Positions 1 through 64,000 of a DNA stretch of 64,000 bases are shown piece after piece. The stretch comes from Paenibacillaceae bacterium (GTDB lineage: Bacteria > Bacillota > Clostridia > Lachnospirales > Lachnospiraceae), in contig SVDU01000022.1 in the NCBI GenBank assembly GCA_015057705.1, forward strand, positions 1 through 64,000, written 5' to 3'. Position numbers and translations under genes: made by a program. The notes beneath the pieces were generated by a model. It worked only from the letters and a program-made list of their open reading frames with translations, was not told the DNA's origin and did no database searches. Each line of letters begins with the position of its first letter. The stretch's first letter is position 1.

Positions 1-2
1 TG

Positions 3-26
3 GCGAAGTGACACCTTCGCTCTTTT
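3..26 (+). terminator. Rho-independent terminator of an upstream gene outside the window
   Basis: A 6-bp stem (GCGAAG at 3-8 with CTTCGC at 15-20) is followed by TCTTTT. It faces rightward, so it would end a plus-strand transcript whose gene lies left of the window. The stem is short, so this is tentative. Confidence 0.4.
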
Positions 27-94
27 GCTATGCTATTTTTTATTTCAAAGCCATTATACACTATCTTTGACTATTTGTGCAATTTCCTATAAAG

Positions 95-142
95 TAAAAA
101 ACAGGAGGAAAGTCCTGTCCGAAACGGATGGCTTTCCTCCTG
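95..142 (-). terminator. Terminator of the isomerase operon
   Basis: An 11-bp perfect inverted repeat (102-112 with 132-142) is followed, on the minus strand, by a run of T. It lies about 40 bp downstream of the isomerase stop codon and closes the four-gene sugar operon. Confidence 0.75.
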
Positions 143-181
143 CCTCTTTATTCTTTAATATAACAAAATCTTTTCATCCAA

Positions 182-1663
182 TTATAAAGAAAACGGATTC
201 TCAGTCTTGTAAAGCATTCCCTTAGGCTGGTTAAATCCAATCTCTTCCACACCAAGGTATTTAAATATTTCAAATAAAGCTTTTCCATAATGTCCGAATG
301 CAACCGCTCCATGGTGAGGATAATTCTTCTCAATCAATACATGGCGGTAGAATCTTCCCATCTCCGGAATTGCAAAGATTCCAATGGAACCGAAGGAACG
401 GGTTGCTACAGGAAGCACTTCACCCTGGGCAACATAAGCGCGGAGAATGTTATCTGCAGTGCTCTGTAAACGGAAGAATGTGATGTCTCCTGGAAGAATA
501 TCTCCCTCCAATGTACCCTGAGTTACCTCTTCTGGAAGGGTTCTTGCCATAATCATCTGATATTTCATGGAGCATGAGGAAAGCTTTCTGGAGCAGGTAT
601 TTCCGCAGTGGAATCCCATAAAAGTATCCTGGTGTGTATAATTGTGCTTTCCTTTGATATCGCCTTCATACATATCATCCGGAACCGTATTGTTAATATC
701 AAGAAGGGTTACAGCATCTAAGCTCACACAGGTACCGATAAACTCACTAAGCGCACCGTAGATATCAACTTCACAGGATACAGGGATGCCCATTCCGGTT
801 AAACGGCTGTTTACATAGCAGGGAACAAATCCAAACTGAGTCTGGAATGCAGGCCAGCATTTTCCGGCAATGGCAACATACTTACGATATCCTCTGTGCT
901 GCTCTACCCAGTCTAATAAAGTCAGCTCATACTGAGCAAGCTTAGGAAGAATATCCGGTTTTTTATTTCCTTCTCCTAATTCTGCTTCCATATCTTTTAC
1001 TACATCAGGAATTCTGGGATCTCCTGCATGCTTATTAAACGCTTCAAATAAATCAAGTTCTGAGTTTTCCTCAATCTCAACACCCAGATTATAAAGCTGC
1101 TTGATTGGAGCATTGCAAGCCAGGAAGTTTAACGGACGCGGTCCAAAGCTGATGATCTTTAAGCTGGAAAGACCTACTAAAGATCTTGCGATTGGAAGGA
1201 ATTCCTCTATCATATCTGCACATTCTGTGGCTGTTCCAACCGGATATTCCGGGATATATGCTTTCACGTTTCTCAGCTTTAGATTATAGCTTGCGTTTAA
1301 CATTCCGCAGTAAGCATCTCCTCTGCCCTGGGTTAAACTGTCTCCGCTTTCCTCTGCAGCTGCAATAAACATAACCGGGCCGTCGAAATGCTTTGCAAGA
1401 AGGGTTTCTGAAATCTCCGGTCCAAAGTTACCAAGATAAACAACCAGTGCATTACAGCCTGCATTTTTAACATCTTCCAATGCCTGTACCATATGTATTT
1501 CGCTTTCTACAATACATACTGGACATTCATAAATATTGGCTGCATCATACTTTGCTCCATAAGCTTCAATCAGAGCTTTCCTTCTGTTTACTGACAATGT
1601 TTCCGGGAAACAATCTCTGCTGACTGCAACGATACCTACTTTTAATTCCGGGATATTATTCAT
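182..1663 (-). CDS. L-fucose/L-arabinose isomerase-family sugar isomerase
   Basis: This 493-residue protein has the layout of the L-fucose/L-arabinose isomerase superfamily, which interconverts aldoses and ketoses in the cytoplasm using a divalent metal. Likely metal ligands are E298 (in SCEVDIYGAL), D322 (in LLDINN) and a C-terminal histidine near 450 (YPHHGAVAFGH). It is about 100 residues shorter than E. coli FucI, as in a clostridial subgroup of unknown sugar specificity. It is the last gene of the operon xylB, talC, DUF4867, isomerase, so its ketose product is probably phosphorylated by the kinase and processed by the aldolase/transaldolase. The true substrate cannot be read from the sequence; arabinose, fucose or a rarer sugar are all possible. 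Confidence 0.75.
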   Translation of the reverse strand: MNNIPELKVGIVAVSRDCFPETLSVNRRKALIEAYGAKYDAANIYECPVCIVESEIHMVQALEDVKNAGCNALVVYLGNFGPEISETLLAKHFDGPVMFIAAAEESGDSLTQGRGDAYCGMLNASYNLKLRNVKAYIPEYPVGTATECADMIEEFLPIARSLVGLSSLKIISFGPRPLNFLACNAPIKQLYNLGVEIEENSELDLFEAFNKHAGDPRIPDVVKDMEAELGEGNKKPDILPKLAQYELTLLDWVEQHRGYRKYVAIAGKCWPAFQTQFGFVPCYVNSRLTGMGIPVSCEVDIYGALSEFIGTCVSLDAVTLLDINNTVPDDMYEGDIKGKHNYTHQDTFMGFHCGNTCSRKLSSCSMKYQMIMARTLPEEVTQGTLEGDILPGDITFFRLQSTADNILRAYVAQGEVLPVATRSFGSIGIFAIPEMGRFYRHVLIEKNYPHHGAVAFGHYGKALFEIFKYLGVEEIGFNQPKGMLYKTENPFSL

Positions 1664-1723
1664 ATTATGACTCCTCCTGTTATCTTAAGGCTTTCTTAAA
1701 AGCCCATCCTTTTTTATCAATCT

Positions 1724-2350
1724 TTAAATAGTAAGATTTTCTCCTGTGATACCAATATAGGCTTCTCCTGGAAGACCGCCCTCTTCATGTCCGATCAGCC
1801 ATTTGTTCTTTGCAAACAACAGCGTATCCTCTTTGTTTACTGTCTTATCAAGAGGTGATAAATCGGTATTGGTTCCCTGGGGGAGAATTACCACACAACG
1901 GAAACCGCCTTCCTCTGTATGGCAGGGTGCATAATGAAGTGTTGTCGCATAAACCTCCACTACCGTTCCCCTGGGAATAAGAAATGCTTCCATATTACCT
2001 GAATCATAGGTGTATTCCGGCGTAATATCCTGCTGTTTTCCAAGAATCAGCACCAGATCGGTGGCAGCAATGTTAATCTCAGAATTCCTGTGATACTCTG
2101 CAGCATTTAACTTCTTATTGTGACCGTTGCAAAATCCAACCTGTATCGGCATCTGTCCGTATAAATTCTTCTCCATCTCTTTGCAGACAGGAAGTGCTTC
2201 CAGTTCCTGTACAGAGGCAACGTATGTCACATCGTCCGGAAGGGGAGTATTCTCCATCTTCTCCAGAAGATCACCAATTTCATAACCCGTTACAACCTTT
2301 CCATAAGCACGAAATGCCGGATCCGTTACTGGTTTTATGTCTAAGCCCAT
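1724..2350 (-). CDS. DUF4867 family protein (cupin-like)
   Basis: A 208-residue cytoplasmic protein with no signal peptide or membrane segment. From memory it fits the DUF4867 family, found in Firmicutes sugar operons beside an isomerase, a transaldolase-like enzyme and a sugar kinase. The second half (ATTLHYAPCHTEEGGFRCVV) has the beta-rich, His-containing look of a cupin, so a sugar-binding, epimerase or isomerase role is conceivable. That is inference; no function has been proven to my knowledge. It lies 20 bp after talC and 60 bp before the isomerase gene on the same strand, so it is surely co-transcribed. Confidence 0.65.
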   Translation of the reverse strand: MGLDIKPVTDPAFRAYGKVVTGYEIGDLLEKMENTPLPDDVTYVASVQELEALPVCKEMEKNLYGQMPIQVGFCNGHNKKLNAAEYHRNSEINIAATDLVLILGKQQDITPEYTYDSGNMEAFLIPRGTVVEVYATTLHYAPCHTEEGGFRCVVILPQGTNTDLSPLDKTVNKEDTLLFAKNKWLIGHEEGGLPGEAYIGITGENLTI

Positions 2351-2370
2351 AATAATCCCTCTCTTTTCAT

Positions 2371-3024
2371 TTATTCTCCGAAAACTGCCAGATAATCCTT
2401 CTTAAACTTCTCGATTCCCTGATCTGTTAACGGATGACCTGTCATCTGCAGAAGTACCTTATAAGGAACTGTAGCAATGTCCGCTCCAGCCTTTGCACAG
2501 TCAATGACATGAATGGGGTTGCGCACACTGGCTGCGATGATCTCAGTTTCAATTCCATGAATCTGGAAAATCTCCATAATATCGCTGATTAAATCAATAC
2601 CAGGCATGGAAATATCATCAAGACGGCCTAAAAATGGTGAAACATAAGTTGCACCTGCTCTTGCAGCAAGAAGTGCCTGGGCGCAGGAAAATACAAGAGT
2701 AACATTGGTTTTGATTCCCTCGGAATGAAGAACTTTAACGGCCTTTAAGCCTTCCGGAGTCATGGGAATTTTCACTACCATATTGGGGTGGATTGCCGCA
2801 ATATCCCTTCCCTCTTCGATCATGCCCTTAGCATCCGTGGTTGTGGCTTTCACTTCCCCGCTAATGGGACCATCTACGATAGAAGCAATTTCACCGATTA
2901 CTTCTTTAAAAATACGCCCTTCCTTTGCAATCAGGGATGGATTCGTGGTTACTCCGCATATAATTCCCATCTCATCTGCCATTCTGATTTCTTCCACATT
3001 TGCCGTATCAATAAAAAAACGCAT
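2371..3024 (-). CDS. talC: TalC/FSA-type transaldolase-like protein
   Basis: A 217-residue class I aldolase of the fructose-6-phosphate aldolase/TalC subfamily. The Schiff-base lysine is K85 ([10 protein letters not shown]), the same number as in E. coli FSA. The N-terminal FIDTAN and GVTTNPSL motifs are intact. At position 131 the residue is Phe ([10 protein letters not shown]), where E. coli FSA has Tyr; by family knowledge Phe here goes with transaldolase rather than free aldolase activity. It sits between xylB and DUF4867 in a tight operon, fitting a role in returning pentose or ketose phosphates to central metabolism. Length is normal for the family. Confidence 0.85.
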
Positions 3025-3062
3025 ATTTTAATCCTCCTGCTTTCTGTTGGTAAACCTATGAT

Positions 3063-4586
3063 TTATAAACCTGCCAGTATCTTATAACTGCCTTTTAAAT
3101 CCTCATAAAGCTTCTTGTAAAGCTGGTGATAATTTTTATATATCTCTGCTTTTTCTGCATCAGGCTCCGTTGACCTGTCTTCACAGATCAGCGCTTCACA
3201 GGCAGATTCCACACTCTCATATAAGCCGCAGCCCACTCCGGCAAGAATCGCCACCCCTAAGGCTGGTCCTTCCGTCTGAGCCACCGTTTTTACACTGCAC
3301 TCATACATATCTGCAAGCATCTGACGCCATACAGGACTTTTGCCTCCGCCTCCGCACGCCATCATCTGCTCCACATCAATTCCCATCTCTTTTAAAATAT
3401 CATTGCAGTCGCTTAAGGAATAAGAGACTCCCTCCATAACGGCACGCAGCATATTTGCCCTTGTGTGTATGGCAGAAAGGCCGAAAAATACACCTCTGCA
3501 GTCCGGATCAAGATGGGGTGTTCTCTCTCCCATCAGGTAAGGAAGATATAAGAGCCGCCCGCTGCCAGCTTCCACCTGTGCAACTTCCTTATTGATAATG
3601 TCATAGACATCAATCTTCTCTTTCTCTGCTTCCTTCACATAATCCCCGCAGAACTGATCCTTAAACCACTTTAAAGAAAGACCCGCTCCCTGGGTAACCC
3701 CCATCACATGCCAGGCACCTGGTACTGCGCAGCAGCAGGTATGGACTCTTCCTTTGGGATCAATGGTAACCTGGCTGCTGTGGGCAAATACCACACCAGA
3801 GGTTCCGATTGTCGTAAAGGCAGTTCCATCCTTAACCACTCCGGTACCTACTGCCGCTGCAGCATTATCTCCAGCTCCCCCGACTACCTTCGTCTCCTCT
3901 GATAAACCTGTCTTCCCGGCAATCTCAGGAAGAACCGTGCCAGTCACTTCACAGGATTCATATACCTTACCTAAAAGTGCCGGATCAATATCCAGCTTTT
4001 CAAGCACTTCTTCTGACCAGCATCTGCCCGGTACATCAAGAAGCTGCATACCGCTGGCATCAGACACCTCTGTGGCGTAGTTTCCAGTGAGTACAAACCT
4101 TATGTAATCCTTGGGCAGAAGAATATGTCTGCACCGGCTGTAATTCTCCGGCTCATTCTTCTTAACCCATAAGATCTTGGCTGCTGTCCAGCCGGTTAAC
4201 GGCGGGTTTGCGGTAATCTCTATCCACCGCTCTCTGGGCATAATGGAGAGCATATCTTCTACCTCTGCACCAGTTCTCTGGTCGCACCAGATAATGGAGG
4301 GGCGAATCACTTCATTCTTCTCATCAAGCATGACAAGGCCATGCATCTGACCGGATAAACCAATTCCCTTTATATCCTCTTTTGAAACGTTGGATTCCTT
4401 TACTACCTGGGAAATCGTCTCCAGAACTGCATCCCGCCAATCCTCCGGCTTTTGCTCCGCCCAGCCATTCTCCGGCTGGTAAAGCGGATACTCTCTGGAG
4501 GCTGAAACCACTACCTGTCCTTTCTCATCAAACAGAACGGTCTTTGTTGCCGATGTTCCCACATCGATCCCTATCAGATAATTCAT
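3063..4586 (-). CDS. xylB: Xylulokinase (FGGY carbohydrate kinase)
   Basis: A 507-residue FGGY kinase that phosphorylates a ketopentose, most likely D-xylulose, with ATP. The N-terminal phosphate-binding motif is GIDVGTSATKTVLFDEKG. The catalytic Asp lies in GGAGDNAAAAVG, and the GERTPHLDPDCRG segment and the ACGGGGKSPVWRQM ATP-binding segment of the family are clear. It is the first gene of the minus-strand operon; a TATAAT box lies 33 bp upstream and a CAGGAGGTAA ribosome site precedes the ATG. The adjacent isomerase is not a XylA-type enzyme, so the physiological substrate may be a different ketose, such as ribulose. Broad xylulokinase annotation is therefore moderately certain. Confidence 0.85.
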   Translation of the reverse strand: MNYLIGIDVGTSATKTVLFDEKGQVVVSASREYPLYQPENGWAEQKPEDWRDAVLETISQVVKESNVSKEDIKGIGLSGQMHGLVMLDEKNEVIRPSIIWCDQRTGAEVEDMLSIMPRERWIEITANPPLTGWTAAKILWVKKNEPENYSRCRHILLPKDYIRFVLTGNYATEVSDASGMQLLDVPGRCWSEEVLEKLDIDPALLGKVYESCEVTGTVLPEIAGKTGLSEETKVVGGAGDNAAAAVGTGVVKDGTAFTTIGTSGVVFAHSSQVTIDPKGRVHTCCCAVPGAWHVMGVTQGAGLSLKWFKDQFCGDYVKEAEKEKIDVYDIINKEVAQVEAGSGRLLYLPYLMGERTPHLDPDCRGVFFGLSAIHTRANMLRAVMEGVSYSLSDCNDILKEMGIDVEQMMACGGGGKSPVWRQMLADMYECSVKTVAQTEGPALGVAILAGVGCGLYESVESACEALICEDRSTEPDAEKAEIYKNYHQLYKKLYEDLKGSYKILAGL

Positions 4587-4618
4587 CCTCTTACCTCCTG
4601 GTAAAATCTCTTACTCTG

Positions 4619-4624
4619 ATTATA
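4619..4624 (-). promoter_or_regulatory. Likely -10 box of the xylB operon
   Basis: On the minus strand this reads TATAAT, 33 bp before the xylB start codon. No good -35 hexamer is found at normal spacing, so activation by a regulator is possible. The adjacent AAA-gene terminator sits just upstream. Confidence 0.4.
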
Positions 4625-4637
4625 ATACAGATGGCGT

Positions 4638-4679
4638 AAAAAAGCGTGCTTTTATTTGTCCAAGTAATAGCACTTTTTT
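4638..4679 (-). terminator. Terminator downstream of the AAA ATPase gene
   Basis: Arms GTGCT (4646-4650) and AGCAC (4669-4673) are flanked by A6 and T6 tracts, giving an A-stem-T structure readable in both directions. On the minus strand it ends the AAA ATPase transcript just before the xylB promoter. Confidence 0.55.
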
Positions 4680-4687
4680 GCCTTTTT

Positions 4688-6544
4688 TTATTTTTCCATT
4701 TTTCTATTTTCAAAATATACAAACCGGTCCGTAGCATCCAGTATATCTTTAAAATCCTCTCTTGGAGCCAGATCAATATACCTTCTTAAAATCTCTCCTT
4801 CCTGCTTTTTATAGGGTCCGTAGAAGATGTCAAACAGATTGTGGCCGCGCATGTATAGTTTGATTTCCTCCATATGCTCCTTTAATTCTTCCGGACTTTC
4901 CATGTTCTTTCCCACTGCCTCCAGAAACTGTTTTCCGCTTTTTAGCCGGTGAAGATACTCGTTCCATTTTTCAAATAATATCCGGTAAAATGCTTCCTCG
5001 CTCTCCACAATTCCCAGCTGTTCCATGATCTTTGGATTAAAGAAATAGTTTTCAAAGGAATAATATTTTAATATAAGCACATTCCTTCTGGTTACCTTCG
5101 GCAGCCGGTCTATCTCATCCCTGCCCCTCTCATCATAATACCGGCACAGTTCCCCCGCCAGCTCCTCCGGATCTTTCCCATCTCCATCCCGAATCATCAA
5201 AAACTGATCCCGTAAATAAACCTGATTCATATATTTTAAATTGGCATAGGTTTTGATGTTGGTACAGCTGTTGGTGGTGATAATGGAAATTCTGGACAGA
5301 TTCCCTTCTTTGTCATAGATCTCCGAATAATACTTTTCAAGCAAGAGGGGAAGCCTGCTCTTGTCCTGCTTTCCTTCCACTATAAATACAAAGCTTACAC
5401 CTAAAAGATCAATGGCTCCGTACCCCAGATCATCTAAAATCACATCAATATCCGTTTTCTCCTTTACCACCGAATATCCACCCCGGTCAAGAACCACCTG
5501 CCGGATCTGCCGTCTGGTGAAATTAAACAGCATATTGGGGGAATGAGTGGTGAAAATGACCTGGTTCTTTTTGGACAAACGGTACAGGATCTCACTGGAA
5601 GCCTTCTGAAGCTGTGGGTGAAGAAAGATCTCCGGATCCTCTACAATGATAATATTGGGAATTCTCTTCCCATCCTCTGTATATGCTTCCAGAAGGGACA
5701 ACATGTATAAACTTCTCATGCCGTTGCTTAAATTACTGATGGGGCTTGTCTTCCCCCTCTCCTCATGATAGGTCTCTGCCGTCACCTTAAACATCTCGTT
5801 TGGGTCGCAGATCAGGGAAAAACGGATTTCCTCATACCCTCCGTTCTTTTTGTAATTCTCATTGACTCTGGCAGCAAAATCATTTAAATTCAGCTGGTAC
5901 ATCTTATATTCCAAAAGCTTGGCTGTCTCATATACCGCCAGTTCTTCCGGCTTCTTCTGGTTAATCAGCCCGATACACTGGAAACACTGGCTGCACTCTC
6001 TGGCGCTGTCAAAGATACAGACGTGATTTCTTAACCTGGACAGCTGGTCATCTTCCTGAAAAAGCAGGAGATCATTCTGAAACTGATTCAGTTCTCTCTG
6101 GGAATCAATGTAGTACAGTCTGGGCATGACCTCTTTGATATACCGGTTGTTTTTATGGTAACCGTCAAAGAACCTGGTTTCTCCGTTCCAGCTGGCCTGA
6201 AAGGTAAAGGATAATTTCCCTTCCTGATAAGAAGGAAGCTTTGTCATAAAATCGTGAAGCCAGGTGTCAAACCGCTTATACTGACTGACAATTCCAGCGC
6301 GGTGAAATAATTCTAAATCCTCCTGGGTGATTGCCAGAGTCATAATAATCTCGATTTTCTGTTTTTTCTCGTTAAAATCTTCTTTTGTTACATCATACGC
6401 ATTGGCTGCAGCCCTTATGGCATCCAGGATTCCTGTTTTTCCGGTATTGTTCTTTCCCACCAGGATCAGGGCATTTTCAATGTCCGTAATCTCCATGTCC
6501 TCAATCGACTTAAAATTCTTAATATGAACCGAAATAATCTGCAT
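4688..6544 (-). CDS. OLD-family-like AAA ATPase with TOPRIM nuclease domain
   Basis: A 618-residue SMC/OLD-type ABC ATPase. Walker A is GKNNTGKT (30-37), the signature motif is LSNGMRSL (272-279), Walker B is IIIVEDPEIFLHP (298-310) and the H-loop is TTHSPN. A TOPRIM-like domain follows, with E390 (FIVEGKQD) and an acidic pair D453/D455 (IRDGDGKD). This order is that of overcoming-lysogenization-defect nucleases, several of which act in phage defence (for example GajA of Gabija). No UvrD-like helicase or reverse transcriptase neighbour is present, so it is a stand-alone (class 1-like) protein. A CxxCxxC cluster (C184, C187, C190) lies in the insertion between Walker A and the signature motif. 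It is single-gene, flanked by its own promoter and terminator. Confidence 0.75.
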   Translation of the reverse strand: MQIISVHIKNFKSIEDMEITDIENALILVGKNNTGKTGILDAIRAAANAYDVTKEDFNEKKQKIEIIMTLAITQEDLELFHRAGIVSQYKRFDTWLHDFMTKLPSYQEGKLSFTFQASWNGETRFFDGYHKNNRYIKEVMPRLYYIDSQRELNQFQNDLLLFQEDDQLSRLRNHVCIFDSARECSQCFQCIGLINQKKPEELAVYETAKLLEYKMYQLNLNDFAARVNENYKKNGGYEEIRFSLICDPNEMFKVTAETYHEERGKTSPISNLSNGMRSLYMLSLLEAYTEDGKRIPNIIIVEDPEIFLHPQLQKASSEILYRLSKKNQVIFTTHSPNMLFNFTRRQIRQVVLDRGGYSVVKEKTDIDVILDDLGYGAIDLLGVSFVFIVEGKQDKSRLPLLLEKYYSEIYDKEGNLSRISIITTNSCTNIKTYANLKYMNQVYLRDQFLMIRDGDGKDPEELAGELCRYYDERGRDEIDRLPKVTRRNVLILKYYSFENYFFNPKIMEQLGIVESEEAFYRILFEKWNEYLHRLKSGKQFLEAVGKNMESPEELKEHMEEIKLYMRGHNLFDIFYGPYKKQEGEILRRYIDLAPREDFKDILDATDRFVYFENRKMEK

Positions 6545-6567
6545 AAGATATCTCCTTTATAGAATCC

Positions 6568-6596
6568 AGTATAAAAGCCTGAACTGAAAAATTCAA
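6568..6596 (-). promoter_or_regulatory. Promoter of the AAA ATPase gene
   Basis: On the minus strand TTGAAT (6591-6596), a 17-bp spacer and TATACT (6568-6573) lie 24 bp upstream of the start codon. This is a good vegetative promoter match. Confidence 0.6.
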
Positions 6597-6672
6597 GTTC
6601 CTCTTAAAAAATCACACTGGCTGTTCCTTTGCTTCATACAATAGATTATATTATTTTTCAGGAGTGATTCCT

Positions 6673-8043
6673 ATGATTGATACCAATCTGGTTCTTACGC
6701 CCTTGCATTACCTTTACCTGGCAGGCGTTCTTACAATACTCACAGTGATGATTTTACGGCGGGATACTCCTTTGGTCTGCATCGCCTTTTTGTTCCTGAT
6801 TGGCGTCGTGGGGCTTGGAACCATAACCGGCGGTATTATGACCGTATTTAAAGCCATTGTGTTTGCAGCAAAGGAATTTACGGAAATTATTGCAACCATT
6901 GCTCTAATTACCGCTTTGTCAAAATGCTTAAAGGATTTAGGCAGTGACTACATCATGATGATTCCCATGTCTAAGGTGATGAGATCGCCTTCGGTTACCT
7001 GGTGGATTCTTGGCTTTACCATGTTTCTTTTTTCCCTGTTTCTCTGGCCCTCTCCTTCCGTAGCTTTAATCGGCGCAATTATGCTTCCTTTTGCCTTAAA
7101 AGCCGGACTGGACCCGCTGGCAGCCGCCATGGCAATGAATTTATTCGGACACGGTTTTGCCTTAAGCTATGACCTGGTCATTCAGGGTGCTCCTTCCATT
7201 TCCGCAGGAGCTGCTTCTATCTCCGCTTCCGATATTTTAACAAAAGGCCGCCCCCTTTTCCTGGTTATGGGCATTGTCACCGCAGTCAGCGCATATCTGT
7301 TAAACAGGAAACAAATCTCCGCCTGCTGCAACCAGGTAAGCATACAGGATACACAGCCTCCGCATATGCCGGGACTTTCCGGCATTATCATGGCATTTGT
7401 TACCCCCCTGCTCTTTGCTGCCGATATCATTCTGATGCTTGTCTTTGATTTAAAGGGAGGCGATGCTACCAGTCTGGTTTCAGGAACTGCAGTCCTTATC
7501 ATGTGCATCGGCGCTTTTTCAGGTTTTGGAGTTCATGCGCTGGAAAAGGTCACCCTCTATGTAACCGACGGTTTTCTTTTCGCTATACGGATATTTGCTC
7601 CCGTTATAATCATCGGGGCATTTTTCTTTTTAGGAGGAGACGGAATTTCTCATATTCTGGGTGACCAGTTCCAAAGGGGCATATTAAATGACTGGGCGAT
7701 CTGGCTGGCCCGCAATACGCCTCTTAACAAATATATGGCCGCAGTCCTGCAGATGGCCGTTGGAAGTCTCACCGGTCTTGATGGATCCGGATTTTCCGGT
7801 CTTCCCTTAACCGGCGCTCTTGCAGGAACTCTGGGCTCTGCTGTTCATGCCTCAGTACCCATTTTAGCCTCTCTGGGACAGATCACAGCAATTTACGTTG
7901 GAGGCGGCACCATCGTTCCCTGGGGACTGATACCTGTCGCAGCCATATGCAGCGTCAATCCTCTGGAACTTGCCAGAAAAAATCTGCTGCCCGTTTTCAT
8001 CGGATTTGCCGCGACGTTCCTTGTAGCCTGTTTTCTCTTATAA
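6673..8043 (+). CDS. Multi-pass permease, GntP/CitMHS-like (ion transporter superfamily)
   Basis: A 456-residue, very hydrophobic protein with about 10-12 membrane segments spread along its length. The pattern resembles GntP or citrate-Mg type secondary transporters, with paired re-entrant-like motifs (WPSPSVALIGAIMLPFAL and GSLTGLDGSGFSGLPLTG). The substrate cannot be read; an organic acid or amino acid is likely. The start is taken at ATG 6673, because the AGGAG at 6660-6664 is 8 nt upstream; the GTG at 6664 overlaps that ribosome site. It is followed 27 bp later by asnB, so transport of an amino acid or amide linked to asparagine metabolism is one possibility. Confidence 0.55.
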   Translation: MIDTNLVLTPLHYLYLAGVLTILTVMILRRDTPLVCIAFLFLIGVVGLGTITGGIMTVFKAIVFAAKEFTEIIATIALITALSKCLKDLGSDYIMMIPMSKVMRSPSVTWWILGFTMFLFSLFLWPSPSVALIGAIMLPFALKAGLDPLAAAMAMNLFGHGFALSYDLVIQGAPSISAGAASISASDILTKGRPLFLVMGIVTAVSAYLLNRKQISACCNQVSIQDTQPPHMPGLSGIIMAFVTPLLFAADIILMLVFDLKGGDATSLVSGTAVLIMCIGAFSGFGVHALEKVTLYVTDGFLFAIRIFAPVIIIGAFFFLGGDGISHILGDQFQRGILNDWAIWLARNTPLNKYMAAVLQMAVGSLTGLDGSGFSGLPLTGALAGTLGSAVHASVPILASLGQITAIYVGGGTIVPWGLIPVAAICSVNPLELARKNLLPVFIGFAATFLVACFLL

Positions 8044-8070
8044 ACGATTCACCAAAAAGGAGGAGTCATT

Positions 8071-9921
8071 ATGTGTGGAATTTCCGGATTCTATAACCCA
8101 AACCGGGATTACTTAAAAGATAAATCCTATTACACCCATGTGCTGGAGGATATGGCTGCCATTCAAAGGCACCGGGGGCCGGATGCGTCCGGCACCTGGC
8201 TGTTTGAGCATGGAGGACTGTCCCATGCCCGTTTATCCATCATTGACTTAACAAACGGCAGCCAGCCTATGAAAAAAACAGAAGCAGGGAAAACGTTTTG
8301 CATTGTATATAACGGAGAAATCTACAATACAGAAGAGCTGCGCAATGATTTAATCAAAAAAGGCCATACCTTTGATACCACCTGCGACACGGAAGTCATC
8401 CTTACTGGCTACATGGAATATGGTCCTGATTTTGCCAGACAGCTTAATGGGATCTTCGCCTACGCCATACAGGATCCATACCGGGAATGCCTTTGCTTAT
8501 GCAGGGACCGTGCCGGTGTAAAACCCTTGTTTTATACCGTGCGGGATGATGAAATTATCTTTGCCTCCGAACTGAAGGGGATTTTTGCCTATCCAGGTAT
8601 CCGTCCTTACCTGGATAAATCAGGATTAAATGAAGTATTTTCCATTGGACCTGCCCGCACTCCGGGCTGTGGAGTTTTCAAAGACATGAAGGAATTGCTG
8701 CCAGGGCATATGCTTCTTTGCTCTCAGCAAGGCTTCCATTTGAAAGCCTACTGGAAGCTGGAAAGCCATCCCCATGAGGACAGCTACGAGGAAACCATAG
8801 AAAAAACTTCATTTTTAGTCACGGACTCCATTAAACGACAGATGGTTTCTGATGTGCCTATCTGCACCTTCTTGTCAGGAGGCGTGGATTCCAGCATTGT
8901 GTCTGCAGTCTGTGCCGCAGAGCTGAAAAAACAGGGCCGAAGGCTTAATACCTTTTCCTTTGATTTTGTAAATAACGATCAGTATTTTAAAGCCAGTGCT
9001 TTTCAGCCCTCACAGGACCGGCCTTTCGTGGATCTGATGGTAAAATTTCTGGATTCTGACCATCACTATCTGGAGTGTGACAACCTGACCCAGGCAGACC
9101 GGCTTTACGATTCCGTTATGGCCCATGATCTGCCTGCTATGGGAGATATTGATTCCTCCATGCTTCATTTCTGTTCCATGGTGAAACCTCATAACAAGGT
9201 GACTCTAACAGGAGAATGTGCAGATGAAATCTTTGGGGGTTATCCATGGTTTCACAGAGAAGACTGTTTTAAAGCCCATGCATTCCCCTGGACCATGGAT
9301 CTGCAGCCCCGTAAGTCCTTGCTGAATGACGAATTTTTAAATTATTTAAATATGGATGAATATGTAATGGAAACCTATGAAAAATCAGTTGCTGAGACTC
9401 CCTTACTGGCAGAAGACAGTCCAACAGAAGCCAGAAGGCGGGAGATTTCCTATCTGAACCTGCGCTGGTTTATGCAGACACTGTTAAACCGTATGGACCG
9501 GGACAGCATGTATTCCGGGCTGGAAGCCAGAGTTCCTTTTGCAGACCACAGGATTATTGAATACGTATGGAACGTTCCCTGGGATATGAAGACAAGAGAC
9601 GGAGTGGTGAAGAACCTCCTTCGTCAGGCAGGCAGGGGACTTTTACCAGATGAAATTCTTTTCCGCAGAAAATCTCCCTACCCCAAAACTTATGATACCA
9701 ATTACGAAGCCCTTCTTATAACCAGAGTCCGGGAAATGATGTCTGACAGCAAAGCGCCAGTTATGGAATTCCTTGATAAGAATAAGCTGGAGCATTTTCT
9801 GGCAAAGCCTTCCGATTATGGAAAGCCCTGGTATGGTCAGTTAATGGCAGGACCCCAGATGCTTGCCTACCTTCTCCAGATTAATTACTGGCTGGAGATC
9901 TACTCCATTGGAATTGTATAG
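8071..9921 (+). CDS. asnB: Asparagine synthase (glutamine-hydrolysing)
   Basis: A 616-residue class II glutamine amidotransferase. It starts MCGISGF, so Cys2 becomes the N-terminal nucleophile that releases ammonia from glutamine. The synthetase half carries the PP-loop SGGVDSS (near residue 270), where aspartate is adenylated before amide formation. The RHRGPDASG and YNGEIYN motifs of the glutaminase domain are intact, and length matches the family. A strong AGGAGG site precedes the ATG. It follows the permease by 27 bp on the same strand, which suggests co-transcription. Substrate aspartate is assumed from family; some AsnB-like enzymes amidate other targets. Confidence 0.9.
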   Translation: MCGISGFYNPNRDYLKDKSYYTHVLEDMAAIQRHRGPDASGTWLFEHGGLSHARLSIIDLTNGSQPMKKTEAGKTFCIVYNGEIYNTEELRNDLIKKGHTFDTTCDTEVILTGYMEYGPDFARQLNGIFAYAIQDPYRECLCLCRDRAGVKPLFYTVRDDEIIFASELKGIFAYPGIRPYLDKSGLNEVFSIGPARTPGCGVFKDMKELLPGHMLLCSQQGFHLKAYWKLESHPHEDSYEETIEKTSFLVTDSIKRQMVSDVPICTFLSGGVDSSIVSAVCAAELKKQGRRLNTFSFDFVNNDQYFKASAFQPSQDRPFVDLMVKFLDSDHHYLECDNLTQADRLYDSVMAHDLPAMGDIDSSMLHFCSMVKPHNKVTLTGECADEIFGGYPWFHREDCFKAHAFPWTMDLQPRKSLLNDEFLNYLNMDEYVMETYEKSVAETPLLAEDSPTEARRREISYLNLRWFMQTLLNRMDRDSMYSGLEARVPFADHRIIEYVWNVPWDMKTRDGVVKNLLRQAGRGLLPDEILFRRKSPYPKTYDTNYEALLITRVREMMSDSKAPVMEFLDKNKLEHFLAKPSDYGKPWYGQLMAGPQMLAYLLQINYWLEIYSIGIV

Positions 9922-9971
9922 ATTCTGTTAGTATTTTGTAAGCATAGAAAGAAAACCGTAAGGGAAATTTG

Positions 9972-9984
9972 TCACAATTTGTGA
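9972..9984. promoter_or_regulatory. Palindromic operator candidate before the MerR gene
   Basis: TCACAA-T-TTGTGA is a perfect 13-bp palindrome directly against a TAGAAT -10-like box (9985-9990), 43 bp upstream of the MerR-type gene. Dyads just upstream of the -10 are typical of MerR operators, so autoregulation is a reasonable inference. Confidence 0.4.
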
Positions 9985-10027
9985 TAGAATAACAGTGGCA
10001 ATAACAGACTGATCGCGAGGAATTAGC

Positions 10028-10822
10028 ATGAAGAAGTACAGCATTGGAGAAGTCTCCCTTCGGTTAGGTTTAAGCCGCGATACCCTTCGCTTTTATGAAA
10101 AAAAGGGTATCATACAGCCGAAAAAAGAGGAAAATGGTTACCGAAGCTATACCTATGATGACATCAGCAGGCTGTTAAGCATTATGTATTACCGCAGACT
10201 TAATTTCAGCCTGGAAGACATTGAGCGGATTCTTTATAAAAGTTCCATTCATTCAAGCCGCTCCATGATTCAGAAAAAAATTACAGAAGAAAAACAACAG
10301 CTGGAACTTCACCGGCAGTCGCTGGTGCATTTAAACCTGTTGAAAATCACTTACGATAACGTGAAGCAGGGTCTGGATCAATACCAGACCAAGCCGCTTC
10401 TCACCCATTACAGGATCAAGGACTGCGAAGAGATCAACCGTCTTGGAATCCCTGACTTATGTGCTCCATTCCAGGAATACATAATTAAGGAAAAGCACGC
10501 GAAATTCCGGGATGAATTTTTTCTTCTTTCAGAAGAAACATCCTCAGTGATGAGGCTGAATCCTGATTTAAAACGCTTTCCTGTCCTGAAATGGGAAACC
10601 TGTGCTTACACCGTTCTTGCGTCCGACTCCCTTGTTCCTGATGAAGAAAAGATGCTAAAGGCAGCTGAGTGGGCTAAGGAACAGGGTTATACTCTGACAG
10701 GAACTGCTTACTGCGGCCCTGTCATGGGCTGCGCGCCAGAACAGCAAAAAGAAGAGGGAACAGAAGGGGTGTCAGATAAAACCATTCATTATCTGGAACT
10801 GTATCTTCCTGTTTCCCAGTAA
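10028..10822 (+). CDS. MerR-family transcriptional regulator
   Basis: A 264-residue regulator. The N-terminal winged helix (about residues 3-70: YSIGEVSLRLGLSRDTLRFYEKKG and onward) is classical MerR, followed by a coiled-coil dimerization helix (about 80-125). The C-terminal half is longer than in metal-type MerR proteins and resembles a GyrI-like effector domain, as in BmrR/TipA-type sensors of small hydrophobic compounds. No Cys pair for metal binding is seen. It is monocistronic, ends at a bidirectional terminator, and has a palindrome in its promoter region. The effector and targets are unknown; the upstream permease/asnB pair is a candidate but unproven. Confidence 0.8.
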   Translation: MKKYSIGEVSLRLGLSRDTLRFYEKKGIIQPKKEENGYRSYTYDDISRLLSIMYYRRLNFSLEDIERILYKSSIHSSRSMIQKKITEEKQQLELHRQSLVHLNLLKITYDNVKQGLDQYQTKPLLTHYRIKDCEEINRLGIPDLCAPFQEYIIKEKHAKFRDEFFLLSEETSSVMRLNPDLKRFPVLKWETCAYTVLASDSLVPDEEKMLKAAEWAKEQGYTLTGTAYCGPVMGCAPEQQKEEGTEGVSDKTIHYLELYLPVSQ

Positions 10823-10831
10823 TTCATGCAA

Positions 10832-10867
10832 AAAGTCCCGTTTGGCTATTGGCCGGATCGGGACTTT
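10832..10867. terminator. Bidirectional terminator between merR-like gene and esterase gene
   Basis: AAAGTCCCG (10832-10840) pairs with CGGGACTTT (10859-10867). The last codons of the esterase lie inside the loop. It separates the two convergent genes. Confidence 0.65.
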
Positions 10868-12744
10868 CTGTATGATAACATGGAAATTTCGAAAGGAGAA
10901 GCAGGCAGACCCGCTTCATTGTATAAAAGGCCTTTCTTTGGAGCATTGGACCAGCAGTACCGGAAGAAAACCGGCTGCTTTACTTCACTGCTGCTGATTC
11001 GCACCAGATTCTCTTTTATTTCTCCTGTCACAGAATGATAGACTCCGTCTGTGCCTGCGATCTCAAACTCTTCCAGTCCTGTTCCCCCCCGGATAACAAG
11101 CCCTTTTTTATCTTCTGTCTCAAAGATAAGAGTAATCCATTGCTCTGATACATTAAAATCTGAGAGCCATGGTCCGCGAAAGATCACATGCTCCCCGTAT
11201 ATCATAGACCTTACTGCCAGCGACATACGATAAGCGGCCTCCCGTTTATTAAGCGGGTGAAGGTCATTATCTTCCCCTAAATCCAGATTTACCGTAACTG
11301 CCACATTCTTTAATCCGCCCGCTTTTCTCTGTGCTTCCCTGATCCTTGGCCAGGCATCGTTCTTGTCATCTAAATCAATGGAAAAATTAGGAAGTTGGGC
11401 AATTACAAAGGGCAGACTCTCTTCCTTCCACATTTTTCTCCAAAGAAGAATCATCTGCTGCAGCCGTTCCTCATAGGAATCCGGTCTCTCGTCATTGCTC
11501 TCTCCCTGATACCACAAAACGCCTTTTACCAGATAGGGAAAACAGGGTGCCAGCATCCCGTTATAAAGCCCGGTTGGTTTCTGTGACATTAAGTCCACTC
11601 TGGGCGCAGGTTCACCCATCGCCCTGCTTTGGTATTCCCACCTGCCATCTAAGACAATGACTTCTTCCTCTGCAAATAAGGCGTAGATCTTATCAGGAGT
11701 GACTCTTCCTGCCCCATTCTCACACACCAGGCAGATGCGGATCTCATTTTCCCCCGCTTTTAGCACACCTTCCGGAACGTTGTATTTCCTGGGCGGATAC
11801 TGGTATCCGGTCTCTCCCACCAGAACGCCGTTTACGTAGGTTCTGTCGCTGTCTGTCATGGTTCCCAGCCAGAGTCTTGCCTTTTTCCCCTCCAGATGTC
11901 CGGGCAGCATAATCCGCTTGCGAAACCAGATGACACCATTAAAATGATCCAGACCGAAATCCTTTAAAAATGCCGGAAGAGTTACTTCCTTCCAGCTGTT
12001 ACCGTTCCAGTCCATGCTTTTTTCCAGATCTCTTACAGTCTCATACCAGTCCTCATAAGCCTTTCTCTGTCCTGCCATTTTTTCCTCTAAAAGCTTCTGA
12101 TTGTGGCATAGCTCCAGCTCTTTCCTCATATCAGGATACTGACTCACCTCTTCTTCTCCCATCCAGGCTTCTACAGAAGATCCGCCAAGGCTTACATTAA
12201 TAAGGCCAATGGGCACATTTCTATTCTCCCGCATAAATTTTCCGAAGAAATAAGAGACAGCGGAAAATTCTCCAATGGTATCAGGAGAACATTCCTTCCA
12301 TGAAGCTTCCACGTGATCCTTTAAAGGCCCATGAAATTCATAGTTTTCTTTTACTTTATACAGCCGGAATCTGGCATCCCCCTGTTTTTTAAACTCTGTA
12401 GGATACCGGTCCTTTACCCTGTTCATGGGCAGTTCCATATTGGACTGGCCGCTGCAGATGAATACCTCCCCAAGATAAACATCTGACACCTGAATTGTTT
12501 CACCGGATTCCCCGGACAATTCCATGATAAAGGGTCCGCCTGGCTGTAAGTGATGAAAGTAAGCTTCCCAGTTTCCGTCTCTATCTGCCCTGCAGCTGAT
12601 TTCCTGGTCTGAAAGCCGCAGAGAGATGCCTTCACCCGGAGCCGCAAGGCCCCAGATTCTTGTTCTCTCTCCAGTCTGCAGGACACAGCCGTGGCTGATT
12701 AGTTTGGGAAGCATAAGCCGTTTTTCCTTATTTTCCATAGACAT
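10846..12744 (-). CDS. Sialate O-acetylesterase-type SGNH esterase
   Basis: A 632-residue carbohydrate esterase. The nucleophile Ser lies in FICSGQSNMELPM, and VLWYQGESND marks the second conserved block of the sialate O-acetylesterase/acetylxylan esterase (CE6-like) family. A jelly-roll insertion (about residues 265-360, GVIWFRKRIMLPG through VCENGAGRVTP) resembles a GH2 sugar-binding domain and splits the SGNH fold, as in many family members. No signal peptide is seen, so it works in the cytoplasm on imported oligosaccharides. Its start directly abuts the stop of the upstream permease gene (TAG then ATG). In the GH67 operon, deacetylation of glucurono-xylo-oligosaccharides is more likely than sialic acid turnover. 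Confidence 0.8.
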   Translation of the reverse strand: MSMENKEKRLMLPKLISHGCVLQTGERTRIWGLAAPGEGISLRLSDQEISCRADRDGNWEAYFHHLQPGGPFIMELSGESGETIQVSDVYLGEVFICSGQSNMELPMNRVKDRYPTEFKKQGDARFRLYKVKENYEFHGPLKDHVEASWKECSPDTIGEFSAVSYFFGKFMRENRNVPIGLINVSLGGSSVEAWMGEEEVSQYPDMRKELELCHNQKLLEEKMAGQRKAYEDWYETVRDLEKSMDWNGNSWKEVTLPAFLKDFGLDHFNGVIWFRKRIMLPGHLEGKKARLWLGTMTDSDRTYVNGVLVGETGYQYPPRKYNVPEGVLKAGENEIRICLVCENGAGRVTPDKIYALFAEEEVIVLDGRWEYQSRAMGEPAPRVDLMSQKPTGLYNGMLAPCFPYLVKGVLWYQGESNDERPDSYEERLQQMILLWRKMWKEESLPFVIAQLPNFSIDLDDKNDAWPRIREAQRKAGGLKNVAVTVNLDLGEDNDLHPLNKREAAYRMSLAVRSMIYGEHVIFRGPWLSDFNVSEQWITLIFETEDKKGLVIRGGTGLEEFEIAGTDGVYHSVTGEIKENLVRISSSEVKQPVFFRYCWSNAPKKGLLYNEAGLPASPFEISMLSYRKSRSGQ

Positions 12745-13620
12745 CTATCCTTTCGCACCGGTAGAAGTGATTCCTTCCACAAAATACTTCTGAGCTGCAA
12801 AAAACAGGATCAGCGCTGGAAGCAGTGCAAGAAATGACATGGCAAGAATCTGATTCCATTCCACAATTCCGCTGCTTTGATCGATAGACATCTTTAGTGC
12901 CAGCGCAACCGGATATTTGGATAGGCTGGTTACGTAAATAAGGGGCCCTAAAAAATCGTTAAAGCTCCAGATAAACTGGAAAATAGTACAGCTGACAATT
13001 GCCGGTTTTAAGGCAGGCAGCAGAATGCGAATCAGGATCTCAAAGGAATTGCATCCATCCACAGTGGCCGCCTCATCAAGGTAGGTGGGAATGGACCGGA
13101 GAAACTGAATCAGCATGAAAACAAAGAATGGTTCATTGGCAAATATAGTAGGTGCAACTAATGGAACATAAGTATCTAAAAGTCCAAGATTCTTCCAAAG
13201 CAGATAAAGAGGTATTCTTGTTACCACTGCCGGGAGAAACATGGTTGCCATAAGTAAAGAAAAGAAAAATTTCTTAAATGGAAACTGGAATCTGGCAAAC
13301 CCATAAGCAACCAGGGTGCTGGATATCAGGCAGAACAGAATCTTTGGTATTACGTACTGAAACGTATTGAGAAAGAAGGTTGTAAATGTAAACTGGGTTC
13401 TCGTCTTCCAGCCTTCGATGTACGGAGTAAAGTCTATTCTTTTGGGAATAAAACTGACCGTTGTAAATATTTCATTATTGGTTTTAAAAGTCGCGCCTAC
13501 CAGCCAGAGAATGGGATAGATCATGACAAGAGCCACTGCTGTTAATATCCCATAACGTATAAATGCACTGACTAAATTCCTGCGGCGCCTGCGTCTTTCT
13601 AACTTACTTAACCCGTTCAT
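12745..13620 (-). CDS. Carbohydrate ABC transporter permease (MalG/UgpE type)
   Basis: A 291-residue inner-membrane permease with six predicted membrane helices. The EAA loop for docking the ATPase is recognisable (YLDEAATVDGCNSFEILIRILLP). It has a basic N-terminus (LERRRRRRN). It pairs with the 290-residue permease just upstream and the lipoprotein further upstream to form a CUT1 sugar importer. No ATPase gene is in the operon, so a shared MsmX-type ATPase is presumed. The likely substrate is an aldouronic-acid-type xylo-oligosaccharide, from the linked GH67 gene. Confidence 0.88.
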   Translation of the reverse strand: MNGLSKLERRRRRRNLVSAFIRYGILTAVALVMIYPILWLVGATFKTNNEIFTTVSFIPKRIDFTPYIEGWKTRTQFTFTTFFLNTFQYVIPKILFCLISSTLVAYGFARFQFPFKKFFFSLLMATMFLPAVVTRIPLYLLWKNLGLLDTYVPLVAPTIFANEPFFVFMLIQFLRSIPTYLDEAATVDGCNSFEILIRILLPALKPAIVSCTIFQFIWSFNDFLGPLIYVTSLSKYPVALALKMSIDQSSGIVEWNQILAMSFLALLPALILFFAAQKYFVEGITSTGAKG

Positions 13621-13631
13621 ATGTCCCCTCC

Positions 13632-14504
13632 TTAGTTCCCTTCATCAGAATAAAATACCCATTTGTTCTGTGTAGCGAAGAGAATTGCTGTTACAGCCAT
13701 GATAATGATAAATAAGAGCCAGCTGGCCGCACTTGCATACCCCATGTTAAAAAACTTAAAGGCATTGTCATAAATGTACATGGAGGTCAGATAAGTCGCA
13801 TTTAGCGGACCTCTTCCGGTGACCAGATAGGGACCGTTAAATTCCTGGAAGGCATTTACCATCTGCATGACCAGATTAAAGAAAATGGTGGGTGTAATGA
13901 GGGGAATGGTAATCCGGAAAAAAGAATAAAGCCGGGTAGATCCATCCACACTTGCTGCCTCATACAGTTCCTGGGGCACATCTTTTAATGCCGCCAGAAA
14001 GATCAGCATGGAAGACCCAAACTGCCAGACTTTTAGTAAAATAATGACAGACATTGCTCCATTTGGTGAAGATAACCATGGTACGGGAGCCGCTCCGAAA
14101 ATACCGATAAAACGGTTGATAAAACCATCTTGTTGAAATAAAAACCGCCAAAGCACTGCAACTGCAACATTTCCTCCCAATAAAGACGGAATATAATAAG
14201 CAGTACGATAAAAATTAATGCCCTTCAGCTGAAAATTCAAAATATAGGCAATAAACAAAGCAAAGGAAAGCTGAAGTGGTACCGTAAATATTGTATACTT
14301 TATAGTGGCGGTCAGGGTTGACCGAAAATCAGCATTCCGGAACAGATCTATATAATTTTGAAATCCTACAAAGTTGGGTTTCCGTACAAGATTATAATCA
14401 GTAAAGCTGATAACAAGTGCATTCACAAAAGGATATAATGTTAAAAATATTATACCTGCCAGCCATGGAAGAATATATAACAATCCGATTTTACTATGTT
14501 TCAA
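13632..14504 (-). CDS. Carbohydrate ABC transporter permease (MalF/UgpA type)
   Basis: A 290-residue permease with six membrane helices and the EAA motif ELYEAASVDGSTRLYSFFRITIP. It lies 11 bp before its partner permease and 80 bp after the binding-protein gene, with an intercistronic hairpin between. The pair forms the channel of a CUT1 sugar importer. It lacks the extra N-terminal helices of MalF, as is usual in Gram-positives. Confidence 0.88.
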   Translation of the reverse strand: MKHSKIGLLYILPWLAGIIFLTLYPFVNALVISFTDYNLVRKPNFVGFQNYIDLFRNADFRSTLTATIKYTIFTVPLQLSFALFIAYILNFQLKGINFYRTAYYIPSLLGGNVAVAVLWRFLFQQDGFINRFIGIFGAAPVPWLSSPNGAMSVIILLKVWQFGSSMLIFLAALKDVPQELYEAASVDGSTRLYSFFRITIPLITPTIFFNLVMQMVNAFQEFNGPYLVTGRGPLNATYLTSMYIYDNAFKFFNMGYASAASWLLFIIIMAVTAILFATQNKWVFYSDEGN

Positions 14505-14525
14505 AAAGCTCCCTCCTTCGATTCA

Positions 14526-14558
14526 GTCACGCAGAAGAATCTCACTCCTCTGCGTGAC
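14526..14558 (-). promoter_or_regulatory. Intercistronic hairpin after the sugar-binding protein gene
   Basis: GTCACGCAGA (14526-14535) and TCTGCGTGAC (14549-14558) form a perfect 10-bp stem between the lipoprotein and permease genes, with no T run. Such hairpins commonly protect the upstream message so that binding protein is made in excess. No experimental basis here. Confidence 0.5.
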
Positions 14559-14584
14559 GACTTAACCAGCAGTTTTTTCTGCTA

Positions 14585-15934
14585 TTATTTGTATTGCTGT
14601 TTCAGCTTGGCATTTTCCTCGCTGATAGCATCAAAGATTGCTTTTGCAGCATCATCTGCACTGCTCTGTCCAAATTCAAATTTCTCGTAATTTTTGTCGT
14701 ATGCGTCTGTAAATTTGGCATTCTCAAAAATCGGAGAGTTATTGATTACTTTTGCATTCGCAGTAAAGTCATAAGCATCTTTTACAACACCGGTAATCTG
14801 ACCATCTGCTTCCAGGGAGGCTTTTGCTGCCTTTGAAGCAACCATTCCTCTGGTGGAGCCCATTAATTTTGTTCCTTCCGGATCGTTTAAGATGTACTGT
14901 AAGAATTCTGCGGCAGCCTTTGGATTCTTGGAATCCTTGGAAATTGCAAAGGTTAAAGATGGCTTTGCCATAGTTCCCTCAAATTTTGCACCATCAATTA
15001 CTGGAAGCGGTGCAATCGCCAGCTGATCGCCTTTATCCGATAAGGTCTTTGCATTGGAAGCAATTCCGCCGGTCCATTCTAAGACGCCGGCATAACCGCC
15101 GTTGATAAATTTAGCGTTCTGAGCGATGCTTACAGGCTCATTGCCTACATTCTCAATATAGTCTTTTCTGGAGCAGAATACATGGGCATCTGCCAGATCT
15201 TTATACCAGATCAGCGCATCTTTATAATCTTCCTGTGTATAATTCATGCTTAAATCATCGGCAAACTCTCCTTTGCCGGTCTTTTGCTGCAGATAGTAGA
15301 TGGCAGCAAAACGGAATGTGGGGCTGACGATTAAATAAGAGTTGGGATCTGCTTTTGTAAATGCTTCTGCCGCTTTCTTATATTCGTCAAAGGTCTTTGG
15401 AAGCTCCTTGATTCCGGCTCTTTCAAATGCAGACTTGTTTAAATAAAATCCCAGGGTATTCTGACCATATGGAATTACCTGCATCTTACCTGCTCTCTGA
15501 CCAAATTTTAAAAACTCCGGATCATACTGGCTGAAATCAAAGATGTCCTTTACCTGATCCAGATCATAAAATCCATTGCCATCAGGGCTGTACTGAAGAA
15601 CCCATGGATAGTTTACTGTCATGATGTCCGAAGCAGTCCCTCCTGCGTAACGGGTGGCAAATGTTTCTTCCAGATTACCAAAGCCGGAGGGTTCTCCTGT
15701 TACTTTGATTTTTCCTGCATGAGCGGTATTAAACGCATCAATTGCTTTCTGGGTTGCCTGGTGACGGTCATCATTTCCCCACCAGGAAAAGCTTAAAGCT
15801 ACCTCTCCCCCTGCATCTTTTCCTGCTGTTTCTCCTTTGGCCGGCTCTGCGGTCTTACTGCTGCATCCTGTTGCCAGCATACTGGCTGCAAGTATTGCAG
15901 CACACATCATACCTGTTGTTTTCCTCATACCCAT
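14585..15934 (-). CDS. Extracellular sugar-binding lipoprotein (family 1)
   Basis: A 449-residue solute-binding protein. The signal peptide ends in the lipobox LATGC, so the mature protein is lipid-anchored outside the membrane. The body has the ABC sugar-binding family 1 look (LSFSWWGNDDRHQATQKAID, and KNPKAAAEFLQYILNDPEG near the C-terminus). The start is set at ATG 15934: an AAGGAGGAG ribosome site at about 15941-15949 lies inside the longer open frame that begins at 15955. It follows the GH67 gene by about 60 bp, and supplies substrate to the two downstream permeases. A large acidic oligosaccharide such as aldotetraouronic acid is an inferred ligand. Confidence 0.85.
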   Translation of the reverse strand: MGMRKTTGMMCAAILAASMLATGCSSKTAEPAKGETAGKDAGGEVALSFSWWGNDDRHQATQKAIDAFNTAHAGKIKVTGEPSGFGNLEETFATRYAGGTASDIMTVNYPWVLQYSPDGNGFYDLDQVKDIFDFSQYDPEFLKFGQRAGKMQVIPYGQNTLGFYLNKSAFERAGIKELPKTFDEYKKAAEAFTKADPNSYLIVSPTFRFAAIYYLQQKTGKGEFADDLSMNYTQEDYKDALIWYKDLADAHVFCSRKDYIENVGNEPVSIAQNAKFINGGYAGVLEWTGGIASNAKTLSDKGDQLAIAPLPVIDGAKFEGTMAKPSLTFAISKDSKNPKAAAEFLQYILNDPEGTKLMGSTRGMVASKAAKASLEADGQITGVVKDAYDFTANAKVINNSPIFENAKFTDAYDKNYEKFEFGQSSADDAAKAIFDAISEENAKLKQQYK

Positions 15935-15992
15935 TTCTAAACTCCTCCTTCTCATTAATCATTGATTTATTATGAATAAACTAAGATGACTG

Positions 15993-17954
15993 CTAATTGT
16001 AGATCGTTCTTCCTGCTTCATCCCCAATACCGGATTTCCGGAAGAAGTAAGTATTGACCTGATCCCGCCACTCCACTGCATTTTTAAGCTGCAGATTCAG
16101 ACGGTCTCTCACGTTTTTATAACTGTCTTCATCAAGCACATCCCGGATGCTCTCCCACTTGGCCTGGTATTCTTTTACCTTCTCCACACCATCAAAATGG
16201 GTATCGTAGATATGCTGAATCACAGTCTTCCCTGAATGAAGCACATGGGTATAAGGTACATGATGGAAAAACAGCAATAACTGGTCAGGACATGTATGAA
16301 TATCTTCATACTCCTGAAATTTAAGAGGCGAATACTGCTTTGTATAACCAGTTCCTGTTGCTGCAGTCCGGTCTCTTCCCACTCCGTCTCTGTCGGCGTA
16401 GTGATAAGTCCCCCAGCAGTCGTATTCATAGCCATCGATATCACATCCATAGTGAATTCCCGGCTTACACATAAATCCCACAGCCAGAGGACAGGTATAA
16501 TCCTCATACGTATCTCTGGAGGTAATGAGAATGGACAACGCTTTTTTCATTGCATCTTCCGTTAAATCAAAGCTTAAATGAAGCCACTCCCTGGCAATTT
16601 CCTCTGAAGTAAGATCATTGTCCCAGGCAAGCCGTCCATATCCATACCAGTTGGCCTGTGCCATCTTATTTCCGGTCCAGTTCCGGTCCATTCCCACATT
16701 TCCTACTGCACAGATCCCGGATAGCTTCTGATTGGGAGAATACTCCCTGACCGTTTTTTTAACCAGACTTGAAGCTCCATGTCTGGTGTCAAAATCCAGT
16801 ACTTCCTTCCACATGGGAACCAGATAACAGATATCTTTCTGGTGTCCGGTGTACTCCTGGGTAATCTGAAACTCCAGTATCTGATTGGTCTCTTTTAGGG
16901 CGCCAAACAAAGGAGACACCGGTTCCCTGATCTGGAAATCAATGGGACCGTTCTTAATCTGCAAAATAACATTTTCATCAAAACTGCCGTCTAATTCATG
17001 AAAAAGATCGTAAGCGGCCCGCGCCCGGTCAAGACTTCGGTCTCTCCAGTCCTGGGTGCAGTCATAGACAAAGCATCTCCAGACGATAATTCCTCCAAAA
17101 GGCCGGATTGCTTTTGCCAGCATATTGGCTCCATCCCCATGACTTCTTCCATATGTAAACGGACCTGGTTCATGTTCCGAATCAGCCTTTACAACAAATC
17201 CGCCAAAATCCGGGATTATGCTGTATAGTTCCTCTACCGTATGTCTCCACCAGGACGCTACCTCCGGGCACAAAGGATCTGCCGTAGAAAGCTTCCCTAC
17301 TGAGATTGGTGCTGCAAAGTCAATGGCAAGGAATATCCGGATTCCATATGCAGTAAAGATATCTCCTATTTTTTTAATTTCCTTTAAGTAATCCCCAGTG
17401 ATGAAGGAACGTTCGTATTTCCTGACGTTTACGTTGTTAATGGAAACTGCATTAATCCCTACTGATGCCAGTAGCCTTGCATATTGGCGGATCAGATCCA
17501 TATCACCGCGAAATTTATTATGATCAAAAAAAATTGAGCTTCCGGAATACCCCCGTTCAATGGTTCCGTCGAAATTATCCCAGTGATTAATCATCCGGTA
17601 ATTCTGATCCGGAATACTTATGTATGGGAAACTTCCATTCTTCCCCAACAGCAGACGATGCAGACCGAATATTCCGTAGAGAAGACCTTTTTGTGTGCTT
17701 CCTCTGATCTCATATCCCGATTCTGTTTTATCTATGGAATAACCCTCATCTCCCAGGCTGGCTTCCTCTGCAAGGCTTAATACAATTGAAGCATCTTCCT
17801 TTTGTGAACGTGAAATTCCATCAAACAGAAGGGGCATCTCCCGTTCAATTGTCCGGGCTGTCACTGACGGGGCCCTGTCTTCCATAAACCAGGTTACAAT
17901 TTGTTTTTTGCTTACCGGCTTGAGCAACCAGCATAAATCTCGTTTTTCAAACAT
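15993..17954 (-). CDS. aguA: Alpha-glucuronidase, GH67
   Basis: A 653-residue intracellular glycoside hydrolase that removes (4-O-methyl)glucuronic acid from the non-reducing end of xylo-oligosaccharides. GH67 landmarks: E260 in VKADSEHEPGPFTYGRSHGDGAN (acid), D339 in IKNGPIDFQIREP and E367 in LEFQITQEYTGHQ (base pair). The D-to-E distance of 28 residues equals that in the Cellvibrio enzyme as I recall it. No signal peptide is present. It is the first gene of the operon aguA, lipoprotein, two permeases, esterase, divergent from an AraC regulator. The 298-bp intergenic region should carry the control sites. Confidence 0.92.
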   Translation of the reverse strand: MFEKRDLCWLLKPVSKKQIVTWFMEDRAPSVTARTIEREMPLLFDGISRSQKEDASIVLSLAEEASLGDEGYSIDKTESGYEIRGSTQKGLLYGIFGLHRLLLGKNGSFPYISIPDQNYRMINHWDNFDGTIERGYSGSSIFFDHNKFRGDMDLIRQYARLLASVGINAVSINNVNVRKYERSFITGDYLKEIKKIGDIFTAYGIRIFLAIDFAAPISVGKLSTADPLCPEVASWWRHTVEELYSIIPDFGGFVVKADSEHEPGPFTYGRSHGDGANMLAKAIRPFGGIIVWRCFVYDCTQDWRDRSLDRARAAYDLFHELDGSFDENVILQIKNGPIDFQIREPVSPLFGALKETNQILEFQITQEYTGHQKDICYLVPMWKEVLDFDTRHGASSLVKKTVREYSPNQKLSGICAVGNVGMDRNWTGNKMAQANWYGYGRLAWDNDLTSEEIAREWLHLSFDLTEDAMKKALSILITSRDTYEDYTCPLAVGFMCKPGIHYGCDIDGYEYDCWGTYHYADRDGVGRDRTAATGTGYTKQYSPLKFQEYEDIHTCPDQLLLFFHHVPYTHVLHSGKTVIQHIYDTHFDGVEKVKEYQAKWESIRDVLDEDSYKNVRDRLNLQLKNAVEWRDQVNTYFFRKSGIGDEAGRTIYN

Positions 17955-18000
17955 CCCTATTCCTTCCTGTACTCAGTCCGACAATTATCATTTTTTACCA

Positions 18001-18014
18001 TGTAAAACATTACA
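18001..18014. promoter_or_regulatory. Candidate operator in the aguA/araC-type intergenic region
   Basis: TGTAA-AACA-TTACA is a dyad lying 47 bp upstream of the aguA start. It could be a regulator site or an RNA hairpin; it is short and may be chance. Confidence 0.25.
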
Positions 18015-18123
18015 AACAAAGCTTCGTCCGATAGGTGTATCATAGCAAATTGCACAAATTATGAGAATGGAATGATTTAAGATTTTTGTAATTATTAAAG
18101 ATTATTTTTTTAATAAAATAGAC

Positions 18124-18152
18124 TTGTATTGTGATTATCAATGCAATATAAT
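18124..18152 (+). promoter_or_regulatory. Promoter of the AraC-type regulator gene
   Basis: TTGTAT (18124-18129), a 17-bp spacer and TATAAT (18147-18152) precede the regulator gene, giving an untranslated leader of roughly 95 nt. The flanking sequence is very AT-rich. Confidence 0.6.
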
Positions 18153-18253
18153 ACGATTAAGCGCATAAATCGACAAATTTTTAAAATATTTACTTGTATT
18201 AATTTAATAATTATTTTAAATTGGGTTTTTCCATAGAAAAAGGAGCGTTCCAT

Positions 18254-19063
18254 ATGACCGAGGAACTGGATTTTAACAATCTGATACCGGAACTTCATTA
18301 CTACATTCACAGAAAACCTACTCCCGGCTGGAAGATTGAGCCCTGCATTACATCCTTTATTGATATCACTTATGTAATGGACGGGAAAGCCGAATATACC
18401 ATTAATGATCAGACCTATATTGTGAATAAAGGCGATTTAATCTGCATTCCCCAGAACAGCTACCGGGCAGCCACCAGTATCCCCGATGATCTGATTGAAT
18501 GTTATGCCACCAACTTTCGTCTCCGCAACCAGACAGGTGAGTATGTTACCCTGCCTCTTCCGTTTATCAGCCACATCGGAAGCAATCCACAGCTGATCGC
18601 TCTTTATAATGAGATGCACAGTGAGTGGTTGCAGCAGAATTACGGTTATATGCTAAAGGTAAGAGCCATTTTGTGCATGATACTTCACCTGATTTTAGAC
18701 CAGCTTCTAAACAAAAATCGCGCCAGTCAGGATGATCCCCGCATCAAAAGCAGCATCCACTATATGAGTGCTCATTACTGGGAGAACTTAACCACGGAAG
18801 AGATGGCAAAAAGATATCATCTTCACCCGGCATACTATGGGAATCTCTTTCAAAAAGTCACTGGGATGACCTTTAAGCAGTATCTCATTTCCATACGATT
18901 AAACTATGCGGAAAACTTATTAAAAAGCGGGGAATACAGTGTGGGGGAAGTGGCTTTGCAATGCGGATTTTCCGATATTTTTTATTTCAGCAAGCTGTTT
19001 AAGGCGAAAAAGGGAATTCCGCCCTCTGCCTGCTTCCTGGAAGAAAAGAAACCATTAAAATAA
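18254..19063 (+). CDS. AraC-family transcriptional regulator
   Basis: A 269-residue one-component regulator. The N-terminal half (about 1-150) is a cupin-type sensor domain (YVMDGKAEYTINDQTYIVNKG), and the C-terminal 100 residues hold two helix-turn-helix units, with the second ending GFSDIFYFSKLFKAKKGIPPSA. The start is set at ATG 18254, preceded by AAAAAGGAG; the open frame reaches an ATG at 18221 with no ribosome site. It is divergent from the GH67 operon and probably activates it in response to a xylan-derived uronic sugar. That link is inferred from position only. Confidence 0.85.
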   Translation: MTEELDFNNLIPELHYYIHRKPTPGWKIEPCITSFIDITYVMDGKAEYTINDQTYIVNKGDLICIPQNSYRAATSIPDDLIECYATNFRLRNQTGEYVTLPLPFISHIGSNPQLIALYNEMHSEWLQQNYGYMLKVRAILCMILHLILDQLLNKNRASQDDPRIKSSIHYMSAHYWENLTTEEMAKRYHLHPAYYGNLFQKVTGMTFKQYLISIRLNYAENLLKSGEYSVGEVALQCGFSDIFYFSKLFKAKKGIPPSACFLEEKKPLK

Positions 19064-19065
19064 AC

Positions 19066-19116
19066 AAAAAGTCAGCCTGAACTGCGGTATCAATTCGCAG
19101 ACCAGGCTGACTTTTT
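19066..19116. terminator. Bidirectional terminator between the AraC-type gene and purL
   Basis: AAAAAGTCAGCCTG (19066-19079) pairs with CAGGCTGACTTTTT (19103-19116), with a second small stem inside. It ends both convergent transcripts. Confidence 0.85.
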
Positions 19117-19124
19117 TGTCTCAT

Positions 19125-22100
19125 TTATTTAAAATAATTTACTCCAGATTCAAATACCTTCATATCCTGTTCCCCATAGATGTTCATGGCAACGCCGTCT
19201 CCCCGCCGCTCGGAATGTGCCATCTTGCCAAGGATTCTTCCGTCAGGACTTGTAATTCCTTCAATCGCCATATAAGAGCCGTTTGGATTCCAGTCCTCAG
19301 CCATGGTTGAGCAGCCAGATGCATCTACATATTGGGTTGCCACCTGTCCGTTTTGAATTAATTTCTCCAGCCATTCCTCATTGGCAACAAACCGTCCCTC
19401 ACCATGAGAAGCGGGATTGCAGTAAACGCCGCCTAATTGTGCGCCGGAAAGCCATGGAGATTTGTTGGAAACTACTTTTGTATAAACCATCTTGGAAATA
19501 TGGCGTCCGATGGTATTCATGGCAAGAGTGGGGGAATCCTCTCTCTGCTTTGTAACAGCGCCTTCCGGTACCAGCCCCAGCTTAATCAGAGCCTGGAAAC
19601 CGTTGCAGATGCCTAACATCAGTCCGTCTCTTTCTTCCATAAGCTTTGTAATTTCTTCTTTGATTGCCTCATTTCTAAACACTGCTGCAAAGAATTTGGC
19701 AGAACCGTCGGGCTCATCACCAGCGGAAAATCCACCTGGGAACATCACGATCTGGGATTTGCTGATCTGGGATTTATAACACTCGATTGATTCCCGGATG
19801 TCACTGGCAGTTAAGTTTCTAAATACACGGGTAACCACGTTGGCACCTGCTTTTTCAAAGGCCTTTGTGCTGTCGTATTCGCAGTTTGTTCCTGGAAATA
19901 CCGGAATAAATACGGTAGGCTTTGCAACCTTGTTCCTGCATACATAGACATTTGATGTCTCATATAATTTCTCAGCTGCCGTTTCCTCTTTTGCACCGGA
20001 ATTGGTAGGGAATACCTCCTCAAGAGTCTTTGTCCATGCATGAATTGCCTCCTCTACAGAGATTGCAACTGTTCCATATTCAAACACTCCCTCATCCGTT
20101 ACTGTACCGATTACGGTATAAGGAATTAAAAGTTCTGCCATCTTATCAGCCGGAATTTCACAAACCAGATTACCCCAGCCTGCCTCAAAAAGCTGTTCCG
20201 GTTTCACAGTATCATGAAGCTTAACACCGAGCTTGTTCCCAAATGCCATCTTGCTCACTGCCTCGCAGATACCATTGCTTTCCACTGCATAGGCTGAAAT
20301 TACGCGTTTAGCCTTAATATCTTCAAATAATTTTCCGTAAAGATCCATCACCTGTTCATATACCGGAAGATCATATTCGTCCTTTTGAATTTCAATCAGC
20401 ACAAGACTGCTTCCCGGCTGTTTCAGTTCTGGCGTAATAATGTGCTTATGGCTGGCAATATCCACTGCAAAGGAAACAAGAGTTGGGGGAACATCCACAT
20501 CCTGGAACGTACCTGACATACTGTCCTTTCCACCAATAGACGGCAGGCCAAAGCCCATCTGGGCATGGTAAGCGCCTAAAAGAGCTGCAAATGGCTGACT
20601 CCAGCGCGCAGGATCTTCTGACATGCGGCGGAAATATTCCTGGAAGGTGAAACGGATCTTTTTGTAATCACCGCCTGCTGCCGCGATTTTGGCTACTGAT
20701 GACAATACTGCATAGATTGCGCCGTGATAAGGGCTCCAGCTGGATAAATAGGGATCAAATCCATAGCTCATCATGGTGACCGTATCGGTGGTTCCCTGTT
20801 CCATAGGAAGTTTTGCTACCATGGACTGTGTCTCAGTCAGCTGGTATCTGCCTCCATATGGCATAAAGACACTACCTGCACCGATGGAACCGTCAAACAT
20901 CTCCACCAGCCCCTTTTGGGAACATACATTTAAGCCGGAAAGCAGGTTAAGCCACGTACTCTTTACATCTTCCACTTCCTTCTTACCAAACGCACTGCCT
21001 TCTTTTGACGGAACTTCCACAATAACCGACGCTTCCTGATGAGCACCGTTGGTATCTAAAAATCCACGGCTGATATCAACAATGGTTTTCCCTCTCCAGC
21101 TCATTACCAGCCTTGGTTCTTCCGTTACAACCGCAACTGCTACCGCCTCTAAGTTCTCCTCTGCTGCGTAGGAAAGGAACTGATCCACTTCTTTTGGATC
21201 AATCACCACTGCCATACGTTCCTGGGACTCAGAAATAGCGATTTCTGTACCGTCAAGTCCGGCATACTTTTTAGGAACCTTGTCCAGATCAATTTTAAGT
21301 CCCTCTGCCAGCTCTCCGATTGCAACTGAAACACCACCTGCACCGAAGTCATTGCACTTTTTAATGATTCGGCTGACTTCTGCCCTGCGGAATAATCTCT
21401 GGATCTTTCTTTCTGTGGGAGCATTTCCCTTTTGAACTTCTGCACCACAGGTTTCAATGGAATCCTCTGTATGAACCTTGGAGGAACCAGTCGCACCTCC
21501 GCAGCCGTCACGTCCCGTTCTTCCACCAAGCAGGATAATAATATCTCCCGGATCGGAAGTTTCCCGGATCACATTTTTTCTGGGAGCTGCGCCCATAACC
21601 GCTCCGATTTCCATTCTCTTTGCTACGTAATTTGGGTGATAGATTTCCTTTACATAACCGGTTGCAAGACCGATCTGATTTCCATAAGAACTGTATCCTC
21701 TGGCAGCTCCAGTCACAATCTTTCTCTGAGGCAGCTTTCCCTTTAATGTTTCCTTTAATGATCTTGTTGGATCAGCAGCGCCGGTTACGCGCATGGCCTG
21801 ATATACGTAGGTACGTCCGGAAAGGGGATCCCTGATGGCACCGCCAAGACAGGTTGCCGCTCCTCCGAAAGGCTCAATTTCGGTGGGATGGTTGTGAGTC
21901 TCATTTTTAAAGTTTACCAGCCACTCTTCTTCTTTTCCGTCAATCTCCACCGGAACTACAATGCTGCATGCATTGATTTCATCCGATACTTCCAGATCTT
22001 CAAGCTTTCCTTCCAGACGGAGCTTTTTCATAGCCATCAAAGCCAGATCCATGAGACAGACAAACTTTCCGCTCTTTCCCTTTAAAACTTCCTCCCGGTC

Positions 22101-22874
22101 AGAAAGATAGCGCTGGTAGGTTGCTTCCATTGGCTTTTTATAGTCCCCGTCTGTAAATTCCACGTCCTTTAACTCGGTCTGAAACGTGGTATGGCGGCAA
22201 TGATCTGACCAGTAAGTATCAAGTACCCGGATTTCCGTCATGGTCGGATCTCTGTGCTCTTCATCCCTGTAATAATTCTGAATGTGGAGGAAATCATGAA
22301 ATGTCATGGCAAGGTTTAATGATTGATATAATTCCTTAAGCTTTAACTCTTCCAGACTTTTAAAGCCGTCAAAAACAATGACATCCTCTGGTATGTCAAA
22401 TACAGTAACCAGCGTCCGTGGTTTTGTCTCTTCTGCCTGCCTGGAATCCACCGGATTAATACAAAAGGATTTCACTTCCTCGGTCTGAGCGTTTGTAAGA
22501 GCGCCGGAAATGACATAAGTAACAGCCGATTTAATTACCGGCTCCTCATCTTCTTTGAGAATTTTCACACACTGCTCTGCAGAATCCGCTCTCTGGTCAA
22601 ACTGTCCGGGAAGATATTCTACTGTAAAAACCGTATCTCCTTCTTTAACCGGAACTTCCTCTTCATAAACCAGGTCAAGCGCAGGTTCTGAAAAAACGGT
22701 AGTAAGAGCCATTTTATAGGTCTCCTCCGAAATATTTTCCACATCATACCGAATCAGAACCCGCACATCCGTTACTGTGCCAATTCCCAGATAATTTGCG
22801 ATTTCCTCTTTCAGTTCTCCTGCTTTTACGGCATAAGCTGCTTTTTTCTCAACGTATACTCTTCTTACACTCAT
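19125..22874 (-). CDS. purL: Phosphoribosylformylglycinamidine synthase, single-chain
   Basis: A 1249-residue enzyme for the fourth step of purine synthesis, converting FGAR to FGAM with glutamine and ATP. The order is an N-terminal PurS-like region, two AIRS-type ATP-grasp-like halves (GCGGATGSSKVH near 440; GLPSIGGKDSMSG near 770), and a C-terminal class I glutaminase with nucleophile in MLGICNGFQAL and the early GGFSAGDEPDGSAKF loop. This is the fused form, not the PurS/PurQ/PurL set of bacilli, and matches the clostridial variant. It is monocistronic between two strong terminators. No purine riboswitch is recognised in its 170-bp leader region. Confidence 0.93.
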   Translation of the reverse strand: MSVRRVYVEKKAAYAVKAGELKEEIANYLGIGTVTDVRVLIRYDVENISEETYKMALTTVFSEPALDLVYEEEVPVKEGDTVFTVEYLPGQFDQRADSAEQCVKILKEDEEPVIKSAVTYVISGALTNAQTEEVKSFCINPVDSRQAEETKPRTLVTVFDIPEDVIVFDGFKSLEELKLKELYQSLNLAMTFHDFLHIQNYYRDEEHRDPTMTEIRVLDTYWSDHCRHTTFQTELKDVEFTDGDYKKPMEATYQRYLSDREEVLKGKSGKFVCLMDLALMAMKKLRLEGKLEDLEVSDEINACSIVVPVEIDGKEEEWLVNFKNETHNHPTEIEPFGGAATCLGGAIRDPLSGRTYVYQAMRVTGAADPTRSLKETLKGKLPQRKIVTGAARGYSSYGNQIGLATGYVKEIYHPNYVAKRMEIGAVMGAAPRKNVIRETSDPGDIIILLGGRTGRDGCGGATGSSKVHTEDSIETCGAEVQKGNAPTERKIQRLFRRAEVSRIIKKCNDFGAGGVSVAIGELAEGLKIDLDKVPKKYAGLDGTEIAISESQERMAVVIDPKEVDQFLSYAAEENLEAVAVAVVTEEPRLVMSWRGKTIVDISRGFLDTNGAHQEASVIVEVPSKEGSAFGKKEVEDVKSTWLNLLSGLNVCSQKGLVEMFDGSIGAGSVFMPYGGRYQLTETQSMVAKLPMEQGTTDTVTMMSYGFDPYLSSWSPYHGAIYAVLSSVAKIAAAGGDYKKIRFTFQEYFRRMSEDPARWSQPFAALLGAYHAQMGFGLPSIGGKDSMSGTFQDVDVPPTLVSFAVDIASHKHIITPELKQPGSSLVLIEIQKDEYDLPVYEQVMDLYGKLFEDIKAKRVISAYAVESNGICEAVSKMAFGNKLGVKLHDTVKPEQLFEAGWGNLVCEIPADKMAELLIPYTVIGTVTDEGVFEYGTVAISVEEAIHAWTKTLEEVFPTNSGAKEETAAEKLYETSNVYVCRNKVAKPTVFIPVFPGTNCEYDSTKAFEKAGANVVTRVFRNLTASDIRESIECYKSQISKSQIVMFPGGFSAGDEPDGSAKFFAAVFRNEAIKEEITKLMEERDGLMLGICNGFQALIKLGLVPEGAVTKQREDSPTLAMNTIGRHISKMVYTKVVSNKSPWLSGAQLGGVYCNPASHGEGRFVANEEWLEKLIQNGQVATQYVDASGCSTMAEDWNPNGSYMAIEGITSPDGRILGKMAHSERRGDGVAMNIYGEQDMKVFESGVNYFK

Positions 22875-23010
22875 AATTTCCTCCTTGTAAAGAATCCTTA
22901 TGATCCATCAGGTCAGACTTCCCTGTTATTATCGTACAAATATCATACCATAAAACATATCAATTAGAGAAATTAATATATCTTATGTCATTGATCACTT
23001 TTATTAATAA

Positions 23011-23044
23011 AACGGTGCCGAAATCATCTGGTTTCGGCACCGTT
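23011..23044. terminator. Terminator of the phosphofructokinase gene
   Basis: AACGGTGCCGAAA (23011-23023) pairs perfectly with TTTCGGCACCGTT (23032-23044); on the minus strand it is followed by TTTATTAATAA. It lies just after the kinase stop codon and upstream of purL. Confidence 0.85.
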
Positions 23045-23047
23045 TCT

Positions 23048-24295
23048 TTATTGATTGTTATTATTTTTGCAATACAGATGCCTTGGCAGGCCATCGGTCA
23101 TGATAGGAGTCAGCTCTGCCTGAATCAGAGGCCGGAGATAGTTTAAAAATTCTTCTGTCACATAATCGCCTGCTTCATTGATCCACTCTCTTGGAACCTT
23201 TTTCTCAATGTTTGCAACCTTATGGACATCGTAAATATCGGTCACACAAATATAAGGATCATCCGAGATCCGTTTTAAAATTACCATTTTACCTGTCTCA
23301 CCCTCAAATGCTGCTTTTACAGCCGCTCCGCCTACCTGATAGGCCTCTGTAATATCCACTCTGGAAACCATATGGGAAGCACATCGCTGCAGGGAACTGA
23401 ATTCAATGGCTCTGGTCTTACAGCCGGTTTCACTTGCAATGCGGCTTGCAAGATATCTGGCTGTTCCCGTAAGCTGCCGGTGTCCAAACGCATCCACATA
23501 ATCCACGTTATCTGTCAGTTCACAGACATATCTGCCGTCCTCCACCCGGATTCCTTCCGAAATGGCAACTACCACTGATTTTTTCTGTTTGTGAAGTCCT
23601 GCTATCTTATTCATAAAATCTTCGATATCAAAAGGAATCTCCGGAAGGAAAATCATATCCGGCCCCTCACAGTCCTCGCACTTAGCCAGCGCTGCTGCAC
23701 CGGTAAGCCAGCCTGCATTCCGTCCCATAATTTCAATCAGGGTCACATTCTGCTGGTCATACACCAGGCCATCCCGGATTACTTCCTTTGTAATGGAACC
23801 GATATACTTTGCAGCGCTTCCATAACCAGGCGTATGATCGGTGGCTGCCAGATCATTATCAATGGTTTTTGGAACTCCCATAAAACGGATTCGGCTGCCA
23901 TTTAAAATAGAGTAATCGGACAGCTTCTTAATGGTATCCATGGAATCATTGCCGCCTATGTAGAAGAAATATTCAATCTCCATGTCATCAAGAATGTGAA
24001 ATATCTTTTTGTAAATCTCCTGGTCTTCATGGATCTCCGGCAGTTTAAATCTGCAGGAACCAAGATAAGAGGAGGGCGTCCGCTTTAGCAGTTCAATATC
24101 CAGATCACTTTTTATATGTTCAGACAAGTCCACTACCCGGTCTTCAAGCAATCCCTGGATTCCATGAAGCATTCCATATACAACCTTCGCCCCTCTGTCC
24201 TTGGCCGTTTTATAGACTCCCACAAGGCTGGAATTAATCACTGCGGTTGGTCCTCCCGACTGACCGACAATCACATTACCCCTGATTTCCTTCAT
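23048..24295 (-). CDS. pfp: 6-phosphofructokinase, pyrophosphate-dependent type
   Basis: A 415-residue phosphofructokinase A-fold enzyme of glycolysis. The N-terminal phosphate loop is GQSGGPTAVIN and the catalytic motif is PKTIDNDLA. The donor-binding motif reads GGNDSMDT rather than GGDGS; Asp at the second position is the hallmark of PPi-using enzymes. At 415 residues it is longer than ATP-PFK (about 320). It would catalyse reversible fructose 6-phosphate phosphorylation in the cytoplasm. It is monocistronic, has a consensus-like promoter, and carries a perfect 16-bp palindrome in its leader, suggesting a dedicated repressor. Confidence 0.85.
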   Translation of the reverse strand: MKEIRGNVIVGQSGGPTAVINSSLVGVYKTAKDRGAKVVYGMLHGIQGLLEDRVVDLSEHIKSDLDIELLKRTPSSYLGSCRFKLPEIHEDQEIYKKIFHILDDMEIEYFFYIGGNDSMDTIKKLSDYSILNGSRIRFMGVPKTIDNDLAATDHTPGYGSAAKYIGSITKEVIRDGLVYDQQNVTLIEIMGRNAGWLTGAAALAKCEDCEGPDMIFLPEIPFDIEDFMNKIAGLHKQKKSVVVAISEGIRVEDGRYVCELTDNVDYVDAFGHRQLTGTARYLASRIASETGCKTRAIEFSSLQRCASHMVSRVDITEAYQVGGAAVKAAFEGETGKMVILKRISDDPYICVTDIYDVHKVANIEKKVPREWINEAGDYVTEEFLNYLRPLIQAELTPIMTDGLPRHLYCKNNNNQ

Positions 24296-24325
24296 AATTA
24301 ACAGTTTCCTCCCTGATACTCTTTT

Positions 24326-24341
24326 TTGTAAGTACTTACAA
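24326..24341. promoter_or_regulatory. Perfect 16-bp palindrome in the pfp leader
   Basis: TTGTAAGTACTTACAA is fully symmetrical. It lies between the inferred -10 (24357-24362) and the start codon, near or just after the transcription start, a place where a repressor would block. It is related to, but not the same length as, the usual clostridial Rex site. Confidence 0.5.
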
Positions 24342-24356
24342 TTTTCTGATAACTAT

Positions 24357-24385
24357 ATCATAATATAGAGGGGTCATAAAATCAA
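24357..24385 (-). promoter_or_regulatory. Promoter of the pfp gene
   Basis: On the minus strand TTGATT (24380-24385), a 17-bp spacer and TATGAT (24357-24362). Confidence 0.6.
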
Positions 24386-24506
24386 CCTTAGATAAATGAT
24401 TCACAATTTTTCATTGTCTTACAACAGGAACAAAATCTTCTATATCTTTATACAGAATTACAAAACGACATATTTCGACAATTACTGTCATTTTTCATAA
24501 TACAGC

Positions 24507-24535
24507 TTGAAAAAAATCAGTTTTTACAATATAGT
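24507..24535 (+). promoter_or_regulatory. Promoter of the 105-residue unknown gene
   Basis: TTGAAA (24507-24512), a 17-bp spacer and TATAGT (24530-24535), 36 bp before the start codon with a GAAGGAG ribosome site between. Confidence 0.65.
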
Positions 24536-24570
24536 AGTAAAGGATTTTTTTATGAAGGAGCGTTAATTGA

Positions 24571-24888
24571 ATGGAACTTGATCAGCAGTTAAAAGATTTA
24601 TCTCAGAAATACTTATTTGAAAGCACTCAGTATCAGACCGACGGACAGAGTCCTAATCTGGAAGTTTGCTTACAGCTTAGGGAAAGCCACATCGATACCT
24701 TTATCCAGAAGGCTGGACAGATTAATTCCATTGTGGAATCCTGCGCCAATATGGTTGGTATCTTTGATACTGCCGCAGCGAAAGAGGAAATGCTTAAGAC
24801 GTCTATCCGCTGCAGCGGACGTGACAAGCTTTTTATCCGCACTACCCCTTCCATGATGAAAATTCTGGTTGAAACATTGTTTGATTAA
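24571..24888 (+). CDS. Small protein of unknown function
   Basis: A 105-residue soluble protein that I do not recognise. It is largely helical in appearance, mildly acidic, with three cysteines (VCLQLR, ESCANM, IRCSG) and no signal peptide or membrane segment. It is a real gene by context: its own good promoter, ribosome site GAAGGAG and a terminator directly after the stop. It stands alone between pfp and the histidine phosphatase gene, so position gives no function. Confidence 0.6.
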   Translation: MELDQQLKDLSQKYLFESTQYQTDGQSPNLEVCLQLRESHIDTFIQKAGQINSIVESCANMVGIFDTAAAKEEMLKTSIRCSGRDKLFIRTTPSMMKILVETLFD

Positions 24889-24894
24889 AGATCA

Positions 24895-24925
24895 GGGAAA
24901 GCTTTAAAAAGCTTCCCCTTTTTTT
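24895..24925 (+). terminator. Terminator of the 105-residue gene
   Basis: A stem of about 11 bp with one mismatch (24895-24905 with 24908-24918) is followed by seven T. Confidence 0.8.
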
Positions 24926-24936
24926 ATAGGAAGATT

Positions 24937-25554
24937 TTATGATGACGCTAAATGAGATATATCATTTTTTTCAAGGAGTGTAAAAATTTCAGTGAGAGGA
25001 CTGTAATGAACGGTGGTGATGCTGGCATTTTCCACTATAATGCTCTCATCTTCTTCATCCGGCCCCAGCATGACAGAAACCAGACAGGCAAGAGTCGCTC
25101 CATGGGAAACCACTGCAATATCCTCTCTTCCACCGGTTTGTCTGATAATCTCATTCACAGCTTCCTTACATCGCCGGTAAATTTCTTTCTCGCTTTCTCC
25201 TCCGGGGGGTGCCGCGTGAGAAGGATCCATGACCCAGTGTCTGTATTCGCCTGGATAGCTTTCCTCAATCTCTTTCCATGTCAGACCTTCCCATACACCA
25301 AACTCCACTTCCATAAGCCGGGGCATAGGGATAATTTCTGCCTCCTGTCTGACTGCAAGAGCCTCTGCCGTTGCCATCGCACGTTTCAGTGTACTGGAAA
25401 ATATTTTTTTTACCGGTCTGGATTCCATACCTGCTGCCAGTAACTTTGCCTGCATCAGTCCTGTTTCATTGAGAGGGATGTCATGGCTTCCCTGAATCTT
25501 CCCCTGTATATTCCAATCTGTCTGCCCATGGCGTATCAGATATATCCTCATCAT
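24937..25554 (-). CDS. Histidine phosphatase family protein (phosphoglycerate mutase-like)
   Basis: A 205-residue histidine phosphatase. The catalytic RHGQTDWN motif starts at about residue 8, the acid residue lies in MEVEFGVWEG, and the second catalytic His is in VVSHGATLACL. Such enzymes remove phosphate from small phosphorylated metabolites; the substrate is not evident. Its gene begins 15 bp after the stop of the sigma-like gene, so the two are co-transcribed. Either of two adjacent ATG codons (25554 or 25551) may be used; the second has better ribosome-site spacing. Confidence 0.85.
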   Translation of the reverse strand: MMRIYLIRHGQTDWNIQGKIQGSHDIPLNETGLMQAKLLAAGMESRPVKKIFSSTLKRAMATAEALAVRQEAEIIPMPRLMEVEFGVWEGLTWKEIEESYPGEYRHWVMDPSHAAPPGGESEKEIYRRCKEAVNEIIRQTGGREDIAVVSHGATLACLVSVMLGPDEEDESIIVENASITTVHYSPLTEIFTLLEKNDISHLASS

Positions 25555-25569
25555 TTTTCTCCTGGTATC

Positions 25570-26169
25570 TTAAACTTCGTAGTCGTAGTCTTCTGAGTCG
25601 GTAATTTCCATCTCACTCATCTCTGCCAATGCCTCTAGATCTGCATTTTCCGCATTCAGACTCACTGCATCGATTGCCATCTTCATGATTCCCCGAATCT
25701 CATCCACGCTCATCTTCATCTTGTCCGCCAGCTCCTCAACCGTTGCCTCACGTCCAAACTCTGCTGCAAGGGTCTGGGCTATTTGCTGAAGTACATTGAC
25801 TCTGGCCGCCAGTTCCTCTCCAGTCTGGTCTGCAGACACTTCTTCTTCTACAGCCAGTTCCAATGCCTTCTTTATCTTTTCGGCCACATAGCTGTCAAAT
25901 CCGTTCTCTCCGCCTGCCTTTGCATATTCTTCCACTGCCATTAAAAGTGCCATATTGGCTTCCTGAACAAGATCAGATAACAGCACGCCTTTTCCGTCAT
26001 ACTCCTTGGCATACTCCAGAGCGGTTCTTAAATTCCCTTCTACCAGTCTCTTTTTGGCTTCCTGATTTCCTTTTCTTAAATCTGAAATCAGCTTTAACTG
26101 TTCTTCTCCGGTACAGGGAGTGATCTCTCCCATCTCGTCTAAATACATCTGGTAAAAATTATCATGCAT
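25570..26169 (-). CDS. Sigma-70-like protein lacking region 4
   Basis: A 199-residue protein similar to primary-type sigma factors in regions 1.2-2.2 (about residues 4-95: MYLDEMGEITPCTGEEQLKL and GKGVLLSDLVQEANMALLMA) and in region 3 (about 120-175, FGREATVEELADKMKMSVDE). The stretch that should melt the -10 element lacks the usual aromatic and basic residues (DSYVAEKIKKALELA here), and there is no region 4 for the -35 box. The tail is very acidic. It may bind core polymerase without normal promoter recognition, or act as an antagonist. The start is set at 26169, with AAAGGAGT 7 nt upstream; the frame opens at 26196. Function is uncertain. Confidence 0.65.
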   Translation of the reverse strand: MHDNFYQMYLDEMGEITPCTGEEQLKLISDLRKGNQEAKKRLVEGNLRTALEYAKEYDGKGVLLSDLVQEANMALLMAVEEYAKAGGENGFDSYVAEKIKKALELAVEEEVSADQTGEELAARVNVLQQIAQTLAAEFGREATVEELADKMKMSVDEIRGIMKMAIDAVSLNAENADLEALAEMSEMEITDSEDYDYEV

Positions 26170-26306
26170 ATTTTTTACTCCTTTATTTATCATCACTTAA
26201 ATCCTGTGCCCGTTACTATACCGCAGTCCAATTAATTTGTCAATTTCCTTTACAAATCATTTAATATTGTGATAGAATATCCTTATATTTATAAGGAGGG
26301 CTAATG

Positions 26307-27182
26307 ATGGATATTAATTATGAACTGTACAAGGTTTTTTATCATGTTGCCGCAACACTTAGCTTTTCTGAGGCCTCCAAACAGCTCTTTATTTCCCAGT
26401 CTGCAGTCAGCCAGTCAGTCAAGGTACTGGAGAAGAAATTAAACCAGACACTCTTTATCAGAAGTACCAAGAAGGTTCAGCTCACTCCCGAAGGGGAGAT
26501 TCTTTTAAAGCATATCGAACCTGCTATTAATCTGATCCAAAAGGGAGAAAATCAGCTATTGGAAGCCAATACCTTAAACGGAGGCCAGCTGCGCATCGGA
26601 GCCAGTGATACCATCTGCCGCTACTTTCTGGTTCCCTATTTAAACAGATTCCACAAAGCCTACCCCAATGTGCACATTAAGGTTACCAACCAGACATCCA
26701 TTGAATGCGCTCATCTGCTGGCCAATGGTCAGGTAGATTTCATCATCACCAATTATCCCAACTCTGGTCTGCTCAGTTCCCAGAAATTCCGGGTGATCAA
26801 TGAATTTTCAGATGTATTTGTGGCAAATCAGGAATACTTTCCATTAAAAGGGGAGACGGTTAACCTTCAGAAACTTCAGACCTATCCCATTCTTATGCTG
26901 GACCGGAAAAGCACCACAAGTGAATTTCTCCACCATATGTTCCAGAAGGAGCAGCTGGATTTAGTTCCTGAAATTGAATTAAGCAGCAACGATCTTTTAA
27001 TTGATCTGGCTCGGATCGGACTTGGAATCGCTTTCGTTCCCGATTTCTGCATTCCAAATAATGACAGGGATTTATTTCAGGTAAAGCTGACAGAAAAACT
27101 GCCCAGACGCCAGATGGTTGTGGCCTATAATGAAAATATACCCGTTTCTCAGGCTTCCAGACAATTTATGGACATGCTCTGA
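26307..27182 (+). CDS. LysR-family transcriptional regulator
   Basis: A 291-residue LysR regulator. The winged helix-turn-helix occupies residues 1-60 (SFSEASKQLFISQSAVSQSV), followed by the linker helix and a two-lobed periplasmic-binding-like effector domain from about residue 88 (GQLRIGASDTICRYFL). AAGGAGG at 26293-26299 fits the second ATG at 26307 best; the first ATG is at 26304. It ends in a terminator. The divergent neighbour is the sigma-like gene, 137 bp away. LysR proteins often regulate the divergent gene, but nothing further supports that here. Confidence 0.88.
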   Translation: MDINYELYKVFYHVAATLSFSEASKQLFISQSAVSQSVKVLEKKLNQTLFIRSTKKVQLTPEGEILLKHIEPAINLIQKGENQLLEANTLNGGQLRIGASDTICRYFLVPYLNRFHKAYPNVHIKVTNQTSIECAHLLANGQVDFIITNYPNSGLLSSQKFRVINEFSDVFVANQEYFPLKGETVNLQKLQTYPILMLDRKSTTSEFLHHMFQKEQLDLVPEIELSSNDLLIDLARIGLGIAFVPDFCIPNNDRDLFQVKLTEKLPRRQMVVAYNENIPVSQASRQFMDML

Positions 27183-27193
27183 TATAAAACCCG

Positions 27194-27223
27194 GCTGCCG
27201 GCTGATCCTTCCGGCAGCTTTTT
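27194..27223 (+). terminator. Terminator of the LysR gene
   Basis: GCTGCCGG (27194-27201) pairs with CCGGCAGC (27211-27218), followed by TTTTTATTTT. Confidence 0.85.
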
Positions 27224-27232
27224 ATTTTCATT

Positions 27233-27742
27233 TCATTTATCATAAACCATCAGGTAGATCCCCCACTTTTCCTCTTCAAAGGCAAAATCTTCTTTTTTAA
27301 ACTGCTCCTCGTGAAATCCCACTTTCTCATAACATCGTTTTGCTCCTGGATTGCAGTCAAATACATTAAGCGTGATTCGTTCCATTCCCAGGAATTCTTT
27401 CGCATAACCCACTGCAAGAGAAACCATCTGTCCTCCCAGTCCCTGCCCCCGCAGACTCTGGTCAATGACGATGAAACCAAGGTGAACGCTCTTCTTTTCA
27501 TAATCCACTCTGGACATACGGAAACTCCCCACCGGTATTCCCTTTTCATTTAACGCGGTAAAACCAAAGGAACGGGAATCTTTTTCCAGTTCATTGTAAT
27601 ACCGCTCCAGCTGATCAGCTGACAGTGGAAATGAAAAATGATCTCTGCACCACATACCAAGCATACGGCGGTCTGTGAGCCAGTTTAGCAGATACGTTCC
27701 ATCCTCTTTTTTATACGGTCTTAATCTAAGTGTGTTTTTCAT
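27233..27742 (-). CDS. GNAT-family N-acetyltransferase
   Basis: A 169-residue acetyltransferase of the RimJ/RimL-like GNAT group. The acetyl-CoA pyrophosphate loop is in IDQSLRGQGLGGQMVSLA, and the C-terminal half has the typical ITLNVFDCNPGAKRCYEKVGF segment. The substrate is unknown; it may be a protein N-terminus, an amine or an antibiotic. Its first codons overlap the end of the nuclease-helicase gene by 17 bp, so the two are translationally coupled. Confidence 0.85.
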   Translation of the reverse strand: MKNTLRLRPYKKEDGTYLLNWLTDRRMLGMWCRDHFSFPLSADQLERYYNELEKDSRSFGFTALNEKGIPVGSFRMSRVDYEKKSVHLGFIVIDQSLRGQGLGGQMVSLAVGYAKEFLGMERITLNVFDCNPGAKRCYEKVGFHEEQFKKEDFAFEEEKWGIYLMVYDK

Positions 27743-30122
27743 CCTCTTTCTCCTCCACTAACCGGCTGTCCCAGAACTGACTGGCAACCTCTTTGGCACT
27801 CTTTAATTTCACTTCATAAAAGCTGTCCCATTCTCGGGGAAACAACGCCTGATATTCAGGCCGGGTAAAACGTTCGTCTAAAAGGGCAATGATCCCCTCA
27901 TCCCTGGCTGTTCGGATTACTCTTCCGGCAGCCTGCATGACCTTATTCATGCCAGGATACTGATAAGCATAATCAAAACCTTTCGACGACTTTTCTTCAA
28001 AATAATTTTTCAAAATCTCCTGTTCCGTGCAGACCATGGGGAGTCCGGTTCCCACGATGATCACACCTATCAGTCTCTCCTCCTTTAAATCAATTCCTTC
28101 GGAGAAGACACCTCCCATCACACACAGGCCTACAAAGGAATCATCCCGCTCTCTGGAAAATTCCATTAAGAACGACTCTCTTTCCTGCTCGTTCATATGA
28201 GATGCCTGTGCATAACAGGTAACAGAGTCCCCATCACAGATCCGTTCCGGCAAAATAGTCTCTATTTCTTTTAAATACTGATAAGATGGTAGAAAAACTA
28301 TATAATTTCCTTTTTTCGCAGATACGATCTTACTGATGTAATCTGCCACCTTCCGGTATTCGTTGCGGTTTCTTCTTGTGTAACGGCTGCTCACATCCGT
28401 TCCCACCATCAAAAGACGGTTCTCCTGATCAAAGGGAGAATGGGCATAGACAGCATATTCCTCCTGATCTCCGCTTAGCAGTTCCTTATAATAGGAAACC
28501 GGAAGAAGGGTTGCTGAAAAAAATACGGTACTGTTTCCTTTTTTCAGACACTCCTGCAGATTCTTAGACGGGTTTACACAAAAAAACCTTAGCATAAAGC
28601 GCCCGTCGGACATGAGTTCTGTATAAATCCTGTAATTCTCATCAAGCCGGTCATAAATGTTAAGAAACTTCCTCAAATCAAAGAAGAAATCCAGTACCAG
28701 ATCCCTGTCTCGAAATTCGGAATTTTTCTCCATAAACAGTTCCATTTCCCCAAATAAACTCATGATACTGGTAATAAAGAAACGGACGTCTTCCAAAATG
28801 CGATACCCCTCACACTGGCGTTTCATTTCCAGCAGTTCTTTGTTGCACCGGTCCAGCAAACGGCCTATTTTTTCGTTCATGGGCTTTATAATCTTTTTAA
28901 TAAGAAGAAAGTCCTCTTTCCAGACGGCTGCACTGTACATTTCCCTGGCTCTTGGGACCAGATTATGGGCCTCATCCACCAAAAATATATACTCTCCGGT
29001 AATCCCTTCTGAGAAATATCGTTTTAACCGGACATCAGGGTCAAAAACATAATTATAATCACAGATTACCCCATCCACCCAGTTGCTGATATCCAGGCAC
29101 AATTCAAAAGGACAGACACGAAATTCTGTGGCATAACGCAATATTACATCTCTGGTAATACCAAATTCGTTGTGAATGATATCATAGACACAATCACCTA
29201 CTCGGTCAAAATGTCCCTTGGCATAGGGGCATGCATCAGGATTACAGTCCGGCTTTTCCAGAAAGCAGAGTTTCTCCTTGGCTGTAATGGTAACGGTACT
29301 GAAATACAGGCCTTTTTCCCTTAGAATATCAAAGGATTCTTCCGCAACTCCCCGTGTAATGGTTTTTGCCGTCAAATAAAAAAGCTTATCCCCCAGCCCC
29401 TCTCCAATGGACTTTACAGCCGGAAAAACTGTGGAAAGAGTCTTTCCGATTCCGGTGGGAGCCTGAATGAACAAATTCCGTTTTCTTTGAATGCTGCGAA
29501 ATACCGAAACCGCCAGTTCCCGCTGTCCCTGGCGGTAGGGATATGGAAACTCCAGTTCCCGGACTGACTCATCTCTTCTGATTCCATGACTATATAAATA
29601 CCTGGCCCATTTCACATATTCATGGATCAGTCCCTGAAACCAGGCTTCCAGCTCTTCAAAGGATTTCTCTGTCTGAAAGCGGCGGATCTCTTCTGTCTCT
29701 ATATTGCAGTAGGTCACCTGCATGACTGCCCCGTCCCTCTGCTTATCAAAGCAGTAAAAGTATCCGTAACACATGACCTGGGCCATATGGACGGGAATGG
29801 GCTCCTCCAGATAGGACAAATCCATGTAGATTCCTTTGATTTCATCTATGATCAGCTCGTCCGGTTTGTCAATGATCCCATCCGCTCTGCCTTCCACCAG
29901 AATCTGGAACTGATCTTCTTCTACCACATGTTTTAACGTTACCTCGGCTTTATAATCCGCTCCCATTCGGCGTTGAATCTTTCTGTGAATCCGGCTGCCT
30001 TCCTGCATGGCATTCTTCTCTGCAGCAAAATTATGGCGGTTATCCAGATCTCCGGAACGCAGCACAAATTCCACCAGATTCCTGACGGATATGCTTAAGA
30101 TCTTTTTTTCTTCCTGCTCCAT
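27726..30122 (-). CDS. XPD/DinG-type helicase with N-terminal PD-(D/E)XK nuclease domain
   Basis: A 798-residue superfamily 2 DNA helicase. The N-terminal 180 residues look like a RecB/Cas4-type nuclease: D81 in GRADGII, then D93-E94-x-K96 in IIDEIKG. The helicase core follows, with Walker A APTGIGKT (221-228), a cysteine group fitting an Fe-S cluster (C286, C293, C298 and probably C337), and the DEAH box (383-386). The C-terminal lobe has QAAGRVIRTARDEG, motif VI. This fusion is a known clostridial form. A role in DNA repair or structure resolution is probable. GNAT overlaps its 3' end. Confidence 0.82.
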   Translation of the reverse strand: MEQEEKKILSISVRNLVEFVLRSGDLDNRHNFAAEKNAMQEGSRIHRKIQRRMGADYKAEVTLKHVVEEDQFQILVEGRADGIIDKPDELIIDEIKGIYMDLSYLEEPIPVHMAQVMCYGYFYCFDKQRDGAVMQVTYCNIETEEIRRFQTEKSFEELEAWFQGLIHEYVKWARYLYSHGIRRDESVRELEFPYPYRQGQRELAVSVFRSIQRKRNLFIQAPTGIGKTLSTVFPAVKSIGEGLGDKLFYLTAKTITRGVAEESFDILREKGLYFSTVTITAKEKLCFLEKPDCNPDACPYAKGHFDRVGDCVYDIIHNEFGITRDVILRYATEFRVCPFELCLDISNWVDGVICDYNYVFDPDVRLKRYFSEGITGEYIFLVDEAHNLVPRAREMYSAAVWKEDFLLIKKIIKPMNEKIGRLLDRCNKELLEMKRQCEGYRILEDVRFFITSIMSLFGEMELFMEKNSEFRDRDLVLDFFFDLRKFLNIYDRLDENYRIYTELMSDGRFMLRFFCVNPSKNLQECLKKGNSTVFFSATLLPVSYYKELLSGDQEEYAVYAHSPFDQENRLLMVGTDVSSRYTRRNRNEYRKVADYISKIVSAKKGNYIVFLPSYQYLKEIETILPERICDGDSVTCYAQASHMNEQERESFLMEFSRERDDSFVGLCVMGGVFSEGIDLKEERLIGVIIVGTGLPMVCTEQEILKNYFEEKSSKGFDYAYQYPGMNKVMQAAGRVIRTARDEGIIALLDERFTRPEYQALFPREWDSFYEVKLKSAKEVASQFWDSRLVEEKEDEKHT

Positions 30123-30166
30123 TCCGGTTCCTCCTTCTTACAATTGATATACCCCGTCCACCCATG

Positions 30167-30210
30167 AAAAAAGGGAACTGCATACCATATGGCTGCAATT
30201 CCCTCTTTTT
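30167..30210 (-). terminator. Terminator of the HPr-like gene
   Basis: A 10-bp stem with one mismatch (30173-30182 with 30194-30203) is flanked by A6 and T5 tracts. It ends the minus-strand HPr-like transcript. Confidence 0.7.
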
Positions 30211-30224
30211 CGTTGCTTTATCGT

Positions 30225-30467
30225 TTATGCTGCTGAGCTGCTTTCCGGAGCTAATTTTTTTAAGTATTTTTCAAATTCTGCATCTGCACCGTTTAACTGG
30301 ACAGTAAGAATCTGGGATAAATCCAAGCTTAAAACACCTAATATAGACTTTGCGTCAATAATCACTCGATTGTAAAATACGTCTATGTCGAAATTACACC
30401 TGGAAGCAGCAGCAACAAACATTTTGGCCTCAGCAACTGTTGGCAATATAATCTTAAACTGTTTCAT
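30225..30467 (-). CDS. HPr-like protein without the phospho-accepting histidine
   Basis: An 80-residue HPr-fold protein. The regulatory serine region is well kept (IDAKSILGVLSLDL, S41, matching Ser46 of HPr). The N-terminal loop that should hold catalytic His15 (usually GLHARPA or GIHARPA) reads PTVAEAKMF, and no His occurs anywhere in the protein. It therefore cannot carry phosphate from Enzyme I to PTS permeases. By analogy with Bacillus Crh, it may act only through serine phosphorylation by HPr kinase in carbon catabolite control. It is monocistronic, with a consensus-like promoter and its own terminator. Confidence 0.75.
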   Translation of the reverse strand: MKQFKIILPTVAEAKMFVAAASRCNFDIDVFYNRVIIDAKSILGVLSLDLSQILTVQLNGADAEFEKYLKKLAPESSSAA

Positions 30468-30502
30468 GAGCAGACTCCCTTTTCTATAATATCTATGAAG
30501 TA

Positions 30503-30531
30503 CTTATAACATGTTTGACGTCATTTGTCAA
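30503..30531 (-). promoter_or_regulatory. Promoter of the HPr-like gene
   Basis: On the minus strand TTGACA (30526-30531), a 17-bp spacer and TATAAG (30503-30508), 36 bp before the start codon. This is close to the vegetative consensus. Confidence 0.75.
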
Positions 30532-30839
30532 ATTCTGTTTCATATAAGATTATATTGCATGTTTTTGTGCATTATTTGTAATTCCCGCAAAAAAAGCCAG
30601 TGAGAATTAAGCAACTTTTTACTAAGACAAATTATTCAGAAGGAATTTTCTTTGCATCGCCCTTTTTTCATAATTCAATTTCACTATTTTTATGATAAAT
30701 TTTTATCAAAAACGCCAAACAAACCGCCAGGCTTTAAGCGGAATTATAAATTCATTCTACCACAAACAATTATTTATGAACAGCAGAATAAAATTTTATT
30801 TTGCTGACTATCAAATTTTTTATTTTTTTCAAAAAACTG
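30532..30839. other. AT-rich intergenic region with a 26-bp dyad
   Basis: No gene is seen here. The one structured element is at 30781-30806: CAGCA, one unpaired base, then AATAAAATTTTATT, one base and TGCTG, a symmetrical sequence with a single mismatched pair and no loop. It lies 33 bp upstream of the tRNA-Trp -35 box and could be a protein site. Confidence 0.4.
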
Positions 30840-30868
30840 TTGCAATTTAAAATGTTCTATGCTATACT
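30840..30868 (+). promoter_or_regulatory. Promoter of tRNA-Trp
   Basis: TTGCAA (30840-30845), a 17-bp spacer and TATACT (30863-30868), with the tRNA beginning about 38 bp further on. Confidence 0.65.
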
Positions 30869-30905
30869 TTCAAAGTGCTCGGGTGAGCAGGTAATTCAAC
30901 CATCT

Positions 30906-30976
30906 AGGGGAATAGTTCAATGGTAGAGCAACGGTCTCCAAAACCGTAAATGGGGGTTCGAGCCCCTCTTCCCCTG
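30906..30976 (+). tRNA. tRNA-Trp (anticodon CCA)
   Basis: The acceptor arms AGGGGAA (30906-30912) and TTCCCCT (30969-30975) pair fully, with discriminator base G at 30976. The anticodon stem ACGGT/ACCGT encloses loop CTCCAAA, giving anticodon CCA for tryptophan. The T arm has loop TTCGAGC. The gene does not encode CCA at the 3' end. It stands alone, with a promoter upstream and a strong terminator downstream. Confidence 0.95.
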
Positions 30977-30991
30977 CTAAATAGTTATCGT

Positions 30992-31029
30992 AAAAAGCCT
31001 CAGATCAATTAAAGATCTGAGGCTTTTTT
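30992..31029 (+). terminator. Terminator of tRNA-Trp
   Basis: AAAAAGCCTCAGATC (30992-31006) pairs with GATCTGAGGCTTTTT (31014-31028) and ends in a T6 run. Confidence 0.9.
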
Positions 31030-31118
31030 AATGAAAATAACTGATTCTATTCTTTCCTGGCTATTTGCGTTATAATATAATAATAAGAAATAGTGCAAGC
31101 TTTAAAGGGTGGGGAAGT

Positions 31119-32921
31119 ATGATGGGAAAACGCTTTATGAATATCTTCACTAAGATAAAGGTACAAAAACAACTGTATCTGTTCTTTTTTATTGCCATTT
31201 TTATTCCGGTTACAACAGTTGGCGGTTATCTGATCTGCCATACCCGAGCCCAGTTGTTCGATCACTATTCCAAGCAGACTTATTCCGATAATCTCCGTGT
31301 AAAATCCCTGATCCTTGATCTGACAGGAAATATCTACAACAAATCCCAGACACTGCTCTCTGACCAGAACTTAATCAAACTGCTAAGTACACAATACTCT
31401 ACTCCAGACGAATGCAGGACAGCCATTCATGCTTATAATGGAATTGAAACACTTCTTTCCGGTGACGCCTCACTCCGCGGCATCGACGTATATACCTGGA
31501 ATCCCACCATTGCAGACAGCACGCATATTCATCCCTTTACGAACACCAACCAGAAACAACCATGGTTTAAGCGTGCCTGTTCCTCCGTGACCCCTTTTTG
31601 GACAGAGGAACTGGAGAAAAGCAAGCGATATGGTACGGAGACGCAAAATCTATGCCTATATACCCGCATCTTTCTGCCTCAGAATCACAGTTATGCCATT
31701 TTAAAGCTTACAGTCAGTAGCAATCATATCCGAAACCGCATTGAAAACAGTTCCATGCATACCGTCATATGGCTTAATAACGATGGCATATTCTATACCA
31801 GTGACAAGCAGGTAAAAACTGCCGGACTAGAGGGATACGGTTATGATGCAGGGGGGACTGGCACGTATTCAGGGAATATTAAGTTAGATAATGAGATCGT
31901 CATCGGCACCATTTCATCACTCTCTGCGTTCTACTGTGAGGACAACTTTTATATGGCATCCTTAAGCTATGAAGGTTATCCATATCTTAATCGGATTACC
32001 GGCATTTATATCGCAATACTGAGTATGGTCCTTATTATAACCAGTGTATTTATTTGTGTATTCTCTCATTATTTCAGCCTCCGTATTGTTACACTTCGGG
32101 AAAGCATGCACAAAGCCAGCCAGGGAAACTATGAAATTACAGACAGTTTCCACGGCACAGATGAAATCTCTGATGTATTTTTTGATCTGAAGCTGATGAT
32201 ACATGAGATTCTAAAAAAAGAAACTTCATTTTATCAGGCGCAGCTTAAAACTCAGGACTTAATCAATAAACAGCAGCAAATGGAATTTAAGATGCTCTCT
32301 TCACAGATCAATCCCCACTTTCTCTACAATACACTGGAAACCATACGCATGCGTTCACTTAAAGCCGGCAACACAGAGGTAGCAAATGGAATTAAACTCT
32401 TAGGTAAATCCATGCGCTATGTATTGGAAAATACCACTACTTCCGTCACTTCCCTTGCTGGAGAGCTGGATTACATCGAGACTTACCTGGGTATTCAGAA
32501 ATTAAGATTTCATGACCGGGTCAATTATTCCCTGAAAAAACACCATGAATTAAATCTCCAGGATTACCAGATTATCCCTCTGCTATTACAGCCAATTGTC
32601 GAAAATGCACTCCTTCATGGACTGGAGGATGTAGAACAGAACGGGAAAATCATTGTGAAGATCTGCCTGAAAGAGGAAAAACTGCGCATTCAGATATTTG
32701 ATAACGGCTGCGGAATGACTGCAAAGGAACTGGAGCGTATCAACCTGGGGATCGGTCAGCCCCCCTGCGACTCTTCCCACGGGATCGGTCTTTATAATAT
32801 CAATCAGAGAATCAAACTTTGCTATGGATCTGAATTTGGTCTGGACATCAAATCAAAGAAATCAATGGGAACCCTGGTAACAATGGTAATACCCGCACAA
32901 AAATATATGGGAGGGACTTAA
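31119..32921 (+). CDS. YesM-type sensor histidine kinase
   Basis: A 600-residue membrane kinase. One membrane segment lies near the N-terminus (LYLFFFIAIFIPVTTVGGYL), followed by a roughly 260-residue extracellular sensor domain, a second membrane segment near residue 305 (ITGIYIAILSMVLIITSVF), a HAMP linker, the phosphoacceptor His in QINPHFLYNTLETI, and an HATPase domain (DNGCGMTAKELE, GIGLYNINQRI). The start is set at ATG 31119, after GGGGAAG; the frame opens further upstream. It is followed 3 bp after its stop by its response regulator. It likely senses an external sugar or its binding protein and controls the convergent Lpl-type ABC cassette. Confidence 0.88.
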   Translation: MMGKRFMNIFTKIKVQKQLYLFFFIAIFIPVTTVGGYLICHTRAQLFDHYSKQTYSDNLRVKSLILDLTGNIYNKSQTLLSDQNLIKLLSTQYSTPDECRTAIHAYNGIETLLSGDASLRGIDVYTWNPTIADSTHIHPFTNTNQKQPWFKRACSSVTPFWTEELEKSKRYGTETQNLCLYTRIFLPQNHSYAILKLTVSSNHIRNRIENSSMHTVIWLNNDGIFYTSDKQVKTAGLEGYGYDAGGTGTYSGNIKLDNEIVIGTISSLSAFYCEDNFYMASLSYEGYPYLNRITGIYIAILSMVLIITSVFICVFSHYFSLRIVTLRESMHKASQGNYEITDSFHGTDEISDVFFDLKLMIHEILKKETSFYQAQLKTQDLINKQQQMEFKMLSSQINPHFLYNTLETIRMRSLKAGNTEVANGIKLLGKSMRYVLENTTTSVTSLAGELDYIETYLGIQKLRFHDRVNYSLKKHHELNLQDYQIIPLLLQPIVENALLHGLEDVEQNGKIIVKICLKEEKLRIQIFDNGCGMTAKELERINLGIGQPPCDSSHGIGLYNINQRIKLCYGSEFGLDIKSKKSMGTLVTMVIPAQKYMGGT

Positions 32922-32924
32922 ATT

Positions 32925-34487
32925 ATGAAGCTTCTAATTGCTGATGATGAAATAGATGTAAGAGAAGGCATTCGCTGCCTTCTAAACTGGTCCTTACTTG
33001 GCTTTACCATCTGCGGCGAAGGAAAAAATGGTCAGGATACTCTGAATCAGATCCGCAGACTCAAGCCTGATATTGTGCTGATGGACATCCGCATGCCGCG
33101 TTTAAGCGGACTGGAAGTAGTGAGGATTGCAAAAGAGGAAGGCTTTGCTGGTATATTTATCATTATCAGTGGTTTTTCAGATTTCACTTTTGCCCAGGAA
33201 GCCATGAGCTTTGGCGTTACCAGTTATCTCACAAAACCAATTGACGAAGAAGAGCTGGAAAAAGCAGTGCTGAACGCCAGATCACTTCTCACAGAGGAGC
33301 AAAAAAAACAAGAAAGGCTGGTTCAGTACCGAAATCGGGCGAGAGAATCTATTTTACATGACATTATCAATAATCAGGCCTCTTACCCACTGCCTGACTG
33401 CCATGATCTGCAATTAGAAGCCTCTGTTTATCAGGTTGTTCTCTATACCAGCTATCAGCAGGAATGCACACAGTCCACCTGGGATTTTGCCGGAATCCTG
33501 CGTCTGGCGAACCATAACCACAATTCTCTGGACTATATCCGGATTGAAAACCATAACGTCATTCTTTTAAAGGGGGATTTTGCTCTTAAACGATTTGAAG
33601 AACTTGCAGACCGCTACATAAACCACCCTCAGAAAGGGTCTCCACTGGATGCCTTATTTCTTACGTATGGGCGTCCGGTCTGTTCCATTGAACAGATTCA
33701 TATTTCTTACTATAATGCACAGCAGCTTATGAAAAGGCGCTTCTTTTGCAGTTTCAACCAGCATGTACTGTGTTATAAAGATATCCCCCATAGATTCCAG
33801 TCTCAGGAAACCGTTTTTGATACGGAAAATACATATTCACAACAGATTTCCAACTACATACAGTCTGGGAACCGCTGTATGATGCTGGAAGTTTTGAATC
33901 ATCTCCGTCAGGTTTTCTACTGCTCTGACTTGGAAATATCCAGCATCAGACACTATCTGGCCGATATTATGATACAGGTAAAATCCAGTATTTTTTACGC
34001 TTATGGGAATCGTGAAACAATGTTTCCTAATAACGCAGCCATTATTAACACAATTGAAGAGAAATATTATCTTTATGAAATTCTGGATTACTTTGCTCTC
34101 CAGTTTGAGATGTGTATGAATGCCATTGGCTCTCCCACCCGGGACAGTATATTGGATAATATTCTTCAGTATATCCGCAATAATTATAAGGAGAATTTAA
34201 AGCTAGGCATCATTGCAGAGCTATTTGGCTACAACAGTTCCTATCTGGGAAAAGTCTTCACCAAAACCACAGGAAGGAGTTTTAACGCCTGGTTAGATGA
34301 AATACGTATCGAAAACTCAATGCGCCTTTTAATGGACGATCGTTATAAAGTCTATGAAATCGCCCAACTGGTGGGATACGGAAATGTGGATTATTTTCAT
34401 AAAAAGTTCCGGAAATATACGGGTATCAGCCCGGCAGAATACCGGAGAATGCAAACCGGAGCAGACATAAAAATGTCCGCTCCGTGA
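32925..34487 (+). CDS. AraC-type response regulator
   Basis: A 520-residue response regulator. The receiver domain (about 1-125) has the phospho-acceptor D54 (IVLMDIRMPRLSG), conserved acidic D7-D8 and K104-type lysine (SYLTKPID). A long middle region of about 270 residues precedes the C-terminal pair of AraC helix-turn-helix units (LGIIAELFGYNSSYLGKVF; VGYGNVDYFHKKFRKYTG). This is the YesN layout for sugar uptake control. It is co-transcribed with the kinase, and converges on the ABC cassette it probably activates. Confidence 0.88.
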   Translation: MKLLIADDEIDVREGIRCLLNWSLLGFTICGEGKNGQDTLNQIRRLKPDIVLMDIRMPRLSGLEVVRIAKEEGFAGIFIIISGFSDFTFAQEAMSFGVTSYLTKPIDEEELEKAVLNARSLLTEEQKKQERLVQYRNRARESILHDIINNQASYPLPDCHDLQLEASVYQVVLYTSYQQECTQSTWDFAGILRLANHNHNSLDYIRIENHNVILLKGDFALKRFEELADRYINHPQKGSPLDALFLTYGRPVCSIEQIHISYYNAQQLMKRRFFCSFNQHVLCYKDIPHRFQSQETVFDTENTYSQQISNYIQSGNRCMMLEVLNHLRQVFYCSDLEISSIRHYLADIMIQVKSSIFYAYGNRETMFPNNAAIINTIEEKYYLYEILDYFALQFEMCMNAIGSPTRDSILDNILQYIRNNYKENLKLGIIAELFGYNSSYLGKVFTKTTGRSFNAWLDEIRIENSMRLLMDDRYKVYEIAQLVGYGNVDYFHKKFRKYTGISPAEYRRMQTGADIKMSAP

Positions 34488-34496
34488 ACCAGTTTT

Positions 34497-36254
34497 TTAA
34501 TTGCTGCGCCGGTTATACTCATCCATTGCGGTTTTTCTGGCAGCTGCCCGGTCTTTTGCGTTCTTTAAATCCACTTCCAGCACCCGGTCATAGCCCAGAC
34601 CTCCCACTGTATCCTGCATATGCTGTAACGCAGAATCAAATTCAGCCTCATCTGCTGCAAAGACCATTTTCCAGGAATCATCCACAATTACTGCCTTGCA
34701 CTGTCCCCGCAGCGTTGTGATGTCGGAGCTCTCCTTCGGCTGAATATAGGAAGTGCCTGGTGCTACCGCAAGAGCTCCTTTCTTTTCCAGTAATTCGATG
34801 GTTGTTTTTGCCCCTTGTGCATACGTCTGCCAGTCAGTATCCAGCTGTGTATGATTCATCTCAAGCACAGAACTCCACATCGTGGTTAAATAAGGCTCAT
34901 TCGTCAGTGGGTCCGTATCCACCAATGCTAACGGTTTATAATTCAAAGCGCTCACACCGTCCTTCCAGCTGCCGCCTCCCCACTCTTCCGGCACGGGCAC
35001 ATCATTGTTAGGAAGAGCCTTCCAGCCATAATCCGTATAAACTGCCTTTTCGTCTTTCATCTCCCAGGTCAGTCCCTTGGGACCTGCGGCGCCGTTGGCC
35101 TGCCCTAACAGTTCCATTCCCTCCGGAGAATACATCCAATCGATAAAATCTGCAAGTCGCTCCGGGTCTTTCGTATGACTGCCGATGGCAATAACAGCCT
35201 TACCGTTGCCCATAGAATAACAGCCATCGGTATAAGGTGCCATGTCTTCAATGAAAGCAGGCATGATGCCTTTTCCTTCTTCCTTTCGTTCCCGTGTATT
35301 ATAGTAGCTCTGCCCCTGCCAGGACCATAAGGAGGTAAGCACCTGACCATCACGGTATTTATCCGATAAAATATCATAGTTCTGAGTTGTGGATTCCGGA
35401 TCGATCAGCCCTTCCTGATTGGCATTAAAGAGAAAATGCAGCGCTTTTACATAATAACTGTCTGAATCAACGATATTCTGGAAGTCACTTCCATCGTATT
35501 TTTCCATTACAAACCCTATTTCCTGATAACCATATAAAGAGGCATAATTCTTGGCAATCACCATCATGCTGTCATCCCAATCCTTAAACAGAGAAAGAGC
35601 ATAAGTTTTCTTACCGGAATCACTCTTAGGTATCTGCTCCTGCAGCTGCTTCATCACAGGTATCATGTCTTCCAGTGTTTTCATTTCAGGGTAACCGATT
35701 GCCTTGTATCCGTCCCAGCGAAGGTAGGGTGCCACCAGCGGCTCAATTCCTTCTGCAGATACGTTGGGGGATTGATTGGAAATTTCACTGGGAATGGCAT
35801 AAATGCCCTCCTTCACCAACCCCTTATTCATATTTAAAATTGCATCTTCATAATTTTTATATACATTTTTATCTTTTAAAAGCGGAGCCATATCCATTAA
35901 AAGTCCGGCTTTTACCATATTTTCAAAACGGCCGCTCTCGGTTTTAGTAATTATTAAATCTCCTAAATTACCAGCTGCGGAACGTGTCTGGAACAAGGTA
36001 TCTCCCCCGCCTGCCACATTGGGAGCAATGATATTTAATTCCATATTGAATTTATCTTTTACAATTTTTGCAAACCATCCGCTCTGGATTCCCTGATAAT
36101 TTGCCAGCGTATCAAATACATCCACGGTAATTAATTTATCATAGCTGCTGTTGCCTGTCGTATTTTCTACAGACGCCTCTTTTTTGCACCCGGCTAAAAC
36201 AGCGGTGACAACCAGGACTGCACACAGGATCACACGGATCTGTTTCTTTCTCAT
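34497..36254 (-). CDS. Extracellular solute-binding lipoprotein, LplA type
   Basis: A 585-residue binding protein with signal peptide and lipobox VLAGC at about residue 22. It is larger than the family 1 proteins elsewhere in the window, as is usual for the LplA/YtcQ group that imports plant oligosaccharides. It has the binding-fold landmarks YTDGCYSMGNGKAVIAIG and DPERLADFIDWMYSPEGME. It is last in the operon permease, permease, lipoprotein, and converges with the two-component genes. The ligand is unknown. Confidence 0.85.
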   Translation of the reverse strand: MRKKQIRVILCAVLVVTAVLAGCKKEASVENTTGNSSYDKLITVDVFDTLANYQGIQSGWFAKIVKDKFNMELNIIAPNVAGGGDTLFQTRSAAGNLGDLIITKTESGRFENMVKAGLLMDMAPLLKDKNVYKNYEDAILNMNKGLVKEGIYAIPSEISNQSPNVSAEGIEPLVAPYLRWDGYKAIGYPEMKTLEDMIPVMKQLQEQIPKSDSGKKTYALSLFKDWDDSMMVIAKNYASLYGYQEIGFVMEKYDGSDFQNIVDSDSYYVKALHFLFNANQEGLIDPESTTQNYDILSDKYRDGQVLTSLWSWQGQSYYNTRERKEEGKGIMPAFIEDMAPYTDGCYSMGNGKAVIAIGSHTKDPERLADFIDWMYSPEGMELLGQANGAAGPKGLTWEMKDEKAVYTDYGWKALPNNDVPVPEEWGGGSWKDGVSALNYKPLALVDTDPLTNEPYLTTMWSSVLEMNHTQLDTDWQTYAQGAKTTIELLEKKGALAVAPGTSYIQPKESSDITTLRGQCKAVIVDDSWKMVFAADEAEFDSALQHMQDTVGGLGYDRVLEVDLKNAKDRAAARKTAMDEYNRRSN

Positions 36255-36268
36255 CTTACCTCTCCTCC

Positions 36269-37159
36269 TTAACCTTTTATAGAACCAATCATGATTCCTT
36301 TTACAAAAAACCGTTGGAATATGGGATAAATAAATAAAATCGGAAGCACTACAATCACCGAAACCGTCATTCGTATGGAGGATGGTGTCTGCCTGCTGGC
36401 AAGAACTGCCCCGCTGATTGCACCTGTCCCTCCGTTTCTCACCATTGCCGCCAGGGAGCTAGCCTGATTAATGTATGTGTATAACAGATACTGCAGAGAA
36501 TACAGTCTTTGATCCGTTACATAGATTAACGTATCCTGAAACGAATTCCATTGAGAAACCGCTGCAAAAATGGCCACAGTCGCCATAATCGGCTGAGCTG
36601 CTGGCAGAATGATCCTTGCAAATACAGTAAAAATTCCAGCCCCGTCAATTTCCGCTGCTTCCTGCAGGGATTTTGGAATTGACTCTATATAAGTTTTTAC
36701 CAGTATAATATAAAACGGCTGTATGATGGTGGGGATTACATACACCCAGAACGAATTAGTCAGATGCAGTGTCTTCATGGTAATGAACATGGGAATCAGA
36801 CCTGCATTAAAGTACATGGTAATTACAAAAAAACGATACCAGAATTTCCGGTGCCACATTTTCTCCTGTGTAAACAGAAAGCCTAGATAAGCCGAGGCAA
36901 ACACGGTACATGCAGTTCCTAAAATCGTCCTGGCAATAGAAACCCCGGCAGCTGCAGAAAGTCCACGCAGTCCCAGCACCTGTTTGTAGTTTTCCAGATG
37001 AAATCCTTTTGGCAGGAAATTAATGAATCCGTTGGCACTTAAATCATTGGCGCTGATGGTGTTGATAATCATGTAATAAAACGGATATGCACAAATCAGT
37101 GTGATGATTCCGAACATCAGATAATTGACAATGTGAAAGATTCTTTCTCTTACTGTCAC
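36269..37159 (-). CDS. Carbohydrate ABC transporter permease (LplC/YteP partner type)
   Basis: A 296-residue permease with six membrane helices and the EAA loop SLQEAAEIDGAGIFTVFARIILP. The N-terminus (TVRERIFHIVNYLMFG) and length are typical of LplC/YtcP proteins. It lies 12 bp after the LplB-type permease and 14 bp before the lipoprotein gene. No ATPase is encoded, so a shared MsmX-like ATPase is assumed. Confidence 0.87.
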   Translation of the reverse strand: MTVRERIFHIVNYLMFGIITLICAYPFYYMIINTISANDLSANGFINFLPKGFHLENYKQVLGLRGLSAAAGVSIARTILGTACTVFASAYLGFLFTQEKMWHRKFWYRFFVITMYFNAGLIPMFITMKTLHLTNSFWVYVIPTIIQPFYIILVKTYIESIPKSLQEAAEIDGAGIFTVFARIILPAAQPIMATVAIFAAVSQWNSFQDTLIYVTDQRLYSLQYLLYTYINQASSLAAMVRNGGTGAISGAVLASRQTPSSIRMTVSVIVVLPILFIYPIFQRFFVKGIMIGSIKG

Positions 37160-37171
37160 GGCTCTTCCCTC

Positions 37172-38104
37172 CTATATAATGGCTTCCCCTCTGGTTTTTT
37201 TGGAAACAAAATTCACAGTAAGCAGGAGGGTGACACTGACCAGGCTCTTAAGCATACTGATGGCAGTTGCCAGTGATAAGCTGCTACCTGTCATACCCAC
37301 GTTATATACGTAAAGATCCAGTACCTGGATATGCGTCTTATTAAAAGAATTCTGGAATACATAATACTGGTCCATACCGTTATTTAAAAAATTGGCAATT
37401 GACAGCATTAACAATACAAAGAACGTAGGAAGCAGACATGGAATCGTAATGTGTTTCATCAGCTGAAACCGATTGGCGCCATCCACACGGGCCGCATCGT
37501 AAAGCTGGGGATCAATCCCTGCAATTGCAGCCAGATACATGATGGCTCCCCAGCCAAGCCCCTTCCAAAGATTCCACATGGTCATCCACAAGTACGTATG
37601 TGTATCACTGTCAAGAAATTTAATTGGTGCCTGAATCATACCGTGACCAGACAAAAAGTTATTGACCATTCCGCTGTCAGTAAACAGGCAGAACGCCACC
37701 GAATATACCAGCACCCAGCTGATGAAATTCGGCAGAGTCGTCAGCGTCTGCACCAGATTTTTAAACCACTTGCATTGTATTTCGTTTAAAAAAACTGCAA
37801 ATCCCATAGGCAGAATTGAAGTTGCAATGCCAAGAAGACTCATAGCAAAGGTATTCTTCATAACCTGTACCATCTGTCCAATCTGTGTCTTGTTCGCAAA
37901 CAGGGTTTTGAACCATTTCCAGCCAACAAAGTCACATTGTGACAGCTTCAGCGGAGGCTTGTAGTCAAAAAATGCGTAAATCCAGCCATAAAGCGGGAAA
38001 TAAGAAAATAGAAAACATAGAATGATAAAAGGCAGAATACAATAGAACAATCTGCGGCTCTGGACCGTGCTTCTTGGAGTTTTTCCGGCTGATAATGATC
38101 TCAT
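37172..38104 (-). CDS. Carbohydrate ABC transporter permease (LplB/YteP type)
   Basis: A 310-residue permease with six membrane helices. The EAA loop is LYDAARVDGANRFQLMKHITIPC, and the segment FLFSYFPLYGWIYAFFDYKP is typical of LplB/YteP proteins. It is the first gene of the cassette and is preceded by a CAGGAGGAA ribosome site. Its upstream region is the left edge of the AT-rich island. Confidence 0.87.
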   Translation of the reverse strand: MRSLSAGKTPRSTVQSRRLFYCILPFIILCFLFSYFPLYGWIYAFFDYKPPLKLSQCDFVGWKWFKTLFANKTQIGQMVQVMKNTFAMSLLGIATSILPMGFAVFLNEIQCKWFKNLVQTLTTLPNFISWVLVYSVAFCLFTDSGMVNNFLSGHGMIQAPIKFLDSDTHTYLWMTMWNLWKGLGWGAIMYLAAIAGIDPQLYDAARVDGANRFQLMKHITIPCLLPTFFVLLMLSIANFLNNGMDQYYVFQNSFNKTHIQVLDLYVYNVGMTGSSLSLATAISMLKSLVSVTLLLTVNFVSKKTRGEAII

Positions 38105-38142
38105 AGTCCATATTTCCTCCTGCTTCTTACTTTAATAATACT

Positions 38143-38171
38143 ATTATAGTAGAAGGGCGTCTCAGAGTTAA
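38143..38171 (-). promoter_or_regulatory. Promoter of the Lpl-type ABC cassette
   Basis: On the minus strand TATAAT (38143-38148) lies 38 bp before the start codon, with TTAACT (38166-38171) 17 bp upstream as a weak -35. The weak -35 fits dependence on the AraC-type response regulator. Confidence 0.5.
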
Positions 38172-38321
38172 CCATCAAAATCAGAGCAAAACTGCCCCAC
38201 TTTTTAGAGATTGGGTCTGAAAGCAGAAGTTACGATACTATTAAAACAGCTTCCTGCTATTACTAAGGAAGCCATTGTCATAAAGTATGTTTAAAACACA
38301 ATTTTCGAGTTTCAATTTTGT
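38172..38321. other. Junction between the Lpl cassette and the AT-rich peptide island
   Basis: Composition drops sharply to AT-rich within this 150-bp stretch, at about 38280. No gene, insertion-sequence inverted repeat or attachment site is evident. One plus-strand reading frame of about 25 codons ends at 38292 (ILLKQLPAITKEAIV within it) and could be a gene remnant or chance. Confidence 0.35.
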
Positions 38322-40031
38322 TCACAAATTAAATAATTCCGAAAATACATTAGAATGATTTTTTAGAAATTCAAAAGTTCCTGAATCAACGATAGTTCCT
38401 GAATCTAAAACAAATATACAGTCACTTTCTGTTATAGTTTGAAGCCTATGACTAATTGAGATCACTATTGCAGATTTGGACAAATTTTTCATAATATTAG
38501 TTAATATTTTTTCGGAAATACCATCGAGATCGGAAGTTATTTCGTCAAAAAGTATAATCTCAGCTTTATGGGCAAGAGCGCGTGCAAAACTTAACTTTTG
38601 ACGCTGACCGCTTGATAAAGAATCTGCTGAAATTTCAGTATATATTCCTTTTGGAAGAGTTGTGATATATGAACTAAGTCCTACCATATCACAGTATTCA
38701 TCTATTACTTTTACATTAATATTTGAGTAAAGTCTTATATTTTCTAGTAAAGAATCTTTAAGAATAAAAGGTTCTTTTTGGACATATGTTATAAGATTAC
38801 GTATATAACCTATATCACATTCTTTATATGAGTATCCATGAATAATAATATTTCCTTTTTGAGGTAAATAAAAACATTGTAAAAGCTTTAAAAGAGTTGA
38901 TTTTCCACTTCCGTTTTTTCCTATAATAGAGTATAAACCTGTACTATTTATAGATAATGATAAATCCTTTATAACATCAAGAGTATCATTATAAGCAAAA
39001 TAGATATTTTCTATTCTCAATTCAAATATTGTATTTTCAGCATCAGTTACATAGGGTTCGTATTTTTGCTCATCAATTTGTAACTCAGTTAATTCATTGA
39101 TCCTTTGTAATGAAATCAAAACATTTTGTTCGTTAAGTTGCACTTTTTGAAGCATGTCAATACTTGTAAAAATCCTATTGATATACATTCCTAAAGTAAT
39201 CATAAGTCCCAGGGTAAGCTTACCATCGCAAACAATTATATTTGCTAAATATAAAAAGCTTACTTGAAAAATAATATTGGTAGCATTATTCAGGAAATTT
39301 ATTGAATTGTCTGCGCTACTTCTTTTTTTTTCAATACTAAATATTTTATCAATTAATTTATAATATTGTGCTTCAATATGAGATTCGATTCTGAACGATT
39401 TTATAGATGGTATATTCTGCAAAATATTTATGGTAAAAGAATTGTATAAATCAGTTAATTCTTGATGTTTTTTATAGATAGACTTTCTTTTGTATTTAAA
39501 ATTTTTATAGATCAAAAGTGATATAGGCAAAAAAAAGAGTGAAAAAATAGTCAATTCAGCATTAATAGATACAGCTAAAATAAGAGGAATAAAAAAATTA
39601 AAAAATATGAAAGAATAAGTAGTTACAATAGATATATCATATTCTATAATAGTGCCCAAATCTGCCGTCAAATGTGCCATCAATTCTCCTATTTCTAACT
39701 TTTCTAATTCCTGGAATTTAGAATGGAGTATTTTATTAAATAAAATACTTTGATATTCTTTAAAAATTTTATTCCCCAATACTTCGGTAATATAACTTTC
39801 AACAGATGATATGATTACTGAAATAAATAACATTAGTCCATAAAGCAGAAGCAAATAGAAAAAAGTCTTACTGCCATTTAAAGAAATGTAATCAATTATA
39901 CGACCATAGAAAACAGGAGTAATACTAGTTATAATTGTTTCAGTAATTATTAGAACTAATAAAATAATAATAGAACAAGTATATCCTTTAAGATATTGAA
40001 ATGCCATTTTTTTTATATTATTAGATGTCAT
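38322..40031 (-). CDS. ABC exporter (fused membrane and ATPase domains) of the peptide island
   Basis: A 569-residue half-transporter. Six membrane helices fill about residues 15-300, followed by an ATPase domain with Walker A IIGKNGSGKSTLLK, signature LSSGQRQKLSFARAL, Walker B IILFDEITSDLD and switch His in ISISHRL. It starts straight into the first helix, so it lacks the N-terminal C39 peptidase that many peptide exporters carry to remove leaders. As last gene of the maturation operon, it probably exports the modified CXXX-repeat peptide or gives self-immunity. The sequence is strongly AT-rich, unlike the sugar permeases nearby. Leader removal must be done by another protease. Confidence 0.85.
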   Translation of the reverse strand: MTSNNIKKMAFQYLKGYTCSIIILLVLIITETIITSITPVFYGRIIDYISLNGSKTFFYLLLLYGLMLFISVIISSVESYITEVLGNKIFKEYQSILFNKILHSKFQELEKLEIGELMAHLTADLGTIIEYDISIVTTYSFIFFNFFIPLILAVSINAELTIFSLFFLPISLLIYKNFKYKRKSIYKKHQELTDLYNSFTINILQNIPSIKSFRIESHIEAQYYKLIDKIFSIEKKRSSADNSINFLNNATNIIFQVSFLYLANIIVCDGKLTLGLMITLGMYINRIFTSIDMLQKVQLNEQNVLISLQRINELTELQIDEQKYEPYVTDAENTIFELRIENIYFAYNDTLDVIKDLSLSINSTGLYSIIGKNGSGKSTLLKLLQCFYLPQKGNIIIHGYSYKECDIGYIRNLITYVQKEPFILKDSLLENIRLYSNINVKVIDEYCDMVGLSSYITTLPKGIYTEISADSLSSGQRQKLSFARALAHKAEIILFDEITSDLDGISEKILTNIMKNLSKSAIVISISHRLQTITESDCIFVLDSGTIVDSGTFEFLKNHSNVFSELFNL

Positions 40032-40066
40032 AAGTATTACTCCAAGTTCTATAGATTATAATATTA

Positions 40067-40354
40067 CTATTGAATTTTTTTGTTTGATACAGTACATGAA
40101 TGAAAATCCATATATAATTCACAATCATTCAGCTTAACGATGTCATATTCTTTACATATATAATCCCAGTGCCTATCAATTTCGCAAGATGTATATTCAT
40201 AATCCGATATAAAACGCTGATACAATTCTTCGTTATGAACTAAAGGATTATTTTCAGATATCAAAATGAGATTTTCCAAAGCAGCCTTTTTACTGGTTAA
40301 ATCTTCAAGTTTTTGAGAATCCTTAGATTTGATAATTACTTTGTACTGTGCCAT
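40067..40354 (-). CDS. Small accessory protein of the CXXX-repeat peptide system
   Basis: A 95-residue soluble protein, with four cysteines in the C-terminal half (TSCEIDRHWDYICKEY, NDCELYMDFHSC). Its first codons overlap the end of the radical SAM gene by 32 bp, so its translation is coupled to the maturase. Size and position match what I recall as the CXXX repeat peptide modification system protein family; this was not checked by search. It may act as a leader-binding (RRE-like) or scaffold subunit of the maturase. That role is inference. Confidence 0.6.
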   Translation of the reverse strand: MAQYKVIIKSKDSQKLEDLTSKKAALENLILISENNPLVHNEELYQRFISDYEYTSCEIDRHWDYICKEYDIVKLNDCELYMDFHSCTVSNKKIQ

Positions 40355-42539
40355 ATTTATTTCTCCCTTTCATTTTAAATCCTAATCTTTCATGTCTTTT
40401 CTTTGAATAATAATCGTAAGGTGTTTCATAAGGAAATGGCGTCAAATCACGATATGGCATAAATTCTCCTTGTGCAAATTCAGTTAGATGATCTCTAAAT
40501 ATTTCAGACTCTTTGTATTCAGCTAAGACTGAAACACATTTATGTTGTGGCGGAATATTTAATTCATCAGTATTTTGTTTATTAGTAATTGCGCACCTTA
40601 CGCAGTGAGTAGAAGGACATTCTTTACAAAGTGGTGAATACTTCAAGGAATATAGTTGCTGATTTTTCACAGTAGGCTTGACATAGCTATTAATATTTCC
40701 GACGGCTTCCTCATTCTTTGAATAAGCTATTGGACAAGTGTAAATTTTGCCGTCTGGTGATAGTGCAAATGTTTTTTCTCCGGCAGAACATGAATCTTGA
40801 CTATCGATGAATAATACGTCTGTGATTTTATTAAACTCTTTTTGATTCCCTGATTTTGTCCAAACATCCAGTAAATATTGGCTTATTTTATTTAATTCTT
40901 CACGATACCTTACTAAATTATCATTGTGACTGCTATTAATCAAATTCAAGTTTACACGGTCAAACTTATTAAGTAATTTTATAATATAAATAGAAAGGTT
41001 GTTAACATCAGACCATTCTACATTTATAATACATTTTTCCTGATTAGTTATAGGAATATCAATGTTGTCTTTATTAAATACCAATATATAATCCTTAAAA
41101 TCTTTTACTTCATCATAAAATTGAGCAGAAATTATATGTTGTATTCTAGACGAGTTAAAGCCTTTAAATAACGAGAAATCAGGATTCGTCGATGAATGTA
41201 TAAAAATTGGACTGTAAAAATTATAAGCACAATATTCTAATCCTCTTTTAATGGTATTAGTATTCATCACCTTAACAGACTCCGTTAATTTTCCATTCGT
41301 ACATTCACAATATGTTGTATAATCATCTGCTAGAATAAAATACATCTTCTGACTTGTATTAACAATTAATTCATCAATAGCTTTTTCGTTATACAGTCGA
41401 TTATAAAAATAGTTATTAGCTCTAACTCTGGCCTTGTGCATGGTACATATGTATTTTGCGCGTTGGAAATTAGTTGAAGTGTCTGCAGTATCATAAGATT
41501 GTGCTTGGCAGTGGGAGCATCCAGTCGCAACTGGACAATTAAGACATTCATCATCACATTGTAACAAATTGGTTGCGACTCTAAAACGTATTACCTTATC
41601 AAAATCAATACCATTGTCAACATTTCCAATTACTATTTCTTTTTTATTTTCCAATGAGTAATCTTTGTATCTAAGGCAAGGATAAATTTTGCCAGTTGGA
41701 CCAATAGCCAGCATAAGCCCTGCACCACAGATCGTTTGCTGTTTCCCTTCTTCTCCCAAGGGATTTCCTAAGCCACTTTCAAAAAAAGTGACAGAGCAGT
41801 CTCTATAACATTCTTTCTCTATCATATAGTCTGCCAAAGATTTTAATTGTTCTTCAAAGATCAAGTCATCATTTTCTAACCATACATTTTCAAAAACGAC
41901 ATTCGCTGAAATGTCTTTGATTCCCAATTTCCATAGGTGAATTATACTTTCTTTTAGTAATGGAAGATCAGCATGTGCAAAAGTAACTTTGGTAGTAGGA
42001 TAAAAATCGTTTATATATTGAGGTATATTTTTTACAATAACTTCGTATGTGCCACTTCCATCAGGAAAAACTCGTTGCATATCATGTTTTTCCTTAGTTC
42101 CATCAAGTGTAATAGTTAAAGATAACTTTTCGCGGTTCTTAGCAATAAACTTTTGGACATCAGGAGATGCATAATTTACTCCATTCGTCGTAATGCTTAT
42201 TCTATAATTCCAATACCATTCACTTTTTTCTATATATGCCTTAAATTTAAAATAGTCGACTATCTGATCAATCAAATTAACTTCGATCATAGGTTCTCCA
42301 CCAATAAATCCCAAAATTATTGCCGGCGGAAACTCTAGTTCATCCGAGAACATATAATCAATAAACTTTTTTGCAACATCAAAAGTCATTACCTTGTTGC
42401 TTTGTTTATGGCAAATATAGCAATACTTGCAGCGCATATTACAATCTTCAGTTACAATGAAGTCCAAAGATTGAGCACCTTCGTTCGCTTTCCATTCATT
42501 AACCTCGTGAGCAAATTGTTTTTCATCAGTGTAACCCAT
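40323..42539 (-). CDS. Radical SAM peptide maturase with two SPASM-like modules
   Basis: A 738-residue protein. Residues 1-375 form a radical SAM enzyme: the 4Fe-4S motif CNMRCKYC (C33, C37, C40), GGEP at 80-83, and a SPASM domain with C271, C288 (GKIYPC), C328, C332, C335, C341, C344 and C365. Residues 376-738 form a second unit with no CxxxCxxC but another SPASM-like set: C584, C602 (GKIYTC), C638, C641, C646, C649 and C668. From memory, these halves match two separate families of the CXXX-repeat peptide system (the radical SAM maturase and the CXXX repeat peptide maturase), here fused. It likely builds thioether or other crosslinks at the cysteines of the 56-residue precursor. Confidence 0.8.
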   Translation of the reverse strand: MGYTDEKQFAHEVNEWKANEGAQSLDFIVTEDCNMRCKYCYICHKQSNKVMTFDVAKKFIDYMFSDELEFPPAIILGFIGGEPMIEVNLIDQIVDYFKFKAYIEKSEWYWNYRISITTNGVNYASPDVQKFIAKNREKLSLTITLDGTKEKHDMQRVFPDGSGTYEVIVKNIPQYINDFYPTTKVTFAHADLPLLKESIIHLWKLGIKDISANVVFENVWLENDDLIFEEQLKSLADYMIEKECYRDCSVTFFESGLGNPLGEEGKQQTICGAGLMLAIGPTGKIYPCLRYKDYSLENKKEIVIGNVDNGIDFDKVIRFRVATNLLQCDDECLNCPVATGCSHCQAQSYDTADTSTNFQRAKYICTMHKARVRANNYFYNRLYNEKAIDELIVNTSQKMYFILADDYTTYCECTNGKLTESVKVMNTNTIKRGLEYCAYNFYSPIFIHSSTNPDFSLFKGFNSSRIQHIISAQFYDEVKDFKDYILVFNKDNIDIPITNQEKCIINVEWSDVNNLSIYIIKLLNKFDRVNLNLINSSHNDNLVRYREELNKISQYLLDVWTKSGNQKEFNKITDVLFIDSQDSCSAGEKTFALSPDGKIYTCPIAYSKNEEAVGNINSYVKPTVKNQQLYSLKYSPLCKECPSTHCVRCAITNKQNTDELNIPPQHKCVSVLAEYKESEIFRDHLTEFAQGEFMPYRDLTPFPYETPYDYYSKKRHERLGFKMKGRNKYGTVQSNYQI

Positions 42540-42591
42540 ATTCTCCCCCTTTATATCTGATCGAATTTGTTCCTTTTGAATAGATATTTAA

Positions 42592-43914
42592 CTAATGTGG
42601 GCATTTAGTATATTTAGTTTCACTTGTTAATGATCCTAATGACATCGTACCACATTGCGAACACCTTTTGGCTGAATAAGATTTAGTCAAACAACTACCG
42701 TCAGAATTTTTAGTATGTTTTTGATAAATCCCATCAACATAAGTATGTTGTTTACATTTTTTTCTCGCGGTTAATTTATTAGTTATTTCATAACATTTCC
42801 CATTTATGTCTGTAAACTGAGAATCGAAAACTGTTTTAGATTCTGGTGAGAATCTTACACTATTTTCATCACCTGGCATAAATGATACAATTTGCTTCGA
42901 GGTATTAAGAAATACTTCTTTAGAAGGCTCTCCTTCCCATATAATTGTATAAGGCTTTTCATAAGCAAAAACAGTAATGCTACTACATGCAATCATTCCG
43001 ATTGAAAGTAAAAAAGCTAATTTTGATGTTTTCTTTTTAGCATGCATAATAAAATCAATCCTTTCTTTAATATATTTTTGACCTTTACTAAAGGAGGTTA
43101 TATATGCTCCTGGATAGCTCATTTTATTTGTTGCCATGTCAATAATTAAATGTCCATATTCTTTTTTTTCATGTTTATTCATAAACTTAGTAACAAACTC
43201 ATCACATGCAAACTCACATGCCGTATCTAAATAAGAGTCTAATATAAACATTAATGGATTAAACCAGTAAATTCCCACAACAATTAAACGTAAAAAGCGG
43301 ATAAGTGAATCATTCTTCTTTATATGATATAGCTCGTGTAAAATAATTAAATCTATTTCGTATAATTCAGCGACCGCTGGTATTACTATAATTGGATCAA
43401 AAACACCAGTAGTAAATGGAGAAACTTCTAAATTGGCAATATAAATATGTATATTTCTTTTAATATTTAGACTCTTTTGATGTTTTTTTAGGATACTCAA
43501 AATATATGTATTGCTATTTTCATGGGCAGTAGACAATATATTATTCCGAAAATCAATTTGTTTCCGTAGATGTCGAGTGAAAAGAACAAGAGAAATAAAA
43601 AACCATGCTAAAAAGATAAACAAATTATATTTATAATGCGAATTTACATAGATCCCGTGTTTAGTAAACATAACAACTTCTGAAGATCCATTTATTAATA
43701 TATCTGATTTGACTTGAAAGGGAAAAAAATATAAGAACAATGTTTGAATTGACAATTTTAGATAAACAAAAGGGGTAATTGATAAAATAAGACATATCTT
43801 TAACAATGAATATCTATATGATTGTAGATATAAATTTTTCTTGAAATGTTCAATTATTAAAAATATTATAAAAAGAATATTACTGGATAATATCATTGTA
43901 ATAACAACATTCAT
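42592..43914 (-). CDS. M56 (BlaR1-type) membrane metallopeptidase with cysteine-rich tail
   Basis: A 440-residue membrane protein. Membrane segments lie near residues 5-22, 38-65, 97-114, 205-225 and 300-320. The zinc-protease motif HELYH is at 193-197, between the third and fourth helix, as in BlaR1/MecR1. No penicillin-binding domain follows. Instead, a tail of about 120 residues, predicted outside, ends in six cysteines and several His (KKCKQH, RCSQC, KCPH), perhaps a zinc or peptide sensor. It starts 9 bp after the BlaI-like gene, forming a sensor-protease/repressor pair. As the exporter has no peptidase, this protease is also a candidate for leader removal, though that is speculation. 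Confidence 0.82.
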   Translation of the reverse strand: MNVVITMILSSNILFIIFLIIEHFKKNLYLQSYRYSLLKICLILSITPFVYLKLSIQTLFLYFFPFQVKSDILINGSSEVVMFTKHGIYVNSHYKYNLFIFLAWFFISLVLFTRHLRKQIDFRNNILSTAHENSNTYILSILKKHQKSLNIKRNIHIYIANLEVSPFTTGVFDPIIVIPAVAELYEIDLIILHELYHIKKNDSLIRFLRLIVVGIYWFNPLMFILDSYLDTACEFACDEFVTKFMNKHEKKEYGHLIIDMATNKMSYPGAYITSFSKGQKYIKERIDFIMHAKKKTSKLAFLLSIGMIACSSITVFAYEKPYTIIWEGEPSKEVFLNTSKQIVSFMPGDENSVRFSPESKTVFDSQFTDINGKCYEITNKLTARKKCKQHTYVDGIYQKHTKNSDGSCLTKSYSAKRCSQCGTMSLGSLTSETKYTKCPH

Positions 43915-43923
43915 ATTTTCTCA

Positions 43924-44283
43924 CTACTCCAATTTATCTAAATACTCCTTTAACTCAATTGCCTCTTCACTTGTTATTTTATCGTTTCCACTTAAGGCAG
44001 TTACAAATTTCTTAAAAGATCCTTCATACATAGTGTCTAATATTTCTTTAGCTTTAAAACGGTCAAATTCCTCTTTTGTATATGCATACATATATAATTT
44101 ATCGTTTTTGACAAGAATACCTTTATCAACCATACGTGTTAAATAGGTATTAATTGTTTGTCTTTTGCTAGATTTTCCACGATTGTTAAAATATTCCCAA
44201 AATTCTGCGCCAGAAAGCCACTGCTTTTTATTCCATAGTAAATTCATAATTTCTAGTTCTGTCTTTGAAAGGTTAAATTTCAT
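43924..44283 (-). CDS. BlaI/MecI/CopY-family repressor
   Basis: A 119-residue winged-helix repressor. The DNA-binding part spans about residues 3-75 (LSKTELEIMNLLWNKKQWLSG; KRQTINTYLTRMVDKGIL), followed by the dimerization helices (FKKFVTALSGNDKITSEEA). The start is set at ATG 44283, because AAGGAG directly abuts the ATG at 44292 and is 9 nt from 44283. It is the first gene of the maturation operon. It probably represses both this operon and the divergent precursor operon through TGTAGTAAT half-sites in the shared control region. Cleavage by the M56 protease would relieve repression, by analogy with BlaR1/BlaI. Confidence 0.88.
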   Translation of the reverse strand: MKFNLSKTELEIMNLLWNKKQWLSGAEFWEYFNNRGKSSKRQTINTYLTRMVDKGILVKNDKLYMYAYTKEEFDRFKAKEILDTMYEGSFKKFVTALSGNDKITSEEAIELKEYLDKLE

Positions 44284-44307
44284 TATGTCCATCTCCTTAA
44301 TATGTTC

Positions 44308-44336
44308 ATATTACTACACCTTTGTAGAAATGTCAA
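44308..44336 (-). promoter_or_regulatory. Promoter and BlaI-type operator of the maturation operon
   Basis: On the minus strand TTGACA (44331-44336), a 17-bp spacer and TAATAT (44308-44313). The whole spacer is filled by the dyad CTACA-CCTT-TGTAG (plus strand 44314-44327), which has the TACA/TGTA symmetry of BlaI/MecI sites. A bound repressor would cover the promoter directly. Confidence 0.75.
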
Positions 44337-44364
44337 TTATAAATAAAAAAGCAACCAAATAAAG

Positions 44365-44418
44365 TTGACAAATATGCAGCATTTATGATACCCTCTAGTT
44401 AAGACACGTTGTAGTAAT
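44365..44418 (+). promoter_or_regulatory. Promoter and second repressor half-site of the precursor operon
   Basis: A perfect TTGACA is at 44365-44370. The -10 is weak (GATACC or TACCCT near 44387-44394). Just after the expected transcription start, TGTAGTAAT at 44410-44418 repeats, in inverted orientation, the sequence found at 44310-44318 in the other operator; ACA-CGT-TGT (44404-44412) gives it a partial dyad. Confidence 0.55.
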
Positions 44419-44461
44419 TGCAGGTTGTAAGCAAAAAAAACAATAGAAGGAGGGAGAATAT

Positions 44462-45727
44462 ATGAATATAAGACTAATAGGGAAGTATGTAATATTAGGT
44501 ATAATTTCATTATGTATTATTTTGGGAGTATTTAATGTAGTTACAAAGGCTGGTATTAATCATATTAATATCTCAAAGTATGATGCTTTATTAAAGTTAA
44601 AATCAGATAATTATATGCAAATGACAATAGAGGAATTTAGAAGTCATGCCTTAGATGTATTGTTTGAGCAGGGTAACGAAAAACAAAATCAGAAGTTGCT
44701 ATTAGAGGCACTGGGGGATGAACAACTTCATGCCACTAGATTTACAGATGCGTCAGCTTTTTTTATACGTAATGTAGTAGTTCCATTAACAGGTGAAAAT
44801 TGGAAAAATGAATTTTTATATGGAGGCGTGGATCATCCCTTTAATAAAGGAAATGGTGTAGTTGAATTCAGAGCAGTTTTAACAATTAAAGATACTACTA
44901 TGAGCATTAGTGATTATCAAAAGATCTACTCTGATCTATATGAATCAATAACAGAATTGCTCGATTCTAAGTCTGATAAAGACTTATCCAATGATGTGTT
45001 AATTTTAAATGAGTTAAAGAGTAAATTATCAAAGTATGCACATGAAATAAACAAAGCAGATAAAGTATCTTTAATAATTAATGATTGTTTCTATATTATT
45101 GAATATGACAACTACAATTCTATAGGTGATTTAATGAAAAAAAATGGCCAAAGTGAAAGAGATTCTAAAAAACTGGCAGCGGATGTAAATAAAGTTCTAT
45201 TTTTAGCGGTCGACGGTTATGAAAGTTTTACATTGGCAGAATATAGAGCTTTCATTGAAAACAAATTAAGTTCAGACTCTTCCCTGAAATCATCAAAAAA
45301 CCGTGTTATGAGAGCAATTAATTCAATTCCGACTAAATTGGATACTAATATTTTGACAGATAGTGAGTTAAAATTCATTTCATATACGTTATCCTGTAGC
45401 ATAGCCGAAACAGCCTATTACGTGGATAAAGTAACTTTACCGAGCTTTGATGATGGTTTTTTTGTAAAATCAGCCTTAGTAGGTGATTTAACATATGTTG
45501 AATATTCCGTACAATACACAGTTAAAGATGAAACCAGACTTACTGTTGGTCAAAGAGATAAGGCTATATTTAGTATTGTTAATGGAATGAAAGAATTTGT
45601 TAAAAATACAAAACTAGATCCAATGGATTCGGCATATATAGAAGAAATGAAAAAAGAACTTAATAGACTTGCAGAAGCTAACTCAAGCAATGACCTTGCA
45701 ATGGAAATTATTTTGTGCACTAATTAA
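44462..45727 (+). CDS. Membrane-anchored protein with a duplicated domain, in the peptide island
   Basis: A 421-residue protein with one N-terminal membrane anchor (about residues 9-28, YVILGIISLCIILGVFNVV) and a large part probably outside the cell. That part is a tandem duplication: about 43-200 and 243-412. Paired segments are DNYMQMTIEEFRSHA with DGYESFTLAEYRAFI, FIRNVVVPL with YVDKVTLPS, and VEFRAVLTIKDTTMSI with VEYSVQYTVKDETRLT. I do not recognise a named family. From memory, related segments occur outside the membrane in some clostridial M56 proteins, so it may be a split-off sensor. It is co-transcribed with the precursor 61 bp downstream; immunity or sensing are possible roles. Confidence 0.65.
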   Translation: MNIRLIGKYVILGIISLCIILGVFNVVTKAGINHINISKYDALLKLKSDNYMQMTIEEFRSHALDVLFEQGNEKQNQKLLLEALGDEQLHATRFTDASAFFIRNVVVPLTGENWKNEFLYGGVDHPFNKGNGVVEFRAVLTIKDTTMSISDYQKIYSDLYESITELLDSKSDKDLSNDVLILNELKSKLSKYAHEINKADKVSLIINDCFYIIEYDNYNSIGDLMKKNGQSERDSKKLAADVNKVLFLAVDGYESFTLAEYRAFIENKLSSDSSLKSSKNRVMRAINSIPTKLDTNILTDSELKFISYTLSCSIAETAYYVDKVTLPSFDDGFFVKSALVGDLTYVEYSVQYTVKDETRLTVGQRDKAIFSIVNGMKEFVKNTKLDPMDSAYIEEMKKELNRLAEANSSNDLAMEIILCTN

Positions 45728-45739
45728 ATGGATTATTAG

Positions 45740-45755
45740 ATAGTCATTTGACTAT
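45740..45755 (+). promoter_or_regulatory. Short hairpin between the anchor-protein gene and the precursor gene
   Basis: ATAGTCA-TT-TGACTAT followed by TTT. It could be a leaky terminator or RNA-processing element that adjusts the amount of precursor message relative to the upstream gene. No T run long enough for full termination. Confidence 0.35.
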
Positions 45756-45788
45756 TTTGATAAAATAATAAAGAAAGGAGAATACTTT

Positions 45789-45959
45789 ATGGAGTTCGGA
45801 AAGAAAAACAGCTTAAGTAAAATGAGTAATATTCAACCATTTGCTTGCAAGGGCTGTGTGGGTAGCTGTGTGGGTACATGTAGTGGAGGATGTGATGGCA
45901 GCTGTAAAGATGGTTGCTACAGAGGATGTAGGAGTACGTGTATTGGCAGTTCTAAATAG
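45789..45959 (+). CDS. CXXX-repeat RiPP precursor peptide
   Basis: A 56-residue peptide, with AAAGAAAGGAG 8 nt before the ATG. Residues 1-19 (MEFGKKNSLSKMSNIQPFA) are a leader-like, cysteine-free segment without a GG cleavage motif. The rest has nine cysteines at 20, 23, 27, 31, 35, 39, 43, 47 and 51. After the first CxxC, each Cys is exactly four residues from the next, giving eight C-x-x-x units rich in Gly and Ser (such as CVGS, CVGT, CSGG, CDGS). Strict period-4 cysteines next to a SPASM radical SAM enzyme point to enzymatic crosslinking. The likely product is an exported, thioether-type modified peptide. A hairpin terminator follows. Structure and activity are unknown. Confidence 0.85.
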   Translation: MEFGKKNSLSKMSNIQPFACKGCVGSCVGTCSGGCDGSCKDGCYRGCRSTCIGSSK

Positions 45960-45989
45960 TAATAATTATTAGTGTTCTTATGAGACACT

Positions 45990-46013
45990 GGGGCAGACAT
46001 TGTTGTCTGCCCC
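45990..46013 (+). terminator. Terminator of the precursor peptide transcript
   Basis: GGGGCAGACA (45990-45999) pairs perfectly with TGTCTGCCCC (46004-46013) around a 4-nt loop, 30 bp after the precursor stop. The T run is weak (GCTTTAC), so termination may be partial. Confidence 0.7.
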
Positions 46014-46063
46014 GCTTTACTGAGCACAACATGTGCGTAATCTTAAGGGTTCAGTCCCCTTAA

Positions 46064-47185
46064 TCAAAGATGAATATCCGCATAATTCAGATAACAATTC
46101 CAGTCATATTCATCCATATCGTGATTTCCTGTCTTATAATGATGCCCGATCCTTCCCTGATAAAGCGGCTGCTCCGGTAAAGGCTTCTTATTGGTCTCCA
46201 GTCCCTCAATTCCAAACAGGCGATATACCGCATCCGCCTGCACCAGAGACTCAAACTGTCCCTCTGGATCTGCCCATTTATCAAAGGTCTTGGAAGAGGT
46301 ATAGATCAGCCTTGGAGCGATTAATCCCAGCAGCATATGCTGGTCAAAGGGAAGTGTTTCTTCCTTATCGATATACTTTTGATAATTTTTGCTAAACCAG
46401 TATGGAAAGCGGGTTAAAATGTCTTTAATTCTCTCGCCCTTTGCTCCTCTGGACAGCGCATCTCCGCTGTTTCCTGCACAGCTGCTGACAGCCATGGCAA
46501 AGCGTTCGTCCTGAGCCGCCCCCCAAAGAGCCGTTTTTCCGCCCCTGGAGTGTCCCACCAACGCCACTCTTCTCTCATCGATCAAAGGCTCTGTCTCAAA
46601 GTAATCCATGATCCGGCTTGCCGCCCAGGACCAGGCGGTAATTGCTCCCCATGCATCGTCAGGCCTGTTGGTTACATACTCCGGAAACAGCCTTGAAAAT
46701 CCAGTTGTAAAGCCTTCCTCATAATCAGGGGATACCTCCTGGGTACGGAAGGCAGCACAGGCATATCCTTTGGAAATTATAGTCTCAACCGGATAAAAGG
46801 GGCTTAAGAAATGCCTTGCAGGATCGCTGTCCTTAATCCCACGATTGCATACGGTCACAAACGCAGGCACTGGCTTTATGGCACCTGTAGGGATGAAAAC
46901 AACGAAACAGAAGCTAAAATGAATTCCCTTCCGGACAGCTAACACCTCCACGGTTTTTCTCACCGCTCTCCCCTGAAGAATCTCCTCAGACTGCCTGGAA
47001 TCAGCAACCCGGATATGAAGTTCCATATCGCTTACATCCGGCAAACGACCGTATTCCTCTTTCTTAAACAGCTCAAGCAGCTCTGGTCTGCGTTTTCTCA
47101 GCCATATTTCCCAATCTGTCACCTCTGTTCCATCCAGGCAAGTCAGAACAGAGGGTACGTTTCTTTTATTTTCAGGCATCTTCAT
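46064..47185 (-). CDS. CE15-type glucuronoyl esterase / alpha-beta hydrolase
   Basis: A 373-residue alpha/beta hydrolase that resembles carbohydrate esterase family 15. The nucleophile Ser lies in VALVGHSRGGKTALW (family form G-C/H-S-R-x-G-K), and the catalytic His probably in GRIGHHYKTGNHDM. CE15 enzymes cleave esters between glucuronic acid on xylan and lignin alcohols or methyl groups. No signal peptide is present, so it would act on imported oligosaccharides. The start is set at ATG 47185, as AAGAAGGAG lies inside the longer frame. It is the last gene after the kinase and regulator, in the operon regulated with the ABC cassette. A role with the GH67 enzyme elsewhere in the window is likely. 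Confidence 0.75.
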   Translation of the reverse strand: MKMPENKRNVPSVLTCLDGTEVTDWEIWLRKRRPELLELFKKEEYGRLPDVSDMELHIRVADSRQSEEILQGRAVRKTVEVLAVRKGIHFSFCFVVFIPTGAIKPVPAFVTVCNRGIKDSDPARHFLSPFYPVETIISKGYACAAFRTQEVSPDYEEGFTTGFSRLFPEYVTNRPDDAWGAITAWSWAASRIMDYFETEPLIDERRVALVGHSRGGKTALWGAAQDERFAMAVSSCAGNSGDALSRGAKGERIKDILTRFPYWFSKNYQKYIDKEETLPFDQHMLLGLIAPRLIYTSSKTFDKWADPEGQFESLVQADAVYRLFGIEGLETNKKPLPEQPLYQGRIGHHYKTGNHDMDEYDWNCYLNYADIHL

Positions 47186-47202
47186 TGGCATCTCCTTCTT
47201 TC

Positions 47203-47976
47203 TCACTTACTGTAAAGTTTGATATCACTTGGTGCATAGCCGAATTGTTTCTTAAACACCTGGAAAAAATAGGAGTAATCACGGTATCCCAGCATATGTG
47301 CCACCTCATTCACCCGGTTCTGTGGGTTCTTAAGAAGAATTCTGGCATTTTCCATTTTTACCATGGTGACGTAATTAACAAATCCAACCCCTGTCTCTTT
47401 CTTAAAACACTTGCTGAAATAAGAGGTGGATATTAAAAGCTCCCTGCAAATATTTCCCAGAGAAATATTATGGTTAATATGCTTGTCAACGTAATCCAGG
47501 GACTCTGAAACTGCAGTGGAATACTCCTGGCTCTTCTGCCTGATAAAGCGGATCCGTTCCTCTAGAGTATCCGGCGTTTTTTCTGCTGCAACCCGTTCTT
47601 TCTTCATAATTGCCCCCACGGCCTTTTCAAGCGCCTGTTCCATCTCTTCGGTCATCACAGGCTTTAAGAGAAAATCGCTGGCTCCATACCGGATTGCCCG
47701 CTGCGCATACTCAAACTGATTGTATCCGGATATAATAATAAACTGCATGTCCTGTCTTTGCTGCTTAATCTTTTCGATAATATCCAGCCCGTTAAATCCC
47801 GGCATCTGGATGTCGATGATTACAATATCCGGATTCTTTTTATGAATCAGCTCCAGACCTGCAATCCCGTCATAAGCCACCCCTGTCACCTGGCAATGAA
47901 ACGATTCCCAGTTAGTGGCTTTCACAATTGCTGTTACTGCTATTTTATTATCATCTATTACTACTACCGAGTACAT
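47203..47976 (-). CDS. AraC-type response regulator
   Basis: A 257-residue response regulator, compact YesN type. The receiver has D8-D9, phospho-acceptor D55 (IVIIDIQMPGFNG) and a conserved Lys (DFLLKPV). The C-terminal 100 residues are two AraC helix-turn-helix units (LGNICRELLISTSYFSKCF; LGYRDYSYFFQVFKKQFG). The start is set at ATG 47976, after AGGGGAGGGGG; the open frame extends to 48075. It lies 20 bp after the kinase gene. It probably activates the ABC cassette and the esterase gene. Confidence 0.88.
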   Translation of the reverse strand: MYSVVVIDDNKIAVTAIVKATNWESFHCQVTGVAYDGIAGLELIHKKNPDIVIIDIQMPGFNGLDIIEKIKQQRQDMQFIIISGYNQFEYAQRAIRYGASDFLLKPVMTEEMEQALEKAVGAIMKKERVAAEKTPDTLEERIRFIRQKSQEYSTAVSESLDYVDKHINHNISLGNICRELLISTSYFSKCFKKETGVGFVNYVTMVKMENARILLKNPQNRVNEVAHMLGYRDYSYFFQVFKKQFGYAPSDIKLYSK

Positions 47977-47995
47977 AACGTTCCCCCTCCCCTTA

Positions 47996-49732
47996 CTATA
48001 ATAAAGGAAACTCCAGTCTGACTTCTGTATAATGAAGATACTCTGATTCGATCCATACACCGTAATCAGGTCCATACATCAGCTGAATCCGATCCTTTAC
48101 ATTCTTAATTCCAATCCGTTTTTTCGCTTCATTGCTCTCAAACAGTGTTGAGATCTTTTCCGCAGGTATTCCAAGCCCATTATCCCATACTTTTATAACA
48201 AGCCTTTCTTCCTCACTATAAACGGAAATACGGATTGTACAAAGTCCAATCTTGGGCTCCATCCCATGAACAAGTGAATTTTCTACAATCGGCTGTAAAA
48301 TGCAACTGGGAACCATCATATCAAGAAGTAAATCATCTACCTCCCACTCCACTTCCAGCCTGTCCGGATAAATATTTTTATAAAGCTCTGTATAATTTTT
48401 TATGTACTCCATCTCTGCATTTAACGTGCAGGTATTCTTGCTTCGCTCTATGTTTCTTCTGAAAAATCTCGCCAGCAGACCGATCAGCCTGCTTACCTGC
48501 TTATCTCCGTTAATTTGTGCGATTCCATGAATGGACTGAAGTATATTAAACAGGAAATGGGGATTGATCTGAGCCTGCAGTTCATGATATTGAAACTCCA
48601 GCAACTTATATTCATTCTGCTGCTGTATCTCCTTCGCACTGCTGATCTGATCCATCAAAGACTGTATGTTGCCCGCCATCTCACTGATATGTTCTGAGAT
48701 GAGATCCATCTGATCGCCTTTTGAAAACGATGTGGGCTCCAGTTCAAATTCACCTCTTGATACGCGCGTAATGTTGCTTAGGAGAATCCGGAGATTGCCT
48801 GCCATATTACCAAACATCAGCCACAAAAAGATGATAATCAGTACAAAGATTAAGAGTCCGATAAAAGATACAAAATAAAGCAAATCAGAAAACCGGCTGT
48901 TCTTTGCCTTTAGATCTACCTCGTGGGCAATTTTAATTCTTCCCCGGCTGACCTGATATTCGGCATATAAATAATTGTCCTTTTCTTCTCTGTGGTCTGC
49001 CCCTGCTTTTAAGCGGTCTCTTTCACTGGTGGTAAATAAAAGATTTCCGTTTATATCATAAAGTGCAAAATTTCCCACTTTACTGCTGTCTATATCCTGA
49101 AAAATCTCTTTTAAAACCGTATTTTTAAGCTCTGCGATCACACAGCCGCTGAATTTCATGGTAGTCTCATCGAATAAATAACGCATCAGGACAATTCCAT
49201 CATTACTGGCACTCCTGGTCCATATGGTATTGCCCGGTCGATGAGACACATCCTCTTTGTTATCATAATACAGCTTCAGAACAGATTCTTCACTGGGTCT
49301 TCCCTCTCTGGGTCTGCCGTCCCTGCATGCCAGATAAACGGTATCGGAACGATCGATTACAGACACCCAGTTGATATCGTAATTGGTACTAAGCATTTCT
49401 TCCAGCTGTTTTCTCAATCTGGGCTTTAAAAACGGGTCAACTGCTTTATCCGGACCTGTAACCGTCCGAAGCATGGGAGTCAGACGCTGATTCGTTGCCG
49501 TTAAAGGAATTGTACCCTCCATGAGTTCCGTTAAAGAGATATCTACATTCCTGCAAATCTGTTCCGTTAATGTGTCGGACTGATAGGTAAGTTCTGTCTT
49601 AAACCATTTGCATGTCACGTGGTAAATACAAATGAGAGCAGCCAGAAATGTAAGTCCCAGCAATGCCGTCACTGCAATCATTTTAAAATAAAGCGTCTTC
49701 CTGAACCGGATGCGTTCTTTGGCAGATTCCAT
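47996..49732 (-). CDS. YesM-type sensor histidine kinase
   Basis: A 578-residue membrane kinase. One membrane helix near residues 15-40, a roughly 230-residue extracellular dCache-like sensor, a second helix near 275-300 (LLYFVSFIGLLIFVLIIIFL), a HAMP linker, the phosphoacceptor His in QINPHFLFNILQSI, and an HATPase domain (VWDNGLGIPAEKI). The start is set at ATG 49732, with GAGGGGG upstream; the frame opens at 49774. It has its own consensus promoter in the gap after the ABC permeases. It likely senses the sugar bound by the adjacent lipoprotein. Confidence 0.88.
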   Translation of the reverse strand: MESAKERIRFRKTLYFKMIAVTALLGLTFLAALICIYHVTCKWFKTELTYQSDTLTEQICRNVDISLTELMEGTIPLTATNQRLTPMLRTVTGPDKAVDPFLKPRLRKQLEEMLSTNYDINWVSVIDRSDTVYLACRDGRPREGRPSEESVLKLYYDNKEDVSHRPGNTIWTRSASNDGIVLMRYLFDETTMKFSGCVIAELKNTVLKEIFQDIDSSKVGNFALYDINGNLLFTTSERDRLKAGADHREEKDNYLYAEYQVSRGRIKIAHEVDLKAKNSRFSDLLYFVSFIGLLIFVLIIIFLWLMFGNMAGNLRILLSNITRVSRGEFELEPTSFSKGDQMDLISEHISEMAGNIQSLMDQISSAKEIQQQNEYKLLEFQYHELQAQINPHFLFNILQSIHGIAQINGDKQVSRLIGLLARFFRRNIERSKNTCTLNAEMEYIKNYTELYKNIYPDRLEVEWEVDDLLLDMMVPSCILQPIVENSLVHGMEPKIGLCTIRISVYSEEERLVIKVWDNGLGIPAEKISTLFESNEAKKRIGIKNVKDRIQLMYGPDYGVWIESEYLHYTEVRLEFPLL

Positions 49733-49756
49733 AATATAACCCCCTCGTCTTTTCCC

Positions 49757-49785
49757 ACTATAGCAACTTGGCAAAAGAATGTCAA
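49757..49785 (-). promoter_or_regulatory. Promoter of the kinase-regulator-esterase genes
   Basis: On the minus strand TTGACA (49780-49785), a 17-bp spacer and TATAGT (49757-49762), 24 bp before the kinase start. It separates the two-component genes from the ABC cassette upstream. Confidence 0.75.
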
Positions 49786-49813
49786 CGCCGGATCATAGGC
49801 AGATTTAACCAGC

Positions 49814-50638
49814 TTAACCTTTCACCGCACCCTGGGTAATGCCCCCGATAATATATTTTTGCAGCGTTAAATATAACGCTAATATGGGTATGACTGAAAG
49901 AATAAAGAGGGCAAATGCCAGCCCCAGTTCAATGCTGTTCTCACCAAAGAAGAAATACTGGGTCAGGGGGATGTTGCGTACCTGTTTCTGCTGAAGTAGC
50001 GTTAAAGACATCTGAAAATCATTCCATACATTCAGTGCATTTAATACGATGGATGTTAAAACAATGGGTTTCATCAGAGGAAATACAATCTGAAAGAAGA
50101 CTGAATACATGCCTGCACCGTCAATAGAAGCAGCTTCCTCTAATTCCTTTGGAATACTTTTTACAAAGCCTGAAACCAGCAGCACTGTAAAGGCAATCTG
50201 AAAACCGATCTTTGCAAAAATAAAGCCGTGAAGCGTATTTAACAGATTCCATCTGGTCATATCAATGTAGAGCGGGGTCATAATTGACTGAAACGGAATA
50301 ATCATGGCGCCTACAAAAAGATAATAGATCAGATTATAAAACCGGTTATTTTTTCTGGCAATGATATAAGACGCCATGGTACAGATCAGTGTTATAAAAA
50401 TAACTGCCAGTACAGTCGTAACCAGACTGTTTTTCAGTGCCAGGCCAAAATTAGAAGTTTCAATGGCTCTGGTAAAATTGTCCCAGTGGATGGTTTTTGG
50501 AAATGCCAGACGGTCTGTCACCATCTCCTGCTTGGATTTTGCAGAATAGATCAAAGCAATATAAAATGGGCTGATCACAAGCAGTGTCATAGCCAGTTTT
50601 ACAATGACAGACAAAAAGTTCAATTGTTTTTTATTCAT
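49814..50638 (-). CDS. Carbohydrate ABC transporter permease (MalG type)
   Basis: A 274-residue permease with six membrane helices and EAA loop ELEEAASIDGAGMYSVFFQIVFP. Its ATG overlaps the stop of the preceding permease gene (ATGA), so translation is coupled. It forms the channel with that permease. The substrate is unknown; the esterase and GH67 context favours a xylan fragment. Confidence 0.88.
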   Translation of the reverse strand: MNKKQLNFLSVIVKLAMTLLVISPFYIALIYSAKSKQEMVTDRLAFPKTIHWDNFTRAIETSNFGLALKNSLVTTVLAVIFITLICTMASYIIARKNNRFYNLIYYLFVGAMIIPFQSIMTPLYIDMTRWNLLNTLHGFIFAKIGFQIAFTVLLVSGFVKSIPKELEEAASIDGAGMYSVFFQIVFPLMKPIVLTSIVLNALNVWNDFQMSLTLLQQKQVRNIPLTQYFFFGENSIELGLAFALFILSVIPILALYLTLQKYIIGGITQGAVKG

Positions 50639-51492
50639 CAGATCTCCACCTCCCTGGCTCTTAAGGTTTTTGAAACCAGCGTGCTGACTACAAAAATGGA
50701 TATGGTAAATACCACCGCTATCGCCTGTCCGTAGCCTGCTTTAAAGTATGTAAACAAGTTGTTGTAAATTAACATTGCCACCGTTTCCGAGGCTCTCCCG
50801 GGACCGCCTGCCGTTGCTGCCATGGGATAATCAAATACCTTCATTCCCCATGCAAGTAAAAGAGTAAAATTAGCAGTGACTGCCGGAGCAATCATGGGGA
50901 ACGTGATTGCTCTGAATTTCTGCCAGGATGTGGCCCCCTCTAACTCTGCTGCCTCATAATAATCTTTTGATACTCCCTGAATTGCCGCGATGTAAACTAC
51001 CATGCAGTATCCCGCATCCCGCCATACAGATATCACTGCAAGACCAATCATAACCCACGTTGTGCTTCCAAGAGGGCTGGCAATTCCAAATTTGTCATAA
51101 AACACATCACTGTACACATACCGCCAGATATAAGAGGAAAGCACAAGACTGAGGCAGTATGGCATAAAGATACAGGTTCTCAAAACATTATTCAGTTTTG
51201 ATTTCTTTGATATCATCAGGGCAAACAGCAGACCGAGCAGATTGGAAAAAACCATTGTAACGGCCGTAAACAGTAATGTATTCTTAACGGCATTCATTAC
51301 ATTTGCATCCTGAAAAATTCTGATGTAATTTTTAAGTCCCACATATGCCTTGTTTGGACTCATTCCATCCCATTTGGTAAAAGAGATGGGAAACCCCTGC
51401 AAAAACGGATATGCTACAAAGATTGCAAACATAACCAGGGCTGGCATAATAAAAGTAAACTCCTGAAGCTGTTTTTTCATTTTTCGGTTCAT
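50638..51492 (-). CDS. Carbohydrate ABC transporter permease (MalF type)
   Basis: A 284-residue permease with six membrane helices and EAA loop DYYEAAELEGATSWQKFRAITFP. It follows the lipoprotein gene after a 96-bp gap with a hairpin. Length and motifs are normal for CUT1 importers. Confidence 0.88.
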   Translation of the reverse strand: MNRKMKKQLQEFTFIMPALVMFAIFVAYPFLQGFPISFTKWDGMSPNKAYVGLKNYIRIFQDANVMNAVKNTLLFTAVTMVFSNLLGLLFALMISKKSKLNNVLRTCIFMPYCLSLVLSSYIWRYVYSDVFYDKFGIASPLGSTTWVMIGLAVISVWRDAGYCMVVYIAAIQGVSKDYYEAAELEGATSWQKFRAITFPMIAPAVTANFTLLLAWGMKVFDYPMAATAGGPGRASETVAMLIYNNLFTYFKAGYGQAIAVVFTISIFVVSTLVSKTLRAREVEI

Positions 51493-51515
51493 ACTGCCTC
51501 CAACTTGGATATAGA

Positions 51516-51562
51516 AAAGTCAGGGAGTCATATAGCTCCCGCTACACTGCCACCCTGACTTT
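51516..51562 (-). promoter_or_regulatory. Intercistronic hairpin after the binding-protein gene
   Basis: AAAGTCAGGG (51516-51525) pairs perfectly with CCCTGACTTT (51553-51562), between lipoprotein and permease genes. Same placement as the hairpin in the GH67 operon; likely stabilises the lipoprotein message or reduces read-through. Confidence 0.55.
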
Positions 51563-51588
51563 CTGATTTTATGTCATCACTTCAAAAA

Positions 51589-52947
51589 CTATTGTCGAAT
51601 GGATGCGATCTCATAATCAATGTCCTGGAGTAACTTGGTAACATCACGCTTGCTGTCATCTAATGTGACAAATTCCTGAAGTTTGGTGCGGAACGCGGTG
51701 CTGTACTCAGATGTATAATCCGGAACCTGACTCTTAGATACTATCATATCGTTATCGATATAAGATTTGATTTCCTTAATGAATTCATCGGAATCATCCG
51801 TTGACACATTTACATTGCTTGTCATAAGCTTTGCTGTCTCCATCCAGATCTTGGAAGACTGCTCATTGGCGAAGAAGCTCAGTAACGCCATTACTTCGTC
51901 CTTATGCTCTGTCTGGGAAGATACAACAAATACATCGTCAATACCAACCCAAAGCTTATTATCCTCCGGTTTATCGGACCATGGAGTCGGGAACATACCA
52001 AATTCTCCGTCAGGGCTTGCAGCCATTACATCGCCCATGAGCCATCCACCATTCATGTACATCGGTCTCTGACCTGCTGCGAAGTTCTGAATACCCTGTG
52101 TCTGGTCAACAGCGGTGTCTCCCGCATCTTTATAGGATGCAAACTTGGAGAACATCTCCATTGCGTCTTTAACAACTGCATTATCAGATAATTCTTTGGT
52201 TCCTTCCTGAGAATCTCTCCAGACTGTCTTATTATCGGTGCCAACAGCCATAGAAGTAAAGAAGGAATCTAACTCATGGAATACACCATGAATGAAGTTG
52301 TATGGATGAATAAAGGGGTTAATTCCTTTTTCTTTGAAAGTATCAGCTACCTTAAAGAATTCTTCTCTGGTCTTCGGAACCTCAACACCCGCTTCTTTAA
52401 ACATCTTTTTATTATAAAAGCATGCCTTTACCTGTGCATCCATAGGGAAGCCGTAAACGCCACCGTTTACAGTACATTCATCTTTTAACATAGGAAGTAC
52501 ATTTTTCATGCACTCCTCATTGGAAAGGTCCATGAAATATCCACCATCTACGAATTCTTTCATGGTCTGTGGTTTTCCAAACATGATGTCAGGAGCTTCT
52601 CCTGCTGCTATGTAGTTTTTATAAGTTGCAACGTAGGAAGAGGAGGCAACTACCTCTACTTCAACATTGATGCTGGGATATTCTGCTTTAAATGCTTCCA
52701 GCATGGCATCCAGTGCATCTCGTTTGGACTGCTCTCCCATATAATGTACCAGTCGCAGTGTTACGGCATCCCCTCCCGCAGCCTGCTTGCTCTGGCTTTC
52801 TGTTTCCTTTACCTCCGCTTTTGTGGTCTCCTGGGTTGTAGCCACAGTGGTTTCTTCCTTGCTACCTTTTGAACATCCGGTGGCAGTTGCAGCCATCAGA
52901 CCAGCGAGTAAAAGAGCAGAAACCCGCTTCAAATACATTTTTCTCAT
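51589..52947 (-). CDS. Extracellular sugar-binding lipoprotein (family 1)
   Basis: A 452-residue solute-binding protein with signal peptide and lipobox TATGC, then a Thr/Lys/Glu-rich linker (about residues 27-58) to the binding fold (LRLVHYMGEQSKRDALDAM). It supplies sugar to the two downstream permeases. AAGGAGG precedes the ATG. It is the first gene of the cassette. The long AT-rich region upstream (52948-53080) must hold the promoter, but no clear consensus pair is seen there, which fits activator dependence. Confidence 0.87.
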   Translation of the reverse strand: MRKMYLKRVSALLLAGLMAATATGCSKGSKEETTVATTQETTKAEVKETESQSKQAAGGDAVTLRLVHYMGEQSKRDALDAMLEAFKAEYPSINVEVEVVASSSYVATYKNYIAAGEAPDIMFGKPQTMKEFVDGGYFMDLSNEECMKNVLPMLKDECTVNGGVYGFPMDAQVKACFYNKKMFKEAGVEVPKTREEFFKVADTFKEKGINPFIHPYNFIHGVFHELDSFFTSMAVGTDNKTVWRDSQEGTKELSDNAVVKDAMEMFSKFASYKDAGDTAVDQTQGIQNFAAGQRPMYMNGGWLMGDVMAASPDGEFGMFPTPWSDKPEDNKLWVGIDDVFVVSSQTEHKDEVMALLSFFANEQSSKIWMETAKLMTSNVNVSTDDSDEFIKEIKSYIDNDMIVSKSQVPDYTSEYSTAFRTKLQEFVTLDDSKRDVTKLLQDIDYEIASIRQ

Positions 52948-53080
52948 AATACATCCTCCTTGTAGACTATCATTTTTGATGTTGCATGATAGTTATATTT
53001 TAGCAGACCAAAGCGTCTGGTTATATATGAATATTTGGCTGTATTATTATATTTTTTGTCATTTTCTGTTATTATGTGAC

Positions 53081-53130
53081 AAAAAAGGGCAGATTTTAGT
53101 AACTGCAATGCAGATACAAACCGCTGCCCT
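53081..53130 (-). terminator. Terminator of radA
   Basis: AGGGCAG (53086-53092) pairs with CTGCCCT (53124-53130), with an inner CTGCA/TGCAG stem, and on the minus strand ends in six T. It lies just after the radA stop. Confidence 0.75.
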
Positions 53131-53143
53131 TAACGCTTCTCTT

Positions 53144-54535
53144 TTAATTCGAAATTCCAGCAATCGCTTCTCTTACATTATCTACGCCGATCAGCTTAAT
53201 CCCATCAATAGCTCCCATCTTATCCAGGGAAATCCTTGGCAGGATACAGGTATGAAATCCCAGTTTCTTTGCTTCATTTACCCTCTGCTGTGCCATGGAA
53301 ACAGCTCTTACTTCTCCGGATAATCCCACCTCACCAAATATGATGGTTTTGGAATCAATGGCCCTGTCCTTCATACTGGAGACAATGGCCATAAGAATTG
53401 CAAGATCCAGTGCAGGTTCATTCATTCGGAGTCCGCCGGTAATATTCACATAAGCATCAAAATGAGACAAATCATAGTGCCCTCTCTTCTCCAGAACTGC
53501 CATTAAAAGATTAACCCGGTTATAATCTGTGCCAGCAGCTGTTCGTCTTGGCATACCGAAGGCTGTTGGGGTAATCAGTGCCTGTACCTCAATCATAATT
53601 GGTCTGGTTCCCTCCATGGAACAGGCTGCCACTGCTCCAGAAGCATCTTCCGGTCTTCCGCTTAACATGAATTCAGAGGGATTTTTTACTTCCGCAAGTC
53701 CGCTTTCTATCATTTCAAACACACCGATTTCATTGGTAGAGCCGAACCGGTTTTTTACTCCCCGGATGATGCGGTAGGATGCACTTCTCTCTCCTTCAAA
53801 ATAAAGAACGGTATCCACCATATGTTCCAGCACTCTTGGACCTGCAACAACTCCTTCTTTTGTTACATGTCCCACGATAAATATGGCAATCCCTTTTCCC
53901 TTGGCGATCTGCATCAGCAGATTGGTGGACTCCCTTACCTGGCTTACACTGCCTGGAGCGGATGATATTTCTTCCCGGAACATGGTCTGAATGGAGTCAA
54001 TAATTACTACATCCGGTTGTTCCTCCTGTATGGCAGCTTCTATGAGATCTAAATTCGTCTCACATAAAAACAGCAGATCGCCCTTCACTTCTCCGATGCG
54101 GTTTGCCCGCAGTTTAATCTGCTTTAAGGATTCTTCTCCTGATATGTATAAAACTTTCTTCTCTGTTAATGCCAGATTCCTGCATACCTGCAAAAGAAGA
54201 GTGGATTTTCCGATTCCCGGGTCTCCTCCAACTAAAACAAGGGACCCTCTTACCACTCCGCCGCCCAATACCCGGTCCAGCTCCTCGTATCCCGTTTTCA
54301 TACGATCCTGTTCATCAAGCTGAATTTCAGACAGTCTGGCAGGCTTTATTTTTACGCCTGTCACTCCGCCAGATCCAGTACTTGAAATTCCCCGTTTTCC
54401 GGAAGCCTCCGATTTAGCCACGGGTTCCTCCACAAACGAATTCCATTCCCGGCAGCCCGGACACTGTCCAAGCCATTTTGCTGATTCAAAACCACATTCC
54501 TTGCAAAAAAATGCTGTTGTTTTCCCTTTTGCCAT
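53144..54535 (-). CDS. radA: DNA repair protein RadA
   Basis: A 463-residue RecA-like ATPase that promotes branch migration in recombination. In order: the zinc finger CKECGFESAKWLGQCPGC, Walker A GGDPGIGKSTLL, the RadA-specific KNRFGSTNEIGVFEM motif, and a C-terminal Lon-like domain (VNITGGLRMNEPALDLAIL). The start is set at ATG 54535, with CAGGAGGAA upstream; the frame opens at 54556. Length is normal. In Firmicutes radA often lies next to the clpC operon, as here. Confidence 0.93.
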   Translation of the reverse strand: MAKGKTTAFFCKECGFESAKWLGQCPGCREWNSFVEEPVAKSEASGKRGISSTGSGGVTGVKIKPARLSEIQLDEQDRMKTGYEELDRVLGGGVVRGSLVLVGGDPGIGKSTLLLQVCRNLALTEKKVLYISGEESLKQIKLRANRIGEVKGDLLFLCETNLDLIEAAIQEEQPDVVIIDSIQTMFREEISSAPGSVSQVRESTNLLMQIAKGKGIAIFIVGHVTKEGVVAGPRVLEHMVDTVLYFEGERSASYRIIRGVKNRFGSTNEIGVFEMIESGLAEVKNPSEFMLSGRPEDASGAVAACSMEGTRPIMIEVQALITPTAFGMPRRTAAGTDYNRVNLLMAVLEKRGHYDLSHFDAYVNITGGLRMNEPALDLAILMAIVSSMKDRAIDSKTIIFGEVGLSGEVRAVSMAQQRVNEAKKLGFHTCILPRISLDKMGAIDGIKLIGVDNVREAIAGISN

Positions 54536-54554
54536 AGGTTCCTCCTGGTCAGAC

Positions 54555-54599
54555 AAAAAACCGGATCCGAATCTCTTTTGAAAAAAGAGCCGGACCCGG
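54555..54599 (-). terminator. Terminator upstream of radA
   Basis: Stem CCGGATCCG (54561-54569) with CGGACCCGG (54591-54599, one mismatch), continued by CTCTTTT/AAAAGAG, and a T6 run on the minus strand. It ends the transcript of the 137-residue gene or the clp operon. Confidence 0.75.
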
Positions 54600-54611
54600 A
54601 TTTCAGTTACA

Positions 54612-55025
54612 TTACTTTCTTCTGATCTTTACCTTCACTGGTGTTCCTTCATTCAGTTCCACGCTGGCTGACAGCTTCCCGCTCATGTTTGTTCTCATGC
54701 CGCCTGCTGCTGCACCATTGACAAACACTTCATATTCGGTATCTTCTGCCAGCTGAACTGTCAGCTGGGCATCCTTATCGCCTTCTACTTCAAATTCCAC
54801 GCCGTCATCAGATACTGCAAACATCTCCACTGCAGTTCCTGGTACAGATTCGTATACAAACATGCCGTTACGTTCAAGCTTGGTTATCTCATAAAATGTC
54901 TTTACTTTATATAAATCACCCTCGTGCTCAAAATCCTGTAATTTTGACTTTGTTTCTAATTTGTAATTACCAAAGCTAATTGTACCATCCTGTTCTGTGC
55001 GGATTAATTCTTCAATTACCGGCAT
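54612..55025 (-). CDS. Conserved-looking protein of unknown function
   Basis: A 137-residue soluble, acidic protein, largely beta-strand in appearance, with alternating hydrophobic residues and Gly/Asn turns. The C-terminus is basic (VKVKIRRK). From memory, clostridial homologues are often labelled endosialidase-like, but no catalytic signature is visible and I would not use that name. It lies between radA and clpC, with its own ribosome site and a following terminator. A TATAAT box (55096-55101, minus strand) may be its promoter. Function unknown. Confidence 0.6.
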   Translation of the reverse strand: MPVIEELIRTEQDGTISFGNYKLETKSKLQDFEHEGDLYKVKTFYEITKLERNGMFVYESVPGTAVEMFAVSDDGVEFEVEGDKDAQLTVQLAEDTEYEVFVNGAAAGGMRTNMSGKLSASVELNEGTPVKVKIRRK

Positions 55026-55121
55026 TGGTTTGCCCTCCTAGTATTTTCTTTACTTATCCCTGTTGGCGAAGAAAAAGATCCTTTCGCTTGTAGTTATTAT
55101 ACACGAATTGCTGAGAAATGG

Positions 55122-57575
55122 CTAGCTGTTTATCAGCTCTCCCACAGAAAATTTAAGTCCATCCTCACCAGCCGTGATCATAACCGTATCACCTGTTTTT
55201 ACCGTTCCGGAAAGTATTTCTTCCGCAAGCTTATCCTCTAAGCTGCTTTGAATGGTACGCCGTAAGGGTCTCGCGCCGTATTTTTCATCGTAACCTTTCT
55301 GAATTAAATAGTCTTTAGCAGTCTCATCAATTTCAATGGTAATGCTCATCTGTTCGGAAGTACGTTTCATGATATCCTTCATCATAATCGTTACTATATC
55401 TTTCATATGAGTTTTGTTTAACGGATGGAACACAATAATTTCATCAATTCGGTTAATAAACTCCGGTTTAAACAGCTTCTTGACTTCTTCCATAACCCGG
55501 TCCTTCATAAGCTTGTAATCCGCCTTTTCATCGGCTGCAGCACCAAAGCCCAGACGTTTGGGGGATATGATGTTTTCTGCTCCTGCATTGGAAGTCATTA
55601 TAATTACGGTATTTTTAAAGTCAATCTTTCTTCCCTGTGCATCTGTAATATGACCGTCATCAAGGACCTGAAGAAGAATATTAAATACATCGGGGTGAGC
55701 CTTCTCAATCTCGTCAAAGAGAATTACGGAGTAGGGGTTTCTTCTGACCTTTTCACTTAACTGACCGCCTTCATCATATCCTACGTATCCTGGCGGGGAG
55801 CCGATAATCTTGGAGACGCTGTGCTTCTCCATATATTCAGACATATCAACACGGATCAGAGCACTGTCCATGCCAAACATGGCTTCTGCAAGAGCTTTGG
55901 AAAGCTCTGTTTTTCCCACTCCGGTGGGTCCGAGGAACAGGAACGAGCCAATGGGGCGTTTGGGATCCTTGAGCCCTACTCTGCCTCTTCTTATGGCTTT
56001 TGCCACTGCAGTTACAGCCTCTTCCTGACCAATTACCCGTTCATGAAGAATGGACTCTAAATTTCTCAGACGCTCACTTTCTCCCTCTTCCAGCTTCTTT
56101 ACCGGAATCTTTGTCCAGGTTGATACAACATCTGCAATCTCCCCTTCATCAACTGTGGGAGTATTAGAGATTTTTTCCTTCTGCCATTTATCACGGATTT
56201 TATCAATTTTTTCCCGCTTTTTCTCCTGCTTTTTCTTAATTACGCCAGCCTTTTCATAGGCCTCTGACTTAATGGCAGCTTCCTTCTGATCCTCTAAAAG
56301 TTCAATCTCTGCCTCCAGTTCTTTGATCTCAGAGGGTTCTGTAAAGGTAGCAAGGCGGACTTTGGAAGAGGCCTCATCAATTACATCAATGGCTTTATCT
56401 GGAAGAAAACGGTCATTGATATACCGGGAAGATAATTTCACGGCTGCTTTTATGGCGTCATCTGTAATCACAACCTTATGATGATCCTCATATCTGCCTT
56501 TTAAGCCTCTTAAGATACCAACTGCCGCTTCTTCGGAAGGCTCTTCCACCTTAACTGGCTGAAAACGCCGTTCCAGGGCGGAATCCTTTTCAATATATTT
56601 GCGGTATTCTTCAATGGTTGTCGCACCGATTAACTGTAATTCTCCTCTTGCCAGAGATGGTTTTAAAATATTAGAGGCGTCAATGGCTCCCTCCGCCCCT
56701 CCGGCTCCGATGATGGTATGAATCTCGTCGATAAACAGAAGCACTTCGCCGTCTTCGATTACTTCTGCAATTACTTTTTTAATTCTTTCTTCAAATTCCC
56801 CGCGGTATTTAGAACCAGCCACCATACCAGATAAATCCAGAGTAAGAAGCCTTTTACCTGCAATTGTCTCCGGCACTTCTCCAGATGAAATCATCTGGGC
56901 AAGTCCTTCCACGACTGCAGTCTTTCCTACTCCTGGTTCTCCGATCAGACATGGATTGTTCTTGGTTCTTCGGCTTAATATCTGAATGAGACGTGTAATC
57001 TCGGATTCTCTTCCGATTACGGGATCTAACTTTCCTTTTACTGCAAGCTCTGTTAAGTCACGGCTATAGCTGTCCAGAGTCGGAGTACTTCCCTTTCCTT
57101 TGGGAGACTTCATAAGCTCTTCTTTATTGGCAGGTGCATCCTCTCCCATGGCAGCTAATACGTCAATGTACAGCTTCTGTACGCTGACACCGATGGTATT
57201 AAGCAGTCTGGAAGCAACGCAGTCATTATCCCGGATAATAGAAATAAGAAGATGCTCCGTTCCAATTAAATTGGCTTTAAAACGGACTGCTTCACGGTAG
57301 CTGTTTTCCAGAACTCTTCTGGCTCCCGGGGTATAGCCACCGTCTTCCCTTACTCTCACTGCCTGGTCCGGTGCAATCAGCTGGCTGATCAGACCAAGAA
57401 CCTTATCTTCTCTGACGCCGTTTTCAATGAGTACTCTGGCTGCAACACCGCCGCCTTCTTCTAACAGTCCAAGAAGCAGATGCTCTGTTCCCACATAGCT
57501 GTGTCCCAGCCGCCCTGCTGCCTGCTCTGCCAGATTAATGGCCGTTCTGGCCTTTGTCGTAAATCTGTCTATCAT
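55122..57575 (-). CDS. clpC: ATP-dependent Clp protease ATP-binding subunit ClpC
   Basis: An 817-residue AAA+ unfoldase that feeds proteins to ClpP. In order: Clp N-domain repeats (1-140), first ATPase with Walker A GEPGVGKT (212-219), a middle domain with the UVR motif (near 420-455, [20 protein letters not shown]), second ATPase with Walker A GPTGVGKT, and the C-terminal domain. The middle domain is where McsB or MecA acts in bacilli. It is the last gene of the mcsA-mcsB-clpC operon, 16 bp after mcsB. Length and motifs are normal. Confidence 0.95.
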
Positions 57576-57591
57576 AAATGCAATCCTCCTG

Positions 57592-58635
57592 TCAATTTAA
57601 TTCCGGAAGTTCCTTCCGGATGAATTCAGCCCTTGCCATATCAAGCTCCTCTTTATTCAGAGGACGGTCAGAACTCTTTTGTAAACATGCCGGCCAGATG
57701 CCAAGCATCAGGCGATAAACGTTAAACTCTTCCTTTGTATGAATCAGACCATCCTCCAGTCCCGCCATCATCTGCGACAAAAATATCATGGCATCTCTGG
57801 AAGTAAGTCTTCTTGCATATTTTAACACGCCATAAGACTTATAGATCTCATCTTCTCGTTCAACTTTGCGCCGCTGCAGGGATAACTTTCTAATCTGCAT
57901 CTCCTGATTGGTCAGCTGAATGGCGGCCTTTGTAACAGTATCTATAATTTCCCGTTCTGTCTGTCCCAGTGTTTTCTGGTTGGATACTTCATATAAAGCT
58001 CCAAAGTTATCTTCTCCTTCGCCGTAAACGCCTCGGACAGCCGCTCCAAAACGACCTATCTCTCCAATGAGGCTGGAAAATTTGCGTCCCTGGGACAACA
58101 TGGGAAGATGTACCACAACCGATGCCCTCATCCCGGTTCCCACATTGGTGGGAAACGCTGTCAGATAACCGTACCGGTCATCAAATGCATATGGAAAACG
58201 TTCATTCAGGTAATCATCAATGCTGCTGGCCTGTTCCCACAGCTCTTCCAGATGAAGACCTGTCTTTAAAGCCTGAATCCGGATATGATCATCTCCGTTA
58301 AAGATAATTCCTGTAGCTTCATTTTCTGTAAGCAGGATCCCTACCGGGTTCTTTTTGTCGGCAATGGAAGAATTAATTGCCCTTCTTTCTTTCAGTGCCA
58401 CCCGGTCCAGTTCGTTTAAATCACCCAGCATGGAAAAAGTAAGGGGGCTTGAAAATTCCTCTCCCAAATCCTTTAAACCGAATTCCAGGCGGTGAATCAT
58501 CTCGCTGCTTTCCTTTTCATCCAGTTTGGAAGGAAATTTATATTCCTTCCAGTTTCTGACCAGGCGGATCCGGCTGCTTATTACGCCAGATCTGCCGTTG
58601 TCAGTCTGCTCATACCATTTAAGCATTGCCTTCAT
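57592..58635 (-). CDS. mcsB: Protein arginine kinase McsB
   Basis: A 347-residue phosphagen-kinase-fold enzyme that phosphorylates arginines on proteins, marking them for ClpC-ClpP. The nucleotide-binding arginine motif SSRIRLVRNWKEYKFP is at the N-terminus, with GTGMRASVVVHLP and a substrate-side SLQRRKVEREDEIYKSYG further on. Its start overlaps the end of mcsA by 17 bp, so the two are coupled. A second in-frame ATG is at 58626. McsA is the usual activator. Confidence 0.9.
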   Translation of the reverse strand: MKAMLKWYEQTDNGRSGVISSRIRLVRNWKEYKFPSKLDEKESSEMIHRLEFGLKDLGEEFSSPLTFSMLGDLNELDRVALKERRAINSSIADKKNPVGILLTENEATGIIFNGDDHIRIQALKTGLHLEELWEQASSIDDYLNERFPYAFDDRYGYLTAFPTNVGTGMRASVVVHLPMLSQGRKFSSLIGEIGRFGAAVRGVYGEGEDNFGALYEVSNQKTLGQTEREIIDTVTKAAIQLTNQEMQIRKLSLQRRKVEREDEIYKSYGVLKYARRLTSRDAMIFLSQMMAGLEDGLIHTKEEFNVYRLMLGIWPACLQKSSDRPLNKEELDMARAEFIRKELPELN

Positions 58636-59179
58636 TCCCTTTCCTCAGTTCTTTTATCCGGTCTCTGCAAACAGCCGCAGTCTCGTAATCCTCAAACCGG
58701 AGCGCTTCTTTTAACCTGGCATCTAGTTCGTAGAGTTCGTTTCTGCTGCTGTCAGATCCGTCTTCATCTGAATCTTCATTCTGGCTTTCATGATCCATCC
58801 TTTGAAAAGCCGGTGTTTTTCCTGTATGCATCAGACTGCCCTGCAACTGTTTGATGCTGTCCTCCATAAGGGGACCAAAGACGCTGTAACAGTCTGCACA
58901 ACCGAAACGGCTGTCTTTTACAAATTCACTGTAGCTTGTTCCGCAGGTAGGGCAGGAAATCTGCTGAAGTTTATCTGGTCCTTTTTCGGTATCTTCAATT
59001 CCAAGTAGACCTGATAACAGCTTGCCAAGAGGAAACTCCCCGTCAAAAATTGCTGCATACACACCAAAATCCATTTCTTTTGCACATTGGGCACAAAAAT
59101 GGTGTTCTTTCTTCACACCATTGACTACTTCCGTATATTGAATATTTGCTTCGCGAATCTTACACTTCTCGCACAACAT
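58619..59179 (-). CDS. mcsA: McsA, UvrB/UvrC-motif zinc-finger activator
   Basis: A 186-residue protein with zinc-binding CxxC pairs (MLCEKC, FCAQC, CPTC and CADC) and a C-terminal UVR motif (LKEALRFEDYETAAVCRDRI). McsA activates McsB and regulates the Clp machinery in Firmicutes. It lies between the GntR-type regulator gene and mcsB. Confidence 0.88.
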   Translation of the reverse strand: MLCEKCKIREANIQYTEVVNGVKKEHHFCAQCAKEMDFGVYAAIFDGEFPLGKLLSGLLGIEDTEKGPDKLQQISCPTCGTSYSEFVKDSRFGCADCYSVFGPLMEDSIKQLQGSLMHTGKTPAFQRMDHESQNEDSDEDGSDSSRNELYELDARLKEALRFEDYETAAVCRDRIKELRKGNEGNA

Positions 59180-59207
59180 ATAGAACCTCCAATCCAGGGA
59201 ATCACTG

Positions 59208-59588
59208 TTATCTCTGGCTTTTCATAAATGACTGAAAAATCTCATCAACCAGCTGGTGAACCTCATCACACGAAATATTTTTGCAGATGCCTCTTGCTAA
59301 TACAACGCTTAAATCCCTGCGCATCTCATCAATAACCTGTATTTTATCTACATCAAGGGAAACAACCGCTCCTTTCCGGCGGTCCAGTTTCACAAATCCC
59401 TCCTGTTTTAAAACAGAGTACGCCTTATTTACCGTATGCATATTAATGCCTATATTATCGGCCATCTGGCGAACGGAAGGCAAGGGGTCTCCTTCTCTTA
59501 TACTTTCCGTGGCGATTCCTATGATTATCTGGTTCCGAAGCTGAATGTAAATGGCTTCCTCACTGTTAAAATCAATTTGCAATATCAT
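59208..59588 (-). CDS. GntR-family (YtrA-type) transcriptional regulator
   Basis: A 126-residue regulator of the short YtrA subfamily: a GntR winged helix (IREGDPLPSVRQMADNIGINMHTVNKAY) with a small helical tail and no ligand domain. The start is set at ATG 59588; the frame runs on to 59735 without a ribosome site. It is the first gene before mcsA-mcsB-clpC, where bacilli have CtsR. It may regulate the clp operon, which would then not be under CtsR. No GGTCAAA-type CtsR site is visible upstream. Confidence 0.82.
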   Translation of the reverse strand: MILQIDFNSEEAIYIQLRNQIIIGIATESIREGDPLPSVRQMADNIGINMHTVNKAYSVLKQEGFVKLDRRKGAVVSLDVDKIQVIDEMRRDLSVVLARGICKNISCDEVHQLVDEIFQSFMKSQR

Positions 59589-59622
59589 CTTTTCACCATC
59601 TTTCGTTATATCTGTTATACAC

Positions 59623-59651
59623 ATAATAGCACACGATAATGCATTTTTCAA
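59623..59651 (-). promoter_or_regulatory. Promoter of the gntR-mcsA-mcsB-clpC operon
   Basis: On the minus strand TTGAAA (59646-59651), a 17-bp spacer and TATTAT (59623-59628). The AT-rich TATATA dyads just upstream (59650-59680) are candidates for the regulator's own site. Confidence 0.6.
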
Positions 59652-59813
59652 TATATAATATATGCCAGTATATAAAACTCTGTATTCAAATGGAAAATTT
59701 TCTTTTAATCTCAGAAATTTATTATAACAAACCAATTAAGGCTTTTCAATAGCAGAGGCTTTACAGGAATTGATGATTTTCCCTAAAAAATTTTTATTTC
59801 ATTAAATCAAAAA

Positions 59814-59847
59814 TGCTGCTTCATCACAAATTAGCGATGAAGCAGCA
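59814..59847 (-). terminator. Terminator of the PTS/dehydratase operon
   Basis: TGCTGCTTCATC (59814-59825) pairs perfectly with GATGAAGCAGCA (59836-59847), then T5 on the minus strand, 44 bp after the dehydratase stop. Confidence 0.9.
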
Positions 59848-59890
59848 CAAAATCTCCCCTAAGTATACTTTTAAAATGAAAAATAGATTT

Positions 59891-61063
59891 TTAACTTATA
59901 ACAACCTTTGTACATTGTTTTAAAATCCTTTCAGGAATATCCTGCCCGATACCGGGACGATCAGGTATGGTAATAAAACCATTAACCGGCTGATCTTCAT
60001 ATGTTCCCAGACTCCTGGTGAAATCGGTTAAATTCCCAACATGATGTTCATGAATGCAAAAATTTGAAATAACTGCTTCTATCTGCAGTGCAGCTGCGTT
60101 GGAAATAGGACCCCCGCAAACATGCGGCTGAACTAAAACATCATAAATCTGGGCCATATCACATATTTTCTTCGCTTCTGATATTCCTCCGCAATTGGCG
60201 ACATCAGGCTGTATTACGTCCAAAGCTCTGCTCTGTATAAATGGTAGAAAACCATATCTCGAATAGATACGCTCTCCAGCAGCCAGTGGTATGTTTGTTT
60301 TTTCTTTTAATCGTGACATTAACTGGGGATTTAACGGACCGCAGGGCTCTTCCATATAATAAATATTCAGATCCTCAACAAGCTTACTGATTTGTAATGC
60401 TGCGTTTATGTCCGTCTTGGCATGAAGCTCCAATATAATATCCATCTTATCTCCGGCAGCTTCTCTGATGGCCGCTAAACGGTCTCTGCATAAATTCAGC
60501 TTCTCCCCTCCCAGCAAGCCATCGTTGCGGTAATTCTTATTTCCCAGCTCATTTCTCTGCAGCGGGTCAATTTTCAGGGCTGTATAACCGTCTGCCTTTG
60601 CTTTTAAAGCAGCTTCCCCATATTCCTTTACGCCTCCCAGCGGATGTGAATTTTTATCCCAGTCAAACTGAATCTGGCTGGCATACGCTCTCACTTTATC
60701 ACGGACCTTTCCGCCTAACAATTCGTAAACCGGCGCTCCCAATACCTTTCCTTTTATATCCCAAAGCGCAATATCAATCGCACTTATGGCAGAAAAGATC
60801 ACGGTGCCTCCTCCAAGGCCCCAAAAAGTCTCTTTATGGAGCTGATTCCAGATTTTTTCTATTTGCATCGGGTTTTGTCCAATGATCAATTTAGCAAAAT
60901 CCTGAATCTGACCAATTGCACCCAGTTTGGAATTGCCATAAGCTAAACCAGCCTCACCTAATCCGTAAACCCCTTCATCTGTATTGATCCGGATAAATAT
61001 GGGTTCATTGGGTGCACTTTTGTCAAAATCTGCGCAAAACACTTCCACATTCGTTATTTTCAT
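59891..61063 (-). CDS. Enolase-superfamily sugar acid dehydratase
   Basis: A 390-residue protein of the mandelate racemase/galactonate dehydratase group. Metal ligands E212, E238 and E264, and His pair H214 and H314, keep exactly the spacing of D183/E209/E235/H185/H285 in E. coli galactonate dehydratase as I recall it, except that the first ligand is Glu. K164 (ALKIDPLQ) is also present. It would dehydrate an aldonic acid; the substrate is uncertain. It is the last gene of an operon with a PTS permease and a GH4 enzyme, 12 bp after the PTS gene, which is an unusual pairing. Confidence 0.78.
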   Translation of the reverse strand: MKITNVEVFCADFDKSAPNEPIFIRINTDEGVYGLGEAGLAYGNSKLGAIGQIQDFAKLIIGQNPMQIEKIWNQLHKETFWGLGGGTVIFSAISAIDIALWDIKGKVLGAPVYELLGGKVRDKVRAYASQIQFDWDKNSHPLGGVKEYGEAALKAKADGYTALKIDPLQRNELGNKNYRNDGLLGGEKLNLCRDRLAAIREAAGDKMDIILELHAKTDINAALQISKLVEDLNIYYMEEPCGPLNPQLMSRLKEKTNIPLAAGERIYSRYGFLPFIQSRALDVIQPDVANCGGISEAKKICDMAQIYDVLVQPHVCGGPISNAAALQIEAVISNFCIHEHHVGNLTDFTRSLGTYEDQPVNGFITIPDRPGIGQDIPERILKQCTKVVIS

Positions 61064-61075
61064 TTCAATTCCTCT

Positions 61076-62914
61076 TTAATCATTTATTTGCAGCAATTCA
61101 TCATTTACGGATAGTTCACCTTTGCCTGTTACCAAAATGTCATTATCAGTGGTATTTAATACCAGAACAATGATACTGGTATCATATCCACTTTCCTTCA
61201 CTAAATTTAAATCAACATCAACCAGTCTGTCTCCCGGACGAACCATAGCTCCTTTTTCCACATAAGTTTTGAAACCTCTGCCCTCTAGCTTTACCGTATC
61301 AATCCCTATATGAATCAAGACATCCCTTCCGCTCTTAGTTGTTATACCAATTGCATGACCAGTCGGGTAAATCATTGATATCTGGCCTTCAACCGGGGAA
61401 TAAACGGTTCCATCCGCTGGCAGAACAGCAACTCCGCTTCCTAATGTACCTGACGCAAATGCCTCGTCCTTTACCTCTTTAAGCGGTATCACGCTACCGC
61501 GGGCTACATTTTTTAAAGTCTCAGTTGTTTTATTATTATTGTCTGTAAGATCCGTCTGTTCTTCTTTCTCCACTTTTACAAATATAAAGGTCAGAACAAA
61601 AGAAAGTACCAAAGCGATTGTTGCAGTAATAACTGCATTGATTATATTTTGAGGATTTTCGCCAATAAATACAGGCAGGGACAAAAATCCAGCAGAAGCA
61701 ATTGCATATCTCACTACTCCGGTAATACCCGCATAAAATCCTGCAATTCCACCGGAAATCATAACGCAGGCCAATGTTCTCTTGTATTTTAATGTTACAC
61801 CATACAATGCCGGCTCTGTAATACCGGATAATGCTGTTATCGCTGCTGAAACTGCAACTTCCCTTTTTTCCAGTTTCTTTTCTTTCACAGCAATTGCTAA
61901 CGCTGCTCCGCCCTGGGCAACGTTACTTCCCAGCATTCCGGGACCCATAAGTGTCTCATAACCTAATTGGGATACAGACAATACTGCAAATGGAGTGATT
62001 GATAAATGCATGCCCACCATAACCAGAACTGGTGCGAAAATACCCATTAAAGTTGGAACAGCCCAGGGTATGTTCTCATTAATATTCTTAATAACGTAAT
62101 AAATTCCATCTCCCATATAAGCGCCGATTGGTCCGATTACAATCAAAGCAACAGGGGCTGTTATGATTAATAACAGCATAGGCCTTAACATGGTCTTTAT
62201 CATTTTAGGTGTGAATCTCTCAACAACCTTTTCTACGTAACTCATAAACCATACAGTCAGAATAATCGGGATTACGCTGGCTCCATACTTCACGGAATGC
62301 ACAGGTAATTGAAACAAAGAAATTTTATCACCATCTGCTACCAATTTCAGGAAATTGGGATGAAGCATGACACCTGCAATTACCATTGCCATATAACTGT
62401 TTGTCTTAAATTTCTTCGCAGCACTGTTAGCAATATAAAACGGCAGGAAATAAAATGGCGCATCGGATATTAGTGATAAAATTTTATAATTTTGTGTATC
62501 ATTGCTCATACCCATGATTACTAATACGGCAAGTATTACCTTTACCATACCACCGGCGATAATGATGGGCAGAATGGGTGCCATAATACCAACAATTGTA
62601 TTTAAAACAGCTTTTAATATGTTTGATACACGAAACGGTGTTTTTGAGCTTTCTCCGCCACTATTCTTCCCGATACCCATGGCTTGTAGATCATTGTAAA
62701 ACTTATCCACCTCTGCCCCGATAATTACCTGGCATTCATCACCGGATTGTACTGTGTTAATAACACCAGGAATTTTTTTCAATTCTGCTGTGTTAAATTT
62801 TCCTTTGTCAATTAAATTAAATCTTAACCGGGTCATGCAGTGATACAAATCATTAATGTTCTCGGCTCCGCCTACATGTTTAATTATTAAATTTGTTATC
62901 TCTCTCTGGTTCAT
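61076..62914 (-). CDS. PTS beta-glucoside-type transporter, EIIBCA
   Basis: A 612-residue single-chain PTS permease. EIIB (1-90) has the phospho-Cys C26 in NDLYHCMTRLRF. EIIC (about 105-440) has about ten membrane helices (VVRYAIASAGFLSLPVFIG near its end). EIIA (about 470-612) has the phospho-His in DVLIHIGIDTVKL. It imports and phosphorylates a beta-glucoside or a similar disaccharide. The downstream dehydratase and upstream GH4 enzyme suggest a substrate whose hydrolysis gives an unusual sugar acid as well as a sugar phosphate. Confidence 0.88.
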   Translation of the reverse strand: MNQREITNLIIKHVGGAENINDLYHCMTRLRFNLIDKGKFNTAELKKIPGVINTVQSGDECQVIIGAEVDKFYNDLQAMGIGKNSGGESSKTPFRVSNILKAVLNTIVGIMAPILPIIIAGGMVKVILAVLVIMGMSNDTQNYKILSLISDAPFYFLPFYIANSAAKKFKTNSYMAMVIAGVMLHPNFLKLVADGDKISLFQLPVHSVKYGASVIPIILTVWFMSYVEKVVERFTPKMIKTMLRPMLLLIITAPVALIVIGPIGAYMGDGIYYVIKNINENIPWAVPTLMGIFAPVLVMVGMHLSITPFAVLSVSQLGYETLMGPGMLGSNVAQGGAALAIAVKEKKLEKREVAVSAAITALSGITEPALYGVTLKYKRTLACVMISGGIAGFYAGITGVVRYAIASAGFLSLPVFIGENPQNIINAVITATIALVLSFVLTFIFVKVEKEEQTDLTDNNNKTTETLKNVARGSVIPLKEVKDEAFASGTLGSGVAVLPADGTVYSPVEGQISMIYPTGHAIGITTKSGRDVLIHIGIDTVKLEGRGFKTYVEKGAMVRPGDRLVDVDLNLVKESGYDTSIIVLVLNTTDNDILVTGKGELSVNDELLQIND

Positions 62915-62979
62915 ACTAATCCTCTCCTATACATCAAACTATTTGGAACCCCTGGATCGCGATACTAAATTCACTTCAA

Positions 62980-64000
62980 TTAGTATCCGTTTTTCATTAG
63001 ATCCGCTACTACCGGATCTTTTGACTCCACCCCCTGATTTTTTAAATCAGCAATTTTTTCTTTGAACTGCGGAAGATATTTTTCATGCGCAACCAACAAT
63101 TCATTTAATACCTGCTTTGCTTCTCCCCCCTTTTGTATTAAAGGATTTATGGTAAATGCCTGTAATGCCATCCCATAATCACCTGATAAAGCCGCACTGA
63201 TTGTACATTCTTCCATTGCTTTCATCACCTGAAGCTGTCCTTTTTCAAATGAACCCATGTCTCCCCATGCCATAGGCGTAGCTCCTCTGGCAGAAATCAA
63301 ACAGGATACTTCTGCTACAGAATCCGAATCCAGGCAAGAGATTGCTCCATTATTCTGTGTACTGACCACCATATGAGTTCCTTTGTTATTATAGATTGCA
63401 TTAATACATTCGCACGCAGCCTCACTATAATAAGCGCCTCCGCGCTTTTGAAGCTCTTCCGGTTTTTTATTCAGATCCGGATTTTTATATATCTCAAAGA
63501 GGGAAGCCTCCACCGCTTTCATCTGTTCCGCACGGGTTCCGCCCTTTCTGAATTCTTCCAGACTGTGCTCCAGCATCTCTTTTTCCAGATAATAATAACG
63601 ATGATATCCACAAGGCAAAAGGTTTGTGGAATGCAGCAATTCCAATGGAAATTCAGCCTGGTAAATATTGGCAGGCGTACCGCCGCTCTTTTCATTAATA
63701 TGGTCTATTAACTGTCCGGTCACCTCTCTGCCTTCTTCGTCAAACACTTTATGCCAATGAAAATGGTTCAGGCCTGCGAATTGATAATTTAACTCATTAA
63801 CCTGTTTGCCAATAACCTTTGGTTCATTCATCATTGAGATCACTGGTACATTGCATAATCCAATGCATTTTTTCCAGCCGAAGTGTTTTATAACTGCTTC
63901 TGTTATGATACCGCTGGGATTGGTGAAATTAATCAGCCAGGCTTCAGGACACAGCTCCTTCATATCCTGAACAATTTCTTTCATTACCGGAATTGTCCGG
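62980..64000 (-). CDS. GH4 family 6-phospho-glycosidase (5' end outside the window)
   Basis: At least 339 residues are visible; the gene runs off the right edge, so the NAD-binding N-terminus is missing here. GH4 signatures are clear: LINFTNPSG, then GLCNVP with the metal-binding Cys, and GLNHFHW with the metal-binding His. GH4 enzymes use NAD and Mn to cleave 6-phospho-alpha- or beta-glycosides by an oxidation-elimination route. The last 335 codons begin at an internal ATG (63984), but the frame is open to the edge (RTIPV before it). It lies upstream of the PTS gene and would cleave its phosphorylated product. Confidence 0.85.
   Translation of the reverse strand, partial: RTIPVMKEIVQDMKELCPEAWLINFTNPSGIITEAVIKHFGWKKCIGLCNVPVISMMNEPKVIGKQVNELNYQFAGLNHFHWHKVFDEEGREVTGQLIDHINEKSGGTPANIYQAEFPLELLHSTNLLPCGYHRYYYLEKEMLEHSLEEFRKGGTRAEQMKAVEASLFEIYKNPDLNKKPEELQKRGGAYYSEAACECINAIYNNKGTHMVVSTQNNGAISCLDSDSVAEVSCLISARGATPMAWGDMGSFEKGQLQVMKAMEECTISAALSGDYGMALQAFTINPLIQKGGEAKQVLNELLVAHEKYLPQFKEKIADLKNQGVESKDPVVADLMKNGY

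Follow-up and report, generated by a model that had tools for sequence, protein, structure and literature searches.

Within the window, that is, the whole stretch of 64,000 nucleotides analysed here, seven genes form a block which we read, with moderate confidence, as a horizontally acquired CXXX-repeat RiPP locus controlled by a switch of the BlaR1/BlaI type to which an additional, free-standing sensor belongs. Very probably, the product of the locus is a crosslinked and exported cysteine-repeat peptide, of a kind already known though not much studied, and the switch is apparently of the on/off type resembling antibiotic sensors, with a separate sensor protein gained. The CXXX-repeat class and the fused maturase are known, and the unusual part is the control unit made up of the M56 protease, BlaI and the 421-residue protein p421. 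All seven open reading frames described by the sequence-only reading were found in place and intact (Table 1). They are arranged in two rows, both pointing away from one shared 169-bp control region, with the order blaI, M56, maturase, 95-aa protein and ABC exporter on the minus strand, and p421 followed by the precursor on the plus strand. The M56 and maturase genes are separated by 52 bp and the p421 and precursor genes by 61 bp, no terminator-like sites were found in either of these gaps, and the maturase and 95-aa genes overlap.

Table 1. Genes, candidate control sites and extent of the inserted block (positions in the window).
Feature	Position	Strand	Remarks
Inserted island, 7,850 bp	38213..46062	.	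29.5% GC; flanks joined in eight same-genus genomes
ABC exporter (permease+ATPase, 569 aa)	38322..40031	-	PF00664 and PF00005 above cut-off
95-aa CXXX repeat peptide modification system protein	40067..40354	-	TIGR04116 E 5e-13, 49.0 bits (cut-off 50)
Fused CXXX maturase, 738 aa	40323..42539	-	TIGR04115 467.3 bits (cut-off 350); TIGR04119 181.4 bits (cut-off 150)
M56 (BlaR1-type) membrane metalloprotease, 440 aa	42592..43914	-	PF05569 141 bits
BlaI/MecI-like repressor, 122 aa	43924..44292	-	PF03965 63 bits (cut-off 22.6)
Promoter-like site of minus-strand unit, TTGACA-17-TAATAT	44308..44336	-	10/12 matches
Candidate BlaI operator 1, TTACTACAccttTGTAGaAA	44311..44330	.	Overlaps spacer and -10 of the TTGACA-17-TAATAT site; counterpart in G411
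Candidate BlaI operator 2, TTAaGACAcgtTGTAGTAA	44399..44417	.	Upstream of plus-strand unit; counterpart in G411
p421, 421 aa, separate protein with N-terminally anchored, duplicated M56-type sensor domain	44462..45727	+	Best relatives are M56 C-terminal regions
CXXX-repeat precursor peptide, 56 aa	45789..45959	+	TIGR04114 21.7 bits (cut-off 20)

Since the genes for biosynthesis agree with the curated NCBIfam models of the CXXX-repeat system (TIGR04114, TIGR04115, TIGR04116 and TIGR04119), which likewise has a repeat precursor, a radical SAM module, a C-terminal module and a small partner adjacent to each other, the class is already known. The earlier assignment to a CXXX-repeat radical SAM RiPP locus was borne out by scores above the cut-offs for the adjacent precursor and for the first and C-terminal modules of the maturase, with the 95-aa protein one bit below its own; a search for a solved structure related to the 95-aa family gave no significant match (best E 0.25). 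The precursor contains nine cysteines, at positions 20, 23, 27, 31, 35, 39, 43, 47 and 51, eight of which follow each other with a spacing of four from Cys 23 onward, as had been noticed in the letters. The first maturase module (about residues 1-376) is of the radical SAM/SPASM type and carries the SAM-type CX3CX2C motif at residues 33-40; the same spacing occurs again at residues 328-335, within its SPASM part. The second module (about residues 377-738) keeps SPASM-type cysteines, at residues 584, 602, 638, 641, 646, 649 and 668, and lacks CX3CX2C, so that the two-module architecture described before stands, but the motif in the SAM position belongs to the first module only. This half resembles a degenerate duplicate of the first module. 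The alignment of second modules (A2) comprised 55 of 70 candidate modules plus that of the window and left out nine longer proteins without the boundary motif, and alignment A4 comprised 49 of 72 plus the window.

Maturase homologues that never co-occur with a Cys-repeat peptide had been named beforehand as a ground for refutation, and the proposal withstood this check. In the 80 loci examined out of 148 confirmed maturase relatives, a Cys-repeat ORF was present within 6 kb on the maturase strand in 75, versus 8 of 80 in the opposite-strand control; under a stricter rule, the figures were 69/80 and 2/80. The 95-aa family was present at 74 of these 80 loci, and of the 31 loci from Bacillota, 20 had an ABC relative with a high score. 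Fusion of the two maturase modules, put forward earlier as part of an undescribed subtype, had to be rejected as such, since it is the usual form in the relatives of this set assigned by record title to Bacillota (27/31) and Planctomycetota (7/7). The conjugative plasmid pAPRE01 of Anaerococcus prevotii (NC_013164.1) codes for a 728-aa fused maturase with 46% identity over 95%, annotated 'radical SAM peptide maturase, CXXX-repeat target family', and, as in the window, genes for a small hypothetical protein and an ABC protein lie behind it. Unlike the window, the plasmid locus lies beside class III lanthipeptide genes, and just upstream, with the record taken as circular, the annotated regulator genes code for histidine kinase and response regulator.

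A related radical SAM/SPASM module is found in ranthipeptide maturases of the PapB/SCIFF type (NF047865; PDB 5wgg). The only solved relative at E<=0.01 was 5wgg, which we take to be CteB. However, the window maturase stays below the cut-off of the PapB-type model (NF047865, 196.9 vs 340), and it differs from this type by its second, SAM-less module and its 95-aa partner. The acceptor motif of PapB-type ranthipeptides is given in PMC9413430 as Cys-X3-Asp/Glu. None of the nine precursor cysteines is followed in this way, the fourth residue on being Cys in seven cases, Val in one and Ser in one. The product would most likely be a thioether-linked peptide of the ranthi- or sactipeptide type.

The M56 protein (PF05569) and the BlaI-family repressor (PF03965) are encoded next to each other and both score above cut-off. 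In this they resemble the BlaR1/MecR1-BlaI/MecI switches, in which an M56 protease also lies beside a BlaI-type repressor, with palindromes in the shared promoter region. The M56 protein has the active-site motif HELYH at residue 193 and a Cys-rich C-terminal tail of ~125 aa, which is common to the relatives of this M56 type. Unlike BlaR1, it has no fused penicillin-binding sensor domain by Pfam, and against the curated BlaR1 model NF000326 it reached 101.7 with a cut-off of 400, the match being limited to residues 3-316 (the M56 part). Further differences from BlaR1/MecR1 are the shortness of the Cys-rich tail, the separate sensor-like protein, the RiPP neighbours and the lack of a lactamase among the seven genes.

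Two BlaI-type palindromes in the control region recur at a BlaI-M56 locus of the same genus (G411), with arm matches of 15/16 and 14/16 in the window and twice 14/16 in G411. The best match of the window region and that of the G411 region were each unreached in 200 shuffles, as measured with a pattern that was derived from the window itself and with G411 being related DNA; operator 2 taken alone is not significant, such a match being present in 10 of 100 window shuffles. Upstream of ten other BlaI genes, the pattern was at null level in eight cases (fractions 0.17-0.99) and borderline in two (0.035 and 0.07). One additional match with three mismatches lies at 24521 in the window. For two BlaI proteins of C. 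thermocellum, two inverted-repeat pairs per target are described in PMC8457756. Promoter-like sites are not enriched in the region (49 versus a shuffle mean of 53.1), and a weak internal one was seen ahead of the precursor (45737-45766).

p421 contains a single hydrophobic segment (residues 2-32) and gave no NCBIfam match and no Pfam match above cut-off. Its duplicated domain was confirmed: the halves match with a local score of 69, equalled in 0 of 500 shuffles, versus an E of 0.20 in plain BLASTP. All six p421 family matches with E<1e-4 are located C-terminally in M56 proteins, and a BlaI gene was detected beside five of these six. An M56 protein with p421 similarity was present in 8 of the 10 matched regions read (12 in all). 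By sequence comparison, p421 was shown to be homologous to M56 sensor regions, i.e., those C-terminal of the M56 domain, with 19-24% identity. Plasmids, phages and the rest of the same genome gave no relatives at E<=1. p421 is not a regular partner of the window M56 type, as no p421-like ORF was detected even at E 10 in ten regions with relatives of this protease; the 258-aa protein encoded divergently in G411 has no similarity to it. This absence lowers our confidence in both the switch and a self-sensing circuit and, since the tail is common to this M56 type, indicates that M56 may sense without p421. It also speaks for the alternative that p421 is an immunity protein, which would attach to the exported peptide on the cell surface and have no part in signalling, M56 sensing through its own tail and M56-BlaI co-controlling peptide and immunity genes. 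The order of p421 and precursor, with their short spacing, and the membrane anchor of p421 would suit such a role, and a decoy function is conceivable for a sensor-type domain. However, the best relatives of p421 are regions of M56 proteins, none of them in a CXXX locus, and we consider this explanation unlikely.

The 7,850-bp block is an insertion. In eight genomes of the same genus the island is missing, with a distance between the flanks of 47-60 bp in G400, G401 and G413 and of about 120-1037 bp in G417, G420, G416, G415 and G407; the borders were read in four of these eight. The AT-rich character noted before was corroborated, the GC content of the remaining window being 43.2% and that of 81 overlapping 7,850-bp stretches elsewhere in it 41.8-45.4%. 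We propose that the seven-gene block was acquired horizontally and recently. Integration bounded by a tRNA or by repeats was not supported, the sole tRNA found being that for Trp at 30906, and no direct repeat of at least 8 nt being shared between 180 and 130 bp at the island ends. The same comparison gave two inverted repeats of 8 nt.

Compared with the NCBIfam CXXX-repeat system, the window locus has M56, BlaI and p421 in addition. At 85 other maturase-relative loci, searched with phmmer at E<=0.01 and with HMMs built for this purpose at E<=1, many of them on contigs shorter than the 10-kb flanks, no homologues of the three were found apart from an M56 match with E 0.021 in one (L134). On these grounds, the M56/BlaI pair was rejected as a regular component of CXXX loci; the sequence-only reading, which had singled out this pair, gained further support here. 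Conversely, six genomes with related M56 proteins gave no TIGR04115 match above cut-off, only sub-threshold ones, so that the association comes from one locus. A possible second case, G1083 (L230), was set aside, no TIGR04115 match above cut-off being present in that genome. About 2.8 kb from its BlaI-M56 pair lies a lone TIGR04119-like protein (107 bits, cut-off 150). BlaI-M56 pairs without CXXX genes exist in G411 and other family members, and this, together with the survey, speaks for M56, BlaI and p421 being an unrelated signalling cassette, co-transferred inside the CXXX locus and without control over it. Against this, CXXX genes lie on both sides, along both divergent rows, with gaps of only 52 and 61 bp that lack terminator-like sites, which makes it quite unlikely to us.

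Since the 13 families listed for the exporter include neither Peptidase_C39 nor any other peptidase domain, M56 with its active-site motif might serve as RiPP leader peptidase, instead of or besides being a repressor-linked protease. This is very improbable, however, as M56 neighbours BlaI and operator-like sites, an arrangement typical of signalling pairs, and as no M56 with E<0.02 was found at the other CXXX loci.

In the switch that we prefer, BlaI dimers bound to the candidate palindromes would hold off both the minus-strand and the plus-strand units. p421, held by its N-terminal anchor with the duplicated domain outside, would detect an external signal and relay the latter to M56, a protease that may additionally sense via its own Cys-rich tail, and the repression by BlaI would then be lost. 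Binding of the precursor would occur through its leader, and the radical SAM module would install Cys-linked crosslinks along the CXXX repeat with help from the 95-aa protein and from the second module, which is SAM-less and has conserved cluster-type cysteines. The ABC protein would export the product, which might act against neighbours or serve as a signal. This reading is based on the family scores, the frequencies of the CXXX ORF, the 95-aa family and the ABC relative, the homology between p421 and M56 sensor regions, the operator matches, the gene spacing without terminators and the insertion. Counting against it are the one-locus association, the M56-relative regions without p421 and the unrelated divergent protein of G411, as well as the low identity of p421, the non-significance of operator 2 alone, the lack of promoter-like enrichment, the origin of the operator pattern in the window and related DNA, its extra match at 24521 and the weak promoter-like site directly ahead of the precursor. 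Jointly and only tentatively, we further suggest that the exported crosslinked peptide, or damage at its target, may be read by p421, whose relay to M56/BlaI would control the peptide along with the sensor and every biosynthetic gene in a self-sensing circuit, and that the conserved second half across CXXX maturases may be a SAM-less pseudo-radical-SAM/SPASM supplier of auxiliary iron-sulfur clusters.

Curated models exist for CXXX-repeat peptides, and in the literature searched no paper was found on them or on TIGR04114, TIGR04115, TIGR04116 or TIGR04119 by name. As this locus is compact and intact, with seven genes and a defined control region, its chemistry and inducing signal are directly testable. 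The conserved SAM-less second module poses the enzymological question of what a second set of SPASM-type cysteines is needed for in these maturases, and a free-standing M56-type sensor, if true, would show that the input for BlaR1-type signalling can come through a separate protein.

The seven open reading frames described in the sequence-only reading were all there as described, each uninterrupted, and comparison with NCBIfam and Pfam profiles gave family matches for six of the seven proteins. With TIGR04115, TIGR04119 and TIGR04114 over their cut-offs, the locus is a CXXX-repeat RiPP locus, as had been claimed, and of a known RiPP kind. The CXXX models reportedly stem from the line of work of Haft and Basu 2011; neither the name CXXX repeat nor the model numbers TIGR04114, TIGR04115, TIGR04116 and TIGR04119 were mentioned in the literature searched. 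The seventh protein, p421 (421 residues), had no NCBIfam match and no Pfam match over cut-off. Its proposed domain duplication held up, since the halves were alike with a score (69) that none of 500 shuffles reached, while BLASTP of half against half was weak (E 0.20).

Family matches of the seven proteins and candidate operator sites
Feature	Strand	Position	Family match or sequence	Location
ABC exporter	-		PF00664 + PF00005 (Pfam)	
95-aa protein	-		TIGR04116 49.0 bits (cut-off 50)	
Maturase	-		TIGR04115 467 bits (cut-off 350) + TIGR04119 181 bits (cut-off 150)	
M56 protein	-		PF05569 141 bits	
BlaI-type protein	-		PF03965 63 bits	
p421	+	44462-45727		
Precursor	+	45789-45959	TIGR04114 21.7 bits (cut-off 20)	
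Site 1		44311-44330	TTACTACA-N4-TGTAGaAA	blaI-p421 intergenic region
Site 2		44399-44417	TTAaGACA-N3-TGTAGTAA	blaI-p421 intergenic region

Maturase relatives were sought in one genome per species, the best 80 of 148 confirmed were used, and five from viral contigs were added. The expected co-occurrence with a Cys-repeat peptide was borne out: in 75 of the 80 loci the maturase strand carried, no more than 6 kb away, an ORF not exceeding 260 aa that has at least three C-x3-C steps, against 8 of 80 for the opposite strand. Requiring at least four steps gave 69 versus 2, and at least five 65 versus 0. The 95-aa family was present at 74 of the 80 (E<1e-4). Among 31 loci assigned to Bacillota, the groups being taken from the record titles, the maturase was fused in 27 and split in 4, 20 had a high-scoring ABC relative and 3 a twin-arginine-type precursor leader. 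The 40 loci of Bacteroidota, Fibrobacterota-type and Chlorobiota had 39 split maturases and one fused, with 31 twin-arginine-type leaders and no ABC relative; all seven from Planctomycetota were fused (five such leaders, no ABC relative), and the remaining two were one Aminicenantes (fused) and one split with a twin-arginine-type leader. Therefore, in combining a fused maturase with a short leader and an ABC exporter the window has the layout that is ordinary for Bacillota, and the fused maturase does not mark a new subtype. By eye, and uncounted, a leader piece xSK[IM] is common to many Bacillota precursors; that of the window reads SLSKM. The system is rare in whole-genome sampling: TIGR04119 exceeded its cut-off in 1 of 398 genomes of the phylum and in 3 of 392 of the order, and both counts include the genome of the window.

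Twin-arginine-type leaders were typical in L083-L143 (Bacteroidota-group and Planctomycetota loci), where no ABC relative was found, and TatA/TatC-like ORFs stand behind the CXXX system of locus L062 (by eye); this suggests that the peptides of these groups are exported by Tat, already crosslinked. The IMG/VR contigs L144-L148 carry a TIGR04115-related radical SAM module, the second module was not found there, and long CXXX-repeat ORFs lie nearby in L144-L146. Two CXXX loci (L058 and L060) are on mobile-looking DNA, that of genome G633, with its maturase in two ORFs, is near conjugation-type genes (by eye), and pAPRE01, typed as conjugative, carries class III lanthipeptide genes alongside its CXXX locus. 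A Cys-rich protein with C-x-C-x-S-R-T type repeats lies between radical SAM enzymes in L059:7103-10816 and L005, in L059 surrounded by apparent phage tail genes (by eye); it is possibly a radical-SAM-modified structural protein.

The block is AT-rich, as had been noted (29.5% GC versus 43.2% in the rest of the window). With its 18-kb surroundings as query against 25 same-genus genomes, including the window's own, matches were obtained in 18. The flanks adjoin on one contig in eight, the spacing at these empty sites being 60 bp in G400 and G401, 47 bp in G413 and about 120 to 1037 bp in G417, G420, G416, G415 and G407; in the remaining matched genomes the flanks were apart, or only one was among the matches listed. 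In G411, the M56-BlaI part was the sole match. The block is thus an insertion; G400, G401, G413 and G417 place its borders at 38209-38212 and 46063-46064, and a short hairpin-like spacer occupies the empty site (by eye). Between the examined block-end stretches there were no direct repeats of at least 8 nt and only two inverted repeats, of 8 nt; none of the seven genes encodes a recombinase. Arrival in one piece fits these data, because all seven genes are absent together. The flanks (32925-38104 and 46064-50638) resemble ordinary carbohydrate-uptake DNA: genes of ABC transporters were recognised by eye, as were AraC-type response regulators, and a hydrolase of glucuronyl-esterase-like type matched PF22244.

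When 56 second modules of the maturase were aligned, eight Cys were invariant (window residues 411, 584, 602, 638, 641, 646, 649 and 668), seven of them forming a SPASM-like pattern. In split-form second modules, CX3CX2C was absent from the first 200 residues by pattern test. The second-module profile matched PDB 5wgg, which we take to be CteB, the SCIFF maturase, over the whole chain (E 6e-5); the SPASM part carried the match (E 0.0032 alone), the barrel part aligning in order and alone not being significant. Single profile-profile comparisons of second with first modules gave a probability of 97.1% (E 6e-11) locally and 98.3% (E 2e-13) globally, and residue 411 aligned with the third Cys of the radical SAM motif in both the 5wgg and the first-module comparisons. 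We read the second half as a putative degenerate radical SAM/SPASM copy, predicted to be unable to bind SAM in the usual way, which may carry auxiliary clusters. We infer the probable crosslink type by relation to PapB and SCIFF maturases. According to PMC9413430, PapB joins a Cys with the Asp or Glu of a CX3D/E motif, whereas no Asp or Glu stands four residues after any Cys of the window precursor, so the acceptor would have to be a residue other than these.

The region from blaI to p421 comprises 169 bp and holds two palindromic candidate sites; ATTACTACA and TGTAGTAAT form a perfect inverted pair of 9 nt. Allowing up to three mismatches, the N4 pattern has two matches window-wide, the other at 24521 with three mismatches, a count reached by 3 of 100 shuffles. 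The N3 pattern has one match, and site 2 alone is not significant, because 10 of 100 shuffles reach one. Site 1 overlaps a TTGACA-17-TAATAT site for blaI, and site 2 is downstream of a plus-strand TTGACA at 44365 (by eye; absent from the sites of the promoter scan). Two sites built in this way also occur in the G411 region; in the window as in G411, the best site was not reached in 200 single-base shuffles, the pattern being derived from the window itself and G411 being related DNA. Ten other BlaI upstream regions were at null level (eight) or borderline (0.035 and 0.07). For two C. thermocellum BlaI proteins, PMC8457756 indicates that two inverted-repeat pairs per target are apparently strictly required; the half-site given there differs from our candidates. 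The M56 and maturase genes are 52 bp apart, the p421 and precursor genes 61 bp, and the maturase and 95-aa genes overlap; this spacing suggests that the seven genes form two divergent operons.

BlaR1 relays its signal by proteolysis. Among the ORFs of the 85 maturase-relative loci, phmmer found no homologues of M56, BlaI or p421 (E<=0.01), and profiles found no M56 or BlaI, bar one M56 match at E 0.021. p421 itself had matches (E<=0.01) in 13 of 299 genomes of the window's family, its own included, and surroundings were read in 10 of the 12 others. All six matches with E<1e-4 fell in M56 proteins, towards the C-terminus, with a BlaI gene detected beside five; in one alignment, residues 38-414 of p421 corresponded to 344-722 of a 742-aa M56 protein (E 7.5e-18). 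Two weaker matches were also within M56 proteins, one of these being followed immediately by another p421-like protein; one was a separate 264-aa protein without M56, and one was apparently due to chance. p421 is thus a sensor-type region which here stands as a separate, N-terminally anchored protein, versus the M56 fusion of its relatives.

The window M56 represents a type that has a conserved Cys-rich tail of its own. Relatives of this protein (E<=1e-40) were present in 10 of 397 family genomes, the window's included; that of G411, from the same genus, is 49% identical. Ten regions from nine genomes around such relatives had the same tail (L225 being broken in two), and none of their ORFs resembled p421 at thresholds up to E 10; the divergent protein of G411 is unrelated to p421. 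These findings weaken the case for a true split and lower our confidence in it: p421 may be an addition to the window M56, not a detached piece of it, and the proposed signal would be sensed by p421 or by the tail of M56. Behind the G411 BlaI-M56 palindromes lie a 32-codon ORF (L056:11116-11214, by eye) and, next, a protein of 258 aa that has no similarity to p421 (L056:11230-12006), with a tyrosine-recombinase-like ORF near this locus (L047:579-845, by eye). In genome G1083, a BlaI-M56 pair has about 2.8 kb behind it a lone TIGR04119-like protein (L230:12352-13464), which at 107 bits is below the cut-off; no TIGR04115 protein of that genome exceeds its cut-off.

According to PMC6807378, C. 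difficile plasmids carry BlaR1/BlaI genes, and these do not confer resistance. Among the matches listed by our literature search, no title was on BlaI/M56 control of a RiPP. TIGR04115 was not over cut-off in any of six genomes with relatives of the window M56; hence the control unit is separable from CXXX biosynthesis. The RiPP kind is already known, and it is the control variant that is new, on the evidence of one locus.
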